In this document: positions 1 through 63,036 of the stretch, piece by piece
Position numbering within the stretch: the first letter of the stretch is position 1
How the letters are laid out: each line of letters begins with the position of its first letter
Assembly (NCBI GenBank): GCA_020831765.1
Contig: JAFIFY010000113.1
Coordinates: forward strand, 1-63,036
Reading direction: 5' to 3'
Length of the DNA: 63,036 nt
Source of the DNA: Phycisphaeraceae bacterium
GTDB lineage: Bacteria; Planctomycetota; Phycisphaerae; Phycisphaerales; Phycisphaeraceae
The notes under the pieces: generated by a model
What the model was told of the DNA's origin: nothing
Databases searched by the model: none
The model's input: the letters and a program-made list of their open reading frames with translations, nothing else
Program-made: the position numbers and the translations under genes

Positions 1-199
1 GCTTACCATTCCCCTTACCGATCGCCTGGTCATCTGGCCGCTTTTCTGGCGGTATCGCGGCCGCTTTTTCATGGCCCACCTCGATTGCGCCGGCGGCAAG
101 CTCGAGTGGCGCATCGAGCAGCCGAGTGAAGATGCGATGGCTCATGCCGCGCACTTCGATCCCGACTCACTGGAAGGGCTGACTCGCAAGTTCACATGA
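1..199 (+). CDS. C-terminal end of a hypothetical protein (5' truncated)
   Basis: An open frame enters from the left edge (first full codon at base 2) and stops with TGA at 197-199, giving about 65 residues. The visible segment begins with an apolar aromatic stretch (LVIWPLFWRYRGRFF) and ends in a short acidic/polar tail. That looks like a small beta-rich or membrane-proximal terminus, but I do not recognise the family. About 170 bases separate it from the acyltransferase gene downstream, so it may belong to a different unit. Confidence 0.5.
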   Translation, partial: LTIPLTDRLVIWPLFWRYRGRFFMAHLDCAGGKLEWRIEQPSEDAMAHAAHFDPDSLEGLTRKFT

Positions 200-370
200 A
201 CCCGTGTGCGGGCGTTCGGCGATGAGACTCACGTCTTCCGCCCCGGCCTCGTTTCACCATCCAGCCCCATCTCGGCCGAAATTGATCGGATGCGGGTATG
301 ATGCTTTTAACTGGAAATCGAATCGCGCCGTAAAGCTTTCGATCATCAAAACTGGCCTTTGGAACCAGAC

Positions 371-2281
371 ATGGATGACATGGCCGTTCTCCATCCTTTC
401 AAGCTCGATAATCCCTTCTCAGGTGGGTTCAAGCGATGGTTATTCGGCGCGACGGCACCCACGATCGAGCGAATGCTCAAGTTTCCGGCCATGAACCAGG
501 TCTACGCCGCGGCGGCCCGGGATACCACGGATCGTCCCTTTTATGACAAAGTGATTGATGTTTTTCGGGTGAAGATCAAGGTCGAGGCCGAAGACCTGGC
601 CAAGATCGCCCGAAGCGGACCGCTGGTTGTGGTCGCCAACCATCCCCTCGGCGGCATCGAGGGACTGGCGATGCTCTCGGTGGTGGCCAAGGTTCGCACC
701 GATGTTCGCATGATGAGCAATTACCTGCTCCAGATCATGCCGCGCCTTCGGCCTCACTTCATCTTTGTGGATCCGTTCAACACCCCCAGCGCCATTCGCA
801 AGAATATCGCAGGCACGCGACAGTGCATGGACTGGGTTCGCGCGGGCCACTGCCTTTCTTGTTTTCCGGCCGGCGAAGTCTCGAGCCTGAGCCTGCGCAC
901 ACGGAGCATCACCGATCCACGATGGAGCCCCGCTTTCTATCGCGTGGCTCGACAGGCCGGCGCCACCATCCTGCCGATGTTCTGGGAGGGACGAAACAGT
1001 GACCTGTTCCAGTTCGTCGGGCTGATCCATCCCCGACTGCGGACGGCGCTTTTGACCTGTGAAATGATGCGGCTCTTCGATGCCACACTGTCGGTGCGGA
1101 TCGGCAATCCGATTCCGTGGACCAGGCTCCAGGACATCGGCGATCAGGCCGGCGCTGTGGAGTATGTGCGCATGCGCACCTACATGCTCCGCGAGCGCGA
1201 AACACCGCAAGCTCTACGCACTGGATCGATGACCACCGCGAAGAAGGGCCGGATCGAAGAGCCGATCGCCCCGGCGGTACCGATCGATAAGCTGGTCGAG
1301 AACCTTGGGCAGCTTCCCGAATCGCAACTGCTGGTGCGGTCGGGTGAGTACGAAGTCTACTGGGGCAGGGCGCATCAGCTTCCCAACATCCTTCACGAGA
1401 TCGGCAGGCTTCGCGAGATGGCTTTTCGCCCGGTCGGCGAGGGCACCGGCCGCGCGGTGGACCTCGATCAGTTCGATGGTTACTACGTGCATCTTCTTGT
1501 CTGGCATCGCATCAAGCGGCAGATCATCGGGGCTTATCGCCTTGGCTTGAGCGAGGAGATCATTCCGGCGTTCGGCAAATCGGGGCTGTATACCACGACG
1601 TTGTTCCGATTTGAAGACCGCCTGCTTTCGCAGATTCGTCCGGCCATCGAACTGGGTCGTTCGTTCGTCCATCCCGCGTTTCAAAAGGAATATGCGCCGC
1701 TGCTGCTGCTGTGGCGCGGCATCGGCGTGTTCATCGCCCAGCGGCCGGAGTACCGTCGGCTGTTCGGCCCGGTCAGCATCAGCAACGAGTACAAGTCGAT
1801 GACCAAGCATCTGCTGATGGCGTTTCTTCGCTTGAACCGCTTCCACCTGGACCTGAGCCGCCTGATCCGGCCCCGTAATCCACCCAAGCAACGTACATCG
1901 GCCTACTTCAACACTCATGTCGCCGGGCGGGCGGTCCGCGATATCGATGAAGTCAACGAACTGGTCCGCGAGATCGAATCCAATCGCCGAAGCATGCCCG
2001 TTCTGCTCCGGCAGTACCTTAAGCTCAACGGCCGCCTGCTGGCCTTCAATGTCGACCCCGATTTCGGTGATGTGCTTGATGGCCTGATGCTGATCGATCT
2101 GACGGAGGTTGATCGCGGCATTCTGTGTAAGTACATGGGCAACGAGACCGCCGCCAGCTTCCTGGCCCATCACGGCATCCATATCGAACCAAAAGTCATC
2201 GATCGAGCGCGTGAGGAATCGCCAGTCGGACGGATCGCCTCGTCCTCGACGTCCGCCACCGCCCCCTCGGCCGACAACTGA
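371..2281 (+). CDS. Two-domain acyltransferase: PlsC-like plus GNAT N-acyltransferase (OlsF-like)
   Basis: The protein has about 636 residues. The first half is a lysophospholipid-acyltransferase-like domain: NHPLGGIEG near residue 95 is the NHPxGG(I)E form of the PlsC acyl-transfer motif, followed by FPAGEVSSLS like the FPEG motif. The second half, from about residue 310, resembles the OlsB/'hemolysin' acyl-ACP-dependent N-acyltransferase family (LREMAFRPVGEG, then DLDQFDGYYVHLLVW and IIGAYRLG). Fusions of this kind (OlsF type) make ornithine or related aminolipids, first N-acylating an amino acid and then O-acylating the product. I infer an amino-acid-lipid synthase at the inner membrane face; the head group cannot be read. 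ATG at 371 was chosen because GGA lies 7 bases upstream; TTG at 359 and ATG at 380 are alternatives. The DUF423 gene follows 50 bases later. Confidence 0.75.
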   Translation: MDDMAVLHPFKLDNPFSGGFKRWLFGATAPTIERMLKFPAMNQVYAAAARDTTDRPFYDKVIDVFRVKIKVEAEDLAKIARSGPLVVVANHPLGGIEGLAMLSVVAKVRTDVRMMSNYLLQIMPRLRPHFIFVDPFNTPSAIRKNIAGTRQCMDWVRAGHCLSCFPAGEVSSLSLRTRSITDPRWSPAFYRVARQAGATILPMFWEGRNSDLFQFVGLIHPRLRTALLTCEMMRLFDATLSVRIGNPIPWTRLQDIGDQAGAVEYVRMRTYMLRERETPQALRTGSMTTAKKGRIEEPIAPAVPIDKLVENLGQLPESQLLVRSGEYEVYWGRAHQLPNILHEIGRLREMAFRPVGEGTGRAVDLDQFDGYYVHLLVWHRIKRQIIGAYRLGLSEEIIPAFGKSGLYTTTLFRFEDRLLSQIRPAIELGRSFVHPAFQKEYAPLLLLWRGIGVFIAQRPEYRRLFGPVSISNEYKSMTKHLLMAFLRLNRFHLDLSRLIRPRNPPKQRTSAYFNTHVAGRAVRDIDEVNELVREIESNRRSMPVLLRQYLKLNGRLLAFNVDPDFGDVLDGLMLIDLTEVDRGILCKYMGNETAASFLAHHGIHIEPKVIDRAREESPVGRIASSSTSATAPSADN

Positions 2282-2331
2282 ACCGTTCGTGACACTGCGT
2301 TCCGACAATCAAACCTCCACCCCCAGGCGAC

Positions 2332-2739
2332 ATGAATCAGACACAGCGATGGATCACCGCGGCGGGCGCGGTCCTGGTGGCCACCGGGATCGCGATGGAC
2401 GCCTTTGGCGCTCATGCCCTGGAACATCGTATCTCCGAGCGCATGCTGGATGTCCACGCCACGGCCGCGCGTTATCACATGCTCCACGGTCTGGCGATCC
2501 TGATCATCGGCCTGGCCCGGCATCGACTCGATCGCATCGCCGCGCACACAGCGCTGGCCTGCTTCGCCTTCGGATTGATGGCGTTTTCCGCTTCGCTCTA
2601 TGCCATGGCGATCAGCGATGGCGGTTTCCGTGCCGGCCTGATCGTGCCCATCGGCGGCGCTGGCTATATATTCGGCTGGCTGACACTGGCCTGGGCCGCG
2701 TTTCGCTCCCCTCCTCGCGTCGATGCGCCCGCCAAGTGA
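2332..2739 (+). CDS. DUF423 family small membrane protein
   Basis: This 135-residue protein has four predicted membrane helices, at roughly residues 5-27, 45-63, 69-90 and 98-122. The pattern FGAHALE near residue 26, a polar YHMLHGLAIL helix and the alanine/glycine-rich later helices match the DUF423 (YwdK/YgdD-like) family. Members are inner-membrane proteins of unknown function. It lies 50 bases downstream of the lipid acyltransferase on the same strand and probably shares its transcript. It converges with the lyase-like gene, whose stop lies only 10 bases away, so there is no room for a dedicated terminator. Confidence 0.8.
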   Translation: MNQTQRWITAAGAVLVATGIAMDAFGAHALEHRISERMLDVHATAARYHMLHGLAILIIGLARHRLDRIAAHTALACFAFGLMAFSASLYAMAISDGGFRAGLIVPIGGAGYIFGWLTLAWAAFRSPPRVDAPAK

Positions 2740-2749
2740 ACCCGTCGGC

Positions 2750-3883
2750 TCAGGCGATCAAGGGCGCCAGTGGTGTGATGGCCACATCCACAGCGCCACG
2801 GACACTGGTGGTGTAGATGGCATGCGCCCCATCGGGCGAGATCTGTGGATGCGGATCGAGATGGAATGCGCGCAGTTCGCGCGGCTCGATCGGAGGCATC
2901 GGCATGGCCGAGGCTATGGCAAGCTCGCGGCCGGTTTTCCGATCGAAGAACCAGACCGCGCATGGCCTGTCTTCTGACCAGCGGTACGGGTGATAGTCGC
3001 CCACATAGAGCCTTCGCCGGGCGCAACAGTGGGCGTGTATCAGGGGGCGGGGCCAGATCAGGCTGCGCGGCCGATCGCCCACCGGGCGGGTCACATCCAC
3101 CTCATAGACCCCGTCCCGATAGTCGCACCAGTTGACCATGCCATCGGGCGTCCACCATTCGTGACAACTCTCACAGTTGTGGTTGAACCAGAGATCGCTC
3201 TGCACCGGTTCGAATCGTGTTCCCCCTCGGTCCATCAGCCACATGCGTATGTCGATGTTGCCCTTCTCGCCGCTGACCGGGTCATGCCAGGGCCCTTGAC
3301 CGATCATGAACAGATCAGGATCGATCGGCGAGAACATCGCATGGTGGTAGTTGCGGAAGAACCATCGCAGCGGCGTCACCTCCCCGGTGCGCCGGTCCGC
3401 CACCGCGATCAGCCATCGATTACCGATCGCCGCATCCAGCAGGAAGTGCCGCCCATCGGCTGACATGGTCAACGTTGTGACCAGCCGATCGAGCCGACGA
3501 TTGGCGATCAGCTCATCGGGCAAGCGAAATACCCGTTCCGGCGGGCCATTCACCGGCTGCATGTAGATCGATTCGTTGACGGGAACGTAAACCCTGTCGC
3601 CCTCGGGCAGGACCAGGGGGTTGCCGCCCGGCACGATATGCGGAAAATGAACCATGCGCGGCTCATCGGCATCCAGACAGCATGCCGCCAGCGTCCAACT
3701 CCGCGTGGGCGGCGATGCGACCGTGAACCACAGCCACCGACCGTCCCGCGATAGACTGGGCGTCGTGTAATAGTTCGAGCGCTGAAACGGGCCAGCCCTG
3801 CGAGTCAGGATGAAGCTCTCCACACCCGAGTCCGGATCACGCCATGATTCAAAATAAGGATGTCGGGTCAGATCAATCGACAA
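2750..3883 (-). CDS. Oligogalacturonate lyase-like beta-propeller protein (PL22-like)
   Basis: The product has about 377 residues with WD/TolB-like blades (SLSRDGRWLWFTV, MSADGRHFLLDA, ISPDGAHAIYT). The central sequence is close to the family-22 oligogalacturonate lyase core: YHHAMFSPIDPDLFMIGQGPW, then RMWLMDRGG, then CHEWWTPDG and HAHCCARRRLYVGD, placing the metal- and substrate-binding histidines where expected. Such enzymes cleave unsaturated di- and oligogalacturonates in the cytoplasm. No signal peptide is seen. I chose TTG at 3883 because AGGAG lies 9 bases upstream and the family-like sequence begins there; an ATG extension to 4018 adds low-quality sequence. The usual GHEFW/HEGPW residues are altered (CHEWW, GQGPW), so the substrate may differ. 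Confidence 0.72.
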   Translation of the reverse strand: MSIDLTRHPYFESWRDPDSGVESFILTRRAGPFQRSNYYTTPSLSRDGRWLWFTVASPPTRSWTLAACCLDADEPRMVHFPHIVPGGNPLVLPEGDRVYVPVNESIYMQPVNGPPERVFRLPDELIANRRLDRLVTTLTMSADGRHFLLDAAIGNRWLIAVADRRTGEVTPLRWFFRNYHHAMFSPIDPDLFMIGQGPWHDPVSGEKGNIDIRMWLMDRGGTRFEPVQSDLWFNHNCESCHEWWTPDGMVNWCDYRDGVYEVDVTRPVGDRPRSLIWPRPLIHAHCCARRRLYVGDYHPYRWSEDRPCAVWFFDRKTGRELAIASAMPMPPIEPRELRAFHLDPHPQISPDGAHAIYTTSVRGAVDVAITPLAPLIA

Positions 3884-4102
3884 GGTCAAAAGCTCCTGGT
3901 CCGGGATGCAGCGCACAGTGGATCGAAGGGGTGAACGACGATACCAGGGCGAATACTGCCTGCCCGGGCCGTTCCCGGCCATTGGTTTCCCGGCCGGTAA
4001 CGCTTCCCCACAAGCCACCTTGCGTTGCCCATTTACAGTTGGCCGTGCATTGATCTCCGGGGCTGGGCGTTATCCCGCGTTCACACGCAGAAAGGATGTC
4101 TG

Positions 4103-5671
4103 ATGCCAAACCCACTCCACCTTTCCCTGACGGCGCTCCCGGCCATCTTCATTGCCCTGCTCCTTGGCTCGCCGGCCTTTTGCGCACCGACGAACAATCC
4201 CGTCGAGCGGTTCGGCCTGGCGTGGGCGGATGCGTTGCCGTGGTCAAATGTGGTCAATATCCGGGAGATTGATGGCCGGGACTGGGCAAGCCGGCTCGAC
4301 GCGGCACAGGAAAAGCTTGGCCGGCGAGGCGGTGTGGTCTTTTTCCCGGCCGGCACGTACGAATTCAACCGGGACATCATCATCCGCGATCGCATCATTC
4401 TCCGTGGACAGTGCCCGGAAGAGCAGACCGATGCCCGAAAGGAAGACTATCGGCTTGCTTCGAGAATCCAGTTCCCGAAATTCCGCCCCAGCCTCGAAGG
4501 CGATGGCACGCCCCATGACAGCAGCTTCAGGCGAATCCGCACCGCCGACCCGGAGACCGATTCCAATCTGGGCGTGGTCAATCTGCACATCGACTACGGG
4601 ACGATCGAATTCGCCGACGGCGAGGATTTCAAGGCCGGACGCAACCGGCTGGTGTTCGGTTGCATCCTGACCCACGCGATCCGGCTGAATCCGAACGTAC
4701 CGGATCGGGAGATCGGCCAGCACGCGTGGCAACGCTACCCGCTTCGTCACCACGGCGCGATCAACATCTTCACGGAGGAAAATGCGCTGGCCGCCAACAA
4801 TCGTCTGCCTCCGAGCACGGACCATTACCGCATGCCCGGCTATCTCGTGCAAAGCCGACAGGGGCCGGTCGAGTTCAATGTGCTCTTCGATTTCGACAAT
4901 CGCTCGGGCATCCGCATCAACACCTATGCCATCGGGGGCGCGGGCACGCGTGATCCGCACGGGACGCCGGAAACACACCCCCAGGGCTTTCGCAAAGGCA
5001 TCATCATCCGCGAGAACTACATCTGGCACACCGGCCGGGGCGCGATCGCGTTTTCCGCTGATGGCGCGAATGTGTCATTCAACGTCAGCCGCATGGAACC
5101 CAACTTCCAACGCTTCACCCACACCGGCATGCACCAGTCCTATGGATCGTCCACCAACGGCAACCGGGCCATGATGATCCGAGGCTGGAACAACCACATC
5201 GAGGGCAACGACTACACGGTCTATCGCAACACGGCCGCCGACGGCGTCTACCCGATCAACTGTGGCGAGGGACTGATGCACGAGGGGCACGCCAACTCCA
5301 CGATCCGCAACTTGACCATGCTGAACAATCGCGGCAACGCCTACCTCTCGCTCTATAAGACCGCCGGCATTGATGGCCTGCGCATCGAAGGGAATGACAT
5401 TCGCACCCATGGCGGAATCTCGGCGATCTACGTCGACTCGGACCGCACCTGGGATCGACACCCCGTGCGAAATGTCCAGATCCTCAACAACACCACCGCC
5501 GGGAGCGGCATCACCATCAGTGGCGAACCGGCGGAGAACAATAACATCCGAGGCAATCGTCACATCGGCGATGAGCCGGGCGCGATAATCATCATGGCCG
5601 AAGACGTCAAAATCGAAGAAAACCGGAACTACCGGATCGAGCACCGCGAGCTTCGATTGCGGACGCGATGA
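4103..5671 (+). CDS. Secreted right-handed beta-helix protein (pectate-lyase-like fold)
   Basis: The protein has about 522 residues. It starts at ATG 4103 with a signal peptide (hydrophobic stretch to about residue 27, cleavage near SPAFCA). After an N-terminal cap containing GVVFFPAGTYEF, typical of pectate-lyase/pectinesterase-like helices, come many short Asn/Gly-rich turns (NNRGNAYLS, IEGNDIRT, NVQILNNTT, NNNIRGN) marking parallel beta-helix coils. It is probably a periplasmic or outer-surface polysaccharide-binding protein or lyase. No catalytic triad can be assigned from sequence alone. It is divergent from the PL22-like gene, and the roughly 220-base spacer may hold promoters for both. 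An ATG at 4025 would extend it by 26 residues of poor quality. Confidence 0.75.
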   Translation: MPNPLHLSLTALPAIFIALLLGSPAFCAPTNNPVERFGLAWADALPWSNVVNIREIDGRDWASRLDAAQEKLGRRGGVVFFPAGTYEFNRDIIIRDRIILRGQCPEEQTDARKEDYRLASRIQFPKFRPSLEGDGTPHDSSFRRIRTADPETDSNLGVVNLHIDYGTIEFADGEDFKAGRNRLVFGCILTHAIRLNPNVPDREIGQHAWQRYPLRHHGAINIFTEENALAANNRLPPSTDHYRMPGYLVQSRQGPVEFNVLFDFDNRSGIRINTYAIGGAGTRDPHGTPETHPQGFRKGIIIRENYIWHTGRGAIAFSADGANVSFNVSRMEPNFQRFTHTGMHQSYGSSTNGNRAMMIRGWNNHIEGNDYTVYRNTAADGVYPINCGEGLMHEGHANSTIRNLTMLNNRGNAYLSLYKTAGIDGLRIEGNDIRTHGGISAIYVDSDRTWDRHPVRNVQILNNTTAGSGITISGEPAENNNIRGNRHIGDEPGAIIIMAEDVKIEENRNYRIEHRELRLRTR

Positions 5672-5675
5672 TCCT

Positions 5676-5750
5676 TCGGGGGGATTCGCAGATTCCGCAG
5701 GTTCCGGGGGTTCACGGATTCCGGGGGGCCGGGGTTCCGGGGGGTCGGCC
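5676..5750 (+). repeat. Intergenic G-tract cluster, copy 1
   Basis: Just after the beta-helix gene stop the spacer carries repeated TTCCGGGGG-type units, with G runs of 4 to 6 separated by a few bases (for example ATTCCGGGGGGCCGGGG). At least five G runs fall in about 70 bases. Similar clusters occur near 24.45 kb and, on the other strand, near 62.24 kb. The arrangement could form a G-quadruplex, but that is inference. Confidence 0.6.
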
Positions 5751-5846
5751 GACGCCGCGATGCCACGTCCAGCTTGATTCGCGTCGATCCGACGATACGC
5801 TTACTCGGACGATTTCGCAGCGCCCGACCCGCCCGGAGGCTGGATC

Positions 5847-7484
5847 ATGGCAGAGCTTTCGCATCACCTGTTCAGCAGACTGGGCACGACTGTTCATCTG
5901 CAGAGTGTGGGGTATGGCCGCGCTGCGATCATGGCCGCTTTCCTGATGCTGGCCGGCGCGGCGACATTCGCCAACGATCAGACACCCCCGCCCAACGAAG
6001 AGCAGCTTCGGCAGTGGGTGCAGGACCTGACCTCGCCGCAGTTCACGGTTCGCGAGCAGGCCCAGGAGCAGCTTACCGAAGCGGGGTTTCGGGCGGAGCG
6101 TGTTCTCCGCGAGGTTCTTGATTCGGAGGATGTTGAACAGCAACTGTTCGCTACGCAACGGGTCGATGAGCTTGAAACCATACGTAAACGCCATGCGCTT
6201 AGTCTTCGTCATCACTTCTACTTCAACCAGTTCGACCAGCAGGGAGGCTCATTCCTATGGCGGGATCATGATCGAAGGATCCATCGCCGCAAGCTGGTGG
6301 TGAGCCCACGGACTCAGGCGTTGTACGTGTTCACCCCTACTTCAGTCGAGGCCAAGTCACTGTCCAACGGGCAGGTTCGATGGAATCAGGCTGAGCGCGA
6401 GGAGGGGAATCATGCCCGGTGGGACACCCTGTCCAGCGATTTCTGGCTGGTGCGCGACCGGATCGTCTTCAACCGGTTCGTGGATTGGAGAACAAGCCAC
6501 CCGGCCGCGATCATGCTGGGCGATGGCGAGCTCAAAGAATTTCGTCTGCCCGCCGGTCTCAACGGCTCGATCGAAGCGGTATTTGATCATCGCATCATTC
6601 TGCGAAGTTTGGACTCATCGGCTTTCATCGCCATCCACGCGATGACGGGAAAGAAACTCTGGACGGCTGAACTGGTAACCACAACACAACCTAACGCCAC
6701 CACGCCCGTTCGGATCGGCGACACGATGCTGGTCTGGAACTTCCGTGGCATCCATCGATTCGATCTGCGAAACGGGCTGAGCCAAGGACTGCTTGCCATT
6801 GATCGAGGTGATCTGCCGGACCCGACCGAAGAAGTCGCATGGGACACCCACAGCCAACAGGCTTCCAGCCATCGTCTTGTTGTGGCCGGCGATCGTCTCT
6901 TGCTGCTTGCTGGCGGTCACGTTGAGGCGATCAGCATCGAAACCGGCCGTCGGCTCTGGCATATGGAGATGGAGCCACGACCACGCAAGCCTGAACTTTT
7001 GCGGGATTGGGAATTCGCGCAACTTCCCGAACCTGTTGCCGATCGCCGTGATGATCGAGCCCCACGTGCCCTCGTGGACCCGCGGGGCGAATGGCTGATT
7101 CTCCATCGTGAAGACCGGGTTATGTGCCTTAGTCTCAAGGATGGCCGGGAGCGCTGGCAGGTGATGGCGGAATCGGTCCTGCCGCTGGAAATTACCGATC
7201 CGAGTCTCAACCGAGCTTTTTCGCGTGGCGGATTCGCCGGCGACCCCATCCTGGCCCAGCCGTGGGTGCTGCTGCCAAGCCAGGTCGGCTTCGTTGCATT
7301 GGAGATCGAAACCGGCCGTGAGGCGTGGCGTATCGCCACCGACATGGCCCCCTTACATGCGGTGCTTCACGACCGTGTACTGTATTTCTCAACTTTCTGG
7401 TCGAACAATTATCCGAACACCCCATCGAAGGCTGTTTCCGGCCTGGTCGCGGCCAAGCTCCCGCCGCCGCCGTCTGAGGACTGA
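5847..7484 (+). CDS. Secreted HEAT-like/PQQ-propeller protein, paralog 1
   Basis: This 545-residue protein has a hydrophobic N-terminal segment (about residues 26-42) ending in ATFAND, consistent with export. A short helical HEAT-like segment follows (LRQWVQDLTSPQFTVREQ, then LTEAGFRAERVLREVLDSED). The rest is a PQQ-type beta-propeller with repeats such as LSNGQVRW, MTGKKLWTAEL, ETGRRLWHMEM, KDGRERWQVM and ETGREAWRIA. It ends in SGLVAAKLPPPPSED. Such propellers usually bind proteins or polymers outside the cytoplasm, and no enzyme active site is visible. The next gene is a tandem paralog, 69 bases downstream. The initiator is uncertain: ATG 5847 is used, while ATG 5931 would give a shorter signal peptide. 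Confidence 0.7.
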   Translation: MAELSHHLFSRLGTTVHLQSVGYGRAAIMAAFLMLAGAATFANDQTPPPNEEQLRQWVQDLTSPQFTVREQAQEQLTEAGFRAERVLREVLDSEDVEQQLFATQRVDELETIRKRHALSLRHHFYFNQFDQQGGSFLWRDHDRRIHRRKLVVSPRTQALYVFTPTSVEAKSLSNGQVRWNQAEREEGNHARWDTLSSDFWLVRDRIVFNRFVDWRTSHPAAIMLGDGELKEFRLPAGLNGSIEAVFDHRIILRSLDSSAFIAIHAMTGKKLWTAELVTTTQPNATTPVRIGDTMLVWNFRGIHRFDLRNGLSQGLLAIDRGDLPDPTEEVAWDTHSQQASSHRLVVAGDRLLLLAGGHVEAISIETGRRLWHMEMEPRPRKPELLRDWEFAQLPEPVADRRDDRAPRALVDPRGEWLILHREDRVMCLSLKDGRERWQVMAESVLPLEITDPSLNRAFSRGGFAGDPILAQPWVLLPSQVGFVALEIETGREAWRIATDMAPLHAVLHDRVLYFSTFWSNNYPNTPSKAVSGLVAAKLPPPPSED

Positions 7485-7553
7485 TGCTCGCTGGTTGGAT
7501 GTTCGGTCTGTAGGATTACTTGGGCGAATCGCGACGAAATAGGAGAAACAAGG

Positions 7554-9215
7554 GTGTTTAGTGATATCCAGCGAATCATGCCGCCAACCGGGCTCGCCCG
7601 TCGATGCTCCGCGTTCCTTCAAACGGTCGCCGCGCTTCTGGTTGCCGCTTTGGTGTTCGGCAGCACATCGGCCACAGCCAACGACCATGCACCCCCGCCG
7701 AGTGAAGATCAGCTTCGGCAGTGGGTTCAGGATCTGGCTTCGCCGCAGTTCACGGTTCGCGAGCAGGCCCAGAAGCAGCTTACCGAAGCGGGGTTCCGGG
7801 CCGAGCGGGTGCTTCACGAGATTCTGGATTCGGAGGATGTCGAGCAGCAGGCCTTCGCCGCGCGGCGGATCGAGGAACTGGATACGGAACGCAATCGTCT
7901 GATCCTCAACCTGCGTCATCGCCAGTACTTCAGCCGGTTCACCCAGCAGGGCGGCTCGATCGAGTGGCGGGTTTCGGCGGATTCGGGGCGATTCTGGCGT
8001 TATAGTGGTCTCCTGGTCAGCCCGGAGACCGGCGCGATCTATACGCTGGAGGGGAATACGGCTGAAGCGCGGGCGATTGCCGATGGCCGTGTCCGCTGGT
8101 CCACGGAAGAAGAGGAGGAAGGTCGGGGGATTATTCGCCGAATGGCTCACTCGGATGGAGAAGCTTGGCTGCTGCGCGATCGGATTATCTTCAATCACCA
8201 CATCGATTGGAACACGAGCGTGCCTTCGGTCATGAGCCTGGCCGATGGCAAGGTCGAGCCGATCAAGTTGCCCGAGGGTTTCAGCGGCCGAATCCATGCC
8301 GTGTTCGACCACCGCATCATCATGACCGACCAGGAAGGATCAACCTTCATCGCAATTCATGTGGTCACCGGCAAGAAGCTCTGGAAGGCCGAGCTCAACA
8401 CGCGGCATCACCACAACATCAGCTTGCCGGTCCGGATCGGCGACACCATGATTATCTGGGTTCGCCGGAACATCCAGCGTATCGACCTGGAAACCGGCAA
8501 GGTCCATGAAGCACGGGCCATCGATCGTGACGGCGAGCCCGACCCGGCATCCGGCATCCCCTGGAGCACGACCAACCGCCAACTGGTAAGTCACAATCTG
8601 GCCGCCGCGGGTAACCGCCTGATTCTGATGGCCGGAGAGCACATCGAGTCGGTCGATGTGGAATCAGGCAAAAGGCTCTGGCACACGGAGCTGGAGCCGC
8701 CGCCGGCGCGGCCACTGAGCGCGTGGGAAGAAGCACGCCTTGCCGAGGGCGAGCAAATTGCCACTCGTGACGATACCCGTGCCCCCGAGCACCTGGTGGA
8801 CCCGAACGGGCAATGGATCGTCCTGGCCCGCGCGGACCGCATCGTCTGCCTGAACCTGGCCGATGGCAAAGTCCGCTGGCAGGTCCTGGCCAACTCGATC
8901 CTACCGACGGAGATTACCGATCCGGATTCTGAACGATGGTGGTGGCGAGACAGGGGATTCAGCGGCCAGCCGCTCTTCTGCGAGCCCTGGGCGCTCCTGG
9001 CCACGCCGGTGGGCGTCGTGGCTCTGGATATTGAGACCGGCCGCGAAGCATGGCGCATCGCGACCCGACGACAGGTTGACCGCCTGGCTCTTCATGATCG
9101 GGTGCTCTATCTCATGGCCGATTCCCACCTTGAACGCCAACAGGCACCACCGGGTGCTGTCTCGGGACTGGTCGCGGCCAAGCTGCCGCCGGCACCTTCC
9201 GGGGCCGGGGAGTAA
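7554..9215 (+). CDS. Secreted HEAT-like/PQQ-propeller protein, paralog 2
   Basis: The 553-residue product is a tandem duplicate of the preceding gene. The GTG start at 7554 follows AGGAG by 8 bases. A signal peptide ends near SATAND. The segment from about residue 44 to 110 is almost identical to paralog 1 (EDQLRQWVQDLASPQFTVRE), whereas the propeller is clearly more diverged. It keeps the same blade motifs (ADGRVRWS, VTGKKLWKAEL, ESGKRLWHTEL, ETGREAWRIA) and the tail SGLVAAKLPPAPS. Role unknown; it is probably an extracytoplasmic binding or scaffold protein related to the surrounding polysaccharide genes. It converges with the heparinase-like gene. Confidence 0.72.
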   Translation: MFSDIQRIMPPTGLARRCSAFLQTVAALLVAALVFGSTSATANDHAPPPSEDQLRQWVQDLASPQFTVREQAQKQLTEAGFRAERVLHEILDSEDVEQQAFAARRIEELDTERNRLILNLRHRQYFSRFTQQGGSIEWRVSADSGRFWRYSGLLVSPETGAIYTLEGNTAEARAIADGRVRWSTEEEEEGRGIIRRMAHSDGEAWLLRDRIIFNHHIDWNTSVPSVMSLADGKVEPIKLPEGFSGRIHAVFDHRIIMTDQEGSTFIAIHVVTGKKLWKAELNTRHHHNISLPVRIGDTMIIWVRRNIQRIDLETGKVHEARAIDRDGEPDPASGIPWSTTNRQLVSHNLAAAGNRLILMAGEHIESVDVESGKRLWHTELEPPPARPLSAWEEARLAEGEQIATRDDTRAPEHLVDPNGQWIVLARADRIVCLNLADGKVRWQVLANSILPTEITDPDSERWWWRDRGFSGQPLFCEPWALLATPVGVVALDIETGREAWRIATRRQVDRLALHDRVLYLMADSHLERQQAPPGAVSGLVAAKLPPAPSGAGE

Positions 9216-9299
9216 GACCCGGTCCCGGAATCCAGGGCTGGAGAGCCGCTGCCTCCTCAAACCGCGGAGCCTCAACCGGGGCATTGAGCGCCCGTTGCC

Positions 9300-12056
9300 T
9301 TACGGCCGGGGCACGGCGGGCTTGGCCCATTCGGGCAGGCCGGCACGCTGGCGGATCAGCCAATCGGGAATCGGGCCGAACGGATAACCGGCATTGGGGA
9401 CGAACAGGCCGATCTCGCCCTGGTTCCGCTCAAGATCCAACTCATCGCCCTTGAGTTCCAGCACGGTTCGCCCGGCTCGCGCGACGCGGGCGTAGACCGT
9501 GTCGGCTTCCTCATCGATGCCGCCGGCGAAGGTGATCTCATCCTCGCCCACACGAACGCCGCCGGGGATGGCCCGCATCTCCGGGGTGCGCGATCCGTGG
9601 GGGTAGAGCACGGTGATGAATTCGCTGGATTCGCCCTCGACCGTCAGGCGGATGCCCTTGGTCGATTCCGGCCCGCGGTTGTTGTGCGTGAAGTCGTGGC
9701 GGCCGAACTCGAATTCCCTGGGTGTTGCGACAAAGAGGGTCAGCCGGTCGAAGCGGATCGTATCCCCCCGCCGCTCGGCGCGATTGCCGTAAACATGCAG
9801 GCAATAGGTGGCGTTCACCTTCGGGCCGTCGTGCTGATCGCGGATGACAAAGTAATCCTCATCGCCGCCTTTGACCTGCACGATGGTTCGCCGGTAGCGC
9901 AGCGGTGTCTCGAAGACCTGCTCGGGCAGCCAGGTGTTCCAATCTTCCGGCGGCCACTCGGTGGTGATGCGCAAGCGCGGGCTTTCCACCTGCCCGATTG
10001 CAACGTCAGCGACCGGCCCGGTCTTGATCGCAATAGTTCGTTCGTAGCCATCCATGTTGGCCCAGGGCAACTTCTCGGTGTGGAACGCCACACGATTGTG
10101 CATGTGTTCCTGGCCGGCACGGGGGCTGTAGCTGACATGGTGATCCACCGCGATCAAGCGGGCCCGCGCGGCGTAATGGATGCTCAACTGATCGCCGTGG
10201 TAGTGTCCCCGATTCGGGCCGGCCTTGAACGCCAGGTAATTCTCTCGATCCGTGCCGGGTCGATTGCGGAAAACCACGCCGAAACCGGGGAGTTCTTCGG
10301 TTACGCGGCCGCGCACGCTGCCGGAGATGCGCGGTCCGGGCGGGTGGGTGTCGCCGCCGGGATGGCTGATGCGATTATTCGGGCCATCGGGCACGGAAAC
10401 AGCCAGCAGGAACGCCTCGGTGGCGCGGTATCGCTCCAGTCGGGTGATGTCGATGTCGTAATACTGGCGGAGAATTGGGGCGAGTTGGCGATAGATGCCG
10501 GCGGAATGGTTCTGATAGCCCGGGCATTCCTGGCCCGCTCCGCCGGGCAGCGTGATGGTGTGGTAGAGGTCCTCGAGGATGACCTGCTCGACACGGTCAC
10601 GGATGATATGGAACTGCGGGTGATCGCGCAGGCTGGCACCCAGCGCGATGGGCCGCTTCATGAAGTCGGTGTAGAAGTTGGGATTCTCCGGCGACCAGAA
10701 GTTCCAGTAGCTTCCGAACATGTCCGGATCGAGCATGACCTGGACACGGGTGAGCAACTGGATCGAAGGTCGCTCACGGCCGGCATTCTGAAGCTCACGC
10801 CGGCCCTGCTGGCGCCAGAATCCGGTCGGATTGACATTACCACTGTAAAAGTCCTCACCGGCGAACCGCCCTTCCACGCCGGGCCACTCGGTGATGTAAT
10901 CGTGCATGATCTTGTCCAGTGGCTGGAAGGCGACGCGCCGGACGTAGCCCTTGATCGGGTCATTTCGCCCACCATCGGCCGGTGCCAGATCCGCGGGCCC
11001 GACCATGAGCATCCACAGCCTCGCGCCCCGGAAAGTCGGGCAGTGCAGCCCGGCGAAATCACCGCTGGGCTTGACCTTGGCCAGGACAAGATTGTCGTGC
11101 GGCCATATCCACTGGCCGGCGCGGGCCACCAGCGCCCCGGTGAAACGCTGTCCATCACCAGCGCCGAAGAACCAGCCATGATCGTACGACTGCGTCCAGC
11201 GCGGCATGAGCATGACCAGTGTGTCGCCCAGCCGGGTCTCGCCGTACACCAGCCGCGATGGCGGGGCCGGAGCGCGGCCATCAGCGCCGGAACCCATGAT
11301 CCGCACCAGGGCTCGGTCCGGCTTCCAGCCGTGGGCGATGTCGATGATCCAATGATCATCGCGGCTCATCTCATGCCGCTCGTGAATTTCCAGATGCCGA
11401 TGCCCCGGGGCCAGCCGAACGGTCACCTCGCTGAAACTGCTGATGTCCTGATCGATGCCCGCCTTCCCCTCCCACTCGTAGCGCAGCCGAATCTTGGCGA
11501 ACAACGGACCATCACCGATCACCTGGGAATCGAAGCCGGTCAGCTTTCGGTCGGTCACCCACTGGGATTGACCCAGCCAGGGCCCCCGCCCATCACGCAG
11601 TGCCAGGACCGGAGCGCGCGGCTGATCCAGCGCCATTCGGCGAGGCACGCGGAAACTCACCACCCCGTTGGAGAGCTCATGAAAGTCACCCTCCTCGCGA
11701 AGTCGCACCAGCGGGTCACCGGCCCCGGCGCCGGCACCCCGACCATCCAGTGACACTTCAAATCGCTTGCTCTGGCCGGCCCCGATCGTCGTCGCCACCC
11801 AGATATCGGCCTGCTGAATCCGCTCGATCGAGCCCTGGTGAATCTCCAGTTGATGCCTGACGACCCGCCCATCCTCACGTACCACAAGATTGCGGCCATC
11901 CGCGTTGTTGGGCAGTTCCACCTTCAGCCGGACCAGCTCATTTTCATAGTCGCCGGCGATGTTGTTAAGCGTCCAGGAAAGTTCGGCCTTGGCCTCGATG
12001 GTTCCAAAGACGGGGAGCAGAACCCACAGCAGGGCAAGCAGTCGGGGAGTGGTCAT
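9300..12056 (-). CDS. Heparinase II/III-like polysaccharide lyase
   Basis: The protein has about 918 residues. The start chosen at ATG 12056 has GAGG 9 bases upstream and gives a clean signal peptide (TTPRLLALLWVLLPVFGTIEA); ATG 12071 is the alternative. A beta-rich N-terminal part is followed by an alpha/alpha toroid. The C-terminal part has the heparinase II/III motif GHYHGDQLSIHY around residue 640, then VDHHVSY and the catalytic-type segment HNRVAFH. These lyases cleave uronate-containing chains by beta-elimination (heparin, alginate, ulvan-like substrates); the substrate cannot be assigned here. The large size suggests extra binding modules. Together with the PL22-like and beta-helix genes it forms a uronic-acid polymer degradation block. 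The exported location is inferred from the signal peptide. Confidence 0.78.
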   Translation of the reverse strand: MTTPRLLALLWVLLPVFGTIEAKAELSWTLNNIAGDYENELVRLKVELPNNADGRNLVVREDGRVVRHQLEIHQGSIERIQQADIWVATTIGAGQSKRFEVSLDGRGAGAGAGDPLVRLREEGDFHELSNGVVSFRVPRRMALDQPRAPVLALRDGRGPWLGQSQWVTDRKLTGFDSQVIGDGPLFAKIRLRYEWEGKAGIDQDISSFSEVTVRLAPGHRHLEIHERHEMSRDDHWIIDIAHGWKPDRALVRIMGSGADGRAPAPPSRLVYGETRLGDTLVMLMPRWTQSYDHGWFFGAGDGQRFTGALVARAGQWIWPHDNLVLAKVKPSGDFAGLHCPTFRGARLWMLMVGPADLAPADGGRNDPIKGYVRRVAFQPLDKIMHDYITEWPGVEGRFAGEDFYSGNVNPTGFWRQQGRRELQNAGRERPSIQLLTRVQVMLDPDMFGSYWNFWSPENPNFYTDFMKRPIALGASLRDHPQFHIIRDRVEQVILEDLYHTITLPGGAGQECPGYQNHSAGIYRQLAPILRQYYDIDITRLERYRATEAFLLAVSVPDGPNNRISHPGGDTHPPGPRISGSVRGRVTEELPGFGVVFRNRPGTDRENYLAFKAGPNRGHYHGDQLSIHYAARARLIAVDHHVSYSPRAGQEHMHNRVAFHTEKLPWANMDGYERTIAIKTGPVADVAIGQVESPRLRITTEWPPEDWNTWLPEQVFETPLRYRRTIVQVKGGDEDYFVIRDQHDGPKVNATYCLHVYGNRAERRGDTIRFDRLTLFVATPREFEFGRHDFTHNNRGPESTKGIRLTVEGESSEFITVLYPHGSRTPEMRAIPGGVRVGEDEITFAGGIDEEADTVYARVARAGRTVLELKGDELDLERNQGEIGLFVPNAGYPFGPIPDWLIRQRAGLPEWAKPAVPRP

Positions 12057-12146
12057 GGCGGGCAACCTCATCGAAGGGAAACGAAAAACAACTCATCCCC
12101 GGAGACTTCTCAAGGGAAAGCGACGATGCCCTGCCATTATTGCCGA

Positions 12147-13940
12147 TTAAGCCGTTCCGCGGGTACCCGAGTCTTCACGGGGCTCACAGGCCCGCTTGGC
12201 CGAGAGCGTCCCGGGGCCGAAGGTCAGCACATTTTTGCCGTTGCGCTTGGATTGGATCAACATCATGTCGGCCACCCGGATCAGCTCGTCGGGCGTGCGG
12301 CCGTCCCAGGGGAAGGTGGCCAGGCCGGCGGAGATGGTCAGCCGGTCCAGTGCCTGGTCGGCCAGCTTGGGAAATCGATGCTGGCAGACGGCGCGTTGGA
12401 ATCGCTCGGCGGCGTGGGCGACATCCACCGGGTGGCGGCTGCCCGGCAGGCGCTTGGGCTCCTTGTCCCAGAACACCACGGCGAATTCATCCCCGCCGAT
12501 GCGGGCGACGATGTCATGGGCCCGGACACTCGATGCCATGAGCCTGGCGGTCTCAATGAGCACGTCATCGCCCGCCCCATGGCCATAGGCATCGTTGTAT
12601 TGCTTGAAGTCATCGATATCAAACAGCATCAGCGTCACATTGAAACGCGCCTGGGCGGCATGACTGAGAATCTGATGGAGAAAGTGCCGGAAATATCGGC
12701 GGTTGTAAAGGCTGGTCAATTCATCGTGATACGCCAGGCGGTGCATGCCCCGCAGGTGCTGGCCCAGCGCCAACCAACGCGAGAGCCACTGTGCCCAGGA
12801 TTCCAGAACAATCACCGACCGGGCATCCCGACGGCAGGTCAGCACACCCAGGGGTTCACCGGCATACTCCATCTCGACGGTCTGGCGTTGACCGTCGATC
12901 GCCGCGTCCGTGCCGGGCTTCAACAGTTGGACATCTTCGAGCCGGGACTGATCGCGAACGATCCGCAAGGCCATGTCCGTGATATCAGCGGGTCGGCTGA
13001 GCAACTGGTCCACCAGGTCGATATCACCAAGCTTCTGGCCGGATTCCACGGCATGCCCAGCGGATTCTGAAGTCGCCAACGACCCACCGGCATCGGGCGC
13101 CTCAACAGGCCCCTCGGGACGAAACCGCTCATCCATATCCCGGCCCAGAAGACGCGCGGTCAAGTTGGATTCGATCTCGGCCAGCGCCTGGCGGAGTTGC
13201 TCGATGCCCTGACCGTCATCGCCCAGGTCAACGCGATCCCAGGAAAGCACCACTTCCGAATCTTTGCTCGCCGGCGTTCCTGAATCGTCCGGGCGATCAT
13301 GGTCGTTCGAGTCGGGGATGTGGTCCGGCCCGATCGATCGCACGGTCTGCTCGTCACGCCCATGGTGGCCGCCCGAGGCTGACGCATCGCGGTTGGTCGG
13401 TCCCGGGGTCGAAGCGTGGCCCTGCCCCGCCCGGCCGATTCGCTTAGCCGATCCGGCCTGGCCGTTGTCCGGGTGCTGAATGATTCCCGGGCCGACGGGA
13501 TACTCCGGCTCCGGGCCGGAGGCGGCGCTGATCGCGGCGCGGATCACGTGCAGGAGGTCTTCGGGCGTGGGCGGGGTGCGCAGACCGGCAAAACATCCGA
13601 TCCGGAGCAGTTCGCGGGCTTCAGACTCCTGACTGGGATCGGCCACCACGACCACATGGGTTTCCGGATGTGTGGCCCACATGCCGTGGATGCAGGAGAT
13701 CGTGTGCTCGAGCGAGCGATGGATCCCGGCGATGACCAGGGGACACACCGGCCGATCCCGAAGGGTGTTGAGCACCGCCAACAGGCTGGGCAGTTCGAGA
13801 AGCTGGTGTTCGCCGGGCAGCCGGCGAACCGCGCGTCGAACATCGTGAACCGCCGATTCCTCCAGACCCGCGGCAACGATCACACACCGGCCCGAGGGGA
13901 CGGCGAGTTCAATCGAGGATTCAGACTTAACTTGGCTCAT
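12147..13940 (-). CDS. Diguanylate cyclase (GGDEF) with degenerate receiver-like N-terminus
   Basis: The 597-residue product ends in a full GGDEF domain (from about residue 400): DELTSLYNRRYF, LMLFDIDDFKQYND, ARIGGDEFAVVFW and LTISAGLATFP. RAHD lies five residues before GGDEF, which fits the RxxD inhibitory site, so the enzyme should make c-di-GMP from two GTP and be product-inhibited. The first 130 residues look like a response-regulator fold (VVVVADPSQESEARELLRIGCFAG), but I do not see the usual phosphoacceptor aspartate. The central 150 residues are low-complexity and charged, followed by a helical or GAF-like sensor region. No transmembrane segment is apparent, so it is likely cytosolic. 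No c-di-GMP effector lies nearby. Confidence 0.85.
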   Translation of the reverse strand: MSQVKSESSIELAVPSGRCVIVAAGLEESAVHDVRRAVRRLPGEHQLLELPSLLAVLNTLRDRPVCPLVIAGIHRSLEHTISCIHGMWATHPETHVVVVADPSQESEARELLRIGCFAGLRTPPTPEDLLHVIRAAISAASGPEPEYPVGPGIIQHPDNGQAGSAKRIGRAGQGHASTPGPTNRDASASGGHHGRDEQTVRSIGPDHIPDSNDHDRPDDSGTPASKDSEVVLSWDRVDLGDDGQGIEQLRQALAEIESNLTARLLGRDMDERFRPEGPVEAPDAGGSLATSESAGHAVESGQKLGDIDLVDQLLSRPADITDMALRIVRDQSRLEDVQLLKPGTDAAIDGQRQTVEMEYAGEPLGVLTCRRDARSVIVLESWAQWLSRWLALGQHLRGMHRLAYHDELTSLYNRRYFRHFLHQILSHAAQARFNVTLMLFDIDDFKQYNDAYGHGAGDDVLIETARLMASSVRAHDIVARIGGDEFAVVFWDKEPKRLPGSRHPVDVAHAAERFQRAVCQHRFPKLADQALDRLTISAGLATFPWDGRTPDELIRVADMMLIQSKRNGKNVLTFGPGTLSAKRACEPREDSGTRGTA

Positions 13941-14345
13941 CGACGCTCGTTTCTGGTCTCAACCCGCGAATTCCCAACATGTCCTGACGCCGCCCAACGT
14001 CTGAACCTGCTGGCCGCATGCATAATCAGATCACTCCATAGGCCCAAAGACAAGCGCGGCGGAGCCCGAAAAGGAGTCGGTCATCACCGCGTAGACGGCC
14101 TAATCGCTCCAGTTTGACATTTTTCCCGGGCGAACGATGCATTGGTCGTCCTTTTCGTGCTGAGGCAGCCGACCTCGCACACGCTGACCCGGAAGGCAAC
14201 AAGCGCTCGCGCGGCCAATTAGTCCCTGGGGGACTGCTCCATCCTACGCCATGCCAAGGGTCGCGGTTCAGGCCAGCCAGAAGGCCCGCGGTCCCAAGCG
14301 GCCCGCCGCCTCGTCCGACTTCGAGACCGGAAGTATGATCCCGGC
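13941..14345. other. Intergenic spacer with no convincing gene
   Basis: About 405 bases separate the GGDEF gene from the end of the ABC exporter operon. A TTGACA hexamer occurs at about 14114 on the plus strand, but no good -10 box sits at the right distance. A perfect hairpin (AGTCCC, three-base loop, GGGACT) lies at 14221-14235. Short open frames across this stretch show no recognisable protein features. Part of it must carry the promoter of the GGDEF gene and the transcript end of the ABC operon. Confidence 0.5.
14221..14235 (-). terminator. Possible weak hairpin terminator for the ABC exporter operon
   Basis: AGTCCC and GGGACT form a perfect 6-bp stem with a 3-base loop about 110 bases downstream of the exporter stop codon. 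There is no U tract after it on the minus strand (the sequence continues AATTGG), so intrinsic termination would be weak. It may simply be a 3' stabilising structure. Confidence 0.3.
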
Positions 14346-16229
14346 TCAGGCATTGGGCGGATCGGAAGCATCATTGGTGTGGAGTAGTTCGGCGGTCCTC
14401 AAGCGATTGAACTGGCCGGTATAGAGCTTGTGATAGCGGCCGCGCCTGGCCAGCAGCCCGCGGTGGTCGCCCTGCTCGACGATCCGGCCCTTGTCGATGA
14501 CCACGATCTGGGTGGCGTTCCGGATGGTCGAAAGACGATGGGCGATGATGAAGCTGATCCGGCCGGCCAGCAGAACCGACATCGCCCGTTGAATGATCTG
14601 TTCGGTCTGGGTATCGATCGAGCTGGTCGCCTCATCCATGATGAGGATTGGTGGATCGCCCAGAACCGCCCGCGCGAAGCTGACCAGTTGCCTCTGACCG
14701 GTCGAAAGCCGATTGCCCCCCTGCCCGACAGGGGCATCCAGCCCTTCATCCAGTTGTTCGATGAAATCCATGGCCCCCACCAGCCGCGCGGCTTCCTCGA
14801 TTCGCTCATCGGTGGCGTCAAGCATGCCGTAACGGATATTCTCCCGGATCGTGCCCGTAAAAAGCTGCGGTGATTGCAGCACCACACCCTGGCGACTTTG
14901 CAGCCAGGCCAGGCTCCGCTGCCGGTAATCGGTGCCGTCAAGCAGAATGCGGCCGCGCGATGGTTCATAGAACCGGGCCAGCAGGCTGATGATCGTGGTC
15001 TTCCCCCCGCCGGTCGGGCCGACCAGGGCGATGCTCTGTCCCCGATGGGCTTCCAGATCAAGATCGCGCAATACCCACTCATCATGCCGATAGGCAAAGC
15101 TGACCTGCTCGAATCGAACATGTTCGATCCGATCGGGCAGGCCATCGTCGGCGTGATCCGGGCTTCGCGCTTGCGGTGAAGCCGCATGTGCCGCGATGCG
15201 CGCCTGGACGTCGGGTGAATCGACGATATCCGGCGTCGTATCGAGCAACTGCACCACCCGTTCGGCCGCCGCCTGGGCCGCGAGCATTTCGGTCAGATTC
15301 CGGGCCGTTTCGCGGATCGGAACGGGAAGCAGCTTGGCGTAGTAACTGAAGCTCACCAGCGTACCCAGCGTCATGACCCCGGCCAGCACCCGCCCCGATC
15401 CCAGGAAGATCGCCATGGCCTCGCCGAGGCTGACCAGGACCAGCACGATCGGCAGATACATCGCCGTCTGCAGCGCATGCCGCCGTGATACTTCGTACAT
15501 CGCCCGACTCTGAACCATGAAACGCTCAAGGTGGTCCCGCTCCCGCGCCAGCGTCTTGGTGGTGCGAATTCCGGAGATGCCTTCGTTGTACTCGGCGGTG
15601 AGCAGGGAGTTGATCCGCCGCGCCTCCCGGTGCGATACCAGAATTCGCCGCTGAAAATAACCGCTAACCCAGACCAGAAGCGGAATGACCAGCAACACCG
15701 CACCGGCGACATACCAATCCAGAATCAGCATCATCACGGCGACGGCGATCAACAGGCACCCACCCCAGAGCAGGTCCAGCAGCGCCCAGCCGATGATCCG
15801 CGCCAGGCGATCGGTATCACCCGTCAGTCGAGCCATCAACCAGCCGACGTTGTGGTGGTCGAAGAAGTTGAACCCAAGTTCCTGCAGATGATTGAAGGCG
15901 GCCTGGCGTATGTCGTGGGCCATGTTGGCCGCGATCCGTCCCCCCAGCGATACGAAGCCGTAGATGCCGACGCAGAACACGATCGCCATCAGCAGGTAAA
16001 TCAACGCAAAAGGCAGGATGCTTGAGAACGAAGCCCCCTCGGCCAGCAGGTCGATCACATGCTTGATCAGAATCGGCATGCCCGCGTCTATGGTCGCAAT
16101 GCCCAGAGCGGCGAATCCCAAGCCCACCAGGGTGCGTCGATAGGGACGGGCGAACCGAAGTATCCGCGCCCACAGCTTCAGGTCCAGCCGCCGCGCCACT
16201 TTGTCGCTCAGGGCCGTCTCATCCGACAT
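14346..16229 (-). CDS. ABC exporter, subunit with consensus Walker B (permease-ATPase half-transporter)
   Basis: The protein has about 627 residues with a six-helix exporter membrane domain (residues about 25-320) and a C-terminal nucleotide-binding domain. It shows Walker A GPTGGGKTT, a modified signature LSTGQRQ, Walker B ILIMDEATSSID with the catalytic glutamate, and the switch histidine in IIAHRLSTI. ATG at 16229 is preferred because AGGGGG lies about 8 bases upstream; an open frame reaches back to 16316. It overlaps the end of the upstream half-transporter gene by 11 bases, so the two are translationally coupled and very likely form one heterodimer. Family members move lipids, drugs or peptides outward; the substrate is not evident. 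Confidence 0.88.
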   Translation of the reverse strand: MSDETALSDKVARRLDLKLWARILRFARPYRRTLVGLGFAALGIATIDAGMPILIKHVIDLLAEGASFSSILPFALIYLLMAIVFCVGIYGFVSLGGRIAANMAHDIRQAAFNHLQELGFNFFDHHNVGWLMARLTGDTDRLARIIGWALLDLLWGGCLLIAVAVMMLILDWYVAGAVLLVIPLLVWVSGYFQRRILVSHREARRINSLLTAEYNEGISGIRTTKTLARERDHLERFMVQSRAMYEVSRRHALQTAMYLPIVLVLVSLGEAMAIFLGSGRVLAGVMTLGTLVSFSYYAKLLPVPIRETARNLTEMLAAQAAAERVVQLLDTTPDIVDSPDVQARIAAHAASPQARSPDHADDGLPDRIEHVRFEQVSFAYRHDEWVLRDLDLEAHRGQSIALVGPTGGGKTTIISLLARFYEPSRGRILLDGTDYRQRSLAWLQSRQGVVLQSPQLFTGTIRENIRYGMLDATDERIEEAARLVGAMDFIEQLDEGLDAPVGQGGNRLSTGQRQLVSFARAVLGDPPILIMDEATSSIDTQTEQIIQRAMSVLLAGRISFIIAHRLSTIRNATQIVVIDKGRIVEQGDHRGLLARRGRYHKLYTGQFNRLRTAELLHTNDASDPPNA

Positions 16230-18105
16230 CGTCCACATCCCCCTTCCGTCCAACCTCTTCACGACGATCGCCGGACGACTCATCAAGCTCATCGGCCAGG
16301 TCGCGTTCGACGTCATTCTGGATGTGCCAGAGCCTTCGATACAGCCCCGGGCGGTCGATCAGGTCCTCGTGGCTGCCCTGCTGTGTGACGGACCCGTTCT
16401 CGATGACGAAGACGATGTCGGTCTGGGCAAGCGTTGAGAGCCGGTGGGCGATCAACATGGTGGTTCGTCGCCCGCGCCGATGCCGCAGGGCGTCGAGTAT
16501 GGCCAGTTCGGTATCGGTATCCACCGCGGACAACGCATCATCGAGCACCAGGACGGGCGGATCCTTGACCAGCGCGCGTGCCAGAACGATCCGCTGGCGT
16601 TGCCCACCGGAAAGCCGCACACCCCGCTCACCGACCACCGTCTCATACCCATCGTGAAAGCCGGCGATGGTTTCGTGGACCGCCGCATCCTGCGCCGCCC
16701 GAACCAGCCGGGATTCATCGACCATTCTCGCCTCCATGCCCAGCTCGATGTTCTCGCGGACCGATCTGCTGTAGAGGAACGGCTCCTGCAACACGACGCT
16801 GATTCGTGAGCGGACATCCGCGCGGCGAAGATCGGCGATATCCACGCCATCGAGCCGAATTCGCCCGGACTCAGGATCATAAAGCCGCATCAACAGCGCG
16901 ATCAGCGTGCTTTTTCCAGCGGCGCTGGGGCCCAGCAGACCCACCGTGCAACCGGCCGGAATCATCATGCTCAGGTTCTGGAGCACCGGCGAAGCACCGA
17001 ATGAGAAATTCACGGATTCGAAGTCGATCCGCCCGAGCAGGGGATCCGGCAAGGCACGGCAACGGTCCGGCTCCGGATCGACCTCCTCCTCGCGGTCCAG
17101 AATCTCCCGGATGCGGCCGACAGCCACCATCGCCTTGCCCATGTCCGAAAGTATCCGCCCCATCTGCCGAACCGGCCAGAGTAGCATCTGCACATAAGCC
17201 AGAAACGCGAACAGTTCGCCAATGGTCAATCGTCCCTCCACCACGAACCACGCGCCCCCCAGGAGAACCAGGCCCAACTGGAGCATGCAGATCAGCTCCG
17301 AGAGCGACCAGTATTGGGCCATCACCCGATACACCTTCAGGTTCCAGTCACGGTAATCACGGTTGGGGCCACCGAAGCGCTCGATCTCATATCCCGCGCG
17401 ACCGAACGCGCGAACCACACGGATGTTGGTCAGGTTCTCCTGCAAGGTCGAGGTCATTCGTCCTTCGGCCTCGTCCGAAGACTTGAACACGTGCTTGACC
17501 TTGAAGAAGAAATACGCCGCGAAGATCACCAGCAACGGCATCAGCAACAACGCCACCAGCGTCATGGCGGGATTGAGCCAAAGCATGAACGGCACGACCA
17601 GCACCAATAGCAGCACCGCGCGGCCAAGTTCCACACCCTGCGCGGCAAAGAACGTCCGAACCGTCTCGACGTCGGAGGTGCATCGCTGCACCGTATCGCC
17701 GGTCTCCGCTCCCTGGTGGTACTCCGTCGGCAACCGCTGGAGATGGTCATACAGGTGGTCGCGCAGGCGCCTGGCGATATGCTCGCTGGCCTCGGCCGCC
17801 CATCGACCCTTCAGATAATTCAGACCCCCACCCACGGCGACCAGCGTCACCAGCAGCAGAGCCAAAAGCCAGACATGGTCCAGCACCACGCCCGGCCCTC
17901 CGAGTTCGATCAGCAGGCGGTTATCCGCGCCTCGATCGGCGGTGACCTCCAGCGTCGCGAACAGGGCATCGATCACCAGTGCCGGGATCAGCGGCTCAAC
18001 AAAGCCGACCAACGTCGCCAGCATCAACGCGCCGATCGCCAGCCCGAACCGCCTTCGCTGTCCAAGGGTCAATTGCCAGAGATGTCGAAGACCGCTGGTT
18101 TTCAT
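16219..18105 (-). CDS. ABC exporter, subunit with degenerate Walker B (permease-ATPase half-transporter)
   Basis: This half-transporter of about 628 residues has six membrane helices and a nucleotide-binding domain with Walker A GPSAAGKST, the standard signature LSGGQRQRI, Walker B VLVLDDALSAVD and the switch IAHRLSTL. The residue after the Walker B aspartate is Asp instead of catalytic Glu, while its partner keeps Glu but has an altered signature (LSTGQ). This complementary asymmetry is characteristic of heterodimeric exporters such as TM287/288 and BmrCD, in which one ATP site is degenerate. ATG 18105 (MKTSGLRHLWQL) is taken as the start, although no clear Shine-Dalgarno is seen; the frame remains open to 18255. 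Confidence 0.88.
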   Translation of the reverse strand: MKTSGLRHLWQLTLGQRRRFGLAIGALMLATLVGFVEPLIPALVIDALFATLEVTADRGADNRLLIELGGPGVVLDHVWLLALLLVTLVAVGGGLNYLKGRWAAEASEHIARRLRDHLYDHLQRLPTEYHQGAETGDTVQRCTSDVETVRTFFAAQGVELGRAVLLLVLVVPFMLWLNPAMTLVALLLMPLLVIFAAYFFFKVKHVFKSSDEAEGRMTSTLQENLTNIRVVRAFGRAGYEIERFGGPNRDYRDWNLKVYRVMAQYWSLSELICMLQLGLVLLGGAWFVVEGRLTIGELFAFLAYVQMLLWPVRQMGRILSDMGKAMVAVGRIREILDREEEVDPEPDRCRALPDPLLGRIDFESVNFSFGASPVLQNLSMMIPAGCTVGLLGPSAAGKSTLIALLMRLYDPESGRIRLDGVDIADLRRADVRSRISVVLQEPFLYSRSVRENIELGMEARMVDESRLVRAAQDAAVHETIAGFHDGYETVVGERGVRLSGGQRQRIVLARALVKDPPVLVLDDALSAVDTDTELAILDALRHRRGRRTTMLIAHRLSTLAQTDIVFVIENGSVTQQGSHEDLIDRPGLYRRLWHIQNDVERDLADELDESSGDRREEVGRKGDVDDVG

Positions 18106-18361
18106 GGAGAATGCGGCAAGAGGAACGACCCACGCCGGCCCGGCGGTCTGGTCGGGCAACAACCGGCCCGGAAAAGCGGGGACACGATCCCGCACCCGCC
18201 TGAATCCGGGCAAGCATCTTAACCACCATCGTTCCGCGGGATTGGGAGCAGCCACGACGGTTCAGGCATGCTCGGGAGAGGACGATGTATCCTTCTGGGG
18301 GCGGGCATGGCCCAAGGCGTCCGACCCCGGCATCCCGATACCGTTGAGCGTGGCCTCACGG

Positions 18362-18390
18362 TTGACAACTGCCAGCCCTAAAGATAGATA
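18362..18390 (+). promoter_or_regulatory. Candidate sigma-70 promoter for the coiled-coil gene
   Basis: A perfect TTGACA (18362-18367) is followed after 17 bases by TAGATA (18385-18390). Transcription would begin near 18397, giving a leader of about 80 bases before the TTG start at 18479. The -10 match is only partial. Confidence 0.5.
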
Positions 18391-18478
18391 TTAGGGACTG
18401 GAAGGCCACGGCGACTCCGGGCCGAGCCTCTTCCTCCCGAGGTCCGTCCGGGCCCAGCACCACCCAAGGAGCGCTGCC

Positions 18479-19363
18479 TTGAGTATTCTCACCAAAGTCT
18501 TTGCCGTTCTGGTGACCATCATGGTCGTGGCCCTGGTTGCCTTGCTCATTCCACATGCGGCCAACCAGCCGGCCTACCGCGAGATCATCGATCGGGAGCG
18601 ATCGGCACGTCAGGCCGCCGAGGCGGCCCTTACTCTTGAAAACAACGCCCTGCAGGCCCGCCTGACCAGGCAAGCTGAGGAAATCAGCAGGCTGGGCGAG
18701 GTCCAGGCGGATTTGACGGCGACCGCCGATCGGCTCAATCGCGAGTTGCAGGAGGTCCGACGCCGCGCCGATGCCCATCAGCTCAACGAGCGGCGGTTGA
18801 CCGAATCCAACGAGGGCCTCCGGCAGGAGAATCAGCGCCTTCTGGATCTCTACAACACCGAGAAGCAGGCCAAGGAACGTGCCCTTGAAACGCAGAACAC
18901 GGATCAACGTCGGATCGCCGAGCTCGAGACGCAGCTTCTGGAGGTTCGCGCCCAGGAAGGCAATCTCCGTCGTCAGGTCCGCTTCATGGAAGAGCAGTTG
19001 GCGGTGATCGAGGGCCGGATGCGCGAGATGACGGCCCGTGCCGATCAGCTTCCCGAGCCGTACAAGGGCATGGTCACGGGTACGGCCGCGACGATGCCCG
19101 AGTTTGATGCCAACCCCGCGATCCAGGGCCGGGTCGCCCGCGTGGCCAGTGAGGGCGGGCAGGTCTTCGTGCAGATCAACGTGGGAACCAACGACCGCGT
19201 TCAGCCGCAGATGCGGTTCATGGTCCATCGAGACGGCAACTTCCTGGGGAACGTGATCATCAGCAAGGTCGATGAGCAGTCCGCCTCGGGCGTGCTTCGA
19301 CTGGCGACGGGTGAAGTCAGGGTGGGCGACCGCGTCTACTCCGGCCCGGCCAACCCAAGCTGA
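18479..19363 (+). CDS. Membrane-anchored coiled-coil protein with MreC-like C-terminal beta domain
   Basis: The protein has 294 residues, starting at TTG 18479 with AAGGAG upstream. It has one N-terminal membrane helix (residues 5-26), a long coiled coil (about 35-195, rich in Glu, Gln, Arg and Leu heptads), then a compact beta domain (about 215-290) containing GRVARVASEGGQVFVQINVG, FMVHRDGNFLG and VRVGDRVYSG. The anchor/coiled-coil/beta order resembles MreC, the periplasmic scaffold of the rod complex, and mreB lies 545 bases downstream. The beta segment also resembles generic domains in other coiled-coil proteins, so MreC identity is inference. It probably projects into the periplasm. Confidence 0.6.
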   Translation: MSILTKVFAVLVTIMVVALVALLIPHAANQPAYREIIDRERSARQAAEAALTLENNALQARLTRQAEEISRLGEVQADLTATADRLNRELQEVRRRADAHQLNERRLTESNEGLRQENQRLLDLYNTEKQAKERALETQNTDQRRIAELETQLLEVRAQEGNLRRQVRFMEEQLAVIEGRMREMTARADQLPEPYKGMVTGTAATMPEFDANPAIQGRVARVASEGGQVFVQINVGTNDRVQPQMRFMVHRDGNFLGNVIISKVDEQSASGVLRLATGEVRVGDRVYSGPANPS

Positions 19364-19414
19364 GCCGCGCTCCTTCCCGTTTGTCGCAGTATTTCCCAAC
19401 CCGCGAGATCGATC

Positions 19415-19597
19415 ATGGCCAAAGCCGCAAGCCGAAAACGTGCCTCCTCCACCGCTCCGCCCAACGTCTATACGGTACTGCTGCTGGTGGCTTTCGTCGC
19501 GCTGCTCGCCGGTGTCGTCACCCTGTGGATCACCAACACGGATCTGACCGGTCAGGGCAACCCATTCCATATCGTGGATCGGACCACCGGCCGTTGA
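19415..19597 (+). CDS. Small single-pass membrane protein
   Basis: The 60-residue protein has a basic, Ala/Ser-rich N-terminus (MAKAASRKRASS), one clear membrane helix (about residues 18-40, YTVLLLVAFVALLAGVVTLW) and a short polar C-terminus. By the positive-inside rule the N-terminus is cytoplasmic. It lies 51 bases after the coiled-coil gene and upstream of mreB, so it may belong to an elongation complex. The family is not recognised. The coding call rests on the clean helix, ATG start and position. Confidence 0.6.
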   Translation: MAKAASRKRASSTAPPNVYTVLLLVAFVALLAGVVTLWITNTDLTGQGNPFHIVDRTTGR

Positions 19598-19908
19598 ATC
19601 CTGCCGCCCCCCGGGGGCCATCAGCCTCTTTGGCCATGCCCATGGGCGGTTGCGCCAGCCGCCGCCGTAATCCGCTCAGGACGCCTCGTTCCCACGACTC
19701 CGGCCCCATCGAATCATCGCCTTCCCATCGGCCGCGCACCAGCGCTTGGGCGGCCGGTTTCGCCCGACGGCCGCTGAATGTAGAATGATTCCGGCAGGCG
19801 GCATGGAGGCGCTAGCGCCTGCCATGGAGTCACGGAAACCGGCATGAGGAGCCCGGTACGGCGGAAGACTCGCCCCATGGCCCCAGCGCCTATAAGGTTG
19901 ACCCTATC
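19598..19908. other. Spacer upstream of mreB
   Basis: The 311-base gap has no convincing gene. It contains a bulged inverted repeat at 19802-19826 and a TATAAG hexamer near 19891 without a good -35 partner. It probably holds the mreB leader or promoter. Confidence 0.4.
19802..19826 (+). promoter_or_regulatory. Bulged inverted repeat upstream of mreB
   Basis: CATGGAGGCGC (19802-19812) pairs with GCGCCT-G-CCATG (19815-19826), giving 11 base pairs interrupted by one bulged G. There is no T tract, so it is more likely a regulatory or stabilising hairpin between the small membrane protein gene and mreB than a full terminator. Confidence 0.45.
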
Positions 19909-20958
19909 TTGCTTTTCGACAACTTGAAAAAATGGTTCAGCGTCGATATGGGCATTGACCTGGGCACCTGCAATACGCTTGTGTGCGTTCGCGGTGAGGG
20001 CATCGTGCTCAATGAACCAAGCGTTGTGGCCGTCTACAAAGGCACCAACAAGGTCGTCAACGACGGACAGGCCGTGGGGCACGCGGCCAAGGTCATGTTG
20101 GGCAAGACGCCCGGATCGATCTCGGCGATCCGCCCGCTGAAGGACGGTGTGATTTCTGATTTCGAGATCACCGAGGCCATGCTTGGCTACTTCATCAGCA
20201 AGGTGCAGGGCCGCCATAACCTTTTCCGCCCCCGGGTTGTCATCGCCGTGCCCAGCGGCATCACCATTGTGGAAAAGCGCGCGGTCATGGAATCGGCCGT
20301 TCGGGCCGGTGCCCGGCGCGTGTATCTGATCGAAGAGCCCATGGCCGCGGGCATCGGCGCTGAGCTTCCGGTCGCCGAAGCCACCGCCTCGATGATCGTC
20401 GATATCGGTGGCGGCACCACCGAAGTCGCCATCATGTCGCTGGCCGACATCGCCCAGTGCCAGTCGGTCCGCGTGGCCGGCGACGACATGGACGAGGCGA
20501 TCATCAACCACATGAAGCGGGCCTACAACCTCAATATCGGCGAGCAGACCGCCGAGCGCATCAAGATCGAGATCGGTTCGGCCGCGCCGCTTGCCGAGGA
20601 AAAATCGCTGGATGTGCGGGGCCGGGACATGATCTCCGGACTGCCGAGAAAAACCGTCATCACATCCGATGAAATCCGCGAAGCACTTCAGGAGCCGGTC
20701 CACGCCATCATCGAGGCGGTCACACGCACCCTCGAACAGACCGAGCCCGAACTTTCCGCCGACCTGGTCGATAACGGTGTCACCCTCGCCGGAGGGGGCG
20801 CGCTCCTGCGCGGACTCAATACGATCATCTCCGAGGCGACCGGGCTGGAAGTGCGCATCGCCGAAGACCCGCTGACCTGCGTCGCCCGGGGGACCGCGAT
20901 CTATCTCGAACATCTTGAAGAGTGGAAAGGCACGCTTGAACAGGGCATGGAACTCTAA
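19909..20958 (+). CDS. mreB: Rod shape-determining actin homologue MreB
   Basis: The 349-residue protein has normal MreB length. It shows the actin-fold nucleotide motifs MGIDLGTCNTLV (phosphate 1), VDIGGGTTEVAIMS (phosphate 2) and LAGGGALLRGL (adenosine), plus IEEPMAAGIGA. MreB polymerises on the inner membrane and directs lateral wall synthesis. The start is TTG at 19909 (LLFDNLKKWF), where the amphipathic membrane-binding N-terminus begins; no strong ribosome site is seen (AAGG about 11 bases upstream). Upstream lie a possible MreC-like protein and a small membrane protein; mreD, pbp2 and rodA are absent from the window. Planctomycetes vary in whether they keep MreB, which makes this copy informative. 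Confidence 0.95.
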   Translation: MLFDNLKKWFSVDMGIDLGTCNTLVCVRGEGIVLNEPSVVAVYKGTNKVVNDGQAVGHAAKVMLGKTPGSISAIRPLKDGVISDFEITEAMLGYFISKVQGRHNLFRPRVVIAVPSGITIVEKRAVMESAVRAGARRVYLIEEPMAAGIGAELPVAEATASMIVDIGGGTTEVAIMSLADIAQCQSVRVAGDDMDEAIINHMKRAYNLNIGEQTAERIKIEIGSAAPLAEEKSLDVRGRDMISGLPRKTVITSDEIREALQEPVHAIIEAVTRTLEQTEPELSADLVDNGVTLAGGGALLRGLNTIISEATGLEVRIAEDPLTCVARGTAIYLEHLEEWKGTLEQGMEL

Positions 20959-21030
20959 GCGGCCGGGCCGTCGGCATAAGCCTTCCCTCCCGCCAGGCGC
21001 GCAGACCTCGTGCCAGTGACCCGCCTCACG

Positions 21031-22428
21031 CTACACGTGAACACCGCGTAACCTTGCCGGCAGCGTTGCCAGCGCTGCGCGGGGAAGATCGGGTATCGCG
21101 ATCTGATCGGCCATCTCAGGACGATGCCGCCGACACCATGCTTCCACAGCGCGGTAGCCGCTACGCACGGCCCCCTCCATCGTCGCCGGCCATCCCGTCC
21201 GGCACCAATCCCCGGCCATAAACCAGTCTTCCATCCCGATATCCGCATCGGGCCTCAAATCATCGATTCCCGGGCGAATGGCGAATGTGGCCCGCTTCTC
21301 CTTGATCACACGATGCCGCACGGGACGAATTCGCCGCGCCTCGGGAAAACACCGGCGGATTTCTTCCACGGCCATCCGCGCAATCACCTCACCGGGCTGA
21401 TCGACCAGTCCCCGCGCCGCGCTGATCACACCATGCACGTGGCCACCCCCCTTGTCGAACACCCAGTGCAGCGGGCTTCCGATGAGTGCCGCCAGCGGCA
21501 CGGGCAGAAACGGCCGGGCAAACCACAGATGCACGCCCACGATCGGTGAAACTTCAATTCGCTCCAACGGGCCAAGCTTCGACATGACCTTGGCCGGGGC
21601 GATCCGGCTCAGCCCATCAAATGGCAGGCAACTGATGACATGCGCGGCGGCGATCTCGCCCTTGTTCGTCCGCACGCTCCATCCGCCACCTGGACGTGGT
21701 TCGACGCTTTCAACCCGTGTTGAGCAGAGCATGGCATTGCCGGCCCGCTCGATCGCCCTGCCCGCGGGGTCATAGAGCTCCTGGAGCGAGCCCTTGGCCA
21801 AGCCAACTTCATAAGCCCGCCGATGGCCCAGGAAGCCATCACGAAATACGCGCATGGCGTAATCCGCCGCGGCGTTTCGGGGTTCCTCGTTGAGCGCGCT
21901 GATGATGACCGTCGTCCAGAACCGCTCGATCAGTCGCTCGCTCTGGCCGTGGATGCGAAGCCATGTGTGAAAGTCCGTGCGGTGCAGCGCGCTCAGTTCC
22001 GCCTCACCGAGCTTGAGCATCGCGTGCATCGCCCGCGACACCATCCACTTTTCCGATAGCTTCAGGAAGCCCAGGTCCGCCACCGATCCCATCAGGTGCA
22101 GCGGCGCCGGCAGTCCATCGGCCTCCAGCCGATCCATCCGGCCCCGCTCATCCACGAAATGGATCGTCCGATGCCAGCGAATCCGGTCCTCGACGCCGAT
22201 ACGCTGGTAAAAGTCGATCAGCGCGGTACAGCAACCCATCAGAACATGCTGACAGTTGTCCAGCCACTGGTTCTGTTCGACATCACGAAAGCTGCCGGCG
22301 CGTCCGCCCAGCCGGTCACGCATCTCCAGAAGGTGGCAATCCACACCAAGCTCGCCCAGCCGCACCGCCGCGGCCAGTCCGGCCAGCCCGCCACCCAGGA
22401 TCACAACCTTGGCTGCCCTGAAGCTCAA
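21031..22428 (-). CDS. hpnE: Hydroxysqualene dehydroxylase
   Basis: The FAD-dependent amine-oxidase-type protein has about 465 residues. The N-terminus has VVILGGGLAGLAAA, then a basic loop and DRLGGRAGSF, the dinucleotide-binding signature and GG motif of carotenoid-desaturase-like oxidoreductases. HpnE reduces hydroxysqualene to squalene as the last step of the HpnCDE route. The TTG start at 22428 overlaps the hpnD stop as TTGA and has GAGGTGG 6 bases upstream, indicating translational coupling; longer versions run into hpnD. It is the last gene of hpnC-hpnD-hpnE, and it converges with mreB, leaving 72 bases between the stops. Confidence 0.9.
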   Translation of the reverse strand: MSFRAAKVVILGGGLAGLAAAVRLGELGVDCHLLEMRDRLGGRAGSFRDVEQNQWLDNCQHVLMGCCTALIDFYQRIGVEDRIRWHRTIHFVDERGRMDRLEADGLPAPLHLMGSVADLGFLKLSEKWMVSRAMHAMLKLGEAELSALHRTDFHTWLRIHGQSERLIERFWTTVIISALNEEPRNAAADYAMRVFRDGFLGHRRAYEVGLAKGSLQELYDPAGRAIERAGNAMLCSTRVESVEPRPGGGWSVRTNKGEIAAAHVISCLPFDGLSRIAPAKVMSKLGPLERIEVSPIVGVHLWFARPFLPVPLAALIGSPLHWVFDKGGGHVHGVISAARGLVDQPGEVIARMAVEEIRRCFPEARRIRPVRHRVIKEKRATFAIRPGIDDLRPDADIGMEDWFMAGDWCRTGWPATMEGAVRSGYRAVEAWCRRHRPEMADQIAIPDLPRAALATLPARLRGVHV

Positions 22429-23360
22429 CGCGGACCACCTCGATGCCACGCCGCGCTGAACGCGATCGCCAGCTTCGACCAGCAACTGAGGCCGAGGCGT
22501 GAATGCAGCACCGCGGCCGGATCGGCGGCGATGCGATCCAGCAGGCCGCGATAAATCCGCATCATCGACCAGCATGTGGCCCGGCAGGCGGGTTGCAGTT
22601 GATCTTCGAGCATGGCGGATTGATCGTAGTACGACCGCGCCCGCTCGACCTGATGATGCATTAATCGCTCGAACCGCTCATCCGCCTCGCGGCGATTCAC
22701 CATCGCCAGCAGCGAATCCTCATCCAGATCGTACCTCTGAAGATCATCCTGCGGCAGGTAGATTCGCCCCCGCTGCGCATCCTCGGCCACGTCCCGGAGA
22801 ATGTTGGTCAATTGCAGCGCCATGCCACGCTTGATCGCCAGTTCACGCGTCTCCTGCCCGCCTTTGTAGCCCCAGATCGAGATGCATACCAATCCCACCG
22901 TACTGGCCACGTGATAGCAGTATCGCCGCAACGCATCAAAATGCTCATAGCGCGACCGCTCCTGGTCCATCCACTGGCCATCGATCATCTCGTGAAAATA
23001 GCGGGGCGAAATTTCGTAGTCTTCCACGGTGCGCCGAATCGCGGGCCAGAGCCGATGGTCCACCGGCGAATCAACGGCGGGCGGCTTGCCTTCGATCGCT
23101 TCGACCGTGCATTGGCGGAATTGCTCCAGGTTCAACCGCCGGGTCTCGATCGGCTCGCTGCCGTCGGCCAGATCGTCCGCGTGCCTCATCCACGCATAAA
23201 TCGCGTAAAGCGCCGACCGGCGAGGCTCGGGAGTCAGCATCATGCCGTAATAGAAATTCCGGGCATGGGTCCGTGCCAACGCGCGACAATAACCCAACGA
23301 TCCGGACAGGACCGTATCCGTACTTGTGCGTGGGCTCAGGCTGAGGGTCTTGACGTTCAT
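22425..23360 (-). CDS. hpnD: Presqualene diphosphate synthase
   Basis: The 311-residue all-helical prenyl synthase has the first Asp-rich motif in WMRHADDLADG and the second in LRDVAEDAQRGRIYLP. It condenses two farnesyl diphosphates to presqualene diphosphate. The protein has the length and motif spacing of HpnD. The ATG at 23360 overlaps the hpnC stop by 4 bases (ATGA), and its own stop overlaps the hpnE TTG. Squalene made here usually feeds hopanoid or sterol formation; no squalene-hopene cyclase lies in this window. Confidence 0.92.
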   Translation of the reverse strand: MNVKTLSLSPRTSTDTVLSGSLGYCRALARTHARNFYYGMMLTPEPRRSALYAIYAWMRHADDLADGSEPIETRRLNLEQFRQCTVEAIEGKPPAVDSPVDHRLWPAIRRTVEDYEISPRYFHEMIDGQWMDQERSRYEHFDALRRYCYHVASTVGLVCISIWGYKGGQETRELAIKRGMALQLTNILRDVAEDAQRGRIYLPQDDLQRYDLDEDSLLAMVNRREADERFERLMHHQVERARSYYDQSAMLEDQLQPACRATCWSMMRIYRGLLDRIAADPAAVLHSRLGLSCWSKLAIAFSAAWHRGGPR

Positions 23361-24382
23361 GAATCAGCCACAGGACGGGCACTGACCCGACCAGGAATGA
23401 AACGGGACATCAGCACACGAAGCATCAGTCCCGCCTTCTTCAGTTTACCGATCCGAGGCCGTTGAGTCAGCGTGTCAAAGTCCTGCCGCTCGATCGCCCG
23501 GAGCACGGCCATCCCACCCCGGGAGAAAAGCTCGATATCCCCCCGGACCCGCCGATCCACCCGGGGCAGCAGTTCAAGCCCCTTTGTGAACAACGGCCAA
23601 GTCCGCTCGACCGCCTCCCGCATCGCCGCCTTGAACGCCGGACGAATCGCCCGAAGTCCGGGCCCGTCCGGCTGCCGTTGAACATTGCAGCTCCGGCAAT
23701 TCTCACGCCGCTGCCCATCCTGCCGCACAGCCAGCACCATGGTCTGAATATCCAGCCCGTGGGCGCTGGCCACATCGCGCGGCAGGTAAACCCGATCACG
23801 CTCCAGAATATCCCGCCGAACGTCCTGCCAGAAATTGGCCAGTTGCAGGGCGGTGCAGGTAAAGTCGCTCAGCCGTTGCCGAGCCTCATCCCGATAGCCG
23901 CACAGATAGAGCACCAACCGCCCCACCGGGTCAGCGCTTCTTGTGCAGTAATCCAGCACCTGATCCCACGTGTCATATCGCGTGACCCGTTGATCCTGCT
24001 CGAACGCGCGGATCAGATCATCGAACGGCTTGATCGGCAGTTCGTGCTTTTGAATCGTTGGGTGCAGAGCCACGAAAACCGGGTGGCGAGGCTGCCCGTC
24101 AAAACACCCCTCCAATTCCCGACGCCACCAGGCCAGCAACTCGAGGCTCCGCTGCGGATCGCCCACTTCATCACCCAGGTCATCGGCCCAGCGACAGAAC
24201 GAATACACATGCCGGAAATGGTCCCGGAGATCGCGAGGCAGCATCCAACTGACGACCGTGAAATTCTCGTAGTGCGTACGGGCAAGCTCCCGCACATAGG
24301 CCCCGGCCTGCTCGACCGACAGGCGCTCGCACCGATCCGGGCCATATCGATCAAGCTGGTCGAGAATGCTGCTCATGGCCAT
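23357..24382 (-). CDS. hpnC: Squalene synthase-like HpnC (hydroxysqualene synthase)
   Basis: The trans-isoprenyl synthase has about 341 residues, with Asp-rich motif I in FCRWADDLGDEVGD and motif II in FWQDVRRDILERDRVYLP. HpnC converts presqualene diphosphate to hydroxysqualene, acting between HpnD and HpnE. Around residue 235 the segment ENCRSCNVQRQ carries two close cysteines that I do not recall as a family hallmark. No clear ribosome site precedes the several possible starts (TTG 24385, ATG 24382, ATG 24376). It is first in the three-gene operon, and the G-tract repeat lies just upstream. Confidence 0.9.
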   Translation of the reverse strand: MAMSSILDQLDRYGPDRCERLSVEQAGAYVRELARTHYENFTVVSWMLPRDLRDHFRHVYSFCRWADDLGDEVGDPQRSLELLAWWRRELEGCFDGQPRHPVFVALHPTIQKHELPIKPFDDLIRAFEQDQRVTRYDTWDQVLDYCTRSADPVGRLVLYLCGYRDEARQRLSDFTCTALQLANFWQDVRRDILERDRVYLPRDVASAHGLDIQTMVLAVRQDGQRRENCRSCNVQRQPDGPGLRAIRPAFKAAMREAVERTWPLFTKGLELLPRVDRRVRGDIELFSRGGMAVLRAIERQDFDTLTQRPRIGKLKKAGLMLRVLMSRFIPGRVSARPVADS

Positions 24383-24426
24383 CAAGGGTCGTCGGGTGTC
24401 AGTCCCGATTCTCAGAAAAGGTCACT

Positions 24427-24488
24427 TCGGGGGGAACCTTTGGGGCATTCGGCGGAGTCCGGGGGTTACGGGGTGCCGGGGGTGGGGC
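24427..24488 (+). repeat. Intergenic G-tract cluster, copy 2
   Basis: The short spacer between hpnC and the acetyltransferase gene holds repeated CCGGGGG-type units with runs of 4 to 6 G (CTTCGGGGGG, AGTCCGGGGG, GCCGGGGGTGGGG) in about 60 bases. The core matches the cluster near 5.7 kb. It is upstream of hpnC and could affect its transcription, but no function can be read. Confidence 0.6.
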
Positions 24489-24498
24489 ATCATATCGA

Positions 24499-25344
24499 TC
24501 AGGACCAGTCCGGCCAGCCGGTTGTCCGATGAGCATATCCTCGTTCCTCCAGCTTTCTGAACCCTGCATGGTTGAGCATGGCATCCGGCGCTGCATCAAT
24601 CGGCGACTCGATCAGCACGTGCTCGAACTGCGCCTGCCGGCAGTATTCGATGGCCGCGCTGAGAATCCGTCGTCCCAGTCCATCGCCGCGGACATCCGGC
24701 CGGACGTAAAGCTCACGAACCACACCCACCTGTCCGAGCGAGACGACGCTGCCCATGGCCTCCAGCCGCCCGCGGCGGGCCACCAGGGTCTCGACGCGGG
24801 GTTCATCGAGGCTCAGGAATCCCGCCTCGACAGCGCTCCGCTTTTCCGCATCCGACCAAACCTGCCGCTCTCGGGCCCGCTCAAGCAGCAGTTCGCCCCA
24901 TGGCTCCATCGCCGCGCGTGCCGGAATTATCTGCGCCTTGGGCTCATCCACCGGGCCGGGCCAGGCTTCCAGTCGCCAGAGCGCACTCCGGCCGATGCCC
25001 CATCCCGATTCGGTAAGCTTCGCTTCAACCTCCGCGGAAGCATCCAAACCATCGGCCACAAAGATCGCCTGGCAGCGATGACCTGGCGATTCGTGCCAGA
25101 GCGCCTCGATGACTTCGAGCTTCGGTGCGACCGTGGAAGCGTCCGTAAAAACCTCTCTCTCCGAGACAATGGCGAAATCGCCCGCGCCGCCCGGTCCTTC
25201 CAGCCGGGATACCAGCGCGGCCATGCCCGGACCTTCGACCACCTCGCAGAAAGTCTGGGCCACGATCCGCCTCGCCCGGACGACTTGCCGCCAGAGTGCA
25301 TCCAGGTCCGTCGCTTCACGACTGGTGGCGATGGGCAGTTTCAT
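24499..25344 (-). CDS. GNAT family N-acetyltransferase
   Basis: The protein has about 281 residues. The C-terminal half has the GNAT acetyl-CoA core: VVRELYVRPDVRGDGLGRRIL fits motif A with the pyrophosphate-binding RGDGLG loop, followed by a helix and HVLIESP. The N-terminal half is less conserved and may be a second, degenerate GNAT-like lobe. The substrate is unknown. ATG at 25344 overlaps the bioD stop as ATGA, so it is co-translated with bioD. Confidence 0.75.
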   Translation of the reverse strand: MKLPIATSREATDLDALWRQVVRARRIVAQTFCEVVEGPGMAALVSRLEGPGGAGDFAIVSEREVFTDASTVAPKLEVIEALWHESPGHRCQAIFVADGLDASAEVEAKLTESGWGIGRSALWRLEAWPGPVDEPKAQIIPARAAMEPWGELLLERARERQVWSDAEKRSAVEAGFLSLDEPRVETLVARRGRLEAMGSVVSLGQVGVVRELYVRPDVRGDGLGRRILSAAIEYCRQAQFEHVLIESPIDAAPDAMLNHAGFRKLEERGYAHRTTGWPDWS

Positions 25345-26156
25345 CGGATCGAGCCTTCGGCGATCGATGCGCGATCGGCGGTTCGGGGCGCTTTGAAGTG
25401 CTCCAGCCAATCGACCATCGCCGCCAGTTCAAGGATATCGTCGTGAATCCGGGCCTGATGCGGATGGACGGATTCAGCCTCGCAGGGCGGCAATGCCGTA
25501 AGCACACGAACGCCGGTGAGCTTCTCCAGCCATTGCCGGTTGCCGGCCATCGACGGGTCATTCGATAGCGCGGTATCGGCCGGCATCCCATTGATCACCA
25601 GCCCGGCCACACGCAGCTTCGCTTCGCGCAATGCCCTTACTGTCAGGGCGGTGTGGTTCAGCGTGCCCAGGCCCGCGCGGCAAACCACCAACACCGGATA
25701 GTCCCACGCCACCATGAGGTCGAGCACCGTCCGTTGGGGCTCATCGGGGTCGATCGGGACCATGACGCCACCCACCCCCTCGATCAGGACGACATCCGAT
25801 TGCTCATCGAGCATTTTCAGTGAGCGGTCCAATGCCTCATAGTCGATCGGCCGGCCCAGCTTTTCCGCCGCCGCCGCGGGGCTGAGGGGCGCGGCAAAGC
25901 GAATCGGGTTCACCACGTCAAGCGGCTGCCGACTGTCGGCGAAATGGGCAAGGGCCTCGGCATCCTCGCTGACCAGCCCTTCGCGGTCGCGGCGGCACCC
26001 GCTGGCCATTGGCTTGAGCGCACCGATGCGGATGCGCGGCTGCCGATCGCGCAACGCCCGGCAGATGGCGCAACTGACCACCGTCTTACCCACGCCGGTA
26101 TCGGTTCCGGTCACGAACAACCCCGGTCGCGTTGGAGAGTAAGTCCCAAGAGTCAT
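25341..26156 (-). CDS. bioD: Dethiobiotin synthetase
   Basis: The protein has about 271 residues. The P-loop FVTGTDTGVGKTVVSCAIC is the BioD signature, followed by ALKPMASGC and IEGVGGVMVPID. BioD closes the ureido ring of dethiobiotin from DAPA, CO2 and ATP. The C-terminus is about 40 residues longer than the common form. ATG at 26156 is used: it is the nearest start to the conserved region, with a G run directly upstream but poorly spaced. No other bio gene is nearby, so it stands outside a biotin operon. It overlaps the acetyltransferase by 4 bases and follows kdsC by 22 bases. Confidence 0.92.
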   Translation of the reverse strand: MTLGTYSPTRPGLFVTGTDTGVGKTVVSCAICRALRDRQPRIRIGALKPMASGCRRDREGLVSEDAEALAHFADSRQPLDVVNPIRFAAPLSPAAAAEKLGRPIDYEALDRSLKMLDEQSDVVLIEGVGGVMVPIDPDEPQRTVLDLMVAWDYPVLVVCRAGLGTLNHTALTVRALREAKLRVAGLVINGMPADTALSNDPSMAGNRQWLEKLTGVRVLTALPPCEAESVHPHQARIHDDILELAAMVDWLEHFKAPRTADRASIAEGSIR

Positions 26157-26178
26157 CCCCCGATCATACCCGCACCGC

Positions 26179-26706
26179 TCACTCGACGACCGGTTCGGGG
26201 TACCGCCTGGACATCTCCGCCACCCACCGGCCGCCACGGCTAAGCAACAGCTCGATCGCCTCCCGAACCGCGCCCCGTCCGCCAAGCGCCCGGGTGACGT
26301 AATCGGCCTCGCGACGAACCGCATCCACCGCATCGGCCACCGCGATCGAGAACCCGACCAGCCGCATCGCCGGCAGATCAATCACATCGTCCCCCATGAA
26401 CGCCGTCTGTTGCGGGGCAATCCCCGCCGCATCGCAGATCGTTCGTAACGCTTCGGCCTTATCACTGATCCCCTGAAGCAGCCAGGGAATCCCAAGTTCC
26501 CGAACCCGCAGCCGCACCCCTCGTGTGCTCCGACCGGTGATCACCGCCGTCAAAAGCCCCATCCGCCCGGCCGTCACCACACCCAGCCCATCCCGCACGT
26601 GATACCGCTTGGATTCCTCGCCCCGATCATTGGTCACGATCGAGCCATCGGTCAGCACCCCATCATGATCAAAAACAAAAAGCCGAATTTCAGGGATCGC
26701 CTTCAT
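26179..26706 (-). CDS. kdsC: KdsC-like 3-deoxy-manno-octulosonate-8-phosphate phosphatase
   Basis: The 175-residue HAD phosphatase lacks a cap domain and has normal KdsC length. Motif I is FDHDGVLTDG, then VITGRST (motif II), a lysine in SDKAEAL and MGDDVIDLPAM (motif IV). KdsC removes phosphate from Kdo-8-phosphate in Kdo synthesis for lipopolysaccharide, which implies a Gram-negative outer membrane. Motif I has His between the aspartates where Val is more usual. Its ATG overlaps the preceding gene's stop (ATGA). Other sugar-acid phosphatases of this subfamily remain possible. Confidence 0.85.
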   Translation of the reverse strand: MKAIPEIRLFVFDHDGVLTDGSIVTNDRGEESKRYHVRDGLGVVTAGRMGLLTAVITGRSTRGVRLRVRELGIPWLLQGISDKAEALRTICDAAGIAPQQTAFMGDDVIDLPAMRLVGFSIAVADAVDAVRREADYVTRALGGRGAVREAIELLLSRGGRWVAEMSRRYPEPVVE

Positions 26707-27035
26707 GGTTGCAGCCTCATCGGCCCCCAGCGGATCGCCAACGTAAGCTTACCGGATCGCTTGCCGGTCGCAACCAGATCGCCGGGCCACAGTTCCTCAC
26801 CATCGTTCCACCGGCGCGCAACCAACGTCACGACCTCGGTACCGTGCCAGCCAAATCCAAGACCCATTCGGGGCGGCAATGCCTTCGCCGCGCGTCGGAT
26901 GGAGCGGCGGTTGCGCGCGGCCGGATGTGAGAATGGATAGCCGGCAAAGCGGCGCGGCTCATGCCGGATCACATGAATCGCTTGCCGGCCACGGCGCGTC
27001 ACCGGCTTGCTTCGTTCCGCGTGTACCGCCCACAA
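26703..27035 (-). CDS. Small basic hypothetical protein
   Basis: An open frame of about 110 residues from TTG 27035 (AGGGG a few bases upstream) ends exactly in an ATGA overlap with kdsC, which is the main argument that it is real. The sequence is strongly basic, rich in Arg and Trp, with a possible beta C-terminal part (RSGKLTLAIRWGPM). I do not recognise the family. It could be nucleic-acid binding, but that is speculation. ATG 27116 would overlap the propeller gene end. Confidence 0.4.
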   Translation of the reverse strand: MWAVHAERSKPVTRRGRQAIHVIRHEPRRFAGYPFSHPAARNRRSIRRAAKALPPRMGLGFGWHGTEVVTLVARRWNDGEELWPGDLVATGKRSGKLTLAIRWGPMRLQP

Positions 27036-27049
27036 AGTTCCCCTGATCC

Positions 27050-29470
27050 CTAACGTTCGAGAGTGGCTCGGATGCTGCCTGTAAGCTTCGCGGAAACGCC
27101 CCACTCCAGGCTCCACTTACCGGTCACCGGATAGATGCCATCATTGCCGCGTTCGCCGAAGTGAACATCAATGGTCAATCGACCGAGTAGTGACCCGCCA
27201 TTCTTCCAGTCGGGATTTTCCGCCCAGGGATCGCCGTTAAGAATGACCATCGCAGTGCCTTTGATGCCCTCGGATGAAACTTTCAGGTTTGAAGCATCCA
27301 ACTCGTGGTAGGACTGGTTGAACTGGAAACCACCGACTGCGGCACTGACAACCTTCTTGCCGTCATGATCCAGACAGATGGTGACATTGCGCCGTGAGCC
27401 ATCCTGCCGGGGAAGCGCTCGGTGCATCTGGAGGACAACTCGCTCCTGCCCTTCCTCCAGATCGCTGAAAAAACTCACCGGTCGGTCTTCGTACCAAGGA
27501 GTCGGCCAGCCACGGCTGGAGTAGCCGCCTTCACTGCTTTCATGCAGATGCCCCTCGAAGGTCAGGGTTTCGTCCCAGCCGGCAAAGCTCCGGGTCCATT
27601 GTCCGTGCCATTGATTACCCTTCGCTTCTTCCATGACAATACGAGCCGGCCAGGAAAAGATGGCCATGTGCATCGTCGCGGTGGTATCCCAGGCCTCCCC
27701 GACCTTTAGCGGTTCGGAGAACTCCATGCGACTCCAGACATCGTTTCGACGTGCGGTGGTGCCGGGAACGCCCAGCTCGGCGCGGGGCGGAACTTCGATG
27801 GATGCGATTTCCACCAGGCGATCCTGATTGGCGACCAGCACGCCCGATACCGGACGGACAAAACCCGCCCAGGCGTTCTCCATAAGCATGTTCACCGGAG
27901 GATAAGCCGGTTCCCGCAAGTCGAGCGCAAGAATGTTTGTGCGGCCGCGCAGAAACGTAAGACCTTTGGAAAACGGGTGGTCGGTCGGGTGCTCATAGTC
28001 GGTGGTCAGCATGACGCCGAGCGGACGATATCGTGCTTCTCCCAGAAGTTCGAGACGACCATCTTCGTGTTTCTGGTAGATATACAGGCCGGCGTTCTGA
28101 GCGCTCGTCGAGGTGATCTGCCAATAGAGTTTGTCACCGTAACTGACCGGTGCTGCGACACTACTGGTGATGGTGTAGTCGCTTCGGTAAAGCTCCTTGC
28201 CGGTCGCAAGATCAAAAACCGCCAAACGCCTTCCTTCCGGTCGCTTATTGGGCTGACCAAGGGCAATATAAAGTCGTCCGTCAGCGACGACGCCTTTCCG
28301 CTCGGCACCTCGGCTTCCGCTCAAGTGGACGTGGTTGGGCTGAACACGATCGACCTGCACATCCGGGAAGCGCCACAGCCGCTCCAAGCCCTGCAGTGAA
28401 ATGCGATAGGCAGCCAGAAGTCCGGGATCTTCATTCTCCGGGTTCAAGATCACCGTGTCCTGGCCAATAATCAGCTTCCCGGGGTTATTGCCGGTCTGGT
28501 GGGTCCATACGATCGAGCCGTCGGCGGGATCAATCAGATAAACCGCTCGATTGCCTCGGTTCTGGTGGGTAAGCAGATACGTCTTGCGATTGTGCTCCCA
28601 GAGGCGCGGGGTTCCCTGCCGGTCTAAAACGGGCTGGTCAATCCGCCACAACTCGGAGCCGTCCTTGCTTCGCAGGGCGATCAGCCCACCGCGCAGATTG
28701 GGAACAATGACCGAATCTCCAACCATCGCCGCACCGGGGCGAAGGCTGCCGAACATCCCAGCACTGACGGTGGGCAGATTGCGATTCGCCAGAGCCTCGG
28801 CTTTGAAAGCCTCTGCCGATTCGTGCCACTCGCCCACATTGGTTTCCCACCGCTTCTTGCCTGTGGCTATGTCGTAGGCAAATACACGCCCGGTAACGGT
28901 GAGCGTCACATAGATTCCGTTTCCGGCAACCGGATCAATCCCGTTGTGAGTCCGCTTACTGCTTTGAAAATTGATCGATGCCGAAGGCTGGGACACCTTC
29001 CAGAGCTTCTTTCCGGTGTCGCCATCCAACGCGATGGTGTTCCAGTTGGCATCGATGCGTAGATACGTATCTTTGAATCGGTTGTAGGTTGCCTGGCCGC
29101 GCCAATAGCGATCGGTCATGGACTCAGGCCTGGCAATCACATCACCCGTGGCTTCCGACCAGGAAAGGATGTACACGCCGTCGATCACCACCGCGGCAGC
29201 AGTTTCGCCATAAGTCGGCTCGAACCCCTGTGAGAGGATGGTTCCGGCCGGACCGGAACTGGAGCTGCCGATTCCGGTGTGAATCTCGTAGGACCAAAGC
29301 GGGCGAATCAAATGGCTGTGTGGCGTCAATACCACGTTGTCCTCGGCGGGCATGACGTAATCGTGTGCGGTGCGATAGCTCCAGTCCGAGGCGTGAGTGC
29401 TCAACGCCATCGCAAAAATGCCAAGGAAAGGAATAATGGCGGCACATATTCGAGACTTTTTGTTTCCCAT
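27050..29470 (-). CDS. Large secreted PQQ-like beta-propeller protein
   Basis: The protein has about 806 residues. ATG 29470 lies about 10 bases after GAGGA and begins a signal peptide (MGNKKSRICAAIIPFLGIF, cleavage near THASD). The body has PQQ-propeller blades: DGDTGKKLWKVSQ, IATGKKRWETNVG, SKDGSELWRID, PADGSIVWTHQTG and LATGKELYRSD. The last 250 residues are a separate beta-rich region (roughly from WDTTATMHMAIFSWP) that may be a binding module. No quinone-dehydrogenase active site is visible. It is the first gene of the minus-strand run leading to kdsC and bioD, and it differs from the 5.8-9.2 kb pair in lacking their HEAT-like front. Confidence 0.7.
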   Translation of the reverse strand: MGNKKSRICAAIIPFLGIFAMALSTHASDWSYRTAHDYVMPAEDNVVLTPHSHLIRPLWSYEIHTGIGSSSSGPAGTILSQGFEPTYGETAAAVVIDGVYILSWSEATGDVIARPESMTDRYWRGQATYNRFKDTYLRIDANWNTIALDGDTGKKLWKVSQPSASINFQSSKRTHNGIDPVAGNGIYVTLTVTGRVFAYDIATGKKRWETNVGEWHESAEAFKAEALANRNLPTVSAGMFGSLRPGAAMVGDSVIVPNLRGGLIALRSKDGSELWRIDQPVLDRQGTPRLWEHNRKTYLLTHQNRGNRAVYLIDPADGSIVWTHQTGNNPGKLIIGQDTVILNPENEDPGLLAAYRISLQGLERLWRFPDVQVDRVQPNHVHLSGSRGAERKGVVADGRLYIALGQPNKRPEGRRLAVFDLATGKELYRSDYTITSSVAAPVSYGDKLYWQITSTSAQNAGLYIYQKHEDGRLELLGEARYRPLGVMLTTDYEHPTDHPFSKGLTFLRGRTNILALDLREPAYPPVNMLMENAWAGFVRPVSGVLVANQDRLVEIASIEVPPRAELGVPGTTARRNDVWSRMEFSEPLKVGEAWDTTATMHMAIFSWPARIVMEEAKGNQWHGQWTRSFAGWDETLTFEGHLHESSEGGYSSRGWPTPWYEDRPVSFFSDLEEGQERVVLQMHRALPRQDGSRRNVTICLDHDGKKVVSAAVGGFQFNQSYHELDASNLKVSSEGIKGTAMVILNGDPWAENPDWKNGGSLLGRLTIDVHFGERGNDGIYPVTGKWSLEWGVSAKLTGSIRATLER

Positions 29471-29708
29471 GGAGCTCATCTTCCTCGGTTGCCAAGTAGC
29501 CAGAGTAAAAATCCTGCGTCCCAGCCGAACATCAGTACGGCTGAATATCAAAGAGACGCCTGTCCGACGACTGAGCGCTCACACTATTGCACGATTCAAT
29601 TCTGGGACTTCCAGGGGCTCCCCATGCGCTGGGCGCGCAGCGGGCCTAGCCAAATTGGGCCTCGGGGCGGCCAGAGCATGGAGAGCAGCTCGGAAAGCGC
29701 CATAGGGA

Positions 29709-30470
29709 CTACGCCACACTACCCATGCGGTTTACCATCCAGTAGATCAACAGCAGAATGGCCGGCGCCAGAATCAGTGTCAGGTAAAGCTGGGCCTTGC
29801 GTTCACCTATCCTCGATCCAAGATAGCTGTAACCAAAGCACAATGACCCCACCACCAGAGGGGTGATTGCGATCAATGTCCACGGGATGATCGGCTCACC
29901 GAGCAATGCTTCGAGCCTGGCCATCTGCACTCCCACGCCCGCGATCAGCAGAAACAACAAGAATCCGGTCGCTTTGAGCGTCATCAACAAGCCGCGTCGG
30001 AAGGGACGCTCAATACGGTCGTCCCTTGGGGTGTACTCCACGGACCCCGCCAACGCCGCGTTCGCTCTCATTCGATGGGATGGCTTGCCCTCCGCGCGCC
30101 ACCTTCGAAGATTGTCAGCATGCACGTGCCTGGCCAACCGAGTGATTTTAAGCCCCTGCCAATCAATCCAGAGCAACAGCAGTCCGCCGGCAACCCAAAT
30201 CGTAATAAGAAAGGGTTTATTAAAGAGTGCCGCATCTGGTCGAGTGAACAAGTAGAAAAATATGCCCATGATCAGATGAAAGAGTGCCTGCGGTCCGCCG
30301 GGAATGCTGCTGAGCGATATTGCTTTGCATCTGGGACATTTCAGCCGCCGGCGGGTCGAGCTGAACCCGCACACACAGTCGAATCGCATGTATCGCGGAA
30401 TCCCGCAATGCGGACAATCCTCGGCCGATTCATCGCAATGCTGTCCACAGTTGCCGCACTTGACGTCCAT
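29709..30470 (-). CDS. Zinc-ribbon membrane protein
   Basis: The 253-residue protein has three cysteine knuckle pairs at the N-terminus: CGNCG...CPHCG (residues 5-22) and CVCG...CPRC (about 32-48), two zinc ribbons. Four membrane helices follow, at about residues 62-78, 85-103, 165-185 and 192-240. The ribbons should face the cytoplasm. Function unknown; similar arrangements occur in membrane proteins that bind nucleic acids or other proteins. It stands alone between the propeller gene and icd. Confidence 0.65.
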   Translation of the reverse strand: MDVKCGNCGQHCDESAEDCPHCGIPRYMRFDCVCGFSSTRRRLKCPRCKAISLSSIPGGPQALFHLIMGIFFYLFTRPDAALFNKPFLITIWVAGGLLLLWIDWQGLKITRLARHVHADNLRRWRAEGKPSHRMRANAALAGSVEYTPRDDRIERPFRRGLLMTLKATGFLLFLLIAGVGVQMARLEALLGEPIIPWTLIAITPLVVGSLCFGYSYLGSRIGERKAQLYLTLILAPAILLLIYWMVNRMGSVA

Positions 30471-30596
30471 CGTCGGACCTCACTTTCTTCGATAAGAGCC
30501 ACGGAACGCCCAACACGTTGTCCCGCAAGTCCATCGAATCAGGGATTCATCCCCTACCGGCCCTGTGAGTCTGCCCGACGCACCGCGCGATCCGCT

Positions 30597-31838
<1,242 letters not shown>

Positions 31839-31889
31839 ATTCAGCGCTCCTCCTTGGGGTGCGGCGTCATGGTTCAGGGAAAACGTGAC

Positions 31890-31918
31890 AGATTAGGACA
31901 ATACCGCACATTCGACAA
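31890..31918 (-). promoter_or_regulatory. Candidate sigma-70 promoter of icd
   Basis: On the minus strand TTGTCG (31913-31918) and TAATCT (31890-31895) are separated by 17 bases, giving a leader of about 45 bases before the icd ATG. The spacing is ideal and both hexamers match consensus at four positions. Confidence 0.45.
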
Positions 31919-32101
31919 CCAACCGGACCGACCATTTTACAGACGCGGGTGTCCGCTGATCAGGGTTGCTTTCAGAGCCTGGGGTTCATTTGGGTTTCCC
32001 GCACGATGCGTTCAGCCGGATGATTTCGCGGTCGATGCACGCCGCTTACGGCATGGCACGCGCCGGGACCCTACCGGTCGGACCAACGGAGGGTGCGAGC
32101 T

Positions 32102-32402
32102 TTATCCCGTCGTCCTGAGCCCGGTTGCGACGCCCTGCACGCTCAACCGAAGCAATTCGGCAAGCCGGCCCGACTCCGGTTCCGATCCCCTGGCCCGCTG
32201 GTACCGTCGAAGTAATTCGATCTGTATGTAATTCAACGCATTGACATAAGGATTGCGCGCCTGCAACGACCTGTGCAGCCAACTGATGTGCTCGAGCAGC
32301 GTCGATCGACCGGTTACACGACTCAGCGTGTGCATCGCCGCCCGGATCGACTCAGGAGGCGGCTTGGGGGCAATCTCGCGCTCGCGTCGGTGCCTCCTGT
32401 GT
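32102..32402 (-). pseudogene. C-terminal remnant of phosphoenolpyruvate carboxylase
   Basis: The minus-strand frame ending at TAA 32102 reads LEHISWLHRSLQARNPY, then LNYIQIELLRRYQR, then LSVQGVATGLRTTG at the very C-terminus. This is the diagnostic end of PEP carboxylase (compare LRNxYxxPLNxxQxELLxRxR and GIAAGMRNTG). Only about 80 of roughly 900 residues are present. The region 5' of it is occupied by the winged-helix gene, whose stop is at 32403 in another frame. The remainder of ppc is missing, so this looks like a decayed or recombined gene end. ATG at 32335 could still initiate a 77-residue peptide. The frame stays open upstream through the winged-helix gene, so a frameshift fusion cannot be excluded. 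Confidence 0.72.
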
Positions 32403-32747
32403 TCAGTCTCCGCTGGTCCGCCGGCCACGCGCGACCATCTCGAGCAGGTCGCGTACCCTGCGATGGGCTTCGACCGGATGCCGCAAGGGTTGCTCCGGCT
32501 GGATTCGGTAATGGTTTCGACGTCCATGTTTCTCACGGGTGAGTACCCCGGCCTTCTCCAGGTCGGCCACGATCTTCTGCACCGCACGCTCGGTGATGCC
32601 CACACGATCCGCCACTTCACGTAAGCGGACCTCGGGGTCGGCGGCGAGGCAGATCAGCACATGCGAGTGGTTGGTCATGAACGTCCAATCTCCCGCACGG
32701 TCACCCGGCGGATCGCTCATCAACCGTCGGCCCGGCTTCTTTTTCAT
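32403..32747 (-). CDS. Winged-helix transcriptional regulator
   Basis: The protein has 114 residues. The core is a winged helix-turn-helix: [34 protein letters not shown] (recognition helix) and [20 protein letters not shown] (wing). The form matches a common small MarR/Lrp-like regulator with no ligand domain. ATG 32747 and ATG 32720 are both possible; conserved sequence begins after the second. It lies 36 bases downstream of sbtB on the same strand, so it may be part of the sbtAB unit, perhaps as a feedback regulator (inference). Confidence 0.75.
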
Positions 32748-32783
32748 GTGCGCGCACCCATCAGCGTTTCGGGACCGGCCGTT

Positions 32784-33080
32784 CTAATGCTCAAGCCACT
32801 GGCAGTCGGAGACAAGACAGATGCCTCCGTAGCTCCGCAGAATCGACCGAAGTTCGGGCAAGACCGATTCGGCCGTCTCAATGTCCACGGCGATCAGAAG
32901 CAAGGTATTGCTTGACACGCCGCTGACATCATCGGCATGCTGATCACCCCGATCACCGTAGCCAGCCACGTTGGGCACAAGGGTATAACCACTTACCCCG
33001 GCCTCGCGCAGGCGTTCGAGCACTTCGGGCAGGTGCAGTTGGTCCACCACGATTTCCAGCCGCTTCATCGGTCGCATCAT
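32784..33080 (-). CDS. sbtB: P-II-like regulator of the bicarbonate transporter (SbtB-like)
   Basis: The small ferredoxin-fold protein has about 98 residues and the P-II outline: MKRLEIVVDQLHLPEVLERLREAGVSGYTLVPNVAGYGDRG in four parts (beta-1, helix, beta-2, T-loop start), then NTLLLIAVD and a C-terminal SYGGICLVSDCQ. SbtB proteins bind adenine nucleotides, including cAMP, and regulate SbtA by binding its cytoplasmic face. The ATG at 33080 overlaps the sbtA stop by one base (TAATG), with GGTGG upstream; ATG 33068 would start at MKRLE. The tight coupling supports the assignment. Cysteines near the C-terminus might be redox-active (inference). Confidence 0.82.
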   Translation of the reverse strand: MMRPMKRLEIVVDQLHLPEVLERLREAGVSGYTLVPNVAGYGDRGDQHADDVSGVSSNTLLLIAVDIETAESVLPELRSILRSYGGICLVSDCQWLEH

Positions 33081-34063
33081 TAAAGCATCCACCACCAGTG
33101 TATGACAGCATAATACAGTGGGATTCCAAACGTTATGTTGAGCGGAAACGTCAGTCCCAGTGACATCGGGACGTATAAGCTCGGGTTGGCTTTGGGCAGG
33201 ACCAATCGCAGCGCGGCCGGCACCGCGATATAGCTTGCGCTGCCAAAAAGCACGGCCAGCAGCAAGGCATCGCCCGGTGACAGGCCGATCACCTTCGCGA
33301 CCACGATCCCCAGCCCGGCCTGAAGCAGTGGCGCAACCAGTGCGAAGCCGATCAGGAATACGCCCGAGCGCCGCAGGTCCCCGATACGCCGGGCGGCGAC
33401 AATACCCATGTCCAGGAGGAACAGGCAAAGCACGGCCTGGAACGGGTCCTTGATCAGCGGCTTCATCGTCGTCCACCCCTCTTCACCGCTCAGATAGCCG
33501 ATCACGAGGCTGCCCATCAGCAGAAGGATTGCGCCGTTGGCCAGGGCTTCGTGCAGCATGGCCGACCAGGGCGCGCGTTTCGCGGTCGCCGGCCCTTCGT
33601 TCCGCCGGGCGAACCGGACAAGCAGAACCGCCGTGATGATGGCCGGGGATTCCATCAGCGCCATCGCCGCGATCATGTACCCGCCGTAGGCGATCATCTC
33701 ACGTTCGAGAAAGCTGATGGCGGTGATGAACGTCACGGCGCTGACCGAGCCGTAGCAGGCCGCGACCGCCGCCGCATCAATCGGCGCAAGACGTGTTCGA
33801 AGCACCAGGTAACCCAGAACCGGAAGCGAGGCGCTGGCCAGAACGGCGACCCCCAGCACCAGAAGAATGTAGCCGTCCAGTCCGCTGCGATGCAGTTCCG
33901 AGCCTCCGTGGAAACCGATGGCCAACAGGAGGTAGATCGACAGGACCTTGGCGGCCGCGGATGGAATGGCCAGGTTCGAGCGGACCAGCGATGCCAGAAT
34001 CCCCAGCGCAAAGAATAGGATCGGAGCCGAAAGCACGTTCTGCAGCAGTAAAGTCGCGTCCAA
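33080..34063 (-). CDS. sbtA: SbtA-type sodium-dependent bicarbonate transporter
   Basis: The membrane protein has about 327 residues and roughly ten helices. The N-terminus NVLSAPILFFALGILASLV with RSNLAIPS, AIGFHGGSEL, and an inverted repeat (GVFLIGFALVAPLLQAGLG; ALLLAVLFGSASYIAVPAA) match the SbtA/DUF897 family. It imports bicarbonate with sodium. The TTG at 34063 has AAAGGGA about 5 bases upstream and begins where homologs begin; ATG 34096 and ATG 34120 are alternatives. It is coupled to sbtB. In cyanobacteria the pair serves carbon concentration; no carboxysome or Rubisco gene is in this window, so here it may feed carboxylases. Confidence 0.88.
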   Translation of the reverse strand: MDATLLLQNVLSAPILFFALGILASLVRSNLAIPSAAAKVLSIYLLLAIGFHGGSELHRSGLDGYILLVLGVAVLASASLPVLGYLVLRTRLAPIDAAAVAACYGSVSAVTFITAISFLEREMIAYGGYMIAAMALMESPAIITAVLLVRFARRNEGPATAKRAPWSAMLHEALANGAILLLMGSLVIGYLSGEEGWTTMKPLIKDPFQAVLCLFLLDMGIVAARRIGDLRRSGVFLIGFALVAPLLQAGLGIVVAKVIGLSPGDALLLAVLFGSASYIAVPAALRLVLPKANPSLYVPMSLGLTFPLNITFGIPLYYAVIHWWWML

Positions 34064-34141
34064 AGGAGTCCCTTTGATGATCGAGGCGTGAATCATCCGG
34101 CCACAGCCGGAGGGCGGCATTATGCGATTCCTGATTCGTGA

Positions 34142-34169
34142 ATTATAATTTGTGTTTCGGACATCGCAA
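34142..34169 (-). promoter_or_regulatory. Candidate sigma-70 promoter of sbtA
   Basis: On the minus strand TTGCGA (34164-34169) and a perfect TATAAT (34142-34147) are separated by 16 bases, with a leader of about 70 bases to the TTG of sbtA. The -10 lies in the perfect palindrome AATTATAATT, so the plus strand also has TATAAT (34144-34149), there with a weak TTATGC as -35. Confidence 0.55.
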
Positions 34170-34210
34170 CTCCTCCATTCCGCTTCAGCCGCTGGCCGTT
34201 CGGTCGACTC

Positions 34211-34254
34211 GAGCCAGGATGGCTCCGGGTGGTCAGGGCGGCCGGGCCGCCTGA
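34211..34254 (+). promoter_or_regulatory. Two adjacent hairpins in the leader of the 1164-residue gene
   Basis: GAGCC-AGGAT-GGCTC (34211-34225) is followed by a bulged repeat with TCAGG (34233-34237) pairing with CCTGA (34250-34254) around a GC-rich core. If transcription starts at the plus-strand TATAAT near 34144, both would be in the mRNA leader. Role unknown. Confidence 0.35.
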
Positions 34255-34369
34255 ATCCATCGTCGCCCGGAAGAGCGCGTTGATATCAATCGAATCTGGA
34301 TCCGGTGCCTTGCGGCGAGCCCGAAATCCGTCCCTTCTTCTTTCGCGGCACGATCAGTAAAATTCCGTC

Positions 34370-37300
34370 ATGGCTGAACCTTCTTCTTTCCGATCGCCGG
34401 ATGACCTGTCCGACCGTGGTCGTCCTGAACTTGACCTGCCACGAGATGCCGACACGGCGGTTCTGGCTGCCGAAGCACTGGAATCGGTGTCGCCGGATGA
34501 GCGCATTCGGATGTTGGCCGCGCTGGAACAGCGGGCGGAAGGCGATCGGGTGGCCATCGGCTGGCTGGCCGTGGTCCGATCGAACTTTCCCGATCTGGCC
34601 GGACAGGGGCCGCAAGCGCCCAGTGTTCTGCGCATCGTCGGCCAGTTGATGGACCTGGGTTTCGCCCGCATCGATGCCAAGGCCATCACCGCAAGGCTGC
34701 TGGATCGCCCCACCACCATCGAAAGCTGGCAACACTGGCCATCCGTTTCCGAACGTGATGAATTACGCCTCCGCCTGGAGTTGATCGCCCGCTGGCCGAC
34801 CTTTGATGAACGGTTGGCGTCCTTCGTGCTGTTTTTCTTCCGCGCTTCGGTCTATGAGCTATACCGGCCCGCCGCGGCGGGGCTTGGCCGGCATGTCCAC
34901 AAAAGCCCCCAGATGACCGCGTACCTCAAGCGATACGCCGAGGGCCGAAGGATCGCCCTGGACAAGCCCCTGGCGCTGGAAGGCCAGCGGAGTCGGCGCA
35001 GAACTCTGCTGGCCATGGCCTTCAGCGCGTACCGGGAAGGGCGACAGAAAGACGAACCTGCAACCGACGACCGCATGATTCTCTGCCCCGATCCCCTGCC
35101 ATGGGAAACCGCCTCCGATGGGAGCCGCTCACTCCAATGGCCCCAGGATCCGCTGGACGCGGCCATCCAGGCTGACGCCCTGGCCATCGCGATCAACGCC
35201 GACCCGGCGAACCCACAACTGGCCGCGACCGCCGATGAACTGATCCGGACCTTCACGCAAGTGTGCCCGGTCGTCGCCCGCCGAACGCTGATTCAGCGGA
35301 TCGGCGCCTTGGCCTGCACTCGGGCCAACGTGTGCGAATCCCGCGACACGCGGAACATGATTACCGTCTGGCCGAAGCTCGCCTTGCGCCTGCTCAGGGC
35401 GATTCACAACCTGCCCCGCGGCTCTTTCGCCCGCCGCGCGGCCATTCTGATGCGACTCGATGAGGTCATACGCACCATCAGCCTGCTTCCGGATGCCACG
35501 GGCGCTCCGATCGCCCGCGCCCTGATCGGCGACTTCCCCGAGCCGGATCGCCGCTGGTTCCTGGGTCGGCTGCTGGTCTGGTCACTGCGCGAACACCAGA
35601 CGATCCTTCCGTGGATCGATGATCTGCGTTCGAGTTGTCCGTCCGAACCGTCGTCCGCATCCGCTTCACCGGGCGCGGCAACTGGGGCACGGGCTTTGAT
35701 CGATCGATACCAGCATGAGATCGTTGTATCGACACCCGACCGGGTGAATTTTGCCCCGGATCTGCCCGGAGCGCTTCAGGCCCGAAGACTCAGTGACCTC
35801 CTGGGTCACCTGGGTGGCGCGGCGGCCTGGCGGAGTCAGGATGAGTGGATGCAGTCGCTGGTGGCGTTCCATCTCCTGGATGAGACCCAGCACCTTGCGC
35901 TCCCCGCCGCGCAGGTTGAAGCGATCTTCGAACCCCTGGCCCTGAAGTCCGGCGATCGGCGAACCGGCTTATCGCCAACCGGCTCGGTACTGCTGGGCCT
36001 GTTGGAGTGCCACGGCGAGCAAGCGCTCGACCTGGTCGATTCCCGGCTGATCCACCGCATCGACAGCGAGGAGGCGCTTCTGGCCCTGGTGCCGACGGAA
36101 AAAGCCACCGATCTGCTTTCGCCGCTGGCCGATGCCATTGAACACCTGTTCCGCTGGCGGTTGCAGCGGGAATCGGGATTCTCGCTCACGGCGTTTCTCT
36201 ATCGACTGAATGTCCGCCGGCCACATGCGTCATTCTGGCAAGACCTTCTGGCCGTCTGCGCGGATCGGACCTACCTGGATGCCGACGGTCGGACCATACC
36301 TGTACTTCCCGTCCTTCAATGGCTTGCCGATGAAGCGAGCGCGGGACCACGCGAAGAATCGTTTGACGAAGCCCGTCGCTCAATGGCCGATTACAACAGC
36401 TTTCTCGATCACCTGGCGACACTAAGGGCCGCGTTGGATGCATTGCGGCATGATGGTGCGGCGATAAATCAGCGCCTTGAGGCATTTGTCGAACTGCTGG
36501 GCGGCGAGACCACGGACGGCCACTCGGGGCGATCAACAGTCCTGGGCCTGATTCAGCTTCTGGCGCGGCCGGATCAGCCGGTTCTGCGGAACGGCAGTCC
36601 CGCCTGGTCCAGTCAGCGGATGGGCGTATGGATTCATGAGCAACTGCCGGCGATGGAGAGGCCGGAGCTGAGTATCCCGTCGCTCATCCCGGACGATCTG
36701 ACCCACATTGATGATGCGCAGCACACCGCCGACCGCTGGCGATCGACCCTGGCGAAGATTGGCCTTTCGTTGGATCGGGTGCTGCCCCGTCATGACGCCC
36801 GGCTCATCAGGACAATCGCCGACCGGTTGATTGAAGACCTCGATCACTGGCGCCAATCCCTGCCGCGCATCCGCCTGGCGCTGATCTCGACCGACACCAG
36901 CCGTCATGATCAGGTCCATTCATGGGTGGCGGCACTCGATGAGATTTATCGCGCGTCCCCATCCATGCATCCGCTGCTGGTTTCCGCGTTCTGGCGCACC
37001 ATCGCGGCGTGGATCGAGGGCGGCATCGTTCGGCCGACTGAGCATGAGCCGGCCCCCAACGCCGATGAGGAAACCTGGAATCGGCGTATTGTCTTGCTGC
37101 GCTGGGCGGTTCAATGTTCGCTGATCGATCAGGGCGAAGCGGCCCCGGGTTCGAAGCCGCACGAATGGGACGATTCGATACGCCGACACTGGGGAGCGTG
37201 TCTCGCCGCCTACTGGCGGCAGTTGATCGATCGGGCCATGGACGAGCGTGCCGAATCCCGCGTGCTTACGCTACTCAAAGCGCCGGAGATGGTTCGCGTT

Positions 37301-37864
37301 CGGCGCGATCCGGAGTCCGCGGGAACCCTTCGCGAGGTGCGCGGCTGGTGCAGTGATCGCTACCTGCTGGCCGATGCCCACCGTGCGACGATCGACCTGG
37401 CTGCCACAATGGATCGACGTGGCTCATGGATGGCGACGATCGGCGGTTTCCTCGGGCGCTTCTCAACGATCTGGCTGTCGCTGATGATCGGCGCGATTCT
37501 GATGCTGGACTTCGGCGATCCCTGGGTCTTGATGGCCGAGGAAGGCGATCACTACGGCATTCTGATTACGTTTTTGATCGGACTAGGTGGCGCCTTCGGT
37601 TACCTGCTCTACGACCTCAAGAGCAAATCACGGGCACTGGCGGATTCCGCCGTGCAGGGCGCGGGCGGGCGGGCGCTGCTCCGTGTCAGTGCTTTTTTCG
37701 CCTTCTGCCTGGTCTACACCTTTGCCGTGACCGGCTTTCTCTGGTATCTGCTATCGGGAACCGATGCGGTGGTACATGGTCCGGGGGCGATCGGACATAT
37801 CGTGGTCTGGTCCGGGTTCGCGCTTTTCGCCGGCGTCTTCTTTGGACTGCTGGCCAAGCAGTGA
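34370..37864 (+). CDS. Large helical protein with C-terminal membrane helices, family unknown
   Basis: The 1164-residue protein is predicted to be almost entirely helical and soluble for the first 1020 residues, with many Leu/Ala/Arg-rich helices and no nucleotide-binding or protease motif that I can find. It ends with about four membrane helices (roughly 1028-1048, 1063-1083, 1105-1127 and 1140-1162), separated by a cytosolic stretch YDLKSKSRALADSAV. The large domain therefore probably lies in the cytoplasm, tethered to the membrane. A Ser/Ala-rich linker occurs near residue 425. No good ribosome site precedes ATG 34370. The histidine-rich protein gene starts 16 bases after its stop, so the two are likely co-expressed. 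Confidence 0.7.
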   Translation: MAEPSSFRSPDDLSDRGRPELDLPRDADTAVLAAEALESVSPDERIRMLAALEQRAEGDRVAIGWLAVVRSNFPDLAGQGPQAPSVLRIVGQLMDLGFARIDAKAITARLLDRPTTIESWQHWPSVSERDELRLRLELIARWPTFDERLASFVLFFFRASVYELYRPAAAGLGRHVHKSPQMTAYLKRYAEGRRIALDKPLALEGQRSRRRTLLAMAFSAYREGRQKDEPATDDRMILCPDPLPWETASDGSRSLQWPQDPLDAAIQADALAIAINADPANPQLAATADELIRTFTQVCPVVARRTLIQRIGALACTRANVCESRDTRNMITVWPKLALRLLRAIHNLPRGSFARRAAILMRLDEVIRTISLLPDATGAPIARALIGDFPEPDRRWFLGRLLVWSLREHQTILPWIDDLRSSCPSEPSSASASPGAATGARALIDRYQHEIVVSTPDRVNFAPDLPGALQARRLSDLLGHLGGAAAWRSQDEWMQSLVAFHLLDETQHLALPAAQVEAIFEPLALKSGDRRTGLSPTGSVLLGLLECHGEQALDLVDSRLIHRIDSEEALLALVPTEKATDLLSPLADAIEHLFRWRLQRESGFSLTAFLYRLNVRRPHASFWQDLLAVCADRTYLDADGRTIPVLPVLQWLADEASAGPREESFDEARRSMADYNSFLDHLATLRAALDALRHDGAAINQRLEAFVELLGGETTDGHSGRSTVLGLIQLLARPDQPVLRNGSPAWSSQRMGVWIHEQLPAMERPELSIPSLIPDDLTHIDDAQHTADRWRSTLAKIGLSLDRVLPRHDARLIRTIADRLIEDLDHWRQSLPRIRLALISTDTSRHDQVHSWVAALDEIYRASPSMHPLLVSAFWRTIAAWIEGGIVRPTEHEPAPNADEETWNRRIVLLRWAVQCSLIDQGEAAPGSKPHEWDDSIRRHWGACLAAYWRQLIDRAMDERAESRVLTLLKAPEMVRVRRDPESAGTLREVRGWCSDRYLLADAHRATIDLAATMDRRGSWMATIGGFLGRFSTIWLSLMIGAILMLDFGDPWVLMAEEGDHYGILITFLIGLGGAFGYLLYDLKSKSRALADSAVQGAGGRALLRVSAFFAFCLVYTFAVTGFLWYLLSGTDAVVHGPGAIGHIVVWSGFALFAGVFFGLLAKQ

Positions 37865-37880
37865 TGATCGGAGTCTGAAG

Positions 37881-39599
37881 ATGTTTCGTTTAAAATGGCT
37901 TCTGCTGATGGCCGCGATGGCGATGCCCGCGTGTCAGCCTCACCGGCATGACACCACGCATCGGAGCCATCATCACCCAGAGCATCAACACCATGAGCCG
38001 TGGTCCGATCGCAGCGCTCGCCATCCGCTGGTGGTCGGCCCCGATACCACCGTGATCGATCGGCCGCGCCTTCCCAGCGGCCTGATCGACTATGCGAGCG
38101 CCATCAATCAACATTTCGCTTCAGGAGTGGATCTGGCCGGCAACCCGGCGCTTGGTCTCTATTGCATGATCCCGGATGACAAGTGGCCGGATGAAAAGAG
38201 CCGCCTCAAGGCATTCAAGCAGATGGACCATCGTCCACCCGACCCGGAACATCGTCGGTTCGATTCGTACGATGCGTGGCTGGCCCGGCACGCCCCGGAG
38301 ATGCTCGCGCCGGACCGGATCGCCGCGACGCGCGATGCGTGGAACCGAGCGGGCCGGGAACCCTGGACCACCGAGGATCGGCCCATCATCGCGAAGTATC
38401 TCGAAGCACAGCGACGTGGCCTGGAAACGCTCCAAGCGCTCGACCCCGAAGTCACCGCGTTCATCCCACTGATCGCCGACCCCTCTCAGGTACTGCTGAC
38501 CAGGACCGAGCGATTCAGTGCGACTCGACATTTCCGTAATGTCGCGCAGGCATTGAGCCGTGAAATCGGACTGCTGATCGGCGAAGGACGACTGGACGAT
38601 GCGGCGGACACGATCGCCGCGCTTCGAGCGCTGGGCGTTCTGCTGGCGGATCGATCGCCACAGTTGATCGACCGGATCGTGGGCATGTCGATCGCCAACG
38701 ATGCGGCATCGTGGCTGCCCCCGCTACTCGAGCACCCGGACCTGACCGAAGCGGTCATCGGGCGACTTCGGTGGAGTGCGGCGGATGAACTTCGGCTGGT
38801 GCGGGTGGATGCCGCCATTCTGATCACCGAGCGTTACATCCTGCTCGATGCCATCCAACGCATGCACGGAGGACACGATGGCCTGACGCTGGAGATGCTG
38901 ACCGGATCGCACCAGGATCATGGACACCATCACGAACATGGATACCACCACGAGCACGAGCACTCCGGAGCGCAATCCAAGGTGGTTCTGCGGTACTTCG
39001 ATCGAAACCACGCCATGCGGGAGATCAATCGATATTTCGCCGAACTGGCGGAAATCCTGAAAGATGATGACCTGAACCAACGCCGGCGGAAGCTGGAAGA
39101 TCTGATGCGTGCCCGACTCGCGTTGTCTCGAGACCGATTGCGCGAATATCTGGGCGATGCCCCACTCGAGTCATCCAACCTTCAGCTCGTTCGATTCACC
39201 GATGAACTTCTTGAAACGCTGGAGCATGGCCGGCGGTCCGAGCGCATCAACGCCGAGGCCGCGCTGAACACCATCATCACCGAACTTTTCCTCGGCATCA
39301 CGCTGCCCACCTATCACGCAACCGCCCGGATCGCTCAGCAAACCCTTGCCCGGCAGCGAATGGCCAGGATCGCCACCGGGCTCGCGGCGTTTCACCTCCG
39401 GCATGGCCGTTTTCCCCAAGCTCTCGATGAACTGATGCCCGATATTCTGACCACCATGCCGATCGATCCGTTCCGTGATGATGACCGGGTGCTTGACTAC
39501 CGCTTGCGGGATGGGGTCGCCACCGTAAGCAGCATCGGCACTGATTCGGATGGTCGGCCGTTGAGCATTACCCTCGATCGGGGCGATCGCGGCGATTGA
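37881..39599 (+). CDS. Histidine-rich putative lipoprotein, distant relative of the 45-52 kb paralogs
   Basis: The protein has about 572 residues from ATG 37881. The N-terminus (MFRLKWLLLMAAMAMPAC) looks like a lipoprotein signal with the cysteine at residue 18, though the lipobox (MPAC) is imperfect. Immediately after it is a His-rich stretch (residues 20-42, HRHDTTHRSHHHPEHQHH). A second one (about 353-373, HQDHGHHHEHGYHHEHEH) lies within the chain. The C-terminus has ARIATGLAAFHLRHGRFPQ, then LDELMPDILTTMPIDPF, the pseudopilin-like motif also present in the 45-52 kb array (LVPxYLxxxPVNPYP). Metal binding (Zn, Ni or Cu) in the periplasm is inferred from the His clusters. It follows the 1164-residue gene by 16 bases. 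Confidence 0.65.
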   Translation: MFRLKWLLLMAAMAMPACQPHRHDTTHRSHHHPEHQHHEPWSDRSARHPLVVGPDTTVIDRPRLPSGLIDYASAINQHFASGVDLAGNPALGLYCMIPDDKWPDEKSRLKAFKQMDHRPPDPEHRRFDSYDAWLARHAPEMLAPDRIAATRDAWNRAGREPWTTEDRPIIAKYLEAQRRGLETLQALDPEVTAFIPLIADPSQVLLTRTERFSATRHFRNVAQALSREIGLLIGEGRLDDAADTIAALRALGVLLADRSPQLIDRIVGMSIANDAASWLPPLLEHPDLTEAVIGRLRWSAADELRLVRVDAAILITERYILLDAIQRMHGGHDGLTLEMLTGSHQDHGHHHEHGYHHEHEHSGAQSKVVLRYFDRNHAMREINRYFAELAEILKDDDLNQRRRKLEDLMRARLALSRDRLREYLGDAPLESSNLQLVRFTDELLETLEHGRRSERINAEAALNTIITELFLGITLPTYHATARIAQQTLARQRMARIATGLAAFHLRHGRFPQALDELMPDILTTMPIDPFRDDDRVLDYRLRDGVATVSSIGTDSDGRPLSITLDRGDRGD

Positions 39600-39638
39600 T
39601 GGACGATTGAGCGGCCCCCTCCCTCGACCCGGCCTCGG

Positions 39639-41954
39639 TCAATTCGTTCCCCCGGCCGAAGGGACAACCTCATCGGGCCGGGTCTCGCGGTTGGTCGTCG
39701 CGGCGATGTCGGTCGAGTCATAGCGACCCAGTTCGTACACCGTCAGCAGTGAAATCAGCCATGCCAAGGTGGATTCAGCGCCCTGGTTGAGGTTCGGGCC
39801 ATCGTTGTGCAGCCCATCGCGGCAGCCGCCGGTCTGATAATCGTAGAGCACCGACCGGGTATCGTTGTTGCCCAGGAACCAATAAAGAAACTTGCGGGCG
39901 CGGCGAATCCAGATCGCATCACGCGTCGCCCGGAACGCCTCAGCGCATGCCTCGATCAGCGCCATGGCATCCACCGCCTGCTGATCGAACTTGGCCCGGG
40001 ATCCATCACGCCGAAGCCAGCCGTTGTTGCCGATCAGGCTCACCATGCCGTCCGGACCAAGCTGCAAATCCACCAGCCATGCCAGCGACCGCAGTCCCTG
40101 CTGAAGCATTTCGTGATCGGGAATCCACTGGCCGGAAAGGATCAGGGCGTGTGGCAGTTTGGCGTTGTCGTAAGTGACGATGTCCTCACACCACGGCCAC
40201 TGGTCATCGCCGACCCGCTTGAACATCTCGTGGAGTCGATAAGCCAGGTTCGACCGCATGCGGCGGATGTTCGTGTCGCCGGCGAATCGGCGCAGGTAGG
40301 AATGAATGCCCACCATCGCGAACGCCCAGGAGCGCGGGCTGTTCAGATCCTCCACACTCCGAAGCGCATCATTGAAAAGCCGGGTCGCCAGCGCCAGCAT
40401 CGAGCCGCTGGGCGCCATGGCTGTGGTGCTCCCCAGCGCCCAGATCGCCCGACCGTGGACATCCTCGCTTCCGACATCTTCCAGCCATCGACGGTCATAG
40501 CCCATGAAGTTACGGAATCGTCCGGCATCGCGATTGAACCCGTGATGCATGAACGACAGATAAGTGTCAGCCAGGGGCAGCGTTGAATCATCATTGCGGA
40601 GGTGATGATTCATCAGCGCCACCACCAGCGCCCGGGCGACGTCGTCCACACAGTATCCGTGGAATCGATCGGGTATGTGGTAGGTCGCATGCTGAAAGAT
40701 TCCGGTGTCGTCGGTCATCCGGAACAGGTGAGCCAGCGAAATCTCCGGGATGGCTTCGGTCTCCGGCCGATCCGGCCGAAACAGCAGCGTCGGCCTCGGT
40801 TTGTCCGACCGCAGGTTCAGTGTGGTCTGGGCCAGGTCCAGGTATGCCCCGGCAACTTTCTCCCACACCATGGGCCTGCCGTACAGATAAGCGCGCTTGC
40901 GCATCGCGTTGCGCTCGACATCATCATCCAGCAGGCGGATGACATGATCCGCCAGGCCCGCCGAATCGCCAAAGTCGAACAGGCAGCCCCGCCCATCGGC
41001 CAGAAGCTCCCGTGCGTGCCAGTACGGCGTGGAAACCACCGCCTTGCCCGCGCCGACCGCGTATGCCAGGGTGCCGGAGGTGATCTGCTTTTCACTCAGG
41101 TAGGGCGTGATGTAGATATCCGCCGCTTCCAGATACTTGCAGAGCTCATCAATCGTGACGTAACGATTGTGAAACAGGACGTTCTCGCGCACGCCCAACT
41201 GCTCGGCCCGGCGCTCCAGCGAATCACGATAGGCATTGCCTTCACGCTTGAGAATGTGCGGATGCGTTGCGCCCAGAATCAGATACACCGCGCCGGGATG
41301 CTTCGCGACGATCTTCGGCATGGCCTCGATCGCCACTTCAAGCCCTTTGCCCGGCGATAACAGACCGAAGGTGAGCAGCAGTTTCTTGCCCTCGAGGCCG
41401 AACTGGTCGCGGTGAAAGCTGGGATCGATGAAGGGCAGATCGGGAATGCCGTGGGGAATCACGGCGATCCTGTCGCGGGGTACGTTGTATACCCGCTGGA
41501 GAATCTCGATGGCGATGCTGTTCATCACCACCAGCCGATCACTCAACCTCGCCAGCTCGCGCATCACCTCGCGCTGCCCTTCGCTGGGCTCATCCAAGAC
41601 CGTGTGCAGCGTCGTGATGATCGGCATCCGGAGACGGCGAAGCAGGTTCAGCAGATAGCTGCCATCCTGACCCCCAAAGATACCGAACTCGTGCTGCACG
41701 ATCGTGGCATCCACCTGATTGATATTGAGCAGCTCGGCCGCGGTACGGTAATCCGCCTGGCGGTGGGCCTGAATCTGAAAACCCACATCCCTGGGATAGT
41801 CGTAGCTCTCGGGCGAATCATCCATCGCCAGCACGGTCACGTTCCGGTCCCCGATCCGGTCAACGATGGCATCGTGAAGATCCTTGGTGAACGTGGCGAT
41901 ACCGCATTGGCGCGGCACATAGGTGCCCAGCATGGCGATCGAATTCAAGTCCAT
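39639..41954 (-). CDS. GT4 glycosyltransferase fused to an alpha/alpha-barrel-like domain
   Basis: The protein has about 771 residues. Residues 1-390 form a GT-B glycosyltransferase of family 4: MLGTYVPRQCGIATFTKDL at the N-terminus, VIPHGIPDLPF, LLTFGLLSPGKGLE, and the donor-site segment EKQITSGTLAYAVGAGKAVV. Residues about 420-750 are a helical domain (YCVDDVARALVVAL, SEDVHGRAIWALG, FDQQAVDAMALIEAC) resembling alpha/alpha-barrel hydrolase or epimerase folds. Such proteins often occur near mannan or mannose-oligosaccharide metabolism genes. ATG 41954 has AGGGA 6 bases upstream. It is divergent from the GH78 enzyme. The acceptor and donor are not known. Confidence 0.8.
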   Translation of the reverse strand: MDLNSIAMLGTYVPRQCGIATFTKDLHDAIVDRIGDRNVTVLAMDDSPESYDYPRDVGFQIQAHRQADYRTAAELLNINQVDATIVQHEFGIFGGQDGSYLLNLLRRLRMPIITTLHTVLDEPSEGQREVMRELARLSDRLVVMNSIAIEILQRVYNVPRDRIAVIPHGIPDLPFIDPSFHRDQFGLEGKKLLLTFGLLSPGKGLEVAIEAMPKIVAKHPGAVYLILGATHPHILKREGNAYRDSLERRAEQLGVRENVLFHNRYVTIDELCKYLEAADIYITPYLSEKQITSGTLAYAVGAGKAVVSTPYWHARELLADGRGCLFDFGDSAGLADHVIRLLDDDVERNAMRKRAYLYGRPMVWEKVAGAYLDLAQTTLNLRSDKPRPTLLFRPDRPETEAIPEISLAHLFRMTDDTGIFQHATYHIPDRFHGYCVDDVARALVVALMNHHLRNDDSTLPLADTYLSFMHHGFNRDAGRFRNFMGYDRRWLEDVGSEDVHGRAIWALGSTTAMAPSGSMLALATRLFNDALRSVEDLNSPRSWAFAMVGIHSYLRRFAGDTNIRRMRSNLAYRLHEMFKRVGDDQWPWCEDIVTYDNAKLPHALILSGQWIPDHEMLQQGLRSLAWLVDLQLGPDGMVSLIGNNGWLRRDGSRAKFDQQAVDAMALIEACAEAFRATRDAIWIRRARKFLYWFLGNNDTRSVLYDYQTGGCRDGLHNDGPNLNQGAESTLAWLISLLTVYELGRYDSTDIAATTNRETRPDEVVPSAGGTN

Positions 41955-42125
41955 GGATGGTCCCTGGTTCATCAGCAAAGTACTCCGTATTGCTGTGGCG
42001 CCGGATCGGGTTGCCCCCGCGGGGTCCGGACAGGCGGATTCGAGGAATGTATTCTATCGTCAACGCGCTACGGGGTTCCCGCCCCACCCATTCGGTCGCG
42101 TTCGTTCATCACTGGAGACAGGACC

Positions 42126-44801
42126 TTGCCCCAACCCCATGACCTGACCTGCGAGTACCAACATGAACCGATCGGCCTGGATGCGGTCCGCCCGAGACTC
42201 GGTTGGATCATCCCCGTTCAGCGGCGCGGCCTGTATCAGCGCGCCTATCACGTTCTGGTCGCCTCATCACCCCACATGCTCGACGGGGATCGGGGCGATC
42301 TCTGGGACAGTGGCAAGGTTTCGGAGCAACGCAATTACGGCATTCGCTACACCGGCCGGCGACTGGCATCAGGACAACGGGCCTACTGGAAGGTTCGCAT
42401 CTGGGATGAAGAGGACTCGCCCGGCCCATGGAGCGAGCCGGCATCGTGGGAGATGGGCCTGCTGCATCGCGATGACTGGCGGGCCCGCTGGATCGTACCG
42501 GTCAACAGCGCTGGGGCGACCCTCGCCGCGAGCCTGATCCGCTGCGACTTTAAGATTGATCAACCCATCCGATCCGCCCGGCTCCACGCCACCGCGCGGG
42601 GTATCTACGTGCCCTGGCTCAATGGAAGGCGGATCGGGCTTGACCACTTCCGTCCTGGCTGGACCGACTATCGCAAGCGAATCCCCTACCAGACCTATGA
42701 CCTGACCGACAGCATCCGGCAAGGCCCAAACGCCTTGGGCTTCATGCTCGGCGAGGGCTGGTACTGCGGGGAACTGGGCTGGGGGAGCCCCTTGGGCCGG
42801 CAGCACTACGGCCAACATCCCGAACTTCTGGCCCAGATCGTCCTGACGCTTGCCGACGGCTCGGAGCGAGTGATCGCCACGGATGAAAGCTGGCTTTGCG
42901 GTGAAGGCGGCGTGATCACAGGCGGGTTTCTCTCCGGCGAGGCCTTCGATGCGCGGCGCGAGCCTCGAGACTGGTGTGAGCCCGGATTCGACCATCATTC
43001 GTGGGTCCGGGTGCGCAGCAAGCCCATTGGCGAGGCCAACCTCGTCGCCCAGCAGGCCCCGCCGGTCCGTGCGACGCGGGCCATCACACCCATCAGCATT
43101 ACCCAAGGCGAGGGTGGCACCTGGATCGCCGACATGGGTCAGAACATGGTCGGATGGATTCGGCTGAAAGTGCGCGGCGAAGCCGGACGAACGGTGATCC
43201 TCCGCCATGCCGAGATGCTCGACGACCGGGGCCGGCTTTATACCGAGAACCTCCGCCGCGCACGGGCCACGGACCAATACACCCTTGCCGGCGATGAAGT
43301 CGGGGAGGCCTGGGAGCCGCGTTTTACCTTTCACGGGTTCCGCTACGTCGAGATCAGCGGATACCCCGGCAAGCCCGAACCGGCGGACCTCACCGGCATC
43401 GTCATCCACTCCGATCTACCGCTCATCGGCGAGTTTGAATGTGACCACCCGATGATCAATCAACTCCAGCACAACATCCTCTGGGGCCAGCGAGGAAACT
43501 TTCTGGAGGTTCCGACCGACTGCCCGCAGCGTGATGAGCGCCTCGGCTGGATGGGCGATATTCAGGTCTTCGCCCCGACGGCATGCTTCAACATGCAGGC
43601 ACTGACGTTCCTCGAAAAGTGGATGCGCGATGTCGTCGATGCCCAATCGGCCCAAGGCGCGTTTCCCAACGTCGCTCCGCGCGTGGTCATTCCAGCCGAT
43701 GGTGCCCCGGCATGGGGGGATGCGGGCATCATCGTGCCGTGGACGCTTTATCGTTCGTACGGCGACCCGGCCGTCCTGGAGGAACACTTCGATGCGATGG
43801 CGCAATGGGTTCACTATCTGCACGACCACAATCCCGACCTCATCTGGACCAACAAGCGGGGCCCGGATTTCGGCGAATGGCTGAGCATCCGCGCCGATAC
43901 GCCCAAGGAAGTGCTCGCCACCGCCTATTTCGCCCACAGCACCGACCTGCTCGCGCGTATCGCCGATCTGCTGGGCCGAGCCCGACAGAGCCAGTACTTT
44001 CGCAAGCTTTTCCAGCGAATCCGCACCGCGTTCATCGAGCGCTTTGTCGGCGATGATGGCACAGTCCACGGCCGGACGCAGGCTTGCTATCTGCTTGCGC
44101 TGCGCTTCGGACTGATGCCTGAGGAGATGCGCCGCCTTGCTGTCGAGCACCTGGTCAGGGACATCCGCGATCGGGATGATCACCTCTCCACCGGGTTCAT
44201 CGGCGTCAGCTTTCTTCTTCCGGTGCTCACCGAACACGGCCATTTCGACCTCGCGGCCAAGCTGCTGCTCAACGAAACCTTCCCCTCATGGGGGTTCTCG
44301 ATCCGGCACGGCGCGACGACGATCTGGGAGCGATGGGACGGCTGGACGCCGGACAACGGCTTCCAGACCCCCGGCATGAACTCATTCAATCACTACTGCT
44401 TCGGCTCGGTGGGCGAGTGGATTTACCGCACGCTCGGCGGCATTGACCTGGACGAAAGCCGACCGACGGGCGAGAAGCTCATCATCGCCCCGCGCCCCAT
44501 TCCGCCCGTTGATGGCCGCGCTGGCATCACCCGCGCCAAAGCTTCCCTGCGATCCTTCTACGGCCCGATCGCGGTCAACTGGGCATGGGAGGATCCGCGA
44601 TGGTGGCTTGAGGCCGAGATTCCGGCCAACCTCTCGGCCGTCGTCCGTATGCCGGCCAAAGGCGTCGAGCAGGTCACCGAATCGGATTCACCCCTGGCCG
44701 AGGCCGGACTCGAGTCGCGAACAGCGCCGAACGGCTGGCTGGAGGTCCTGGTCGGCCCGGGCGTCTACCGATTCACCGTCGAAAACCCGAATCTGGGCTG
44801 A
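42126..44801 (+). CDS. Alpha-L-rhamnosidase, glycoside hydrolase family 78
   Basis: The protein has about 891 residues. N-terminal beta-sandwich modules (PRLGWIIPVQRRGLYQRAYHVLV; SARLHATARGIYVPWLNGRRIG) are followed by the (alpha/alpha)6 catalytic domain. It has PTDCPQRDERLGWMGD, where the acidic residues include the general acid, and TTIWERWDGW, which carries the probable base. A C-terminal beta-sandwich closes it. It releases alpha-linked rhamnose from polysaccharides or glycosides. TTG at 42126 with GGAG 8 bases upstream starts where family homology starts; the longer open frame reaching 41412 is antisense to the glycosyltransferase and rejected. No signal peptide is visible, so it may act in the cytoplasm or be exported otherwise. 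Confidence 0.9.
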   Translation: MPQPHDLTCEYQHEPIGLDAVRPRLGWIIPVQRRGLYQRAYHVLVASSPHMLDGDRGDLWDSGKVSEQRNYGIRYTGRRLASGQRAYWKVRIWDEEDSPGPWSEPASWEMGLLHRDDWRARWIVPVNSAGATLAASLIRCDFKIDQPIRSARLHATARGIYVPWLNGRRIGLDHFRPGWTDYRKRIPYQTYDLTDSIRQGPNALGFMLGEGWYCGELGWGSPLGRQHYGQHPELLAQIVLTLADGSERVIATDESWLCGEGGVITGGFLSGEAFDARREPRDWCEPGFDHHSWVRVRSKPIGEANLVAQQAPPVRATRAITPISITQGEGGTWIADMGQNMVGWIRLKVRGEAGRTVILRHAEMLDDRGRLYTENLRRARATDQYTLAGDEVGEAWEPRFTFHGFRYVEISGYPGKPEPADLTGIVIHSDLPLIGEFECDHPMINQLQHNILWGQRGNFLEVPTDCPQRDERLGWMGDIQVFAPTACFNMQALTFLEKWMRDVVDAQSAQGAFPNVAPRVVIPADGAPAWGDAGIIVPWTLYRSYGDPAVLEEHFDAMAQWVHYLHDHNPDLIWTNKRGPDFGEWLSIRADTPKEVLATAYFAHSTDLLARIADLLGRARQSQYFRKLFQRIRTAFIERFVGDDGTVHGRTQACYLLALRFGLMPEEMRRLAVEHLVRDIRDRDDHLSTGFIGVSFLLPVLTEHGHFDLAAKLLLNETFPSWGFSIRHGATTIWERWDGWTPDNGFQTPGMNSFNHYCFGSVGEWIYRTLGGIDLDESRPTGEKLIIAPRPIPPVDGRAGITRAKASLRSFYGPIAVNWAWEDPRWWLEAEIPANLSAVVRMPAKGVEQVTESDSPLAEAGLESRTAPNGWLEVLVGPGVYRFTVENPNLG

Positions 44802-44805
44802 TCAA

Positions 44806-44828
44806 CGGTTCCTTCAGCTCCGGAACCG
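44806..44828. terminator. Hairpin between convergent genes
   Basis: CGGTTCC and GGAACCG form a perfect 7-bp stem with a 9-base loop, starting 4 bases after the rhamnosidase stop. There is no T tract on either strand. It may serve as a weak bidirectional 3' structure for the rhamnosidase gene and the paralog array. Confidence 0.4.
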
Positions 44829-44919
44829 CACGCAACCCTTCGACTGAAGCTCGTTGACCGCCGCGGCGTCATCGATCGGGCGTGGAAGTCGTGCGTAATG
44901 TGCCCCAGGTTCCCGCGTG

Positions 44920-46392
44920 TCACTGGAGGATCAGGAAAAACTGGCCGCTCTCCGGTCGTAGCCTCCATCGTCCATGCTCGGTCTTCTCAACCAGCGGTTC
45001 ATCGGTGGAAGATCGCCGCGCTCGAAAGCCGAGCACATAGCCACCATCGAAGACCTGGTATTCCAGCGGCGTCGGGTACGGATTGACTGGAACCTCGGAT
45101 AGATAAGCCGGAACCAGATCATCGAGCGATTCAGGCGGACGGCCCTCGGCCCGCCGAAAACGTTCCACGGCCAAAGCGATCTTGGCCGTGCGATGGAGAC
45201 CCTCCGCACGACACGCGGTCACCAGGACATGGTCGGATGAGGGAATCACGATTCCAACAATCCGAAGAACCGTTCGGAGAAGGAACTCCGGCGGCAGGTC
45301 GATCGGCAGATGGTCCATCCACTCTTCGATCGGCTTGTCCAAAATATCCAGCGCCGCCCTGTTCCAACGCAACAAATAGGCACGGTTGAGACTTAAGTGA
45401 CCCGAAAACGCACTGAGAACAAGCACCGGGCCAGCGGCGGTTTCCCGAAGTCTGAGTATGGTGCGGTCCATCAGGACTGTTTCGCCGACCATCAGCAAAG
45501 TCGGATCAGGCACCGTCCGGGCTCGATGAATGATCGCCTCAAGCCTGTCAAGATGTTCATCAGTCGGTTCACCGAGATTGAGAATCGATTCAACCCCCGC
45601 AAGGGCTTGGGCATGAAGACTGATCCGGACCAACTGTCCGATGAGCATAAGCTCATCATCAAGCATCGCTGCATGACGAAACATCGCCTCCAGCAGATCG
45701 ATCGCCTCATCGACCCGCCCATCCAACAGAGCAACGTCCCGCTTCATGGAAAGCAGCGTTGCGCCTTGCCGCATCGGTCGGAGTTCGGGCAGTAGCAGTT
45801 CGACGCCCCCGACGTGATAATCGCGATCGGGAAGGTAATAATCAGCCTCGGTGGCTTCGAGCAACAGCTCGATCGCCTCTTCATGGACCGCCAGATATCG
45901 CCGTATGGCATCAATCACCTTATCGGGCCAGGGATCGCCCTGGCCAAGCTTGTCCAGTTGCACGGGTGAACGATCGGGTAACAGTTCGTGCATTGGCATC
46001 ATCGGGGGCGGATGACCATCGCCCTGACGCTCGTACTCTTCCCACAGGTGCGACCACCGGGGATGAGTACGAAATGCCTCCGGCACCGGCACACGCTCGG
46101 TCAACACTTCCTCCGGCTCCCTGAACAGCGCAAGCGCCCGCTCATAGATTTCCGCCGCGTTGATCCCGTCACGTGGTGCGCGATACCGAGCCAGAAGTTC
46201 ATCCACGTTCGTCGGGTGGCCCGACGCCGCGACCGAGCGCTGCGTACTGTGGAGCATCACCTCGGCCGTGATCCGGAAGCCCACCGCGACGACGATCAAC
46301 AGCGCGGCCAAGACCACAACCCCGATCACCAACCGACGGAAACGACGTTCCCGCTTCGTCGGCGCAGGCAATGGTGTGGTCGATTCGTTCAT
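44920..46392 (-). CDS. Array paralog 5 (subfamily A): single-pass membrane protein with pseudopilin-like C-terminus
   Basis: The protein has about 490 residues from ATG 46392 (AGGAG 8 bases upstream). It has a basic N-terminus, one membrane helix (about 22-46), then the hallmark ASGHPTNVDELLARYRAPRDG and NAAEIYERALALF. A helical middle with TPR-like features follows (VALLDGRVDEAIDLLEAMFRHA). The C-terminal motif is KIALAVERFRRAEGRPPES with LVPAYLSEVPVNPYPTP, like the end of GspG-type pseudopilin proteins. No enzyme motif is seen. The bulk of the protein is expected outside the cytoplasm. It is the last gene of a five-gene tandem array on this strand. Confidence 0.7.
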   Translation of the reverse strand: MNESTTPLPAPTKRERRFRRLVIGVVVLAALLIVVAVGFRITAEVMLHSTQRSVAASGHPTNVDELLARYRAPRDGINAAEIYERALALFREPEEVLTERVPVPEAFRTHPRWSHLWEEYERQGDGHPPPMMPMHELLPDRSPVQLDKLGQGDPWPDKVIDAIRRYLAVHEEAIELLLEATEADYYLPDRDYHVGGVELLLPELRPMRQGATLLSMKRDVALLDGRVDEAIDLLEAMFRHAAMLDDELMLIGQLVRISLHAQALAGVESILNLGEPTDEHLDRLEAIIHRARTVPDPTLLMVGETVLMDRTILRLRETAAGPVLVLSAFSGHLSLNRAYLLRWNRAALDILDKPIEEWMDHLPIDLPPEFLLRTVLRIVGIVIPSSDHVLVTACRAEGLHRTAKIALAVERFRRAEGRPPESLDDLVPAYLSEVPVNPYPTPLEYQVFDGGYVLGFRARRSSTDEPLVEKTEHGRWRLRPESGQFFLILQ

Positions 46393-46485
46393 TGCTTGTT
46401 CTCCTGTCATCCAAGGCGCGCTTTCGGCCTGATGCGCGGCCGGATCACAAAAAGATGGAGCCTCAGCGCACTCCAGCCTGAAGCA

Positions 46486-48006
46486 TCACTTCACGACGTG
46501 GAATCCAATACTGCCAGAAGGCCTTTGCCACGTTCCCGGGTCCGATGGTTCAACCCATGACTGGTTGATCCGCGTACCGCGGCGATGGAAGCCAACAAAG
46601 TAGCCTTCGTCCAGAGGATGGTATTCAAGCGGAGTGGGATAGGGATTCGCGGGAATCTCGGACAGGTAATTCGGCACCAGCTCATCCAGCGTTTCAGGCG
46701 TCCCACCTTCGACCAGGCGATAACGCTCAATCGCCAGTGCAACCAAAGCGGCCCGGCGAAAACCCTCCGCCCTGCACAGAGTAAACACCGATCTTTCAAG
46801 TAACGTCGGTGATTCAGCCTCACCCAGTTGATAGGCGAACCGCGCAAGAGCGCTTCGATGAACACCGAGCGGCGGATGCGCGGCCCAGGTGTCAATGGGC
46901 TCTTCGAGCAGATCGATCAACTTCATGGTTTCCCTGATCTCGTACGTTTGTCGAACCTTGGTTCGCCCCAGCCACCGCGTCAGGACATCGACACGGCTCA
47001 GGCTGCGATATTGGTCGAAGTGGGATGCCCAGTATTCCCCAAACACGATGTCACCGACAAACGCCATCGTCAGACCCCGCAGCACACTCATGCCCTCCAA
47101 CGATCGCTCGATCCTGTCCAGCCTCGCTTCACTCATCGAGCCCAAATTCAAGATGGCCTCAAGCTTCCCAAGCGCCATGGCATTGATGAATATGCGCACC
47201 AAGTGACCATAGTACTCGATTTCATCTTCGAGCATCGCCCCATGGCGGACCATTGCTTCCAGCAGGTCGATCGCCTCATCGGTCTGGCCATCCAGAAGAG
47301 CGAGGTCGAGCTTCGTCGACAACAGGCGGGCACCTCTCCTCATCGAACCGAGATACGCCATGACTGAGTCGTCCGCCATCGATCGATAATCCCGATCCGG
47401 GTAGCAGTAATCCGCCCGGCCGGCCTGCAGCAACAGATCGATCGCCTCTTCATGGGCGGCCAGATAGCGGCGTATCGCTTCGATGGACTCCTCCGGCCAG
47501 GGGGCACCCTTGCCGATCGGATCGAGCATGTGCGACCAATTCCCCTGATCGGGCAGCAGCTTCCATAAGGCGGTCATCTGAGGCTGGGCGTCGCTTTCCC
47601 GCGAACCTTCGAGACTCGGTGAATCCCGTGCGCCATCGTCCTGACGCTCATCTTCGATCCAGTGGTCCCACCCATCGCGGTGCTTACGAAATGCCTCGGG
47701 CAACGGAACCTGCTCAGGCATTACTTCCTCAGGCTTCCGAAACAGCGCGAACGCCCGTTCGTAAATCTCCGCCGCGTTGACACCATCCCTTGGCGCACGG
47801 TACCGCGCAAAGAGTTCATCCGCGTTCGTCGGATGCCCCGCCGCCGCCATCGACCTTAGGGCACGATGGTACATCCACTCGGCGTTGAGCCGAATCCCCA
47901 CGAACACCATGATCAATATCCCCGCCAGTACGGCAATACTTATCGCCAGCCTGCGCGGCCATCGGCGGGCCCGTTCGGTTCGATTTGAGGTTGTTGATTC
48001 GCTCAT
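46486..48006 (-). CDS. Array paralog 4 (subfamily A): single-pass membrane protein
   Basis: The protein has about 506 residues from ATG 48006 (TTGGAGA 8 bases upstream). It has the same architecture as its neighbours: RRWPRRLAISIAVLAGILIM membrane segment, AAGHPTNADELFARYRAPRDG, NAAEIYERAFALF, a helical region with LALLDGQTDEAIDLLEAMVRHG, then a C-terminal VALAIERYRLVEGGTPET and LVPNYLSEIPANPYPTP. An insertion of about 25 polar residues after the first conserved block (DDGARDSPSLEGSRESDA) distinguishes it. The 93-base gap to paralog 5 contains no terminator that I can see. Confidence 0.7.
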   Translation of the reverse strand: MSESTTSNRTERARRWPRRLAISIAVLAGILIMVFVGIRLNAEWMYHRALRSMAAAGHPTNADELFARYRAPRDGVNAAEIYERAFALFRKPEEVMPEQVPLPEAFRKHRDGWDHWIEDERQDDGARDSPSLEGSRESDAQPQMTALWKLLPDQGNWSHMLDPIGKGAPWPEESIEAIRRYLAAHEEAIDLLLQAGRADYCYPDRDYRSMADDSVMAYLGSMRRGARLLSTKLDLALLDGQTDEAIDLLEAMVRHGAMLEDEIEYYGHLVRIFINAMALGKLEAILNLGSMSEARLDRIERSLEGMSVLRGLTMAFVGDIVFGEYWASHFDQYRSLSRVDVLTRWLGRTKVRQTYEIRETMKLIDLLEEPIDTWAAHPPLGVHRSALARFAYQLGEAESPTLLERSVFTLCRAEGFRRAALVALAIERYRLVEGGTPETLDELVPNYLSEIPANPYPTPLEYHPLDEGYFVGFHRRGTRINQSWVEPSDPGTWQRPSGSIGFHVVK

Positions 48007-48065
48007 CGTGTGATTCTCCAATCGCATGTGGCCGGGAAAGGGCCAAGCTCCGGTCGCGGTCAAGT

Positions 48066-49562
48066 TTACCGGTCGCCGCGCAATTGATCCGGGCCCGACA
48101 CCAGAATGGACTGCACTTTGATCATGTCATGCGCCCTCCAGCGGCCGTGTTCGGTCCGTTCGATCAGCGGGTCGGTCGCGGCCATGCCGCGTCGCCGGAA
48201 ACCGACAATGTATCCATCCTCAAAGGTCTGATATTCCACCGGCGTCGGATAGGGATTCACAGGCAACGCGGCAAGATACCCGGGCACCAGGTCATCCAGT
48301 GAATCGGGCGGACGGCCCTCGGCCAGCCGGAATCGTTCCACGGCCAGCGCGGCCATCATGGATCGCCGCAATCCCTCGGCCCGGCACTGGTTGATCACAA
48401 AGTTCTCATACGCCGGGAGGAGTATCCGTGAGTAATGAAGGACATGCTGTTGAAGCATCTTCGGCGGCGGGGAGATCGGAACATGGTCGGTCCATTCCTC
48501 GATCGGCCTGTCCAGGATATCCAGAGCCTTCTTGTTCCACCGCATCAGATACGCCCTGTTGATGCTCAGGTGGCCGGACCAGGCGCTCATGGCGTGGGCG
48601 AACCCGCCATAGTGCTCCCGCAGCATGAGCAAGGCCTGATCGCTCAGCACCATTTCACCCACAATCAGCAACCTGGGATCGGGCACGGCGCTGCTCTGGC
48701 CAACCATCGACTCGAGCCGCGCAAGCCTGGCCTCGTTCATCGGGCCCAAGTTAAGAATTGACTCGATCTTGCCCATCGCCACCGCGTAATTGGCGGTCCG
48801 GGTCAACTGCCCGATCAGGGTAAGCTCATCATCGAGCATCGCCGCATGGCGAAGCATCGCCTCCAGAAGGTCGATCGCCTCATCGACCCGCCCATCCAAA
48901 AGGGCAAGGTCCAGCTTCATGGAAAGCAGCGTTGCGATTCGCCGCATTGGCAGAAGGTCGGGCGTGAACAGGAGCACGGCCCCGAGGTGATAATCGCGCG
49001 GCGGATGGTAGTAGTCCGCCTCGACCGCCTCCAGCACCAGAGAGATCGCTTCATCGTGAACCGCCAAATAATGGCGCATGGCCTGGATGGACAATTCCGG
49101 CCAGGGATCGCCATGCCCAAGACGATCCAGTCCGCCCAATTCCATGTAAGGCAGGAAAGCGAGCAGCGGAACTTCCGCGGTCCGGTCGCCATCACCCGGT
49201 CGGGTGCCGTTCATCGCATGATGCGACCAGCGCGGATGATCACGAAGCGCCTCGGGCAGCGGTACCCGCTCCCAGATCATGTCCCTGGGCTCCTGGATCA
49301 GGATAAAGGCGGCCGCATAGGTCTCCACCGCGTTGACCCCATCCCGCGGTGCCCTGTACCGAGCCAGAAGCTCACCCACATTCGTTGGATGCCCCGCCGT
49401 CGCGACCGAGCGCATTGCGCTGCCAAGCATCCCGTCCGCCGTCAGGCGAAAGCCCGCGAATCCGATGATCGAGACCACGATCAGGACCACCACGCCGATT
49501 CCCAGCCTGCGCGGCCAGCGACTCAGCCGATCTTGACCTGTAGTGGGAGTCCGGTCGCTCAT
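48066..49562 (-). CDS. Array paralog 3 (subfamily A): single-pass membrane protein
   Basis: The protein has about 498 residues from ATG 49562, with AGGAGG 7 bases upstream. The membrane segment is RRLGIGVVVLIVVSIIGFAG, then ATAGHPTNVGELLARYRAPRDG and the repeat-like LALLDGRVDEAIDLLEAMLRHA. The C-terminus is MAALAVERFRLAEGRPPDS with LVPGYLAALPVNPYPTP. It is very close to paralog 5 in the central repeat and C-terminus, which indicates fairly recent duplication. The first 36 bases around the start are nearly the same as those of paralog 2, although the proteins belong to different subfamilies. Confidence 0.72.
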   Translation of the reverse strand: MSDRTPTTGQDRLSRWPRRLGIGVVVLIVVSIIGFAGFRLTADGMLGSAMRSVATAGHPTNVGELLARYRAPRDGVNAVETYAAAFILIQEPRDMIWERVPLPEALRDHPRWSHHAMNGTRPGDGDRTAEVPLLAFLPYMELGGLDRLGHGDPWPELSIQAMRHYLAVHDEAISLVLEAVEADYYHPPRDYHLGAVLLFTPDLLPMRRIATLLSMKLDLALLDGRVDEAIDLLEAMLRHAAMLDDELTLIGQLTRTANYAVAMGKIESILNLGPMNEARLARLESMVGQSSAVPDPRLLIVGEMVLSDQALLMLREHYGGFAHAMSAWSGHLSINRAYLMRWNKKALDILDRPIEEWTDHVPISPPPKMLQQHVLHYSRILLPAYENFVINQCRAEGLRRSMMAALAVERFRLAEGRPPDSLDDLVPGYLAALPVNPYPTPVEYQTFEDGYIVGFRRRGMAATDPLIERTEHGRWRAHDMIKVQSILVSGPDQLRGDR

Positions 49563-49725
49563 CAGTGATCCTCCTGTCCGGTCCACATTGGCCCTTTGGG
49601 CGCTTCATCGACTCGCTCCCGGATGGATCGACACAAGGTCAGTACCATTCAGTCTGCTCGTCATCCGAGTGGTGATGCGGTTGAAAATCGGCGCCGGCCT
49701 CAGTTGGAGCAGGCCCTTGGGTAAG

Positions 49726-50937
49726 TCACTGGGGCTCAGAGAGAAGGGTAAACATCAGATACTCACAACTCAAACCAAGATAGCGTATTACACCTCGGTA
49801 CGATTGAGCGTAGAGCGGATTGATCTCATCCGCTTGTGCCTTACGGCGCGATAACGTTTTCTCGAAATCATGTAGACGTAAGAGTTCATCCGGCCACACA
49901 TGCGGCCATGCTATCCTCTGCCGATCGGCGACCATCCGCCTCAGGAGAGCGGCCCGGTTTCGGGGCGTACTGCCCAGTAAATGCATCAGCCGCCCGCGTG
50001 ATCCAGTAACCTCCTTGAAGGTCGCCGGCAAATCGTCCAAGTGCTCCAAGTAAGCGATGATGTTGCTCTTGTACCAATGACTCTGCGGCCAACGATCGTT
50101 CAGAAACGCTTCGAAGCGACGCAGCCTTGCCTCCGTGGATGTCATCTGAGTACGCCACTTCATGGCCAGCGAAACGGCCATGTCGCAGATTCGCAACGCC
50201 GTCGAGCTGAACTCAATGGACAGATCATCGGCCAAGGCATCACCCAGCCGAAAGAGCGACTCGAACAGTTCAATGCCCTGATCCACCTTGCCTTCGGTCA
50301 TGGCCACATCAACCGCCATTGTCATGAGATACCCCGCGGTCAATGCCCGCCGCAAGCGATTGACTGAAGCTTCGCCTCCGGGCCCATCGAGGCGGCCGAT
50401 GCCGCTGAAGTCGGCCTGCCCGGCCTGGATCAGCAACTCGATCGCTTCCTCGTGCGCATCAATGTATCGTCGCATGGCATCAACGACGGCTGGTGGCGTT
50501 TCGGAGGGCGTGATCGCAAAGGACCCCACAGCGCCCAGTACCGGAAGCAACTGATCCTCCCGCACCTGTCCGCTCTCGGGGCGAACCGCATCAGAGGCCG
50601 GCCTCAGATACTTCCGCTCAGGGTCCGGATCGGATATCCAGTCGGTCAAGACCTCTCGTGGATCGCGCAAGAGCTCGAACGCCCGCTCATAGAGCACTGT
50701 GCCATCCCGGCCCGACCGCTCGACCGCGTACATCGCCATGGCCTCTTCAAGGTCCAAAGGCAATCCGGCTTCCCGGACCTCCTGCTTGGCACGATGCAGC
50801 AGATACTCAGCCGATAGACGAATCCCAACGAACGGGACGATCAATAGCGCCCCAGCCAGGACGACGACAACAATCTCCGGCCGAGGAAGCCCACGGTGCA
50901 GTGGCTTTTTCGGCGAAATCACAGTCCGGTCGCTCAT
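49726..50937 (-). CDS. Array paralog 2 (subfamily B), lacking the C-terminal motif
   Basis: The protein has about 403 residues from ATG 50937 with AGGAGG upstream. The membrane segment is EIVVVVLAGALLIVPFVGI, then subfamily B hallmark EAGLPLDLEEAMAMYAVERS with GRDGTVLYERAFELL. The middle has VDVAMTEGKVDQGIELFESLFRLG, the equivalent of the LALLDGRVDEAIDLLEAM block. It ends at SCEYLMFTLLSEPQ, just where the others begin the helix leading to the pseudopilin-like motif, so about 70 residues are missing. The 160-base spacer downstream holds no clear remnant of them. It may be a truncated, still expressed variant. Confidence 0.65.
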   Translation of the reverse strand: MSDRTVISPKKPLHRGLPRPEIVVVVLAGALLIVPFVGIRLSAEYLLHRAKQEVREAGLPLDLEEAMAMYAVERSGRDGTVLYERAFELLRDPREVLTDWISDPDPERKYLRPASDAVRPESGQVREDQLLPVLGAVGSFAITPSETPPAVVDAMRRYIDAHEEAIELLIQAGQADFSGIGRLDGPGGEASVNRLRRALTAGYLMTMAVDVAMTEGKVDQGIELFESLFRLGDALADDLSIEFSSTALRICDMAVSLAMKWRTQMTSTEARLRRFEAFLNDRWPQSHWYKSNIIAYLEHLDDLPATFKEVTGSRGRLMHLLGSTPRNRAALLRRMVADRQRIAWPHVWPDELLRLHDFEKTLSRRKAQADEINPLYAQSYRGVIRYLGLSCEYLMFTLLSEPQ

Positions 50938-50957
50938 CAATCGTCCTCCTGTCCGGT

Positions 50958-52370
50958 TCAATTCGGCCTCTTCGGGGATCCATCGGTTCGCACCCGGATG
51001 CCTACTCGGACTGGCGCCGGATCGGGCGTCCGGAAATCCATCTCAATGGGAACCACCCGTAACCGATTGCGTTCATCGCGCTCGGGCCGCCCAAACCCCG
51101 GATCATCCTCCTTGGCCATACGCTTTCGCGAGAAGCCGATCCAGTAGCCGTCGGTCAGATGCTCCAATTCGAACTCATCACCGATCGAGTTAACCGGAAT
51201 CTCGGCCAGGATGTCCGGCGACAGGGAAGCCAGTTGCTCAGGAACCCGGCCTTCGCGCAGCCGGAAGCGTTCGATGGCCACGGCAATCAGCGCGGCCCGC
51301 CGATGAGCCTCACATCTGGCGGCGCTCGCGAAAGATTGCGTGGATGCCGGGCTGAGCAGATAAGCTTCGGTCATCCGATCCACCAGCCCTACTTCAAACG
51401 GCGGCGGCCCCTCGACCCGCATCCACTGCTCGATCGGTCGCTCCGCTCGCTGGTGCGCATCGATCAGTCGCCTGAGGATTTCGGCTTGCTGGCGGGCAGT
51501 CGCCCCTCGCCAGTTCATCAGCCGTCCGCGCGTGCCGGCCAGCTCGACCAGGTTCGCCGGCAGGTGTTCACGGGTCTCCAGATGAGCGGTGACCATGCTG
51601 TTGCGGAATTGGGTTACCGGATCGATCTCCCGCAGCCCGGCCTCGATGCGGTCCAGCCGCGCTTCGGTGATCTCGACCACGCTGAGCACATCGCCGAGCC
51701 GCTCGAACGCCATCGAATAAATGCTGCACCGCACCATGTACAACACGAGTGATGGGTCATCACCCAGGGCATCGCCAAGTCGAACGAGAGACCGAGACAG
51801 TTCAAGAGCCCGATCTTCCTCACCGTCGATCAGGGCCACGTCCAAGGCCAGCCGCAGGAGGTGAGCAGCGCTACGAACCTGCCTCAGACGATCACTCGAA
51901 GCATCCTCCTGGGCCCCAATGTGGCGATCGATGTTGCCGAAGTCGGCCTGCCCGGCCTTGATCAGCAACTCGATCGCTTCCTCGCTCGCATCGATGAACT
52001 GACGTGCTTCATGAATGATGGGCTCGGGCACATCGGAATCCGCGATCGAACCGAACATCCCACTTCCCAGACTCGGAAGCAACTGAACCTCGTCGGGTCC
52101 GCGCACGAGTTTGAATGCTTTCTCATAAAGCTCCGTGCCATCCCGGCCCGACCGCTCGATCGCGAACAACACCCTGGCCTCATCAAGGTTCACAGGCAAT
52201 CCCGCCGCGCGAACCGCCTGCCCGGCGAGATACAGATCAAGCTCAGCCCATAGCCGAACCCCCGCGAACGTGATGATCAACACCCCGACCAGGACCACAA
52301 CACCGATCCCGAGCCTGCGCGGCCAGCGGCGATTCTTTTGATCTGTCGATGATTCTGTCCGCTGATCCAT
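50958..52370 (-). CDS. Array paralog 1 (subfamily B): single-pass membrane protein
   Basis: The 470-residue protein starts at ATG 52370 (GGAGG 5 bases upstream). It has RRWPRRLGIGVVVLVGVLII as membrane segment, nearly the same as paralog 3, then RAAGLPVNLDEARVLFAIERS and GRDGTELYEKAFKLV. The helical centre has LDVALIDGEEDRALELSRSLV. The C-terminus retains LIAVAIERFRLREGRVPEQ and LSPDILAEIPVN, but the final block continues into a basic/acidic tail (RPERDERNRLRVV). It is the first gene of the array, and its stop lies 20 bases from the next start, suggesting one transcript through the array. Confidence 0.7.
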   Translation of the reverse strand: MDQRTESSTDQKNRRWPRRLGIGVVVLVGVLIITFAGVRLWAELDLYLAGQAVRAAGLPVNLDEARVLFAIERSGRDGTELYEKAFKLVRGPDEVQLLPSLGSGMFGSIADSDVPEPIIHEARQFIDASEEAIELLIKAGQADFGNIDRHIGAQEDASSDRLRQVRSAAHLLRLALDVALIDGEEDRALELSRSLVRLGDALGDDPSLVLYMVRCSIYSMAFERLGDVLSVVEITEARLDRIEAGLREIDPVTQFRNSMVTAHLETREHLPANLVELAGTRGRLMNWRGATARQQAEILRRLIDAHQRAERPIEQWMRVEGPPPFEVGLVDRMTEAYLLSPASTQSFASAARCEAHRRAALIAVAIERFRLREGRVPEQLASLSPDILAEIPVNSIGDEFELEHLTDGYWIGFSRKRMAKEDDPGFGRPERDERNRLRVVPIEMDFRTPDPAPVRVGIRVRTDGSPKRPN

Positions 52371-52546
52371 GATGTCCTCCGGTACTCGACTCTGGACTGC
52401 GCTCGAACGATGCGATCAACCTCGGAGATTGCCGGTTGATAGGCCGATCATGGCGATGTGAATCATCGATCGGCGGGAACAGCCCCGGAAATCTCTTAGT
52501 GGAAGTATATCAGGCTCGAACGGAACAAGACGGAAGCCTGATCGCC

Positions 52547-55090
52547 TCAGCTCGTTTTAAGCACGAGTTCCTGCCGGCCGGGTTTGAGCGGATGAGTTCG
52601 GCCGCGCCAGATGAACTGGCCCGTCACCGTCTCGGGCAACTCGACCCGGGCATGCCAGTGGTTGTCCACTTGCTCGAGGTGGGATCGAATCACGCCGCGC
52701 GGGTGCGGCATGCTGGCTTCAAGTTTGCGCAGCTTCCACGGCTGGGGTTGAATGCGGACGCCGGCGAAACCCGGCCCCTCCGGCCGTATCCCCATGATGC
52801 TCGCGGCAAAGTGATAGAGCGGATGGGCGGACCATGCATGGCAGTCCGAGCGGCTGGGTTCTGGCTTCTCCGGGGCGGTGCGAAAGCCGCGTTCGGTCAG
52901 CGTCAACCATGACTCCAGCCTCGCAAAGATAAGGTCCATCCGGCCCAGTTTCGCCAGCACATCAAGAACGTAGTGGCTGAAATAGATGGTCGCCGGGTCA
53001 AGGTTTTTGGATTCAACCAGCGTTGCGGCCACCAGTCGCTGTCGATCCACATCCAGTCGGCCGCCAAGAATGGCCATGCTGTGGCTGTGTTCGGAGGCGA
53101 ATCGGCGCTCTTGATCATCGCACAATTGGCCGGATGCCTCATCCCAGAAGCATGACCACGCAACCTCGGTCAACTCGTCGGCACAGCGCAACCATCGCGC
53201 TGCCGGCTCCGGCTCGCCCACATACCGCTCCAGTTGCCTGGCATACTCAAGCGCCAGGATCAATTGCCAGTGAATCGGCCCGCTGATGCCGTGTTCGCCA
53301 TCGGGCGGGACACCATGCTTCCAGTGCGGCCGATCGACCCAGTCCATGAAATTCCAGCCGGTCGGCGCTTCGATCAGACCATCACCATTCCGGCACGCCA
53401 GAAACGCATCGAGGATCGCCCGCACACCGCGCATATGCCGGCGGACAAAAGCCGCATCATCGCGAAGATGGGCGTAATCATGAAGCATGCCGATCCACCA
53501 GAGACTGAACGGTGGGATCACCTGCCGCCGATTCGATGGATAACGCGACTGGCAAAAGCCTTCGGGCAAGCGCGAGAAGTCAAACAACTCGATCGCCTTG
53601 CGGACCAGGGCATCATCACCAGTCGAGATCAGCGTCACAAGCGCCTCAAGCCGCGTATCGCCGATGTACATCAGTTGCTCGTAATACGGGCAGTCCATGT
53701 ACGTCTCATGGGCGCACATCTGAAGGGTGCGGAACATGATCCGCGAAGCCGGTTCGAAGCGCGGCTCATCGCAGGTAAAGCCAAAGTCCCGCTCAAGCGG
53801 ATATCGCGTCTCTTCCAGGCTGATTCGCTCAATGGTCAATGGTTCGTCGGCGGCCAGCACCACAATGCGCGCGTATCGTCCCGAAGACCACCACGGCGTG
53901 AAGAGCACCCTGTTTCCATCCCCGGCGATCAGGACATCCTCATCCGCCCGGTAATACCGGCCGTCGATCTTGTCGCGATCGCCCTTTTCGCGGGATGGAT
54001 GCTCCTGGCAATAGAGCGCTTCGGCCATGGAGAAGCGAACTTCCGCCCCCCCGCCGCCTCGGACGCCGATGGCCGGATAGACGCAGGCATAGTTATCCAG
54101 GTCGATCAGCACACATCGCCCTTGTCTGGCGGGGATGGTGACCGGTTGCCCGTGATCGAGCATCGCCTGCCATCGCCGCGCTTCGGCCTCATCATGGAGC
54201 GTCGGGTCGATCGGCTCGTGCGTTTGGCCCGTTTCGTCGATCGATCGCGCATGGCGAACCCGTCCGGGATCGAACCCAGCGGAAACCGGCGCGGGAAGCC
54301 GGGCGGGCGTGAGCAGTGGCATCTCCATGCCCTCGCGGTTCGTGTCCGAGAACGCCTGCTTCCCACGCGCGGCCGGTCGCCATGCCAGCGCTTCCAACCC
54401 CTGATCGGACCAGTCAAGCAGACGCGCATCGAATCGCACCCGCGCCCCGACGCCCCAGCCGATCTTCTGTTCACCCGGCTCGATCCCCGGCACGATCGTC
54501 GCCTCCCATGCGGCGTGGCCGGTCGCGATGCGCTCAAGCCAAGGCTCTTCGGCCGCCAGCAGAAAGCCGGGCGACATGCTCATCTGCGCAAAGGGCACCG
54601 ACGAGCCCCACGACCAGACCATGGCCAGAATCTCGTGAGGGCCGGCCTCGAGCGCTCCCTGGTAGCTCTCAAAATGCCAGTGGGCCGGCTCGCCTCGCTC
54701 CGGCCCGCGCCCCACCGGTCGGCCGTCCACCCAGAGCCGATAGCGCTCATCGGCCGAAACATGAAACCGGACGGTCTCGCTTTCCCGAAGGCCGAATCTC
54801 AATCGACAGAGCCAGGTGATCGGTTGGCCGCGTATTCCGCCCGTCCGTGAGGTGGGATGATCCGGTCGCTGGTTGCCGGTGTCCGGCCGGTCGAGGTGAG
54901 CATTCGGGGATGGCGGCATCAACCAGTAACACGGCCAGCGGCCCTGCTCAACCCAGCGATCGACGGCTTCCTGCTGGGCGAACGGACGCGCCTCGAGCAG
55001 CACGCGCTGGATGGGGGACGGTTCGGCGACCGCCTCGACGGCGGGAGGGAAGCTGGCCTTCGTCGGCTCGCGGGATGGTGCACTGGACAT
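52547..55090 (-). CDS. GH78-type alpha-L-rhamnosidase-like protein
   Basis: The 847-residue protein has N-terminal beta-sandwich modules (VRFHVSADERYRLWVDGRPVG; GPHEILAMVWSWG) and a helical catalytic domain with ETYMDCPYYEQLMYIGDTRLEAL, the GH78-like counterpart of the DCPQRDE motif. Later parts are WNFMDWVD, SMAILGG and SDCHAWSAHPLYHF. A C-terminal beta domain follows (GVRIQPQPWKLRKLEASMPHPRG). It is probably an alpha-rhamnosidase or related exo-hydrolase. No signal peptide is visible. It lies upstream of the paralog array on the same strand, with 176 bases between its stop and the array start, and is divergent from the DUF502 gene. Confidence 0.8.
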   Translation of the reverse strand: MSSAPSREPTKASFPPAVEAVAEPSPIQRVLLEARPFAQQEAVDRWVEQGRWPCYWLMPPSPNAHLDRPDTGNQRPDHPTSRTGGIRGQPITWLCRLRFGLRESETVRFHVSADERYRLWVDGRPVGRGPERGEPAHWHFESYQGALEAGPHEILAMVWSWGSSVPFAQMSMSPGFLLAAEEPWLERIATGHAAWEATIVPGIEPGEQKIGWGVGARVRFDARLLDWSDQGLEALAWRPAARGKQAFSDTNREGMEMPLLTPARLPAPVSAGFDPGRVRHARSIDETGQTHEPIDPTLHDEAEARRWQAMLDHGQPVTIPARQGRCVLIDLDNYACVYPAIGVRGGGGAEVRFSMAEALYCQEHPSREKGDRDKIDGRYYRADEDVLIAGDGNRVLFTPWWSSGRYARIVVLAADEPLTIERISLEETRYPLERDFGFTCDEPRFEPASRIMFRTLQMCAHETYMDCPYYEQLMYIGDTRLEALVTLISTGDDALVRKAIELFDFSRLPEGFCQSRYPSNRRQVIPPFSLWWIGMLHDYAHLRDDAAFVRRHMRGVRAILDAFLACRNGDGLIEAPTGWNFMDWVDRPHWKHGVPPDGEHGISGPIHWQLILALEYARQLERYVGEPEPAARWLRCADELTEVAWSCFWDEASGQLCDDQERRFASEHSHSMAILGGRLDVDRQRLVAATLVESKNLDPATIYFSHYVLDVLAKLGRMDLIFARLESWLTLTERGFRTAPEKPEPSRSDCHAWSAHPLYHFAASIMGIRPEGPGFAGVRIQPQPWKLRKLEASMPHPRGVIRSHLEQVDNHWHARVELPETVTGQFIWRGRTHPLKPGRQELVLKTS

Positions 55091-55298
55091 CCATCCATGG
55101 TCTTGGGGAAGGTCGGATCGGTCAATCGAGGCCCGACCGCGGCGTCCGCGAGTCTGGAAAAAACTCCGTATGGTCGGTCATCGGGTTATTGACGATTTCC
55201 GCCGCCAGCCGTATTCTGCCAAGCAAGCGCTTACGCCGTTCCCGATCCGGATCGGCAAGAGGAGAAGTGGCCGATTCGGCATCGGCAAGGCACACCTT

Positions 55299-56198
55299 AT
55301 GTCCGAGGCCACACCCCAGACCCGCAACAGCCCGGGAGGCGCGAAGAAATTTTTTCTGCGCGGCCTGGCGATCGTGCTTCCCACCGTCCTGACCATCTGG
55401 CTTGGGGTGGTGGTGTACCAGTTCGTTCAGGATCGAATCGCCCAGCCGATCAATTCCGGCATCCGGGAGTTGGTGATCCGCTTTACCGATTATCCATCGG
55501 TGGATGATTTCGACATGGCCCGCGAGGAGGTGTTCTTCGCCACGGAGCGAGAGCTGACCAGCCAACTTGATCGCGCCGGCCGGGATTACTACCGGCAGCT
55601 TCAAACCAGGGAACAAAAGGAAGCCTTCCTTCGAGAGTGGGTCCGTCGCGCCCGGCTGGAGCGCGAGTGGAACCAGTTTCACTGGCTGTTCGACCTTGCC
55701 GGGCTGGTGGTGGCGATCATCGGCATCTATATCATCGGCGTGGTGGTCGGAAGCTGGATCGGCAGGCGCCTGTACAACCGGGGCGAAGCACTGATCAGCC
55801 GCATTCCGCTGATCCGCAAGGTCTACCCCTCGGTCAAGCAGGTCACCGATTTCTTTGTGGGCGAGAACGCCGCCACCCAGGCGACCTTCAGCCGGGTCGT
55901 GGCCGTGCAGTACCCCCGTAAGGGCATCTGGTCGGTCGGCCTGGTGACCGGCGGAACCATGGATCGCATTCAAAAGGCGATGGAAGTCCCTTGCCTGACT
56001 GTATTTATTCCCAGTTCGCCGACCCCGTTCACCGGTTATGTCATCACCGTCAGAAAAGATGAAGTGGTGGACCTGCCCATCTCGCTCGAAGAAGCGCTTA
56101 AGTTCGCCGTCAGCCTGGGTGTGCTGGTTCCGCCGCAGCAGCAATCCCCCGATGACGATGAGACGGCCAAGTTGGGGCTACCCATGGATAAGATGTAG
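55299..56198 (+). CDS. DUF502 family membrane protein
   Basis: The protein has about 299 residues and two membrane helices (about residues 22-44 and 127-150). The DUF502 hallmark KFFLRGLAIVLPTVLTIWLG begins at residue 17, with FDLAGLVVAIIGIYIIGVVVGSWIGRR in two parts and IPLIRKVYPSVKQVTDFF later, then VGLVTGGTMD and VFIPSSPTPFTGYV. Members are envelope proteins of unknown role. An insert of about 70 charged residues between the helices (EEVFFATERELTSQLDRAG and following) is longer than usual and may be a coiled coil. ATG 55299 was chosen as the start of family similarity. Confidence 0.85.
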   Translation: MSEATPQTRNSPGGAKKFFLRGLAIVLPTVLTIWLGVVVYQFVQDRIAQPINSGIRELVIRFTDYPSVDDFDMAREEVFFATERELTSQLDRAGRDYYRQLQTREQKEAFLREWVRRARLEREWNQFHWLFDLAGLVVAIIGIYIIGVVVGSWIGRRLYNRGEALISRIPLIRKVYPSVKQVTDFFVGENAATQATFSRVVAVQYPRKGIWSVGLVTGGTMDRIQKAMEVPCLTVFIPSSPTPFTGYVITVRKDEVVDLPISLEEALKFAVSLGVLVPPQQQSPDDDETAKLGLPMDKM

Positions 56199-56310
56199 GA
56201 TTGAATGGGTTCAGACCGATGGCCCGCGGGCGGCGGCATCGGCTGAACGGATGCGGATTCCGGCGGAGACCGATATCTCCGCCATGCTCAGAACAAAGGA
56301 AGGCTCGAAT

Positions 56311-56613
56311 ATGGAAATAACCGTCAGCGGACGCCATCTTGAAGTCACCGACCCCATCCGCCAGTACAACCAGGAGAAAGCCGGTCGCCTGCCAAGGTTC
56401 TTTGACCGGGTCCACCGGTGCGAGGCCGTGCTGGACAAGACCGCCGAGGGTTTTGAGGTCGAATGGATCATTCACGTCGCCAAGGCCGATGTTTTCGTCG
56501 CCAAGAGCCGGGGGATGGACCTTTACGCCTGCATTGACGATGTGGCGGCCAAGGCGGAGCGCCAATTGACGGATCACAAGGAGAAAATCAAGAACCATCA
56601 CAAGCACGGTTGA
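56311..56613 (+). CDS. hpf: Ribosome hibernation-promoting factor (short form)
   Basis: The 100-residue protein starts at ATG 56311 with AAGGAAGG 7 bases upstream. It has the HPF/YfiA fold: MEITVSGRHLEVTDPIRQY, LPRFFDRVHRCEAVLDK, EVEWIIHV and DLYACIDDVAAKAERQLTDHKEK. It lacks the C-terminal dimerisation domain of long HPF, so it is the short type that blocks the mRNA/tRNA channel of idle ribosomes and promotes 100S or inactive 70S states. Its position upstream of ptsN is reminiscent of the proteobacterial rpoN-hpf-ptsN order. Confidence 0.92.
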   Translation: MEITVSGRHLEVTDPIRQYNQEKAGRLPRFFDRVHRCEAVLDKTAEGFEVEWIIHVAKADVFVAKSRGMDLYACIDDVAAKAERQLTDHKEKIKNHHKHG

Positions 56614-56996
56614 GTCCCATCCTGCGGGCGGCCGACGGGACGCCGACGGCGGATCGTCGGCTGGTGGGTGGAATCGCTGGCAGGCTGCGGTTGGGCGACC
56701 CGAGTCGCGAAACATCACGGGACATTTTCTCTTACAATGCTGCACCACAGAACTTGCGGTCCGCTACAACCCGCGAGACTCACGCCTCGGCAACCGGCCC
56801 CGGCAAACGACCGCTCCTTTACCTTGACGGTCTTAGCCGCAACTGCACAGGGCGATCGGACCCATGGGCCTGATGGAGGGCATGGACGGGCCGTCGGCGT
56901 GAACCCTGTTCGGATCAGCCGGGCGGCACCGGCCAGGGAAGACATCCAGTGATTCCCATGCCAGAACAACTTCACCATTGAAGGATCCTGATCACC
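56614..56996. other. Spacer between hpf and ptsN
   Basis: The 383-base gap shows no convincing gene. A TACAAT hexamer (56733-56738) could be a -10 element, but no matching -35 is evident. It probably contains the ptsN promoter and leader. Confidence 0.4.
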
Positions 56997-57473
56997 ATGA
57001 AACTTACCGATTTCGTCGCCCCCAAGGCCATCGCGCCCCAGCTTGAGCACACCGACCGCGATGGCGTCATCGCCGAACTGGTGGACAAACTCGTCGAGTC
57101 GGGTTCGTGTCCGAAGAATCTCCGCGACGATGTGGTCAAGGCGATCATCGATCGGGAATGGAAGGGATCGACGGGATTCGGCAAGGGTGTGGCCGTACCC
57201 CACGTCAAGCATCCGAAAGTCAAGAAAATGGCCGCCGCGATCGGCGTGAGCCAGAAGGGCGTGGACTTCAACGCTCTGGACAAGGCACCGGTCTACTCCG
57301 TCGTCCTGCTGCTTTCGCCCGAGTCAGCCCCCGATGAGCATCTCCAAGCCATGGAGACCATCTTCTCGCACTTGCAGAAGGACACCTTCCGCCGCTTCCT
57401 GCGTCAGGCGACAACCACCGAGGAAGTCGTCGATCTGCTCAACGAGACCGACGGTCAGCAGGTCCAGAGTTGA
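56997..57473 (+). CDS. ptsN: PTS IIA-Ntr (fructose-type EIIA) protein
   Basis: The 158-residue protein has EIIA-fructose fold: MKLTDFVAPKAIAPQLEHTD at the N-terminus, STGFGKGVAVPHVKHPKV with the phosphorylatable histidine (about residue 66), VDFNALDKAPVYSVVLLLSP and a C-terminal helix HLQAMETIFSHL. Family members take phosphate from HPr/NPr and control potassium and nitrogen responses instead of moving sugar; no IIB or IIC gene is here. It lies between hpf and an HPr gene on the same strand, which supports the regulatory Ntr type. Confidence 0.9.
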   Translation: MKLTDFVAPKAIAPQLEHTDRDGVIAELVDKLVESGSCPKNLRDDVVKAIIDREWKGSTGFGKGVAVPHVKHPKVKKMAAAIGVSQKGVDFNALDKAPVYSVVLLLSPESAPDEHLQAMETIFSHLQKDTFRRFLRQATTTEEVVDLLNETDGQQVQS

Positions 57474-57721
57474 TCGACCGAACCAGGACATGCCGTCGAA
57501 GCTGGATCGGCGACCCGCCCGCATTCAACCGTTACCTTCCGTCACCGGCCGGACCTGCTCCGGAGCAGACCCCCGCCACGAGGCGCGGCCGATCGTCAGC
57601 AACGGCCAACGGCATGGCCTGGGCCTTCGCCCCGATCGCCCCAAGCCCATGAGCCCGACAGCACGCCCGAGACCCCACCACCCGGGCTGAACCCACCCGC
57701 CCGATCCCGGAAAACTTCGAA

Positions 57722-58018
57722 TTGTCCCCAAGCCAGAGCGAATCCGAGCAAGTGACCGTCACGATCGCCAACCACCTGGGCCTGCATGCCCGGCCGGCCA
57801 TGGCGTTCGTCGATGCGGCCAATGCGTTCAAAAGCGAGATTCGCATCTATCGCGACGACCGCAACGACAACGGCGTCGATGGCAAGAGCATCATGCAGGT
57901 GATGATGCTCGCCGCGACTCACGGGACGAGTTTGACCATCAGGGCCCGGGGACCTGACGCCACCGATGCGCTCCAGACGCTCCGCAAACTGGTGGAATCC
58001 AAGTTTGATGAGGATTGA
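57722..58018 (+). CDS. HPr-family phosphocarrier protein
   Basis: The 98-residue protein has LGLHARPAMAF with the active-site histidine (near residue 22) and DGKSIMQVMMLAA with the regulatory serine in the Ser46 position. The second site is the one phosphorylated by HPr kinase in bacteria that have it, so this HPr could be regulated at both residues. TTG at 57722 is the likely start, with GGA about 10 bases upstream; the extension before the fold is short and acidic (SPSQSESEQ). It lies 248 bases after ptsN. Enzyme I and HPr kinase are not in the window. It converges with the PEP-binding protein gene. Confidence 0.92.
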   Translation: MSPSQSESEQVTVTIANHLGLHARPAMAFVDAANAFKSEIRIYRDDRNDNGVDGKSIMQVMMLAATHGTSLTIRARGPDATDALQTLRKLVESKFDED

Positions 58019-58131
58019 ACCCCGAGAGTCGGCAATCGGAGCGATCGGCGATTCCTTTCCGGCCAACGGCGATTCCAGTCTCCCCCCGGTCTTCCAAGCC
58101 TCGGTCGCGTGCATCGACCTCGAAGGGGCGA

Positions 58132-60753
58132 TCAGGCATCGCGTGGTGTGCCTTCCATCCGCATGCAGGCAAGCCGCCGGCTGCGGACATCGGCCAGTAG
58201 GTACAGATCGCACCCCGTAAGGTCGAACGTCTTGACCGCCTCGATCACGAGTGGATCGCTGTCGGCCTGATCTTCGATCAGCTTCGCGGTTTGCGACTCC
58301 ATGCCATCCAGCCAGCACGGGTTGTAACGGCATTCCGGCTCATCGGGAAAAAGGGCGACATAGGCGATTTCCGATTCGACCAGGTCCTGAAAGAAATGGG
58401 AACCGAACGAAAGGTCCGGGACCATGTTCTCGCCCATTCGGGCGACTTCGACGATCACCGCCGCGCGGCTGATATCCGCGAAGCGCACCGGGACACCCAG
58501 TTCAGGCGTGCTCGTACCCCATCGGCCGGGTCCCAACAGCATGGTCGGGCAACTTTCGCGAGGGCCGATGGTCCGATTCAGCCGGCCCACCAGGCGTGCG
58601 GCTTCATGCTTGCCGACCCGATTCAACGCCGCGTAACGATCCGGATCGACCAGGATCAGCCGTTGGATCGGACGCCGGATGCTGCCGCCCATGAAACGGC
58701 CGACCGAGGCGAAGAACGTCCGTGACTCGGGCGGATGTTCGGGAACATCCACCTTCGGCCCTTCGCCCAGCGTTTGAAGCGGACGGCATTGAACGATGTT
58801 GAACTCCGGTTGGCCATCGACACCGAGCCGCGCGGTGAACTCGATATCCACCGGATAGCTGTACGCCCGTTCCAGCCACCGAAGCATGCCCTGGATCGTC
58901 GCCACGAATCCGGTTCGATCCAGCAGGGCTTGAAAGTCGATCCGCCATTGCGTGCGTCGCTGTACGTTGCCCTTGCGGTCTTCGTCGAGGCGATGTTCGG
59001 ACGTTGCGCACCACTCGACCGGAATCTCAACGCCCTCTTCAAGAAGTTGCGGAAACGGGACTGACTTGAGTTCATTGGACCCGATATCCAGCACATCCAG
59101 ATCGTGCTGGGAGAAACGATAAGCGTCTTCCTGATCACGGAACGGCCGCTTGTGGGGATGATCCAGTGCGATCACGCAGGCATGGTCCCCTTCGATCCGA
59201 TCCACCGCCCTTGTGCCAAGCCCCATCACCAGTCGGATCATCCCCGCTTTGGCATCCATCGCCGGATCCCAGACGAACGTGTTACGTGAAACACCGACGC
59301 CGGCCACATCGGGCATGTAATACCGCCCACGGTAGGAACCACTCACACGCTGGATCAGAAGCGCCATCGGCTCCTCGAACGATTCCAAACCACGCTGCCG
59401 CCGGTACACCAGCGCATCGTCACTCATGGCGCTGGCGTAGACCCGCCGGATCGCCTCCTCGACGCGTGCCAGACGAACCTCCGGCGAGCCCTGGTTCACA
59501 CAGAAGCAGCTTTCATACTTGCCCGCGAAAGCATTGCCGAATCCATCCTCCAGCAGGCTGCTGGATCGGACCAGAATCGGATATTGGCCAAAATAATCGA
59601 GCATCCGGTCCAGCGCGTGACGGATGGCATCGGGAAACCGACCTTGAGGGATCAACGCGCGCAGCTCCTCACCGGCGGCGAAGAAACCGTCACTGGTCCG
59701 CTGTCGCATGACCAAAGGCCACCAGCCGTTGCGGACCAGGAAGGTGTAATACACATCCGATCCGACATGGAACGAATCATGCGGCTCCAACCGATCGGCC
59801 CAGGGGGCGTCACCTCGGCTCTCGAGAATCTTGCGTGCCAGCAGCATGCCGATGGCCTTGCCACCGATGTAGCCGGTGCCGATCATCCGGGCGTGGACCT
59901 TGAGCAGATCGGACACGGTCAGGTAACGGCGAACCAGCCGGAGGACGCGTTCGTCCCGGCCGATGATGGCGCGGCACATGGTGTTGAGCAGTTCCTTGAG
60001 CGTCGCCGGCTCGGCTTCCGAGCCCACGGCATCGGCCGCGTTGAGGAAGAGCTGATCCCAATAGTCCAGTCGCCGCCGGGATTCATCCGGACGTCCATCG
60101 CCGTGCGCTGCATGGAGCCGGGTCGCATCCCCACTATCGGTCACGGGAATGAACCGCTGATCGCGTAGCGCGTGGGGCAGGAACATCGTCGGCGATCGCC
60201 GATCCTGCACCTTGACCGGCTGGACGTACAGTTGCCCATCCACCCGGTGCAGATCGATCATCACCTGGGTGGTGCCGCGAATCTGTTCCATGGTCGAGTG
60301 GGCGTGATGGTCGCGGTACATGGCAAAATACGCGACGGTGTCCAGTTCGAACAGGTACGGGCAGACGACGCGGAAGAACACGCCGATCATCTGGTCGGTT
60401 GTCCAGATGGACGCCAGGTCCGAAAGGCAATCGAAGACGTAGAACGCGCCGCGACCGTGGGCCGTGATGAGCTGATAGACCTCGCGTGTCAGGGCCTCGA
60501 ACCCGGTGGGGGTCTTGATTCGAATGATCTTGACATTGGGCCCCGCCTCGATGAGCGGGGCGTGGCGGGCAAATCGCAGATAGATGATCGAGCGCCCCTG
60601 TGCCGCCGCGGTGCGGACCAGCGGCGTGACGAATCGCTGATAGTCCTCGATCCGGCTGGTCCGCCAGACGACGTTATCGCCGATGCGAAGGTGATCGAGC
60701 ACGGCATCCAGATGATCGAGACCGGTCGAAACACGTTGCGCGGCTTGAGACAT
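58132..60753 (-). CDS. PEP synthase-like ATP-grasp protein with degenerate KaiC-like N-terminus
   Basis: The protein has about 873 residues from ATG 60753 (GGAAGGTGG upstream). Residues 1-210 resemble a RecA/KaiC domain (VSTGLDHLDAVLDHL, FYVFDCLSDLASI, DHHAHSTMEQIRG), but the P-loop GxxxxGK[ST] is missing, so ATP hydrolysis there is unlikely. From about residue 300 comes the PEP synthase/PPDK N-terminal ATP-grasp domain: GGKAIGMLLARKIL, PILVRSSSLLEDGFGNAFAGKYES, and EFNIVQCRPLQT. The phosphohistidine and PEP-binding barrel domains of true PEP synthase are absent, replaced by a C-terminal region (LLGPGRWGTSTPELGVPVRFADIS). It probably binds or phosphoryl-transfers with ATP, but the reaction is unknown. 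Confidence 0.78.
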   Translation of the reverse strand: MSQAAQRVSTGLDHLDAVLDHLRIGDNVVWRTSRIEDYQRFVTPLVRTAAAQGRSIIYLRFARHAPLIEAGPNVKIIRIKTPTGFEALTREVYQLITAHGRGAFYVFDCLSDLASIWTTDQMIGVFFRVVCPYLFELDTVAYFAMYRDHHAHSTMEQIRGTTQVMIDLHRVDGQLYVQPVKVQDRRSPTMFLPHALRDQRFIPVTDSGDATRLHAAHGDGRPDESRRRLDYWDQLFLNAADAVGSEAEPATLKELLNTMCRAIIGRDERVLRLVRRYLTVSDLLKVHARMIGTGYIGGKAIGMLLARKILESRGDAPWADRLEPHDSFHVGSDVYYTFLVRNGWWPLVMRQRTSDGFFAAGEELRALIPQGRFPDAIRHALDRMLDYFGQYPILVRSSSLLEDGFGNAFAGKYESCFCVNQGSPEVRLARVEEAIRRVYASAMSDDALVYRRQRGLESFEEPMALLIQRVSGSYRGRYYMPDVAGVGVSRNTFVWDPAMDAKAGMIRLVMGLGTRAVDRIEGDHACVIALDHPHKRPFRDQEDAYRFSQHDLDVLDIGSNELKSVPFPQLLEEGVEIPVEWCATSEHRLDEDRKGNVQRRTQWRIDFQALLDRTGFVATIQGMLRWLERAYSYPVDIEFTARLGVDGQPEFNIVQCRPLQTLGEGPKVDVPEHPPESRTFFASVGRFMGGSIRRPIQRLILVDPDRYAALNRVGKHEAARLVGRLNRTIGPRESCPTMLLGPGRWGTSTPELGVPVRFADISRAAVIVEVARMGENMVPDLSFGSHFFQDLVESEIAYVALFPDEPECRYNPCWLDGMESQTAKLIEDQADSDPLVIEAVKTFDLTGCDLYLLADVRSRRLACMRMEGTPRDA

Positions 60754-60800
60754 GGGAGCCACCTTCCGGATCGCCGCGCCGGGGCGCGGTGATGCGCTCA

Positions 60801-62117
60801 TCAGGCGGGCGCATCGACCACGCGCACATCAGCGCCTCGGGCACGGAGTTGATCGAGCTGACGCTGGCCGATTTCCACGATCATCCTGACATGATCCGCC
60901 TCATAGTGGCGTTCGTGAACTTTCGCGCGGGTCTCGATGAACTGAAGACTCCGGCCATCGGCAAGCGCGACATCCACCGTCATGCGGACAACCTGGCCGC
61001 GCGCAATCTCGCGAACCCGTTCCACAAGTCGATCCAGGCCACGGCCGGTCCGAGCGCTGATCGGCACCGCCTCGCCGAACTCGGCCGTGAGCGGAAGCAG
61101 ATCGGACGGGTCATCGAGCTTGTCGATCTTGTTGAGCAGGATCAGGCGCGTGGCATCGACCGCGCCGATTTCATCGAGCACGGTGAAGACTGTTTGAAGT
61201 TGCTCGCGGGCGCGGGCGTGGGCCGCATCCACCACGATCAGAAGCAGATGGCTGTGGACCGCTTCCTCCAAGGTGGCCTTGAAACTGGCGACCAGGTGAT
61301 GCGGAAGATCACGCACAAAACCAACGGTGTCGCTGAGCAGCACCGACTCGCCCGCGCCCAGTTCCCACTTGCGTGTGCGCGTCGAGAGCGTGGCGAAGAG
61401 CTTGTCATCGGCATAGACGCCGGCATCGGTCAGCGTGTTGAAGAGCGTACTCTTACCGACGTTGGTATAGCCCACCAGCCCCACGGTGAAGTGCGTGTCG
61501 TTGCGTGTCTCCACTTCGCGCTGCCGACGCTCCTGCACGTCGGCGATCCGGCGCTTCAACTCGGCTTTTCGGCGCTGGACGATTCGCCGGTCGATTTCAA
61601 GCTGCTGCTCGCCCGGACCACGTGTGCCCACACCCGAAGGCGAACCGCCGACGATGCGTTCAAGATGGCTCCACATCGCCCGCAACCTGGGATAGGTGTA
61701 TTCAAGCTGGGCCAGCTCGACCTGGAGACGGGCCTCATGCGTCCGCGCCCGCGCGGCGAAAATATCCAGAATCAACTCGCTTCGGTCCAGAACCTTCCGC
61801 TCGATGGCTTCCTCGAGGTTCTTGATCTGGCTGGGCGACAGATCGTGATCGAAGATGACCACATCGATATCCCGCTGCTTGCACCATGCCCCAAGCTCCT
61901 GAGCCTTTCCTGAACCGATATACGTCGCCGGCTCGGGCTTGTTGCGCTTCTGCAGCCACTCATCGGCGATCTCCAACCCCGCCGTCTGGGCAAGCGAACG
62001 CAACTCGCCAAGCGGATCATGCGGATCGCAGGGGTGATCCGGCAAGAGGCAGGCCATCAATAATGCCCGCTCCTGATTAAGGCCGCGTGAAAATTCCTTC
62101 TGGGGGACTTGAGCCAA
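60801..62117 (-). CDS. hflX: HflX GTPase
   Basis: The protein has about 438 residues. The N-terminal HflX domain has YIGSGKAQEL, VVIFDHDLSPSQIKNLE and VLDRSELILDIFAARART. GVGTRGPGEQQLEIDRR follows, then the G domain with GYTNVGKST (G1), DTVGFVRDLP (G3) and NKID (G4). HflX splits stalled or heat-damaged ribosomes. TTG at 62117 has AGGAG 7 bases upstream; ATG 62174 would add residues without homology. It ends 47 bases before the start of the PEP-binding gene on the same strand, so both may be one transcript. Confidence 0.94.
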   Translation of the reverse strand: MAQVPQKEFSRGLNQERALLMACLLPDHPCDPHDPLGELRSLAQTAGLEIADEWLQKRNKPEPATYIGSGKAQELGAWCKQRDIDVVIFDHDLSPSQIKNLEEAIERKVLDRSELILDIFAARARTHEARLQVELAQLEYTYPRLRAMWSHLERIVGGSPSGVGTRGPGEQQLEIDRRIVQRRKAELKRRIADVQERRQREVETRNDTHFTVGLVGYTNVGKSTLFNTLTDAGVYADDKLFATLSTRTRKWELGAGESVLLSDTVGFVRDLPHHLVASFKATLEEAVHSHLLLIVVDAAHARAREQLQTVFTVLDEIGAVDATRLILLNKIDKLDDPSDLLPLTAEFGEAVPISARTGRGLDRLVERVREIARGQVVRMTVDVALADGRSLQFIETRAKVHERHYEADHVRMIVEIGQRQLDQLRARGADVRVVDAPA

Positions 62118-62207
62118 ATACAAACTCCTGGCGGCAACTTGAGCAAAACCCCGCCGCGTGAACCATGCTCTCATATCTTAGCGAGCTTCAAGAATCACCC
62201 ACCGACG

Positions 62208-62265
62208 GCCCCCCGGAATCACCCCCGGAAATACCCCCGGACTGGCCCCCGGACTGGCCCCGGAT
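62208..62265 (-). repeat. Intergenic G-tract cluster, copy 3
   Basis: On the minus strand the spacer upstream of hflX has tandem CCGGGGG units (AGTCCGGGGGCC twice, TTTCCGGGGGT, ATTCCGGGGGG), with five G runs in about 60 bases. It has the same core as the clusters near 5.7 and 24.45 kb. Here it lies between a lipoprotein gene end and the hflX start. Confidence 0.6.
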
Positions 62266-62329
62266 TGTTGTAAGCAATACCAACCGAAGATCGACCCGCC
62301 GACGCTCGATTCACGCCGCGCCCCACCCG

Positions 62330-62728
62330 TTATGGCCCTTCCTGTTCATTCACACCCAGCCGTCTTCGAGTCTGGGCGAAGATCGCGCCGGTCTGCTTCT
62401 CGTCCCCGAAAACGCCCACTCGGACACGCATTTCCGTAAGGTCATCATCCCGAGCCGCGATCCGGATCGACAGACGGGTTTCATCCTCGTGACGCGCGGC
62501 CAAACCCGTCACGCCGTCAAGCTCTTCACGGGTGACATTGAGATAGCCCAACGACACAAGCGATTCAGCCGCCGCGTCGGCGACCGCCGGGATGGTCGCG
62601 TCGAACACCTCCACGCCTTCGCCATCGATGTACCGATATGCGAAACGGTCCGCGAACATGCCTTCGCAGGCCCAGGCGCCCAGAAGGCAGAAGGTGATGG
62701 CCAACCCGATCGCAAGTGTTCTGGTCAT
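62330..62728 (-). CDS. Small lipoprotein (DUF3568-like)
   Basis: The protein has about 132 residues from ATG 62728 (GGAGA 8 bases upstream). It has a signal sequence (TRTLAIGLAITFCLLGAWAC) ending in a cysteine at residue 21 that could be lipidated, although the lipobox AWAC is imperfect. The mature part (VEVFDATIPAVADAAAESLVSLGY, then RIAARDDDLTEMRVRVGVFGDE) has the pattern of DUF3568-type small periplasmic proteins that fold as two alpha/beta repeats. Function unknown. It is divergent from the peroxiredoxin gene. Confidence 0.65.
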   Translation of the reverse strand: MTRTLAIGLAITFCLLGAWACEGMFADRFAYRYIDGEGVEVFDATIPAVADAAAESLVSLGYLNVTREELDGVTGLAARHEDETRLSIRIAARDDDLTEMRVRVGVFGDEKQTGAIFAQTRRRLGVNEQEGP

Positions 62729-62943
62729 GTCGTTGATCTCCATGTACCCATGGTTTCATGCCACCGGCGGTTCGATCCACGCTTATCGCCGATCGCCCAA
62801 AAGCGTACAAAATCCACAAGGCATACTCTACCAGCCCCCCACAGGGTCAATCCGGCTCGATCAATCCTTCCTGCCGGTGGACACTTTCGGCTTGTCGAAT
62901 TACCCTTTACCATGAAAACTCCATCCATTACAGGGAAACGATC

Positions 62944-63036
62944 ATGGCTCTGACCCCCTCCACCATGCTACCCCTGGGAACCGAAGCCCCACCATTCACG
63001 CTCAAGGACACCGATGGCCGCCAGGTCAGCCTCGAT
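62944..63036 (+). CDS. AhpC/TSA-type peroxiredoxin or thioredoxin-like protein (3' truncated by window)
   Basis: Only the first 31 residues are present. ATG 62944 has AGGGA 7 bases upstream. The sequence LPLGTEAPPFTLKDTDGRQVSL is the typical first strand pair of AhpC/TSA peroxiredoxins and TlpA-like proteins. The active-site cysteine lies beyond the window, so peroxidase and disulfide-reductase types cannot be separated. Confidence 0.75.
   Translation, partial: MALTPSTMLPLGTEAPPFTLKDTDGRQVSLD

What the first reader, a model, noticed from the sequence alone, without database searches (positions are those of the whole stretch)
44920..52370. Five-gene tandem array of paralogous membrane proteins with pseudopilin-like C-termini
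Five consecutive genes share one architecture: basic N-terminus, one membrane helix, a conserved first block, a helical repeat (LALLDGRVDEAIDLLEAM type), and a C-terminal LVPxYLxxxPVNPYP motif. They fall into two subfamilies, distinguished by GHPTN...RYRAPRDG versus AGLPxxLxEA...ERSGRDGT. Local amplification with divergence suggests selection for variety, as in surface or substrate-binding proteins. I know of no described function for this architecture.
Basis: partly seen in the sequence, partly recalled or inferred. Interest (0 to 1): 0.75.

Follow-up and report, generated by a model that had tools for sequence, protein, structure and literature searches.

The report
Tandem pilin-headed membrane protein array
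Five neighbouring genes are local copies of one membrane-anchored protein from a large, unnamed bacterial family whose tail folds like the building block of a secretion filament, and relatives sit beside envelope-regulation genes, so they may be parts of an unstudied cell-envelope sensing system.

Summary
The array is real. Five minus-strand genes (g1 50958-52370 to g5 44920-46410) are homologous along their length (26-59% identity) and form one clade (100/98): local duplicates in two subfamilies.

They belong to a family without a Pfam or NCBIfam model, found in 125 of 294 sampled genomes of the phylum and in Verrucomicrobiota: one membrane helix, an all-helical core, and a C-terminal head with the fold of GspG, the type II secretion major pseudopilin. 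In a relative's model the head matches two Vibrio GspG structures (Z 10.8 and 10.5, rmsd 2.0). A calcium-loop-like motif is in 83 of 99 relatives but 0 of 5 window copies; a prepilin-peptidase-like site is in 1 of 99, so these are probably not pilins.

Of 99 relatives, 41 follow a sigma-factor gene and 38 also a small membrane protein; two are fused to a multi-pass membrane protein beside an ABC ATPase. Best guess: an envelope sensor or partner subunit, amplified here without its regulator. Function is inferred, not shown.

The parts
50958..52370 (-). g1: first gene of the array, AGLP...ERSGRDGT subfamily, 470 aa; divergent C-terminal motif (LSPDILAEIPVNSIG), no calcium-loop-like motif
49726..50961 (-). 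g2: AGLP subfamily, 411 aa as an ORF (likely ATG at 50937 after AGGAGG); pilin-like head lost, degenerate copy
   Evidence: GC3 falls to 0.46 in its last block; tail DNA aligns with g1 C-terminal DNA
49583..49725 (-). remnant of a g1-like C-terminus between g2 and g3, reaching to the g3 leader
   Evidence: (family D6, 79% over 78 nt)
48066..49586 (-). g3: GHPTN...RYRAPRDG subfamily, 506 aa as an ORF (likely ATG at 49562 after AGGAGG)
46486..48063 (-). g4: GHPTN subfamily, 525 aa as an ORF (likely start MSES at 48006, as profile match begins there)
44920..46410 (-). g5: GHPTN subfamily, 496 aa; structure model: membrane helix 19-62, helical core, long helix 383-422, strands 449-495
37764..39599 (+). 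distant sixth family member in the window, separate from the array; retains MPIDPF...SSIGTDSDG; no strong hydrophobic segment at the threshold used
52547..55090 (-). GH78-like protein (Bac_rhamnosid6H) on the same strand 176 bp upstream of g1; possible co-transcription, untested

Best explanation
The array is a lineage-specific tandem amplification (five copies, one decaying) of a widespread but unmodelled family of single-pass inner-membrane proteins. Each has a short basic cytoplasmic end, one membrane helix, and outside the membrane a roughly 300-residue all-helical core that ends in a GspG-type pseudopilin head. Shown by computation: homology, monophyly, family spread, fold of the head in a relative, lack of a prepilin peptidase site, and gene neighbourhoods. 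Inferred: the protein is an extracytoplasmic sensor or partner subunit of envelope-response modules. In Verrucomicrobiota it is the third gene after a sigma factor and a small membrane protein (a possible anti-sigma factor); in some other lineages it is joined to a multi-pass membrane protein next to an ABC ATPase. The head would serve as a docking or calcium-responsive domain, not as a filament subunit. In this genome the array has no such regulator next to it and has lost the calcium-loop-like motif, so the copies probably keep the binding or scaffold role alone, perhaps transcribed with the GH78 gene just upstream.
For: Homology and clade. Spread: 47 of 61 near genomes at E 1e-3 with the array profile, 125 of 294 in the phylum at 1e-10 with at most 5 candidates scored per genome, 79 loci in named genomes. 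Head = GspG: relative's model pLDDT 92.2, VIA-align 3gn9 Z 10.8 and 4lw9 Z 10.5, rmsd 2.0 over 88 residues; 27 of 46 members match TIGR01710 (best E 5.6e-5) and 23 of 46 match T2SSG (best 2.5e-4) at E up to 1; a C-terminal profile finds only three PDB sequences at E up to 1, two named general secretion pathway protein G and one named type II secretion protein. Context: of 99 family ORFs, 41 have a sigma-factor gene within 1.5 kb upstream on the same strand and 38 also the small protein; downstream it is 6 and 6, all six standing before the next family gene of the same locus. Sigma-70 region 2 and 4 confirmed in a representative. L144 and L145: 13-14 hydrophobic segments, the family domain as C-terminal half, an ABC ATPase upstream, a GntR gene in L144.
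Against: The window has no sigma factor, small membrane protein or ABC-2 gene near the array: profiles of the three found only two ABC ORFs at 14346-18255. Of 21 family ORFs in Planctomycetota-titled loci none has the sigma or small-protein neighbour, and only 1 of 33 in the 20 unnamed related loci has a sigma hit, so the sensor reading is carried over from other phyla. The small protein matches no Pfam model; its anti-sigma role is a guess. The window protein's own head is less GspG-like: best pilin rows are C. difficile PilA1 at Z 5.4-5.9, below the level the tool calls trustworthy, and window proteins hit neither T2SSG nor GspG models. Foldseek found nothing significant for either model (best E 0.31 and 0.27).
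Confidence: 0.4

Rival explanations
1. They are unusual pseudopilin or pilus subunits: the membrane helix and the head act as in GspG, with a helical domain inserted between them, and the copies enter a type II secretion or type IV pilus fibre.
For: GspG fold of the head in a relative; GspG and T2SSG profile matches. g2 has a sequence in its first 60 residues that fits a loose prepilin-site pattern.
Against: Only 1 of 99 relatives fits that pattern, and it is the permease fusion L145, away from the family domain; among the window five only the degenerate g2 fits it, at a place where its neighbours do not. The head lies about 300 residues from the membrane helix. Two relatives are fused to a 13-14 segment membrane protein. 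The genome has three separate T2SSG hits above the cut-off on other contigs.
Confidence: 0.12
2. Glycan-degradation partner: the array is the anchored binding or scaffold part of a rhamnoside-use locus with the flanking GH78 enzymes.
For: Two GH78-type proteins flank the array, one on the same strand 176 bp upstream; no terminator excess between them (7 sites found, 6.9 expected in shuffles).
Against: No glycoside hydrolase cluster recurred among the neighbour clusters listed for the 96 loci compared, though only the top clusters were printed and few were identified by Pfam. The family's other settings are regulatory or transport genes.
Confidence: 0.15
3. Diversifying surface or substrate-binding proteins under selection for variety.
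For: Tandem amplification with two subfamilies; the third part of the core is the least alike between copies (g5-g4 20 of 92, g3-g4 17 of 92).
Against: All 10 pairwise dN/dS values are 0.28-0.64; one copy is decaying; deep divergence of old duplicates explains the pattern as well.
Confidence: 0.12
4. Neutral local duplication of a protein of dispensable role, on the way to loss.
For: g2 is degenerate, g5 and g4 have lower GC3 towards their ends, array not found in relatives.
Against: Four of five copies are intact and constrained; duplicates that cluster by locus recur in all four other arrays placed in the tree.
Confidence: 0.2

Closest known systems
GspG, major pseudopilin of type II secretion (Pfam PF08334 T2SSG, TIGR01710; solved 3gn9, 4lw9, 2kep)
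   Same: Fold of the C-terminal head in a relative (Z 10.8 and 10.5); weak sequence profile matches; calcium-loop-like motif in 83 of 99 relatives.
   Different: No prepilin peptidase site in 98 of 99 relatives; head separated from the membrane helix by a helical core; window copies lack the loop motif (0 of 5).
Type IV pilin PilA1 of Clostridioides difficile (6t8s, 4pe2, 4tsm, 4ogm)
   Same: Weak structural match to the g5 C-terminus (Z 5.4-5.9, residues about 393-496).
   Different: Z under 8 may mean only a common arrangement; no pilin N-terminus in g5.
ECF sigma factor with membrane anti-sigma factor
   Same: Relatives in Verrucomicrobiota and Lentisphaerae lie behind a sigma-factor gene and a small protein with one moderately hydrophobic segment. 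Passages of two reviews on ECF classification and class I anti-sigma factors were seen (PMC8103513, PMC7406223).
   Different: Neither passage set mentions this third gene; the small protein has no Pfam match; absent in the window.
GntR-regulated ABC-2 type exporters (recalled kind)
   Same: L144 has GntR, ABC ATPase and a 13-segment membrane protein fused to the family domain; L145 has the ATPase and the fusion.
   Different: The fused membrane part matched no Pfam model, so 'ABC-2 permease' is inferred from its neighbours and segment count; seen in two loci only.

Membership tests
GspG / T2SSG major pseudopilin | C-terminal globular head of GspG fold | tested here: met
   For the relative L089:9267-10634: Z 10.8 and 10.5, rmsd 2.0, 88 residues. 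For window g5 only PilA1 at Z 5.4-5.9, inconclusive by itself.
GspG / T2SSG major pseudopilin | Match to the curated sequence model | tested here: inconclusive
   Window proteins: none. Relatives: 23 of 46 T2SSG (best 2.5e-4), 27 of 46 TIGR01710 (best 5.6e-5) at E up to 1; cut-offs per member not shown.
GspG / T2SSG major pseudopilin | N-terminal prepilin peptidase site followed by the hydrophobic helix | tested here: not met
   Loose pattern found in 1 of 99 relatives and in 1 of 5 window proteins, the degenerate g2.
GspG / T2SSG major pseudopilin | Head directly follows the N-terminal helix | tested here: not met
   About 300 residues of helical core between them in both models.
GspG / T2SSG major pseudopilin | Calcium site in the C-terminal loop (its need in GspG: passage of PMC10574481) | tested here: not met
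   By a motif of my own: 0 of 5 window copies, 83 of 99 relatives. Binding itself not tested.
ECF sigma / anti-sigma module | Adjacent sigma-factor gene | tested here: not met
   None in the window by the sigma profile; present for 41 of 99 relatives.
ECF sigma / anti-sigma module | Small membrane protein binds and holds the sigma factor | not testable with these tools
   No Pfam match; needs a binding test.
TPR repeat proteins | TPR repeats above the curated cut-off | tested here: not met
   Best TPR_14 E 0.05, 14.8 bits against a cut-off of 23.5.

The most novel reading that the evidence does not exclude
A three-part envelope signalling system of the Planctomycetota-Verrucomicrobiota group not found described here: an ECF sigma factor, a small membrane protein and a membrane-anchored sensor whose sensing head is a recycled, calcium-responsive pseudopilin domain. 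The same head has been plugged into ABC transporters elsewhere and has repeatedly been amplified in tandem, here after cutting loose from both its regulator and calcium.
Probability: 0.3. Interest if true: 0.72.

Novelty: new variant of a known kind. Interest (0 to 1): 0.5.

Why it matters
A fold known from secretion filaments appears as the head of a large family of non-pilin membrane proteins without a Pfam or NCBIfam model, in phyla known for unusual cell envelopes. The gene order in Verrucomicrobiota gives a direct, testable function for proteins now counted as hypothetical, and tandem arrays such as this one would become readable. Cultured relatives exist, for example Chthoniobacter flavus Ellin428 with four copies in a row (L102).

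Tried and rejected
Pfam and NCBIfam gave no family for the five proteins and none above E 0.001 that survives inspection for ten long relatives (weak STN, DUF5080 and HAAS matches only). PDB sequence search with the array profile: none. Foldseek against the PDB: 0 matches at E 0.001 for either model. In VIA-align the helical core matched mostly designed helical repeats (Z up to 9.9), which I treat as uninformative; several lie within 1 Z of the GspG rows, but cover another part. GspG was not among the 50 rows shown for g5.

Enzyme and TPR readings were dropped for lack of support. The first genome-contig scan with the array alignment found no relative among 146 stretches. The locus set is not a fair sample: it was drawn by one C-terminal peptide pattern, the best 80 of 109 kept. 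Four of its 79 loci (L078, L103, L089, L093) duplicate unnamed-genome loci and were left out of the neighbour clustering (75 kept) but not out of the 99 ORFs. The 99 include four pieces of what looks like one broken gene (L121). The 20 unnamed loci were partly chosen because they showed clusters, so array frequency is quoted only from the 75: 13 hold two or more family ORFs, L121 among them.

Literature: searches were searched; only listings and starts of abstracts were seen, apart from passages of PMC8103513, PMC7406223 and PMC10574481. PMC7286433 is not held. A library of open papers only; absence there is weak evidence.

An earlier count of prepilin-like sites (3) mixed in other window ORFs; one search replaces it. 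My note gave the lower end of dN/dS wrongly; stands (0.28).
Full report
Observation. The window carries five consecutive minus-strand ORFs at 52370 down to 44920, here g1 to g5 in reading order. Neighbours overlap by 4 bases (g1-g2) or are 139, 2 and 75 bases apart as ORFs (coordinates), which is operon-like; promoter- and terminator-like sites in the region are at chance level (2 against 2.6, and 7 against 6.9). All five have one strong hydrophobic segment after a basic stretch. Identity among the ten pairs is 26-59%; g5 and g1 align over most of their length at E 6e-48. In a tree of 42 family members the five form one clade (100/98), split into g1+g2 (100/100) and g3+g4+g5 (100/99). Third codon positions vary most in all ten pairs and dN/dS is 0.28-0.64, with dS often near saturation. 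They are therefore real, constrained, lineage-specific duplicates.

Corrections. The LVPxYLxxxPxNPYP motif is in g3, g4 and g5; g1 has a divergent form; g2 stops before it. The end of g2 and the spacer behind it align with the g1 C-terminal coding DNA with gaps (score 95 against at most 46 in 200 shuffles), and GC3 falls to 0.46 in the last block of g2. So g2 has lost its head by deletion and frameshift. A comparable case is the fourth copy of the Chthoniobacter flavus array (L102:13509-14882), which reads out of the head after GSYP.

Family. Iterated profile search in 61 near genomes found matches in 47 at E 1e-3; the family has no Pfam or NCBIfam model that reaches its cut-off on the window proteins. 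In the order, 21 of 400 genomes, the own one included, match the array profile at 1e-15, with three candidates scored per genome, and the best other match is 1.2e-36, so no near copy of this array was found. With the broader alignment, 125 of 294 genomes of the phylum match at 1e-10, five candidates scored per genome. A scan of named genomes with one C-terminal pattern gave 109 relatives, of which 79 loci were kept, titled Verrucomicrobiota for the most part, then Planctomycetota, Lentisphaerae, Hydrogenedentota, Omnitrophota and a few others; 99 ORFs there match the family profile, many of them over nearly its whole length. Of 75 such loci, 13 hold two or more family ORFs, one of these (L121) probably a single broken gene. 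In the tree the copies of each of four other arrays (L102, L079, L100, L089) are each other's nearest kin. Tandem amplification is thus a habit of the family.

Structure. AlphaFold models are confident: g5 with pLDDT 89.0 and pTM 0.87, and a relative from Planctomycetales bacterium ZRK34 (L089:9267-10634) with pLDDT 92.2 and pTM 0.89. Both show a long N-terminal helix that holds the membrane segment, a helical core, and a C-terminal long helix followed by strands. For the relative, the two top rows of the structural comparison are the major pseudopilins of Vibrio vulnificus and V. cholerae (Z 10.8 and 10.5, rmsd 2.0, 88 residues, model 356-452). Designed helical proteins follow at Z 9.9 and below and fit the core; Foldseek itself reported nothing at E under 0.27. 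For g5 only C. difficile PilA1 rows appear (Z 5.4-5.9) and GspG is not among the rows shown. Sequence agrees: 27 of 46 members match the GspG model and 23 of 46 T2SSG at E up to 1 (best 5.6e-5 and 2.5e-4), and a profile of 28 C-termini finds three PDB sequences at E up to 1, two named general secretion pathway protein G and one type II secretion protein (best 5.3e-4).

What it is not. A loose prepilin-site pattern is present in 1 of 99 relatives, in the permease part of a fusion, and in one of the window five, the degenerate g2. The head is about 300 residues away from the membrane helix. Calcium at the head loop is needed by GspG of Vibrio cholerae (passage of PMC10574481); a motif of mine for that loop is in 83 of 99 relatives and in 0 of the 5 window proteins. 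The genome has three T2SSG hits above the cut-off on other contigs.

Setting. Of the 99 ORFs, 41 have a sigma-factor gene within 1.5 kb upstream on the same strand and 38 of these also a small protein (about 146 residues, one moderately hydrophobic segment) usually directly in front; downstream the counts are 6 and 6, each time standing before the next family gene. The sigma gene is confirmed by Pfam in a representative. In L114 the whole three-gene set stands three times in a row. None of the 21 ORFs in Planctomycetota-titled loci has either neighbour, and in 20 unnamed related loci it is 1 of 33 for sigma and 0 for the small protein. There other settings occur: L044, L046 and L053 lie near MoxR, DUF58, BatA and ABC genes, L133 behind an ABC ATPase, and in L144 and L145 the family domain is the C-terminal half of a protein with 13-14 hydrophobic segments behind an ABC ATPase. 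In the window none of the three neighbour types is near the array; instead two GH78-type genes flank it, one 176 bases upstream on the same strand.

Reading. The common thread of sigma factor, small membrane protein and ABC module is response to the state of the envelope. I take the family as an outward-facing sensor or partner subunit whose head is a recycled pseudopilin domain, and the window array as copies freed from the regulator and from calcium. The anatomy is well supported; the role is an inference, put at 0.4, with pilus subunit, glycan partner, variety selection and near-neutral drift as rivals.

Novelty. Nine searches of an open-paper library gave no description of this family or gene order (listings only, with passages of three papers). 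I rate it a new variant of a known kind: a known domain in an unrecorded architecture.

Noticed in passing
L114:4993-12590: Sigma factor, small membrane protein and family gene stand three times in a row in a Limisphaerales genome, a tandem repeat of a whole regulatory operon.
   Followed up: partly
L144:1955-6519 and L145:6283-9333: Family domain fused behind a 13-14 segment membrane protein, next to an ABC ATPase (and a GntR gene in L144); the membrane part has no Pfam match.
   Followed up: partly
window:37764-39599 (+): Distant family member on its own, following a 1164-residue ORF (34370-37864) without Pfam match; also matches elsewhere in the genome at contigs C93, C52 and C16.
   Followed up: partly
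L102:13509-14882: Fourth copy of the Chthoniobacter flavus array reads out of the pilin head after GSYP, much as g2 has lost its head; head loss in one copy of an array may recur.
   Followed up: partly
L044, L046, L053: Recurrent order of family gene with MoxR, DUF58, BatA, ABC genes and an unidentified 600-870 residue protein in related Phycisphaerae.
   Followed up: partly
L121:6540-9279: One family gene split into four ORFs, with unread bases in one piece; probably a broken gene or poor assembly.
   Followed up: no
window:4025-9215 and 27050-29551: Three PQQ or BamB-like and one pectate-lyase-like ORFs, and a DUF502 protein at 55011-56198.
   Followed up: no
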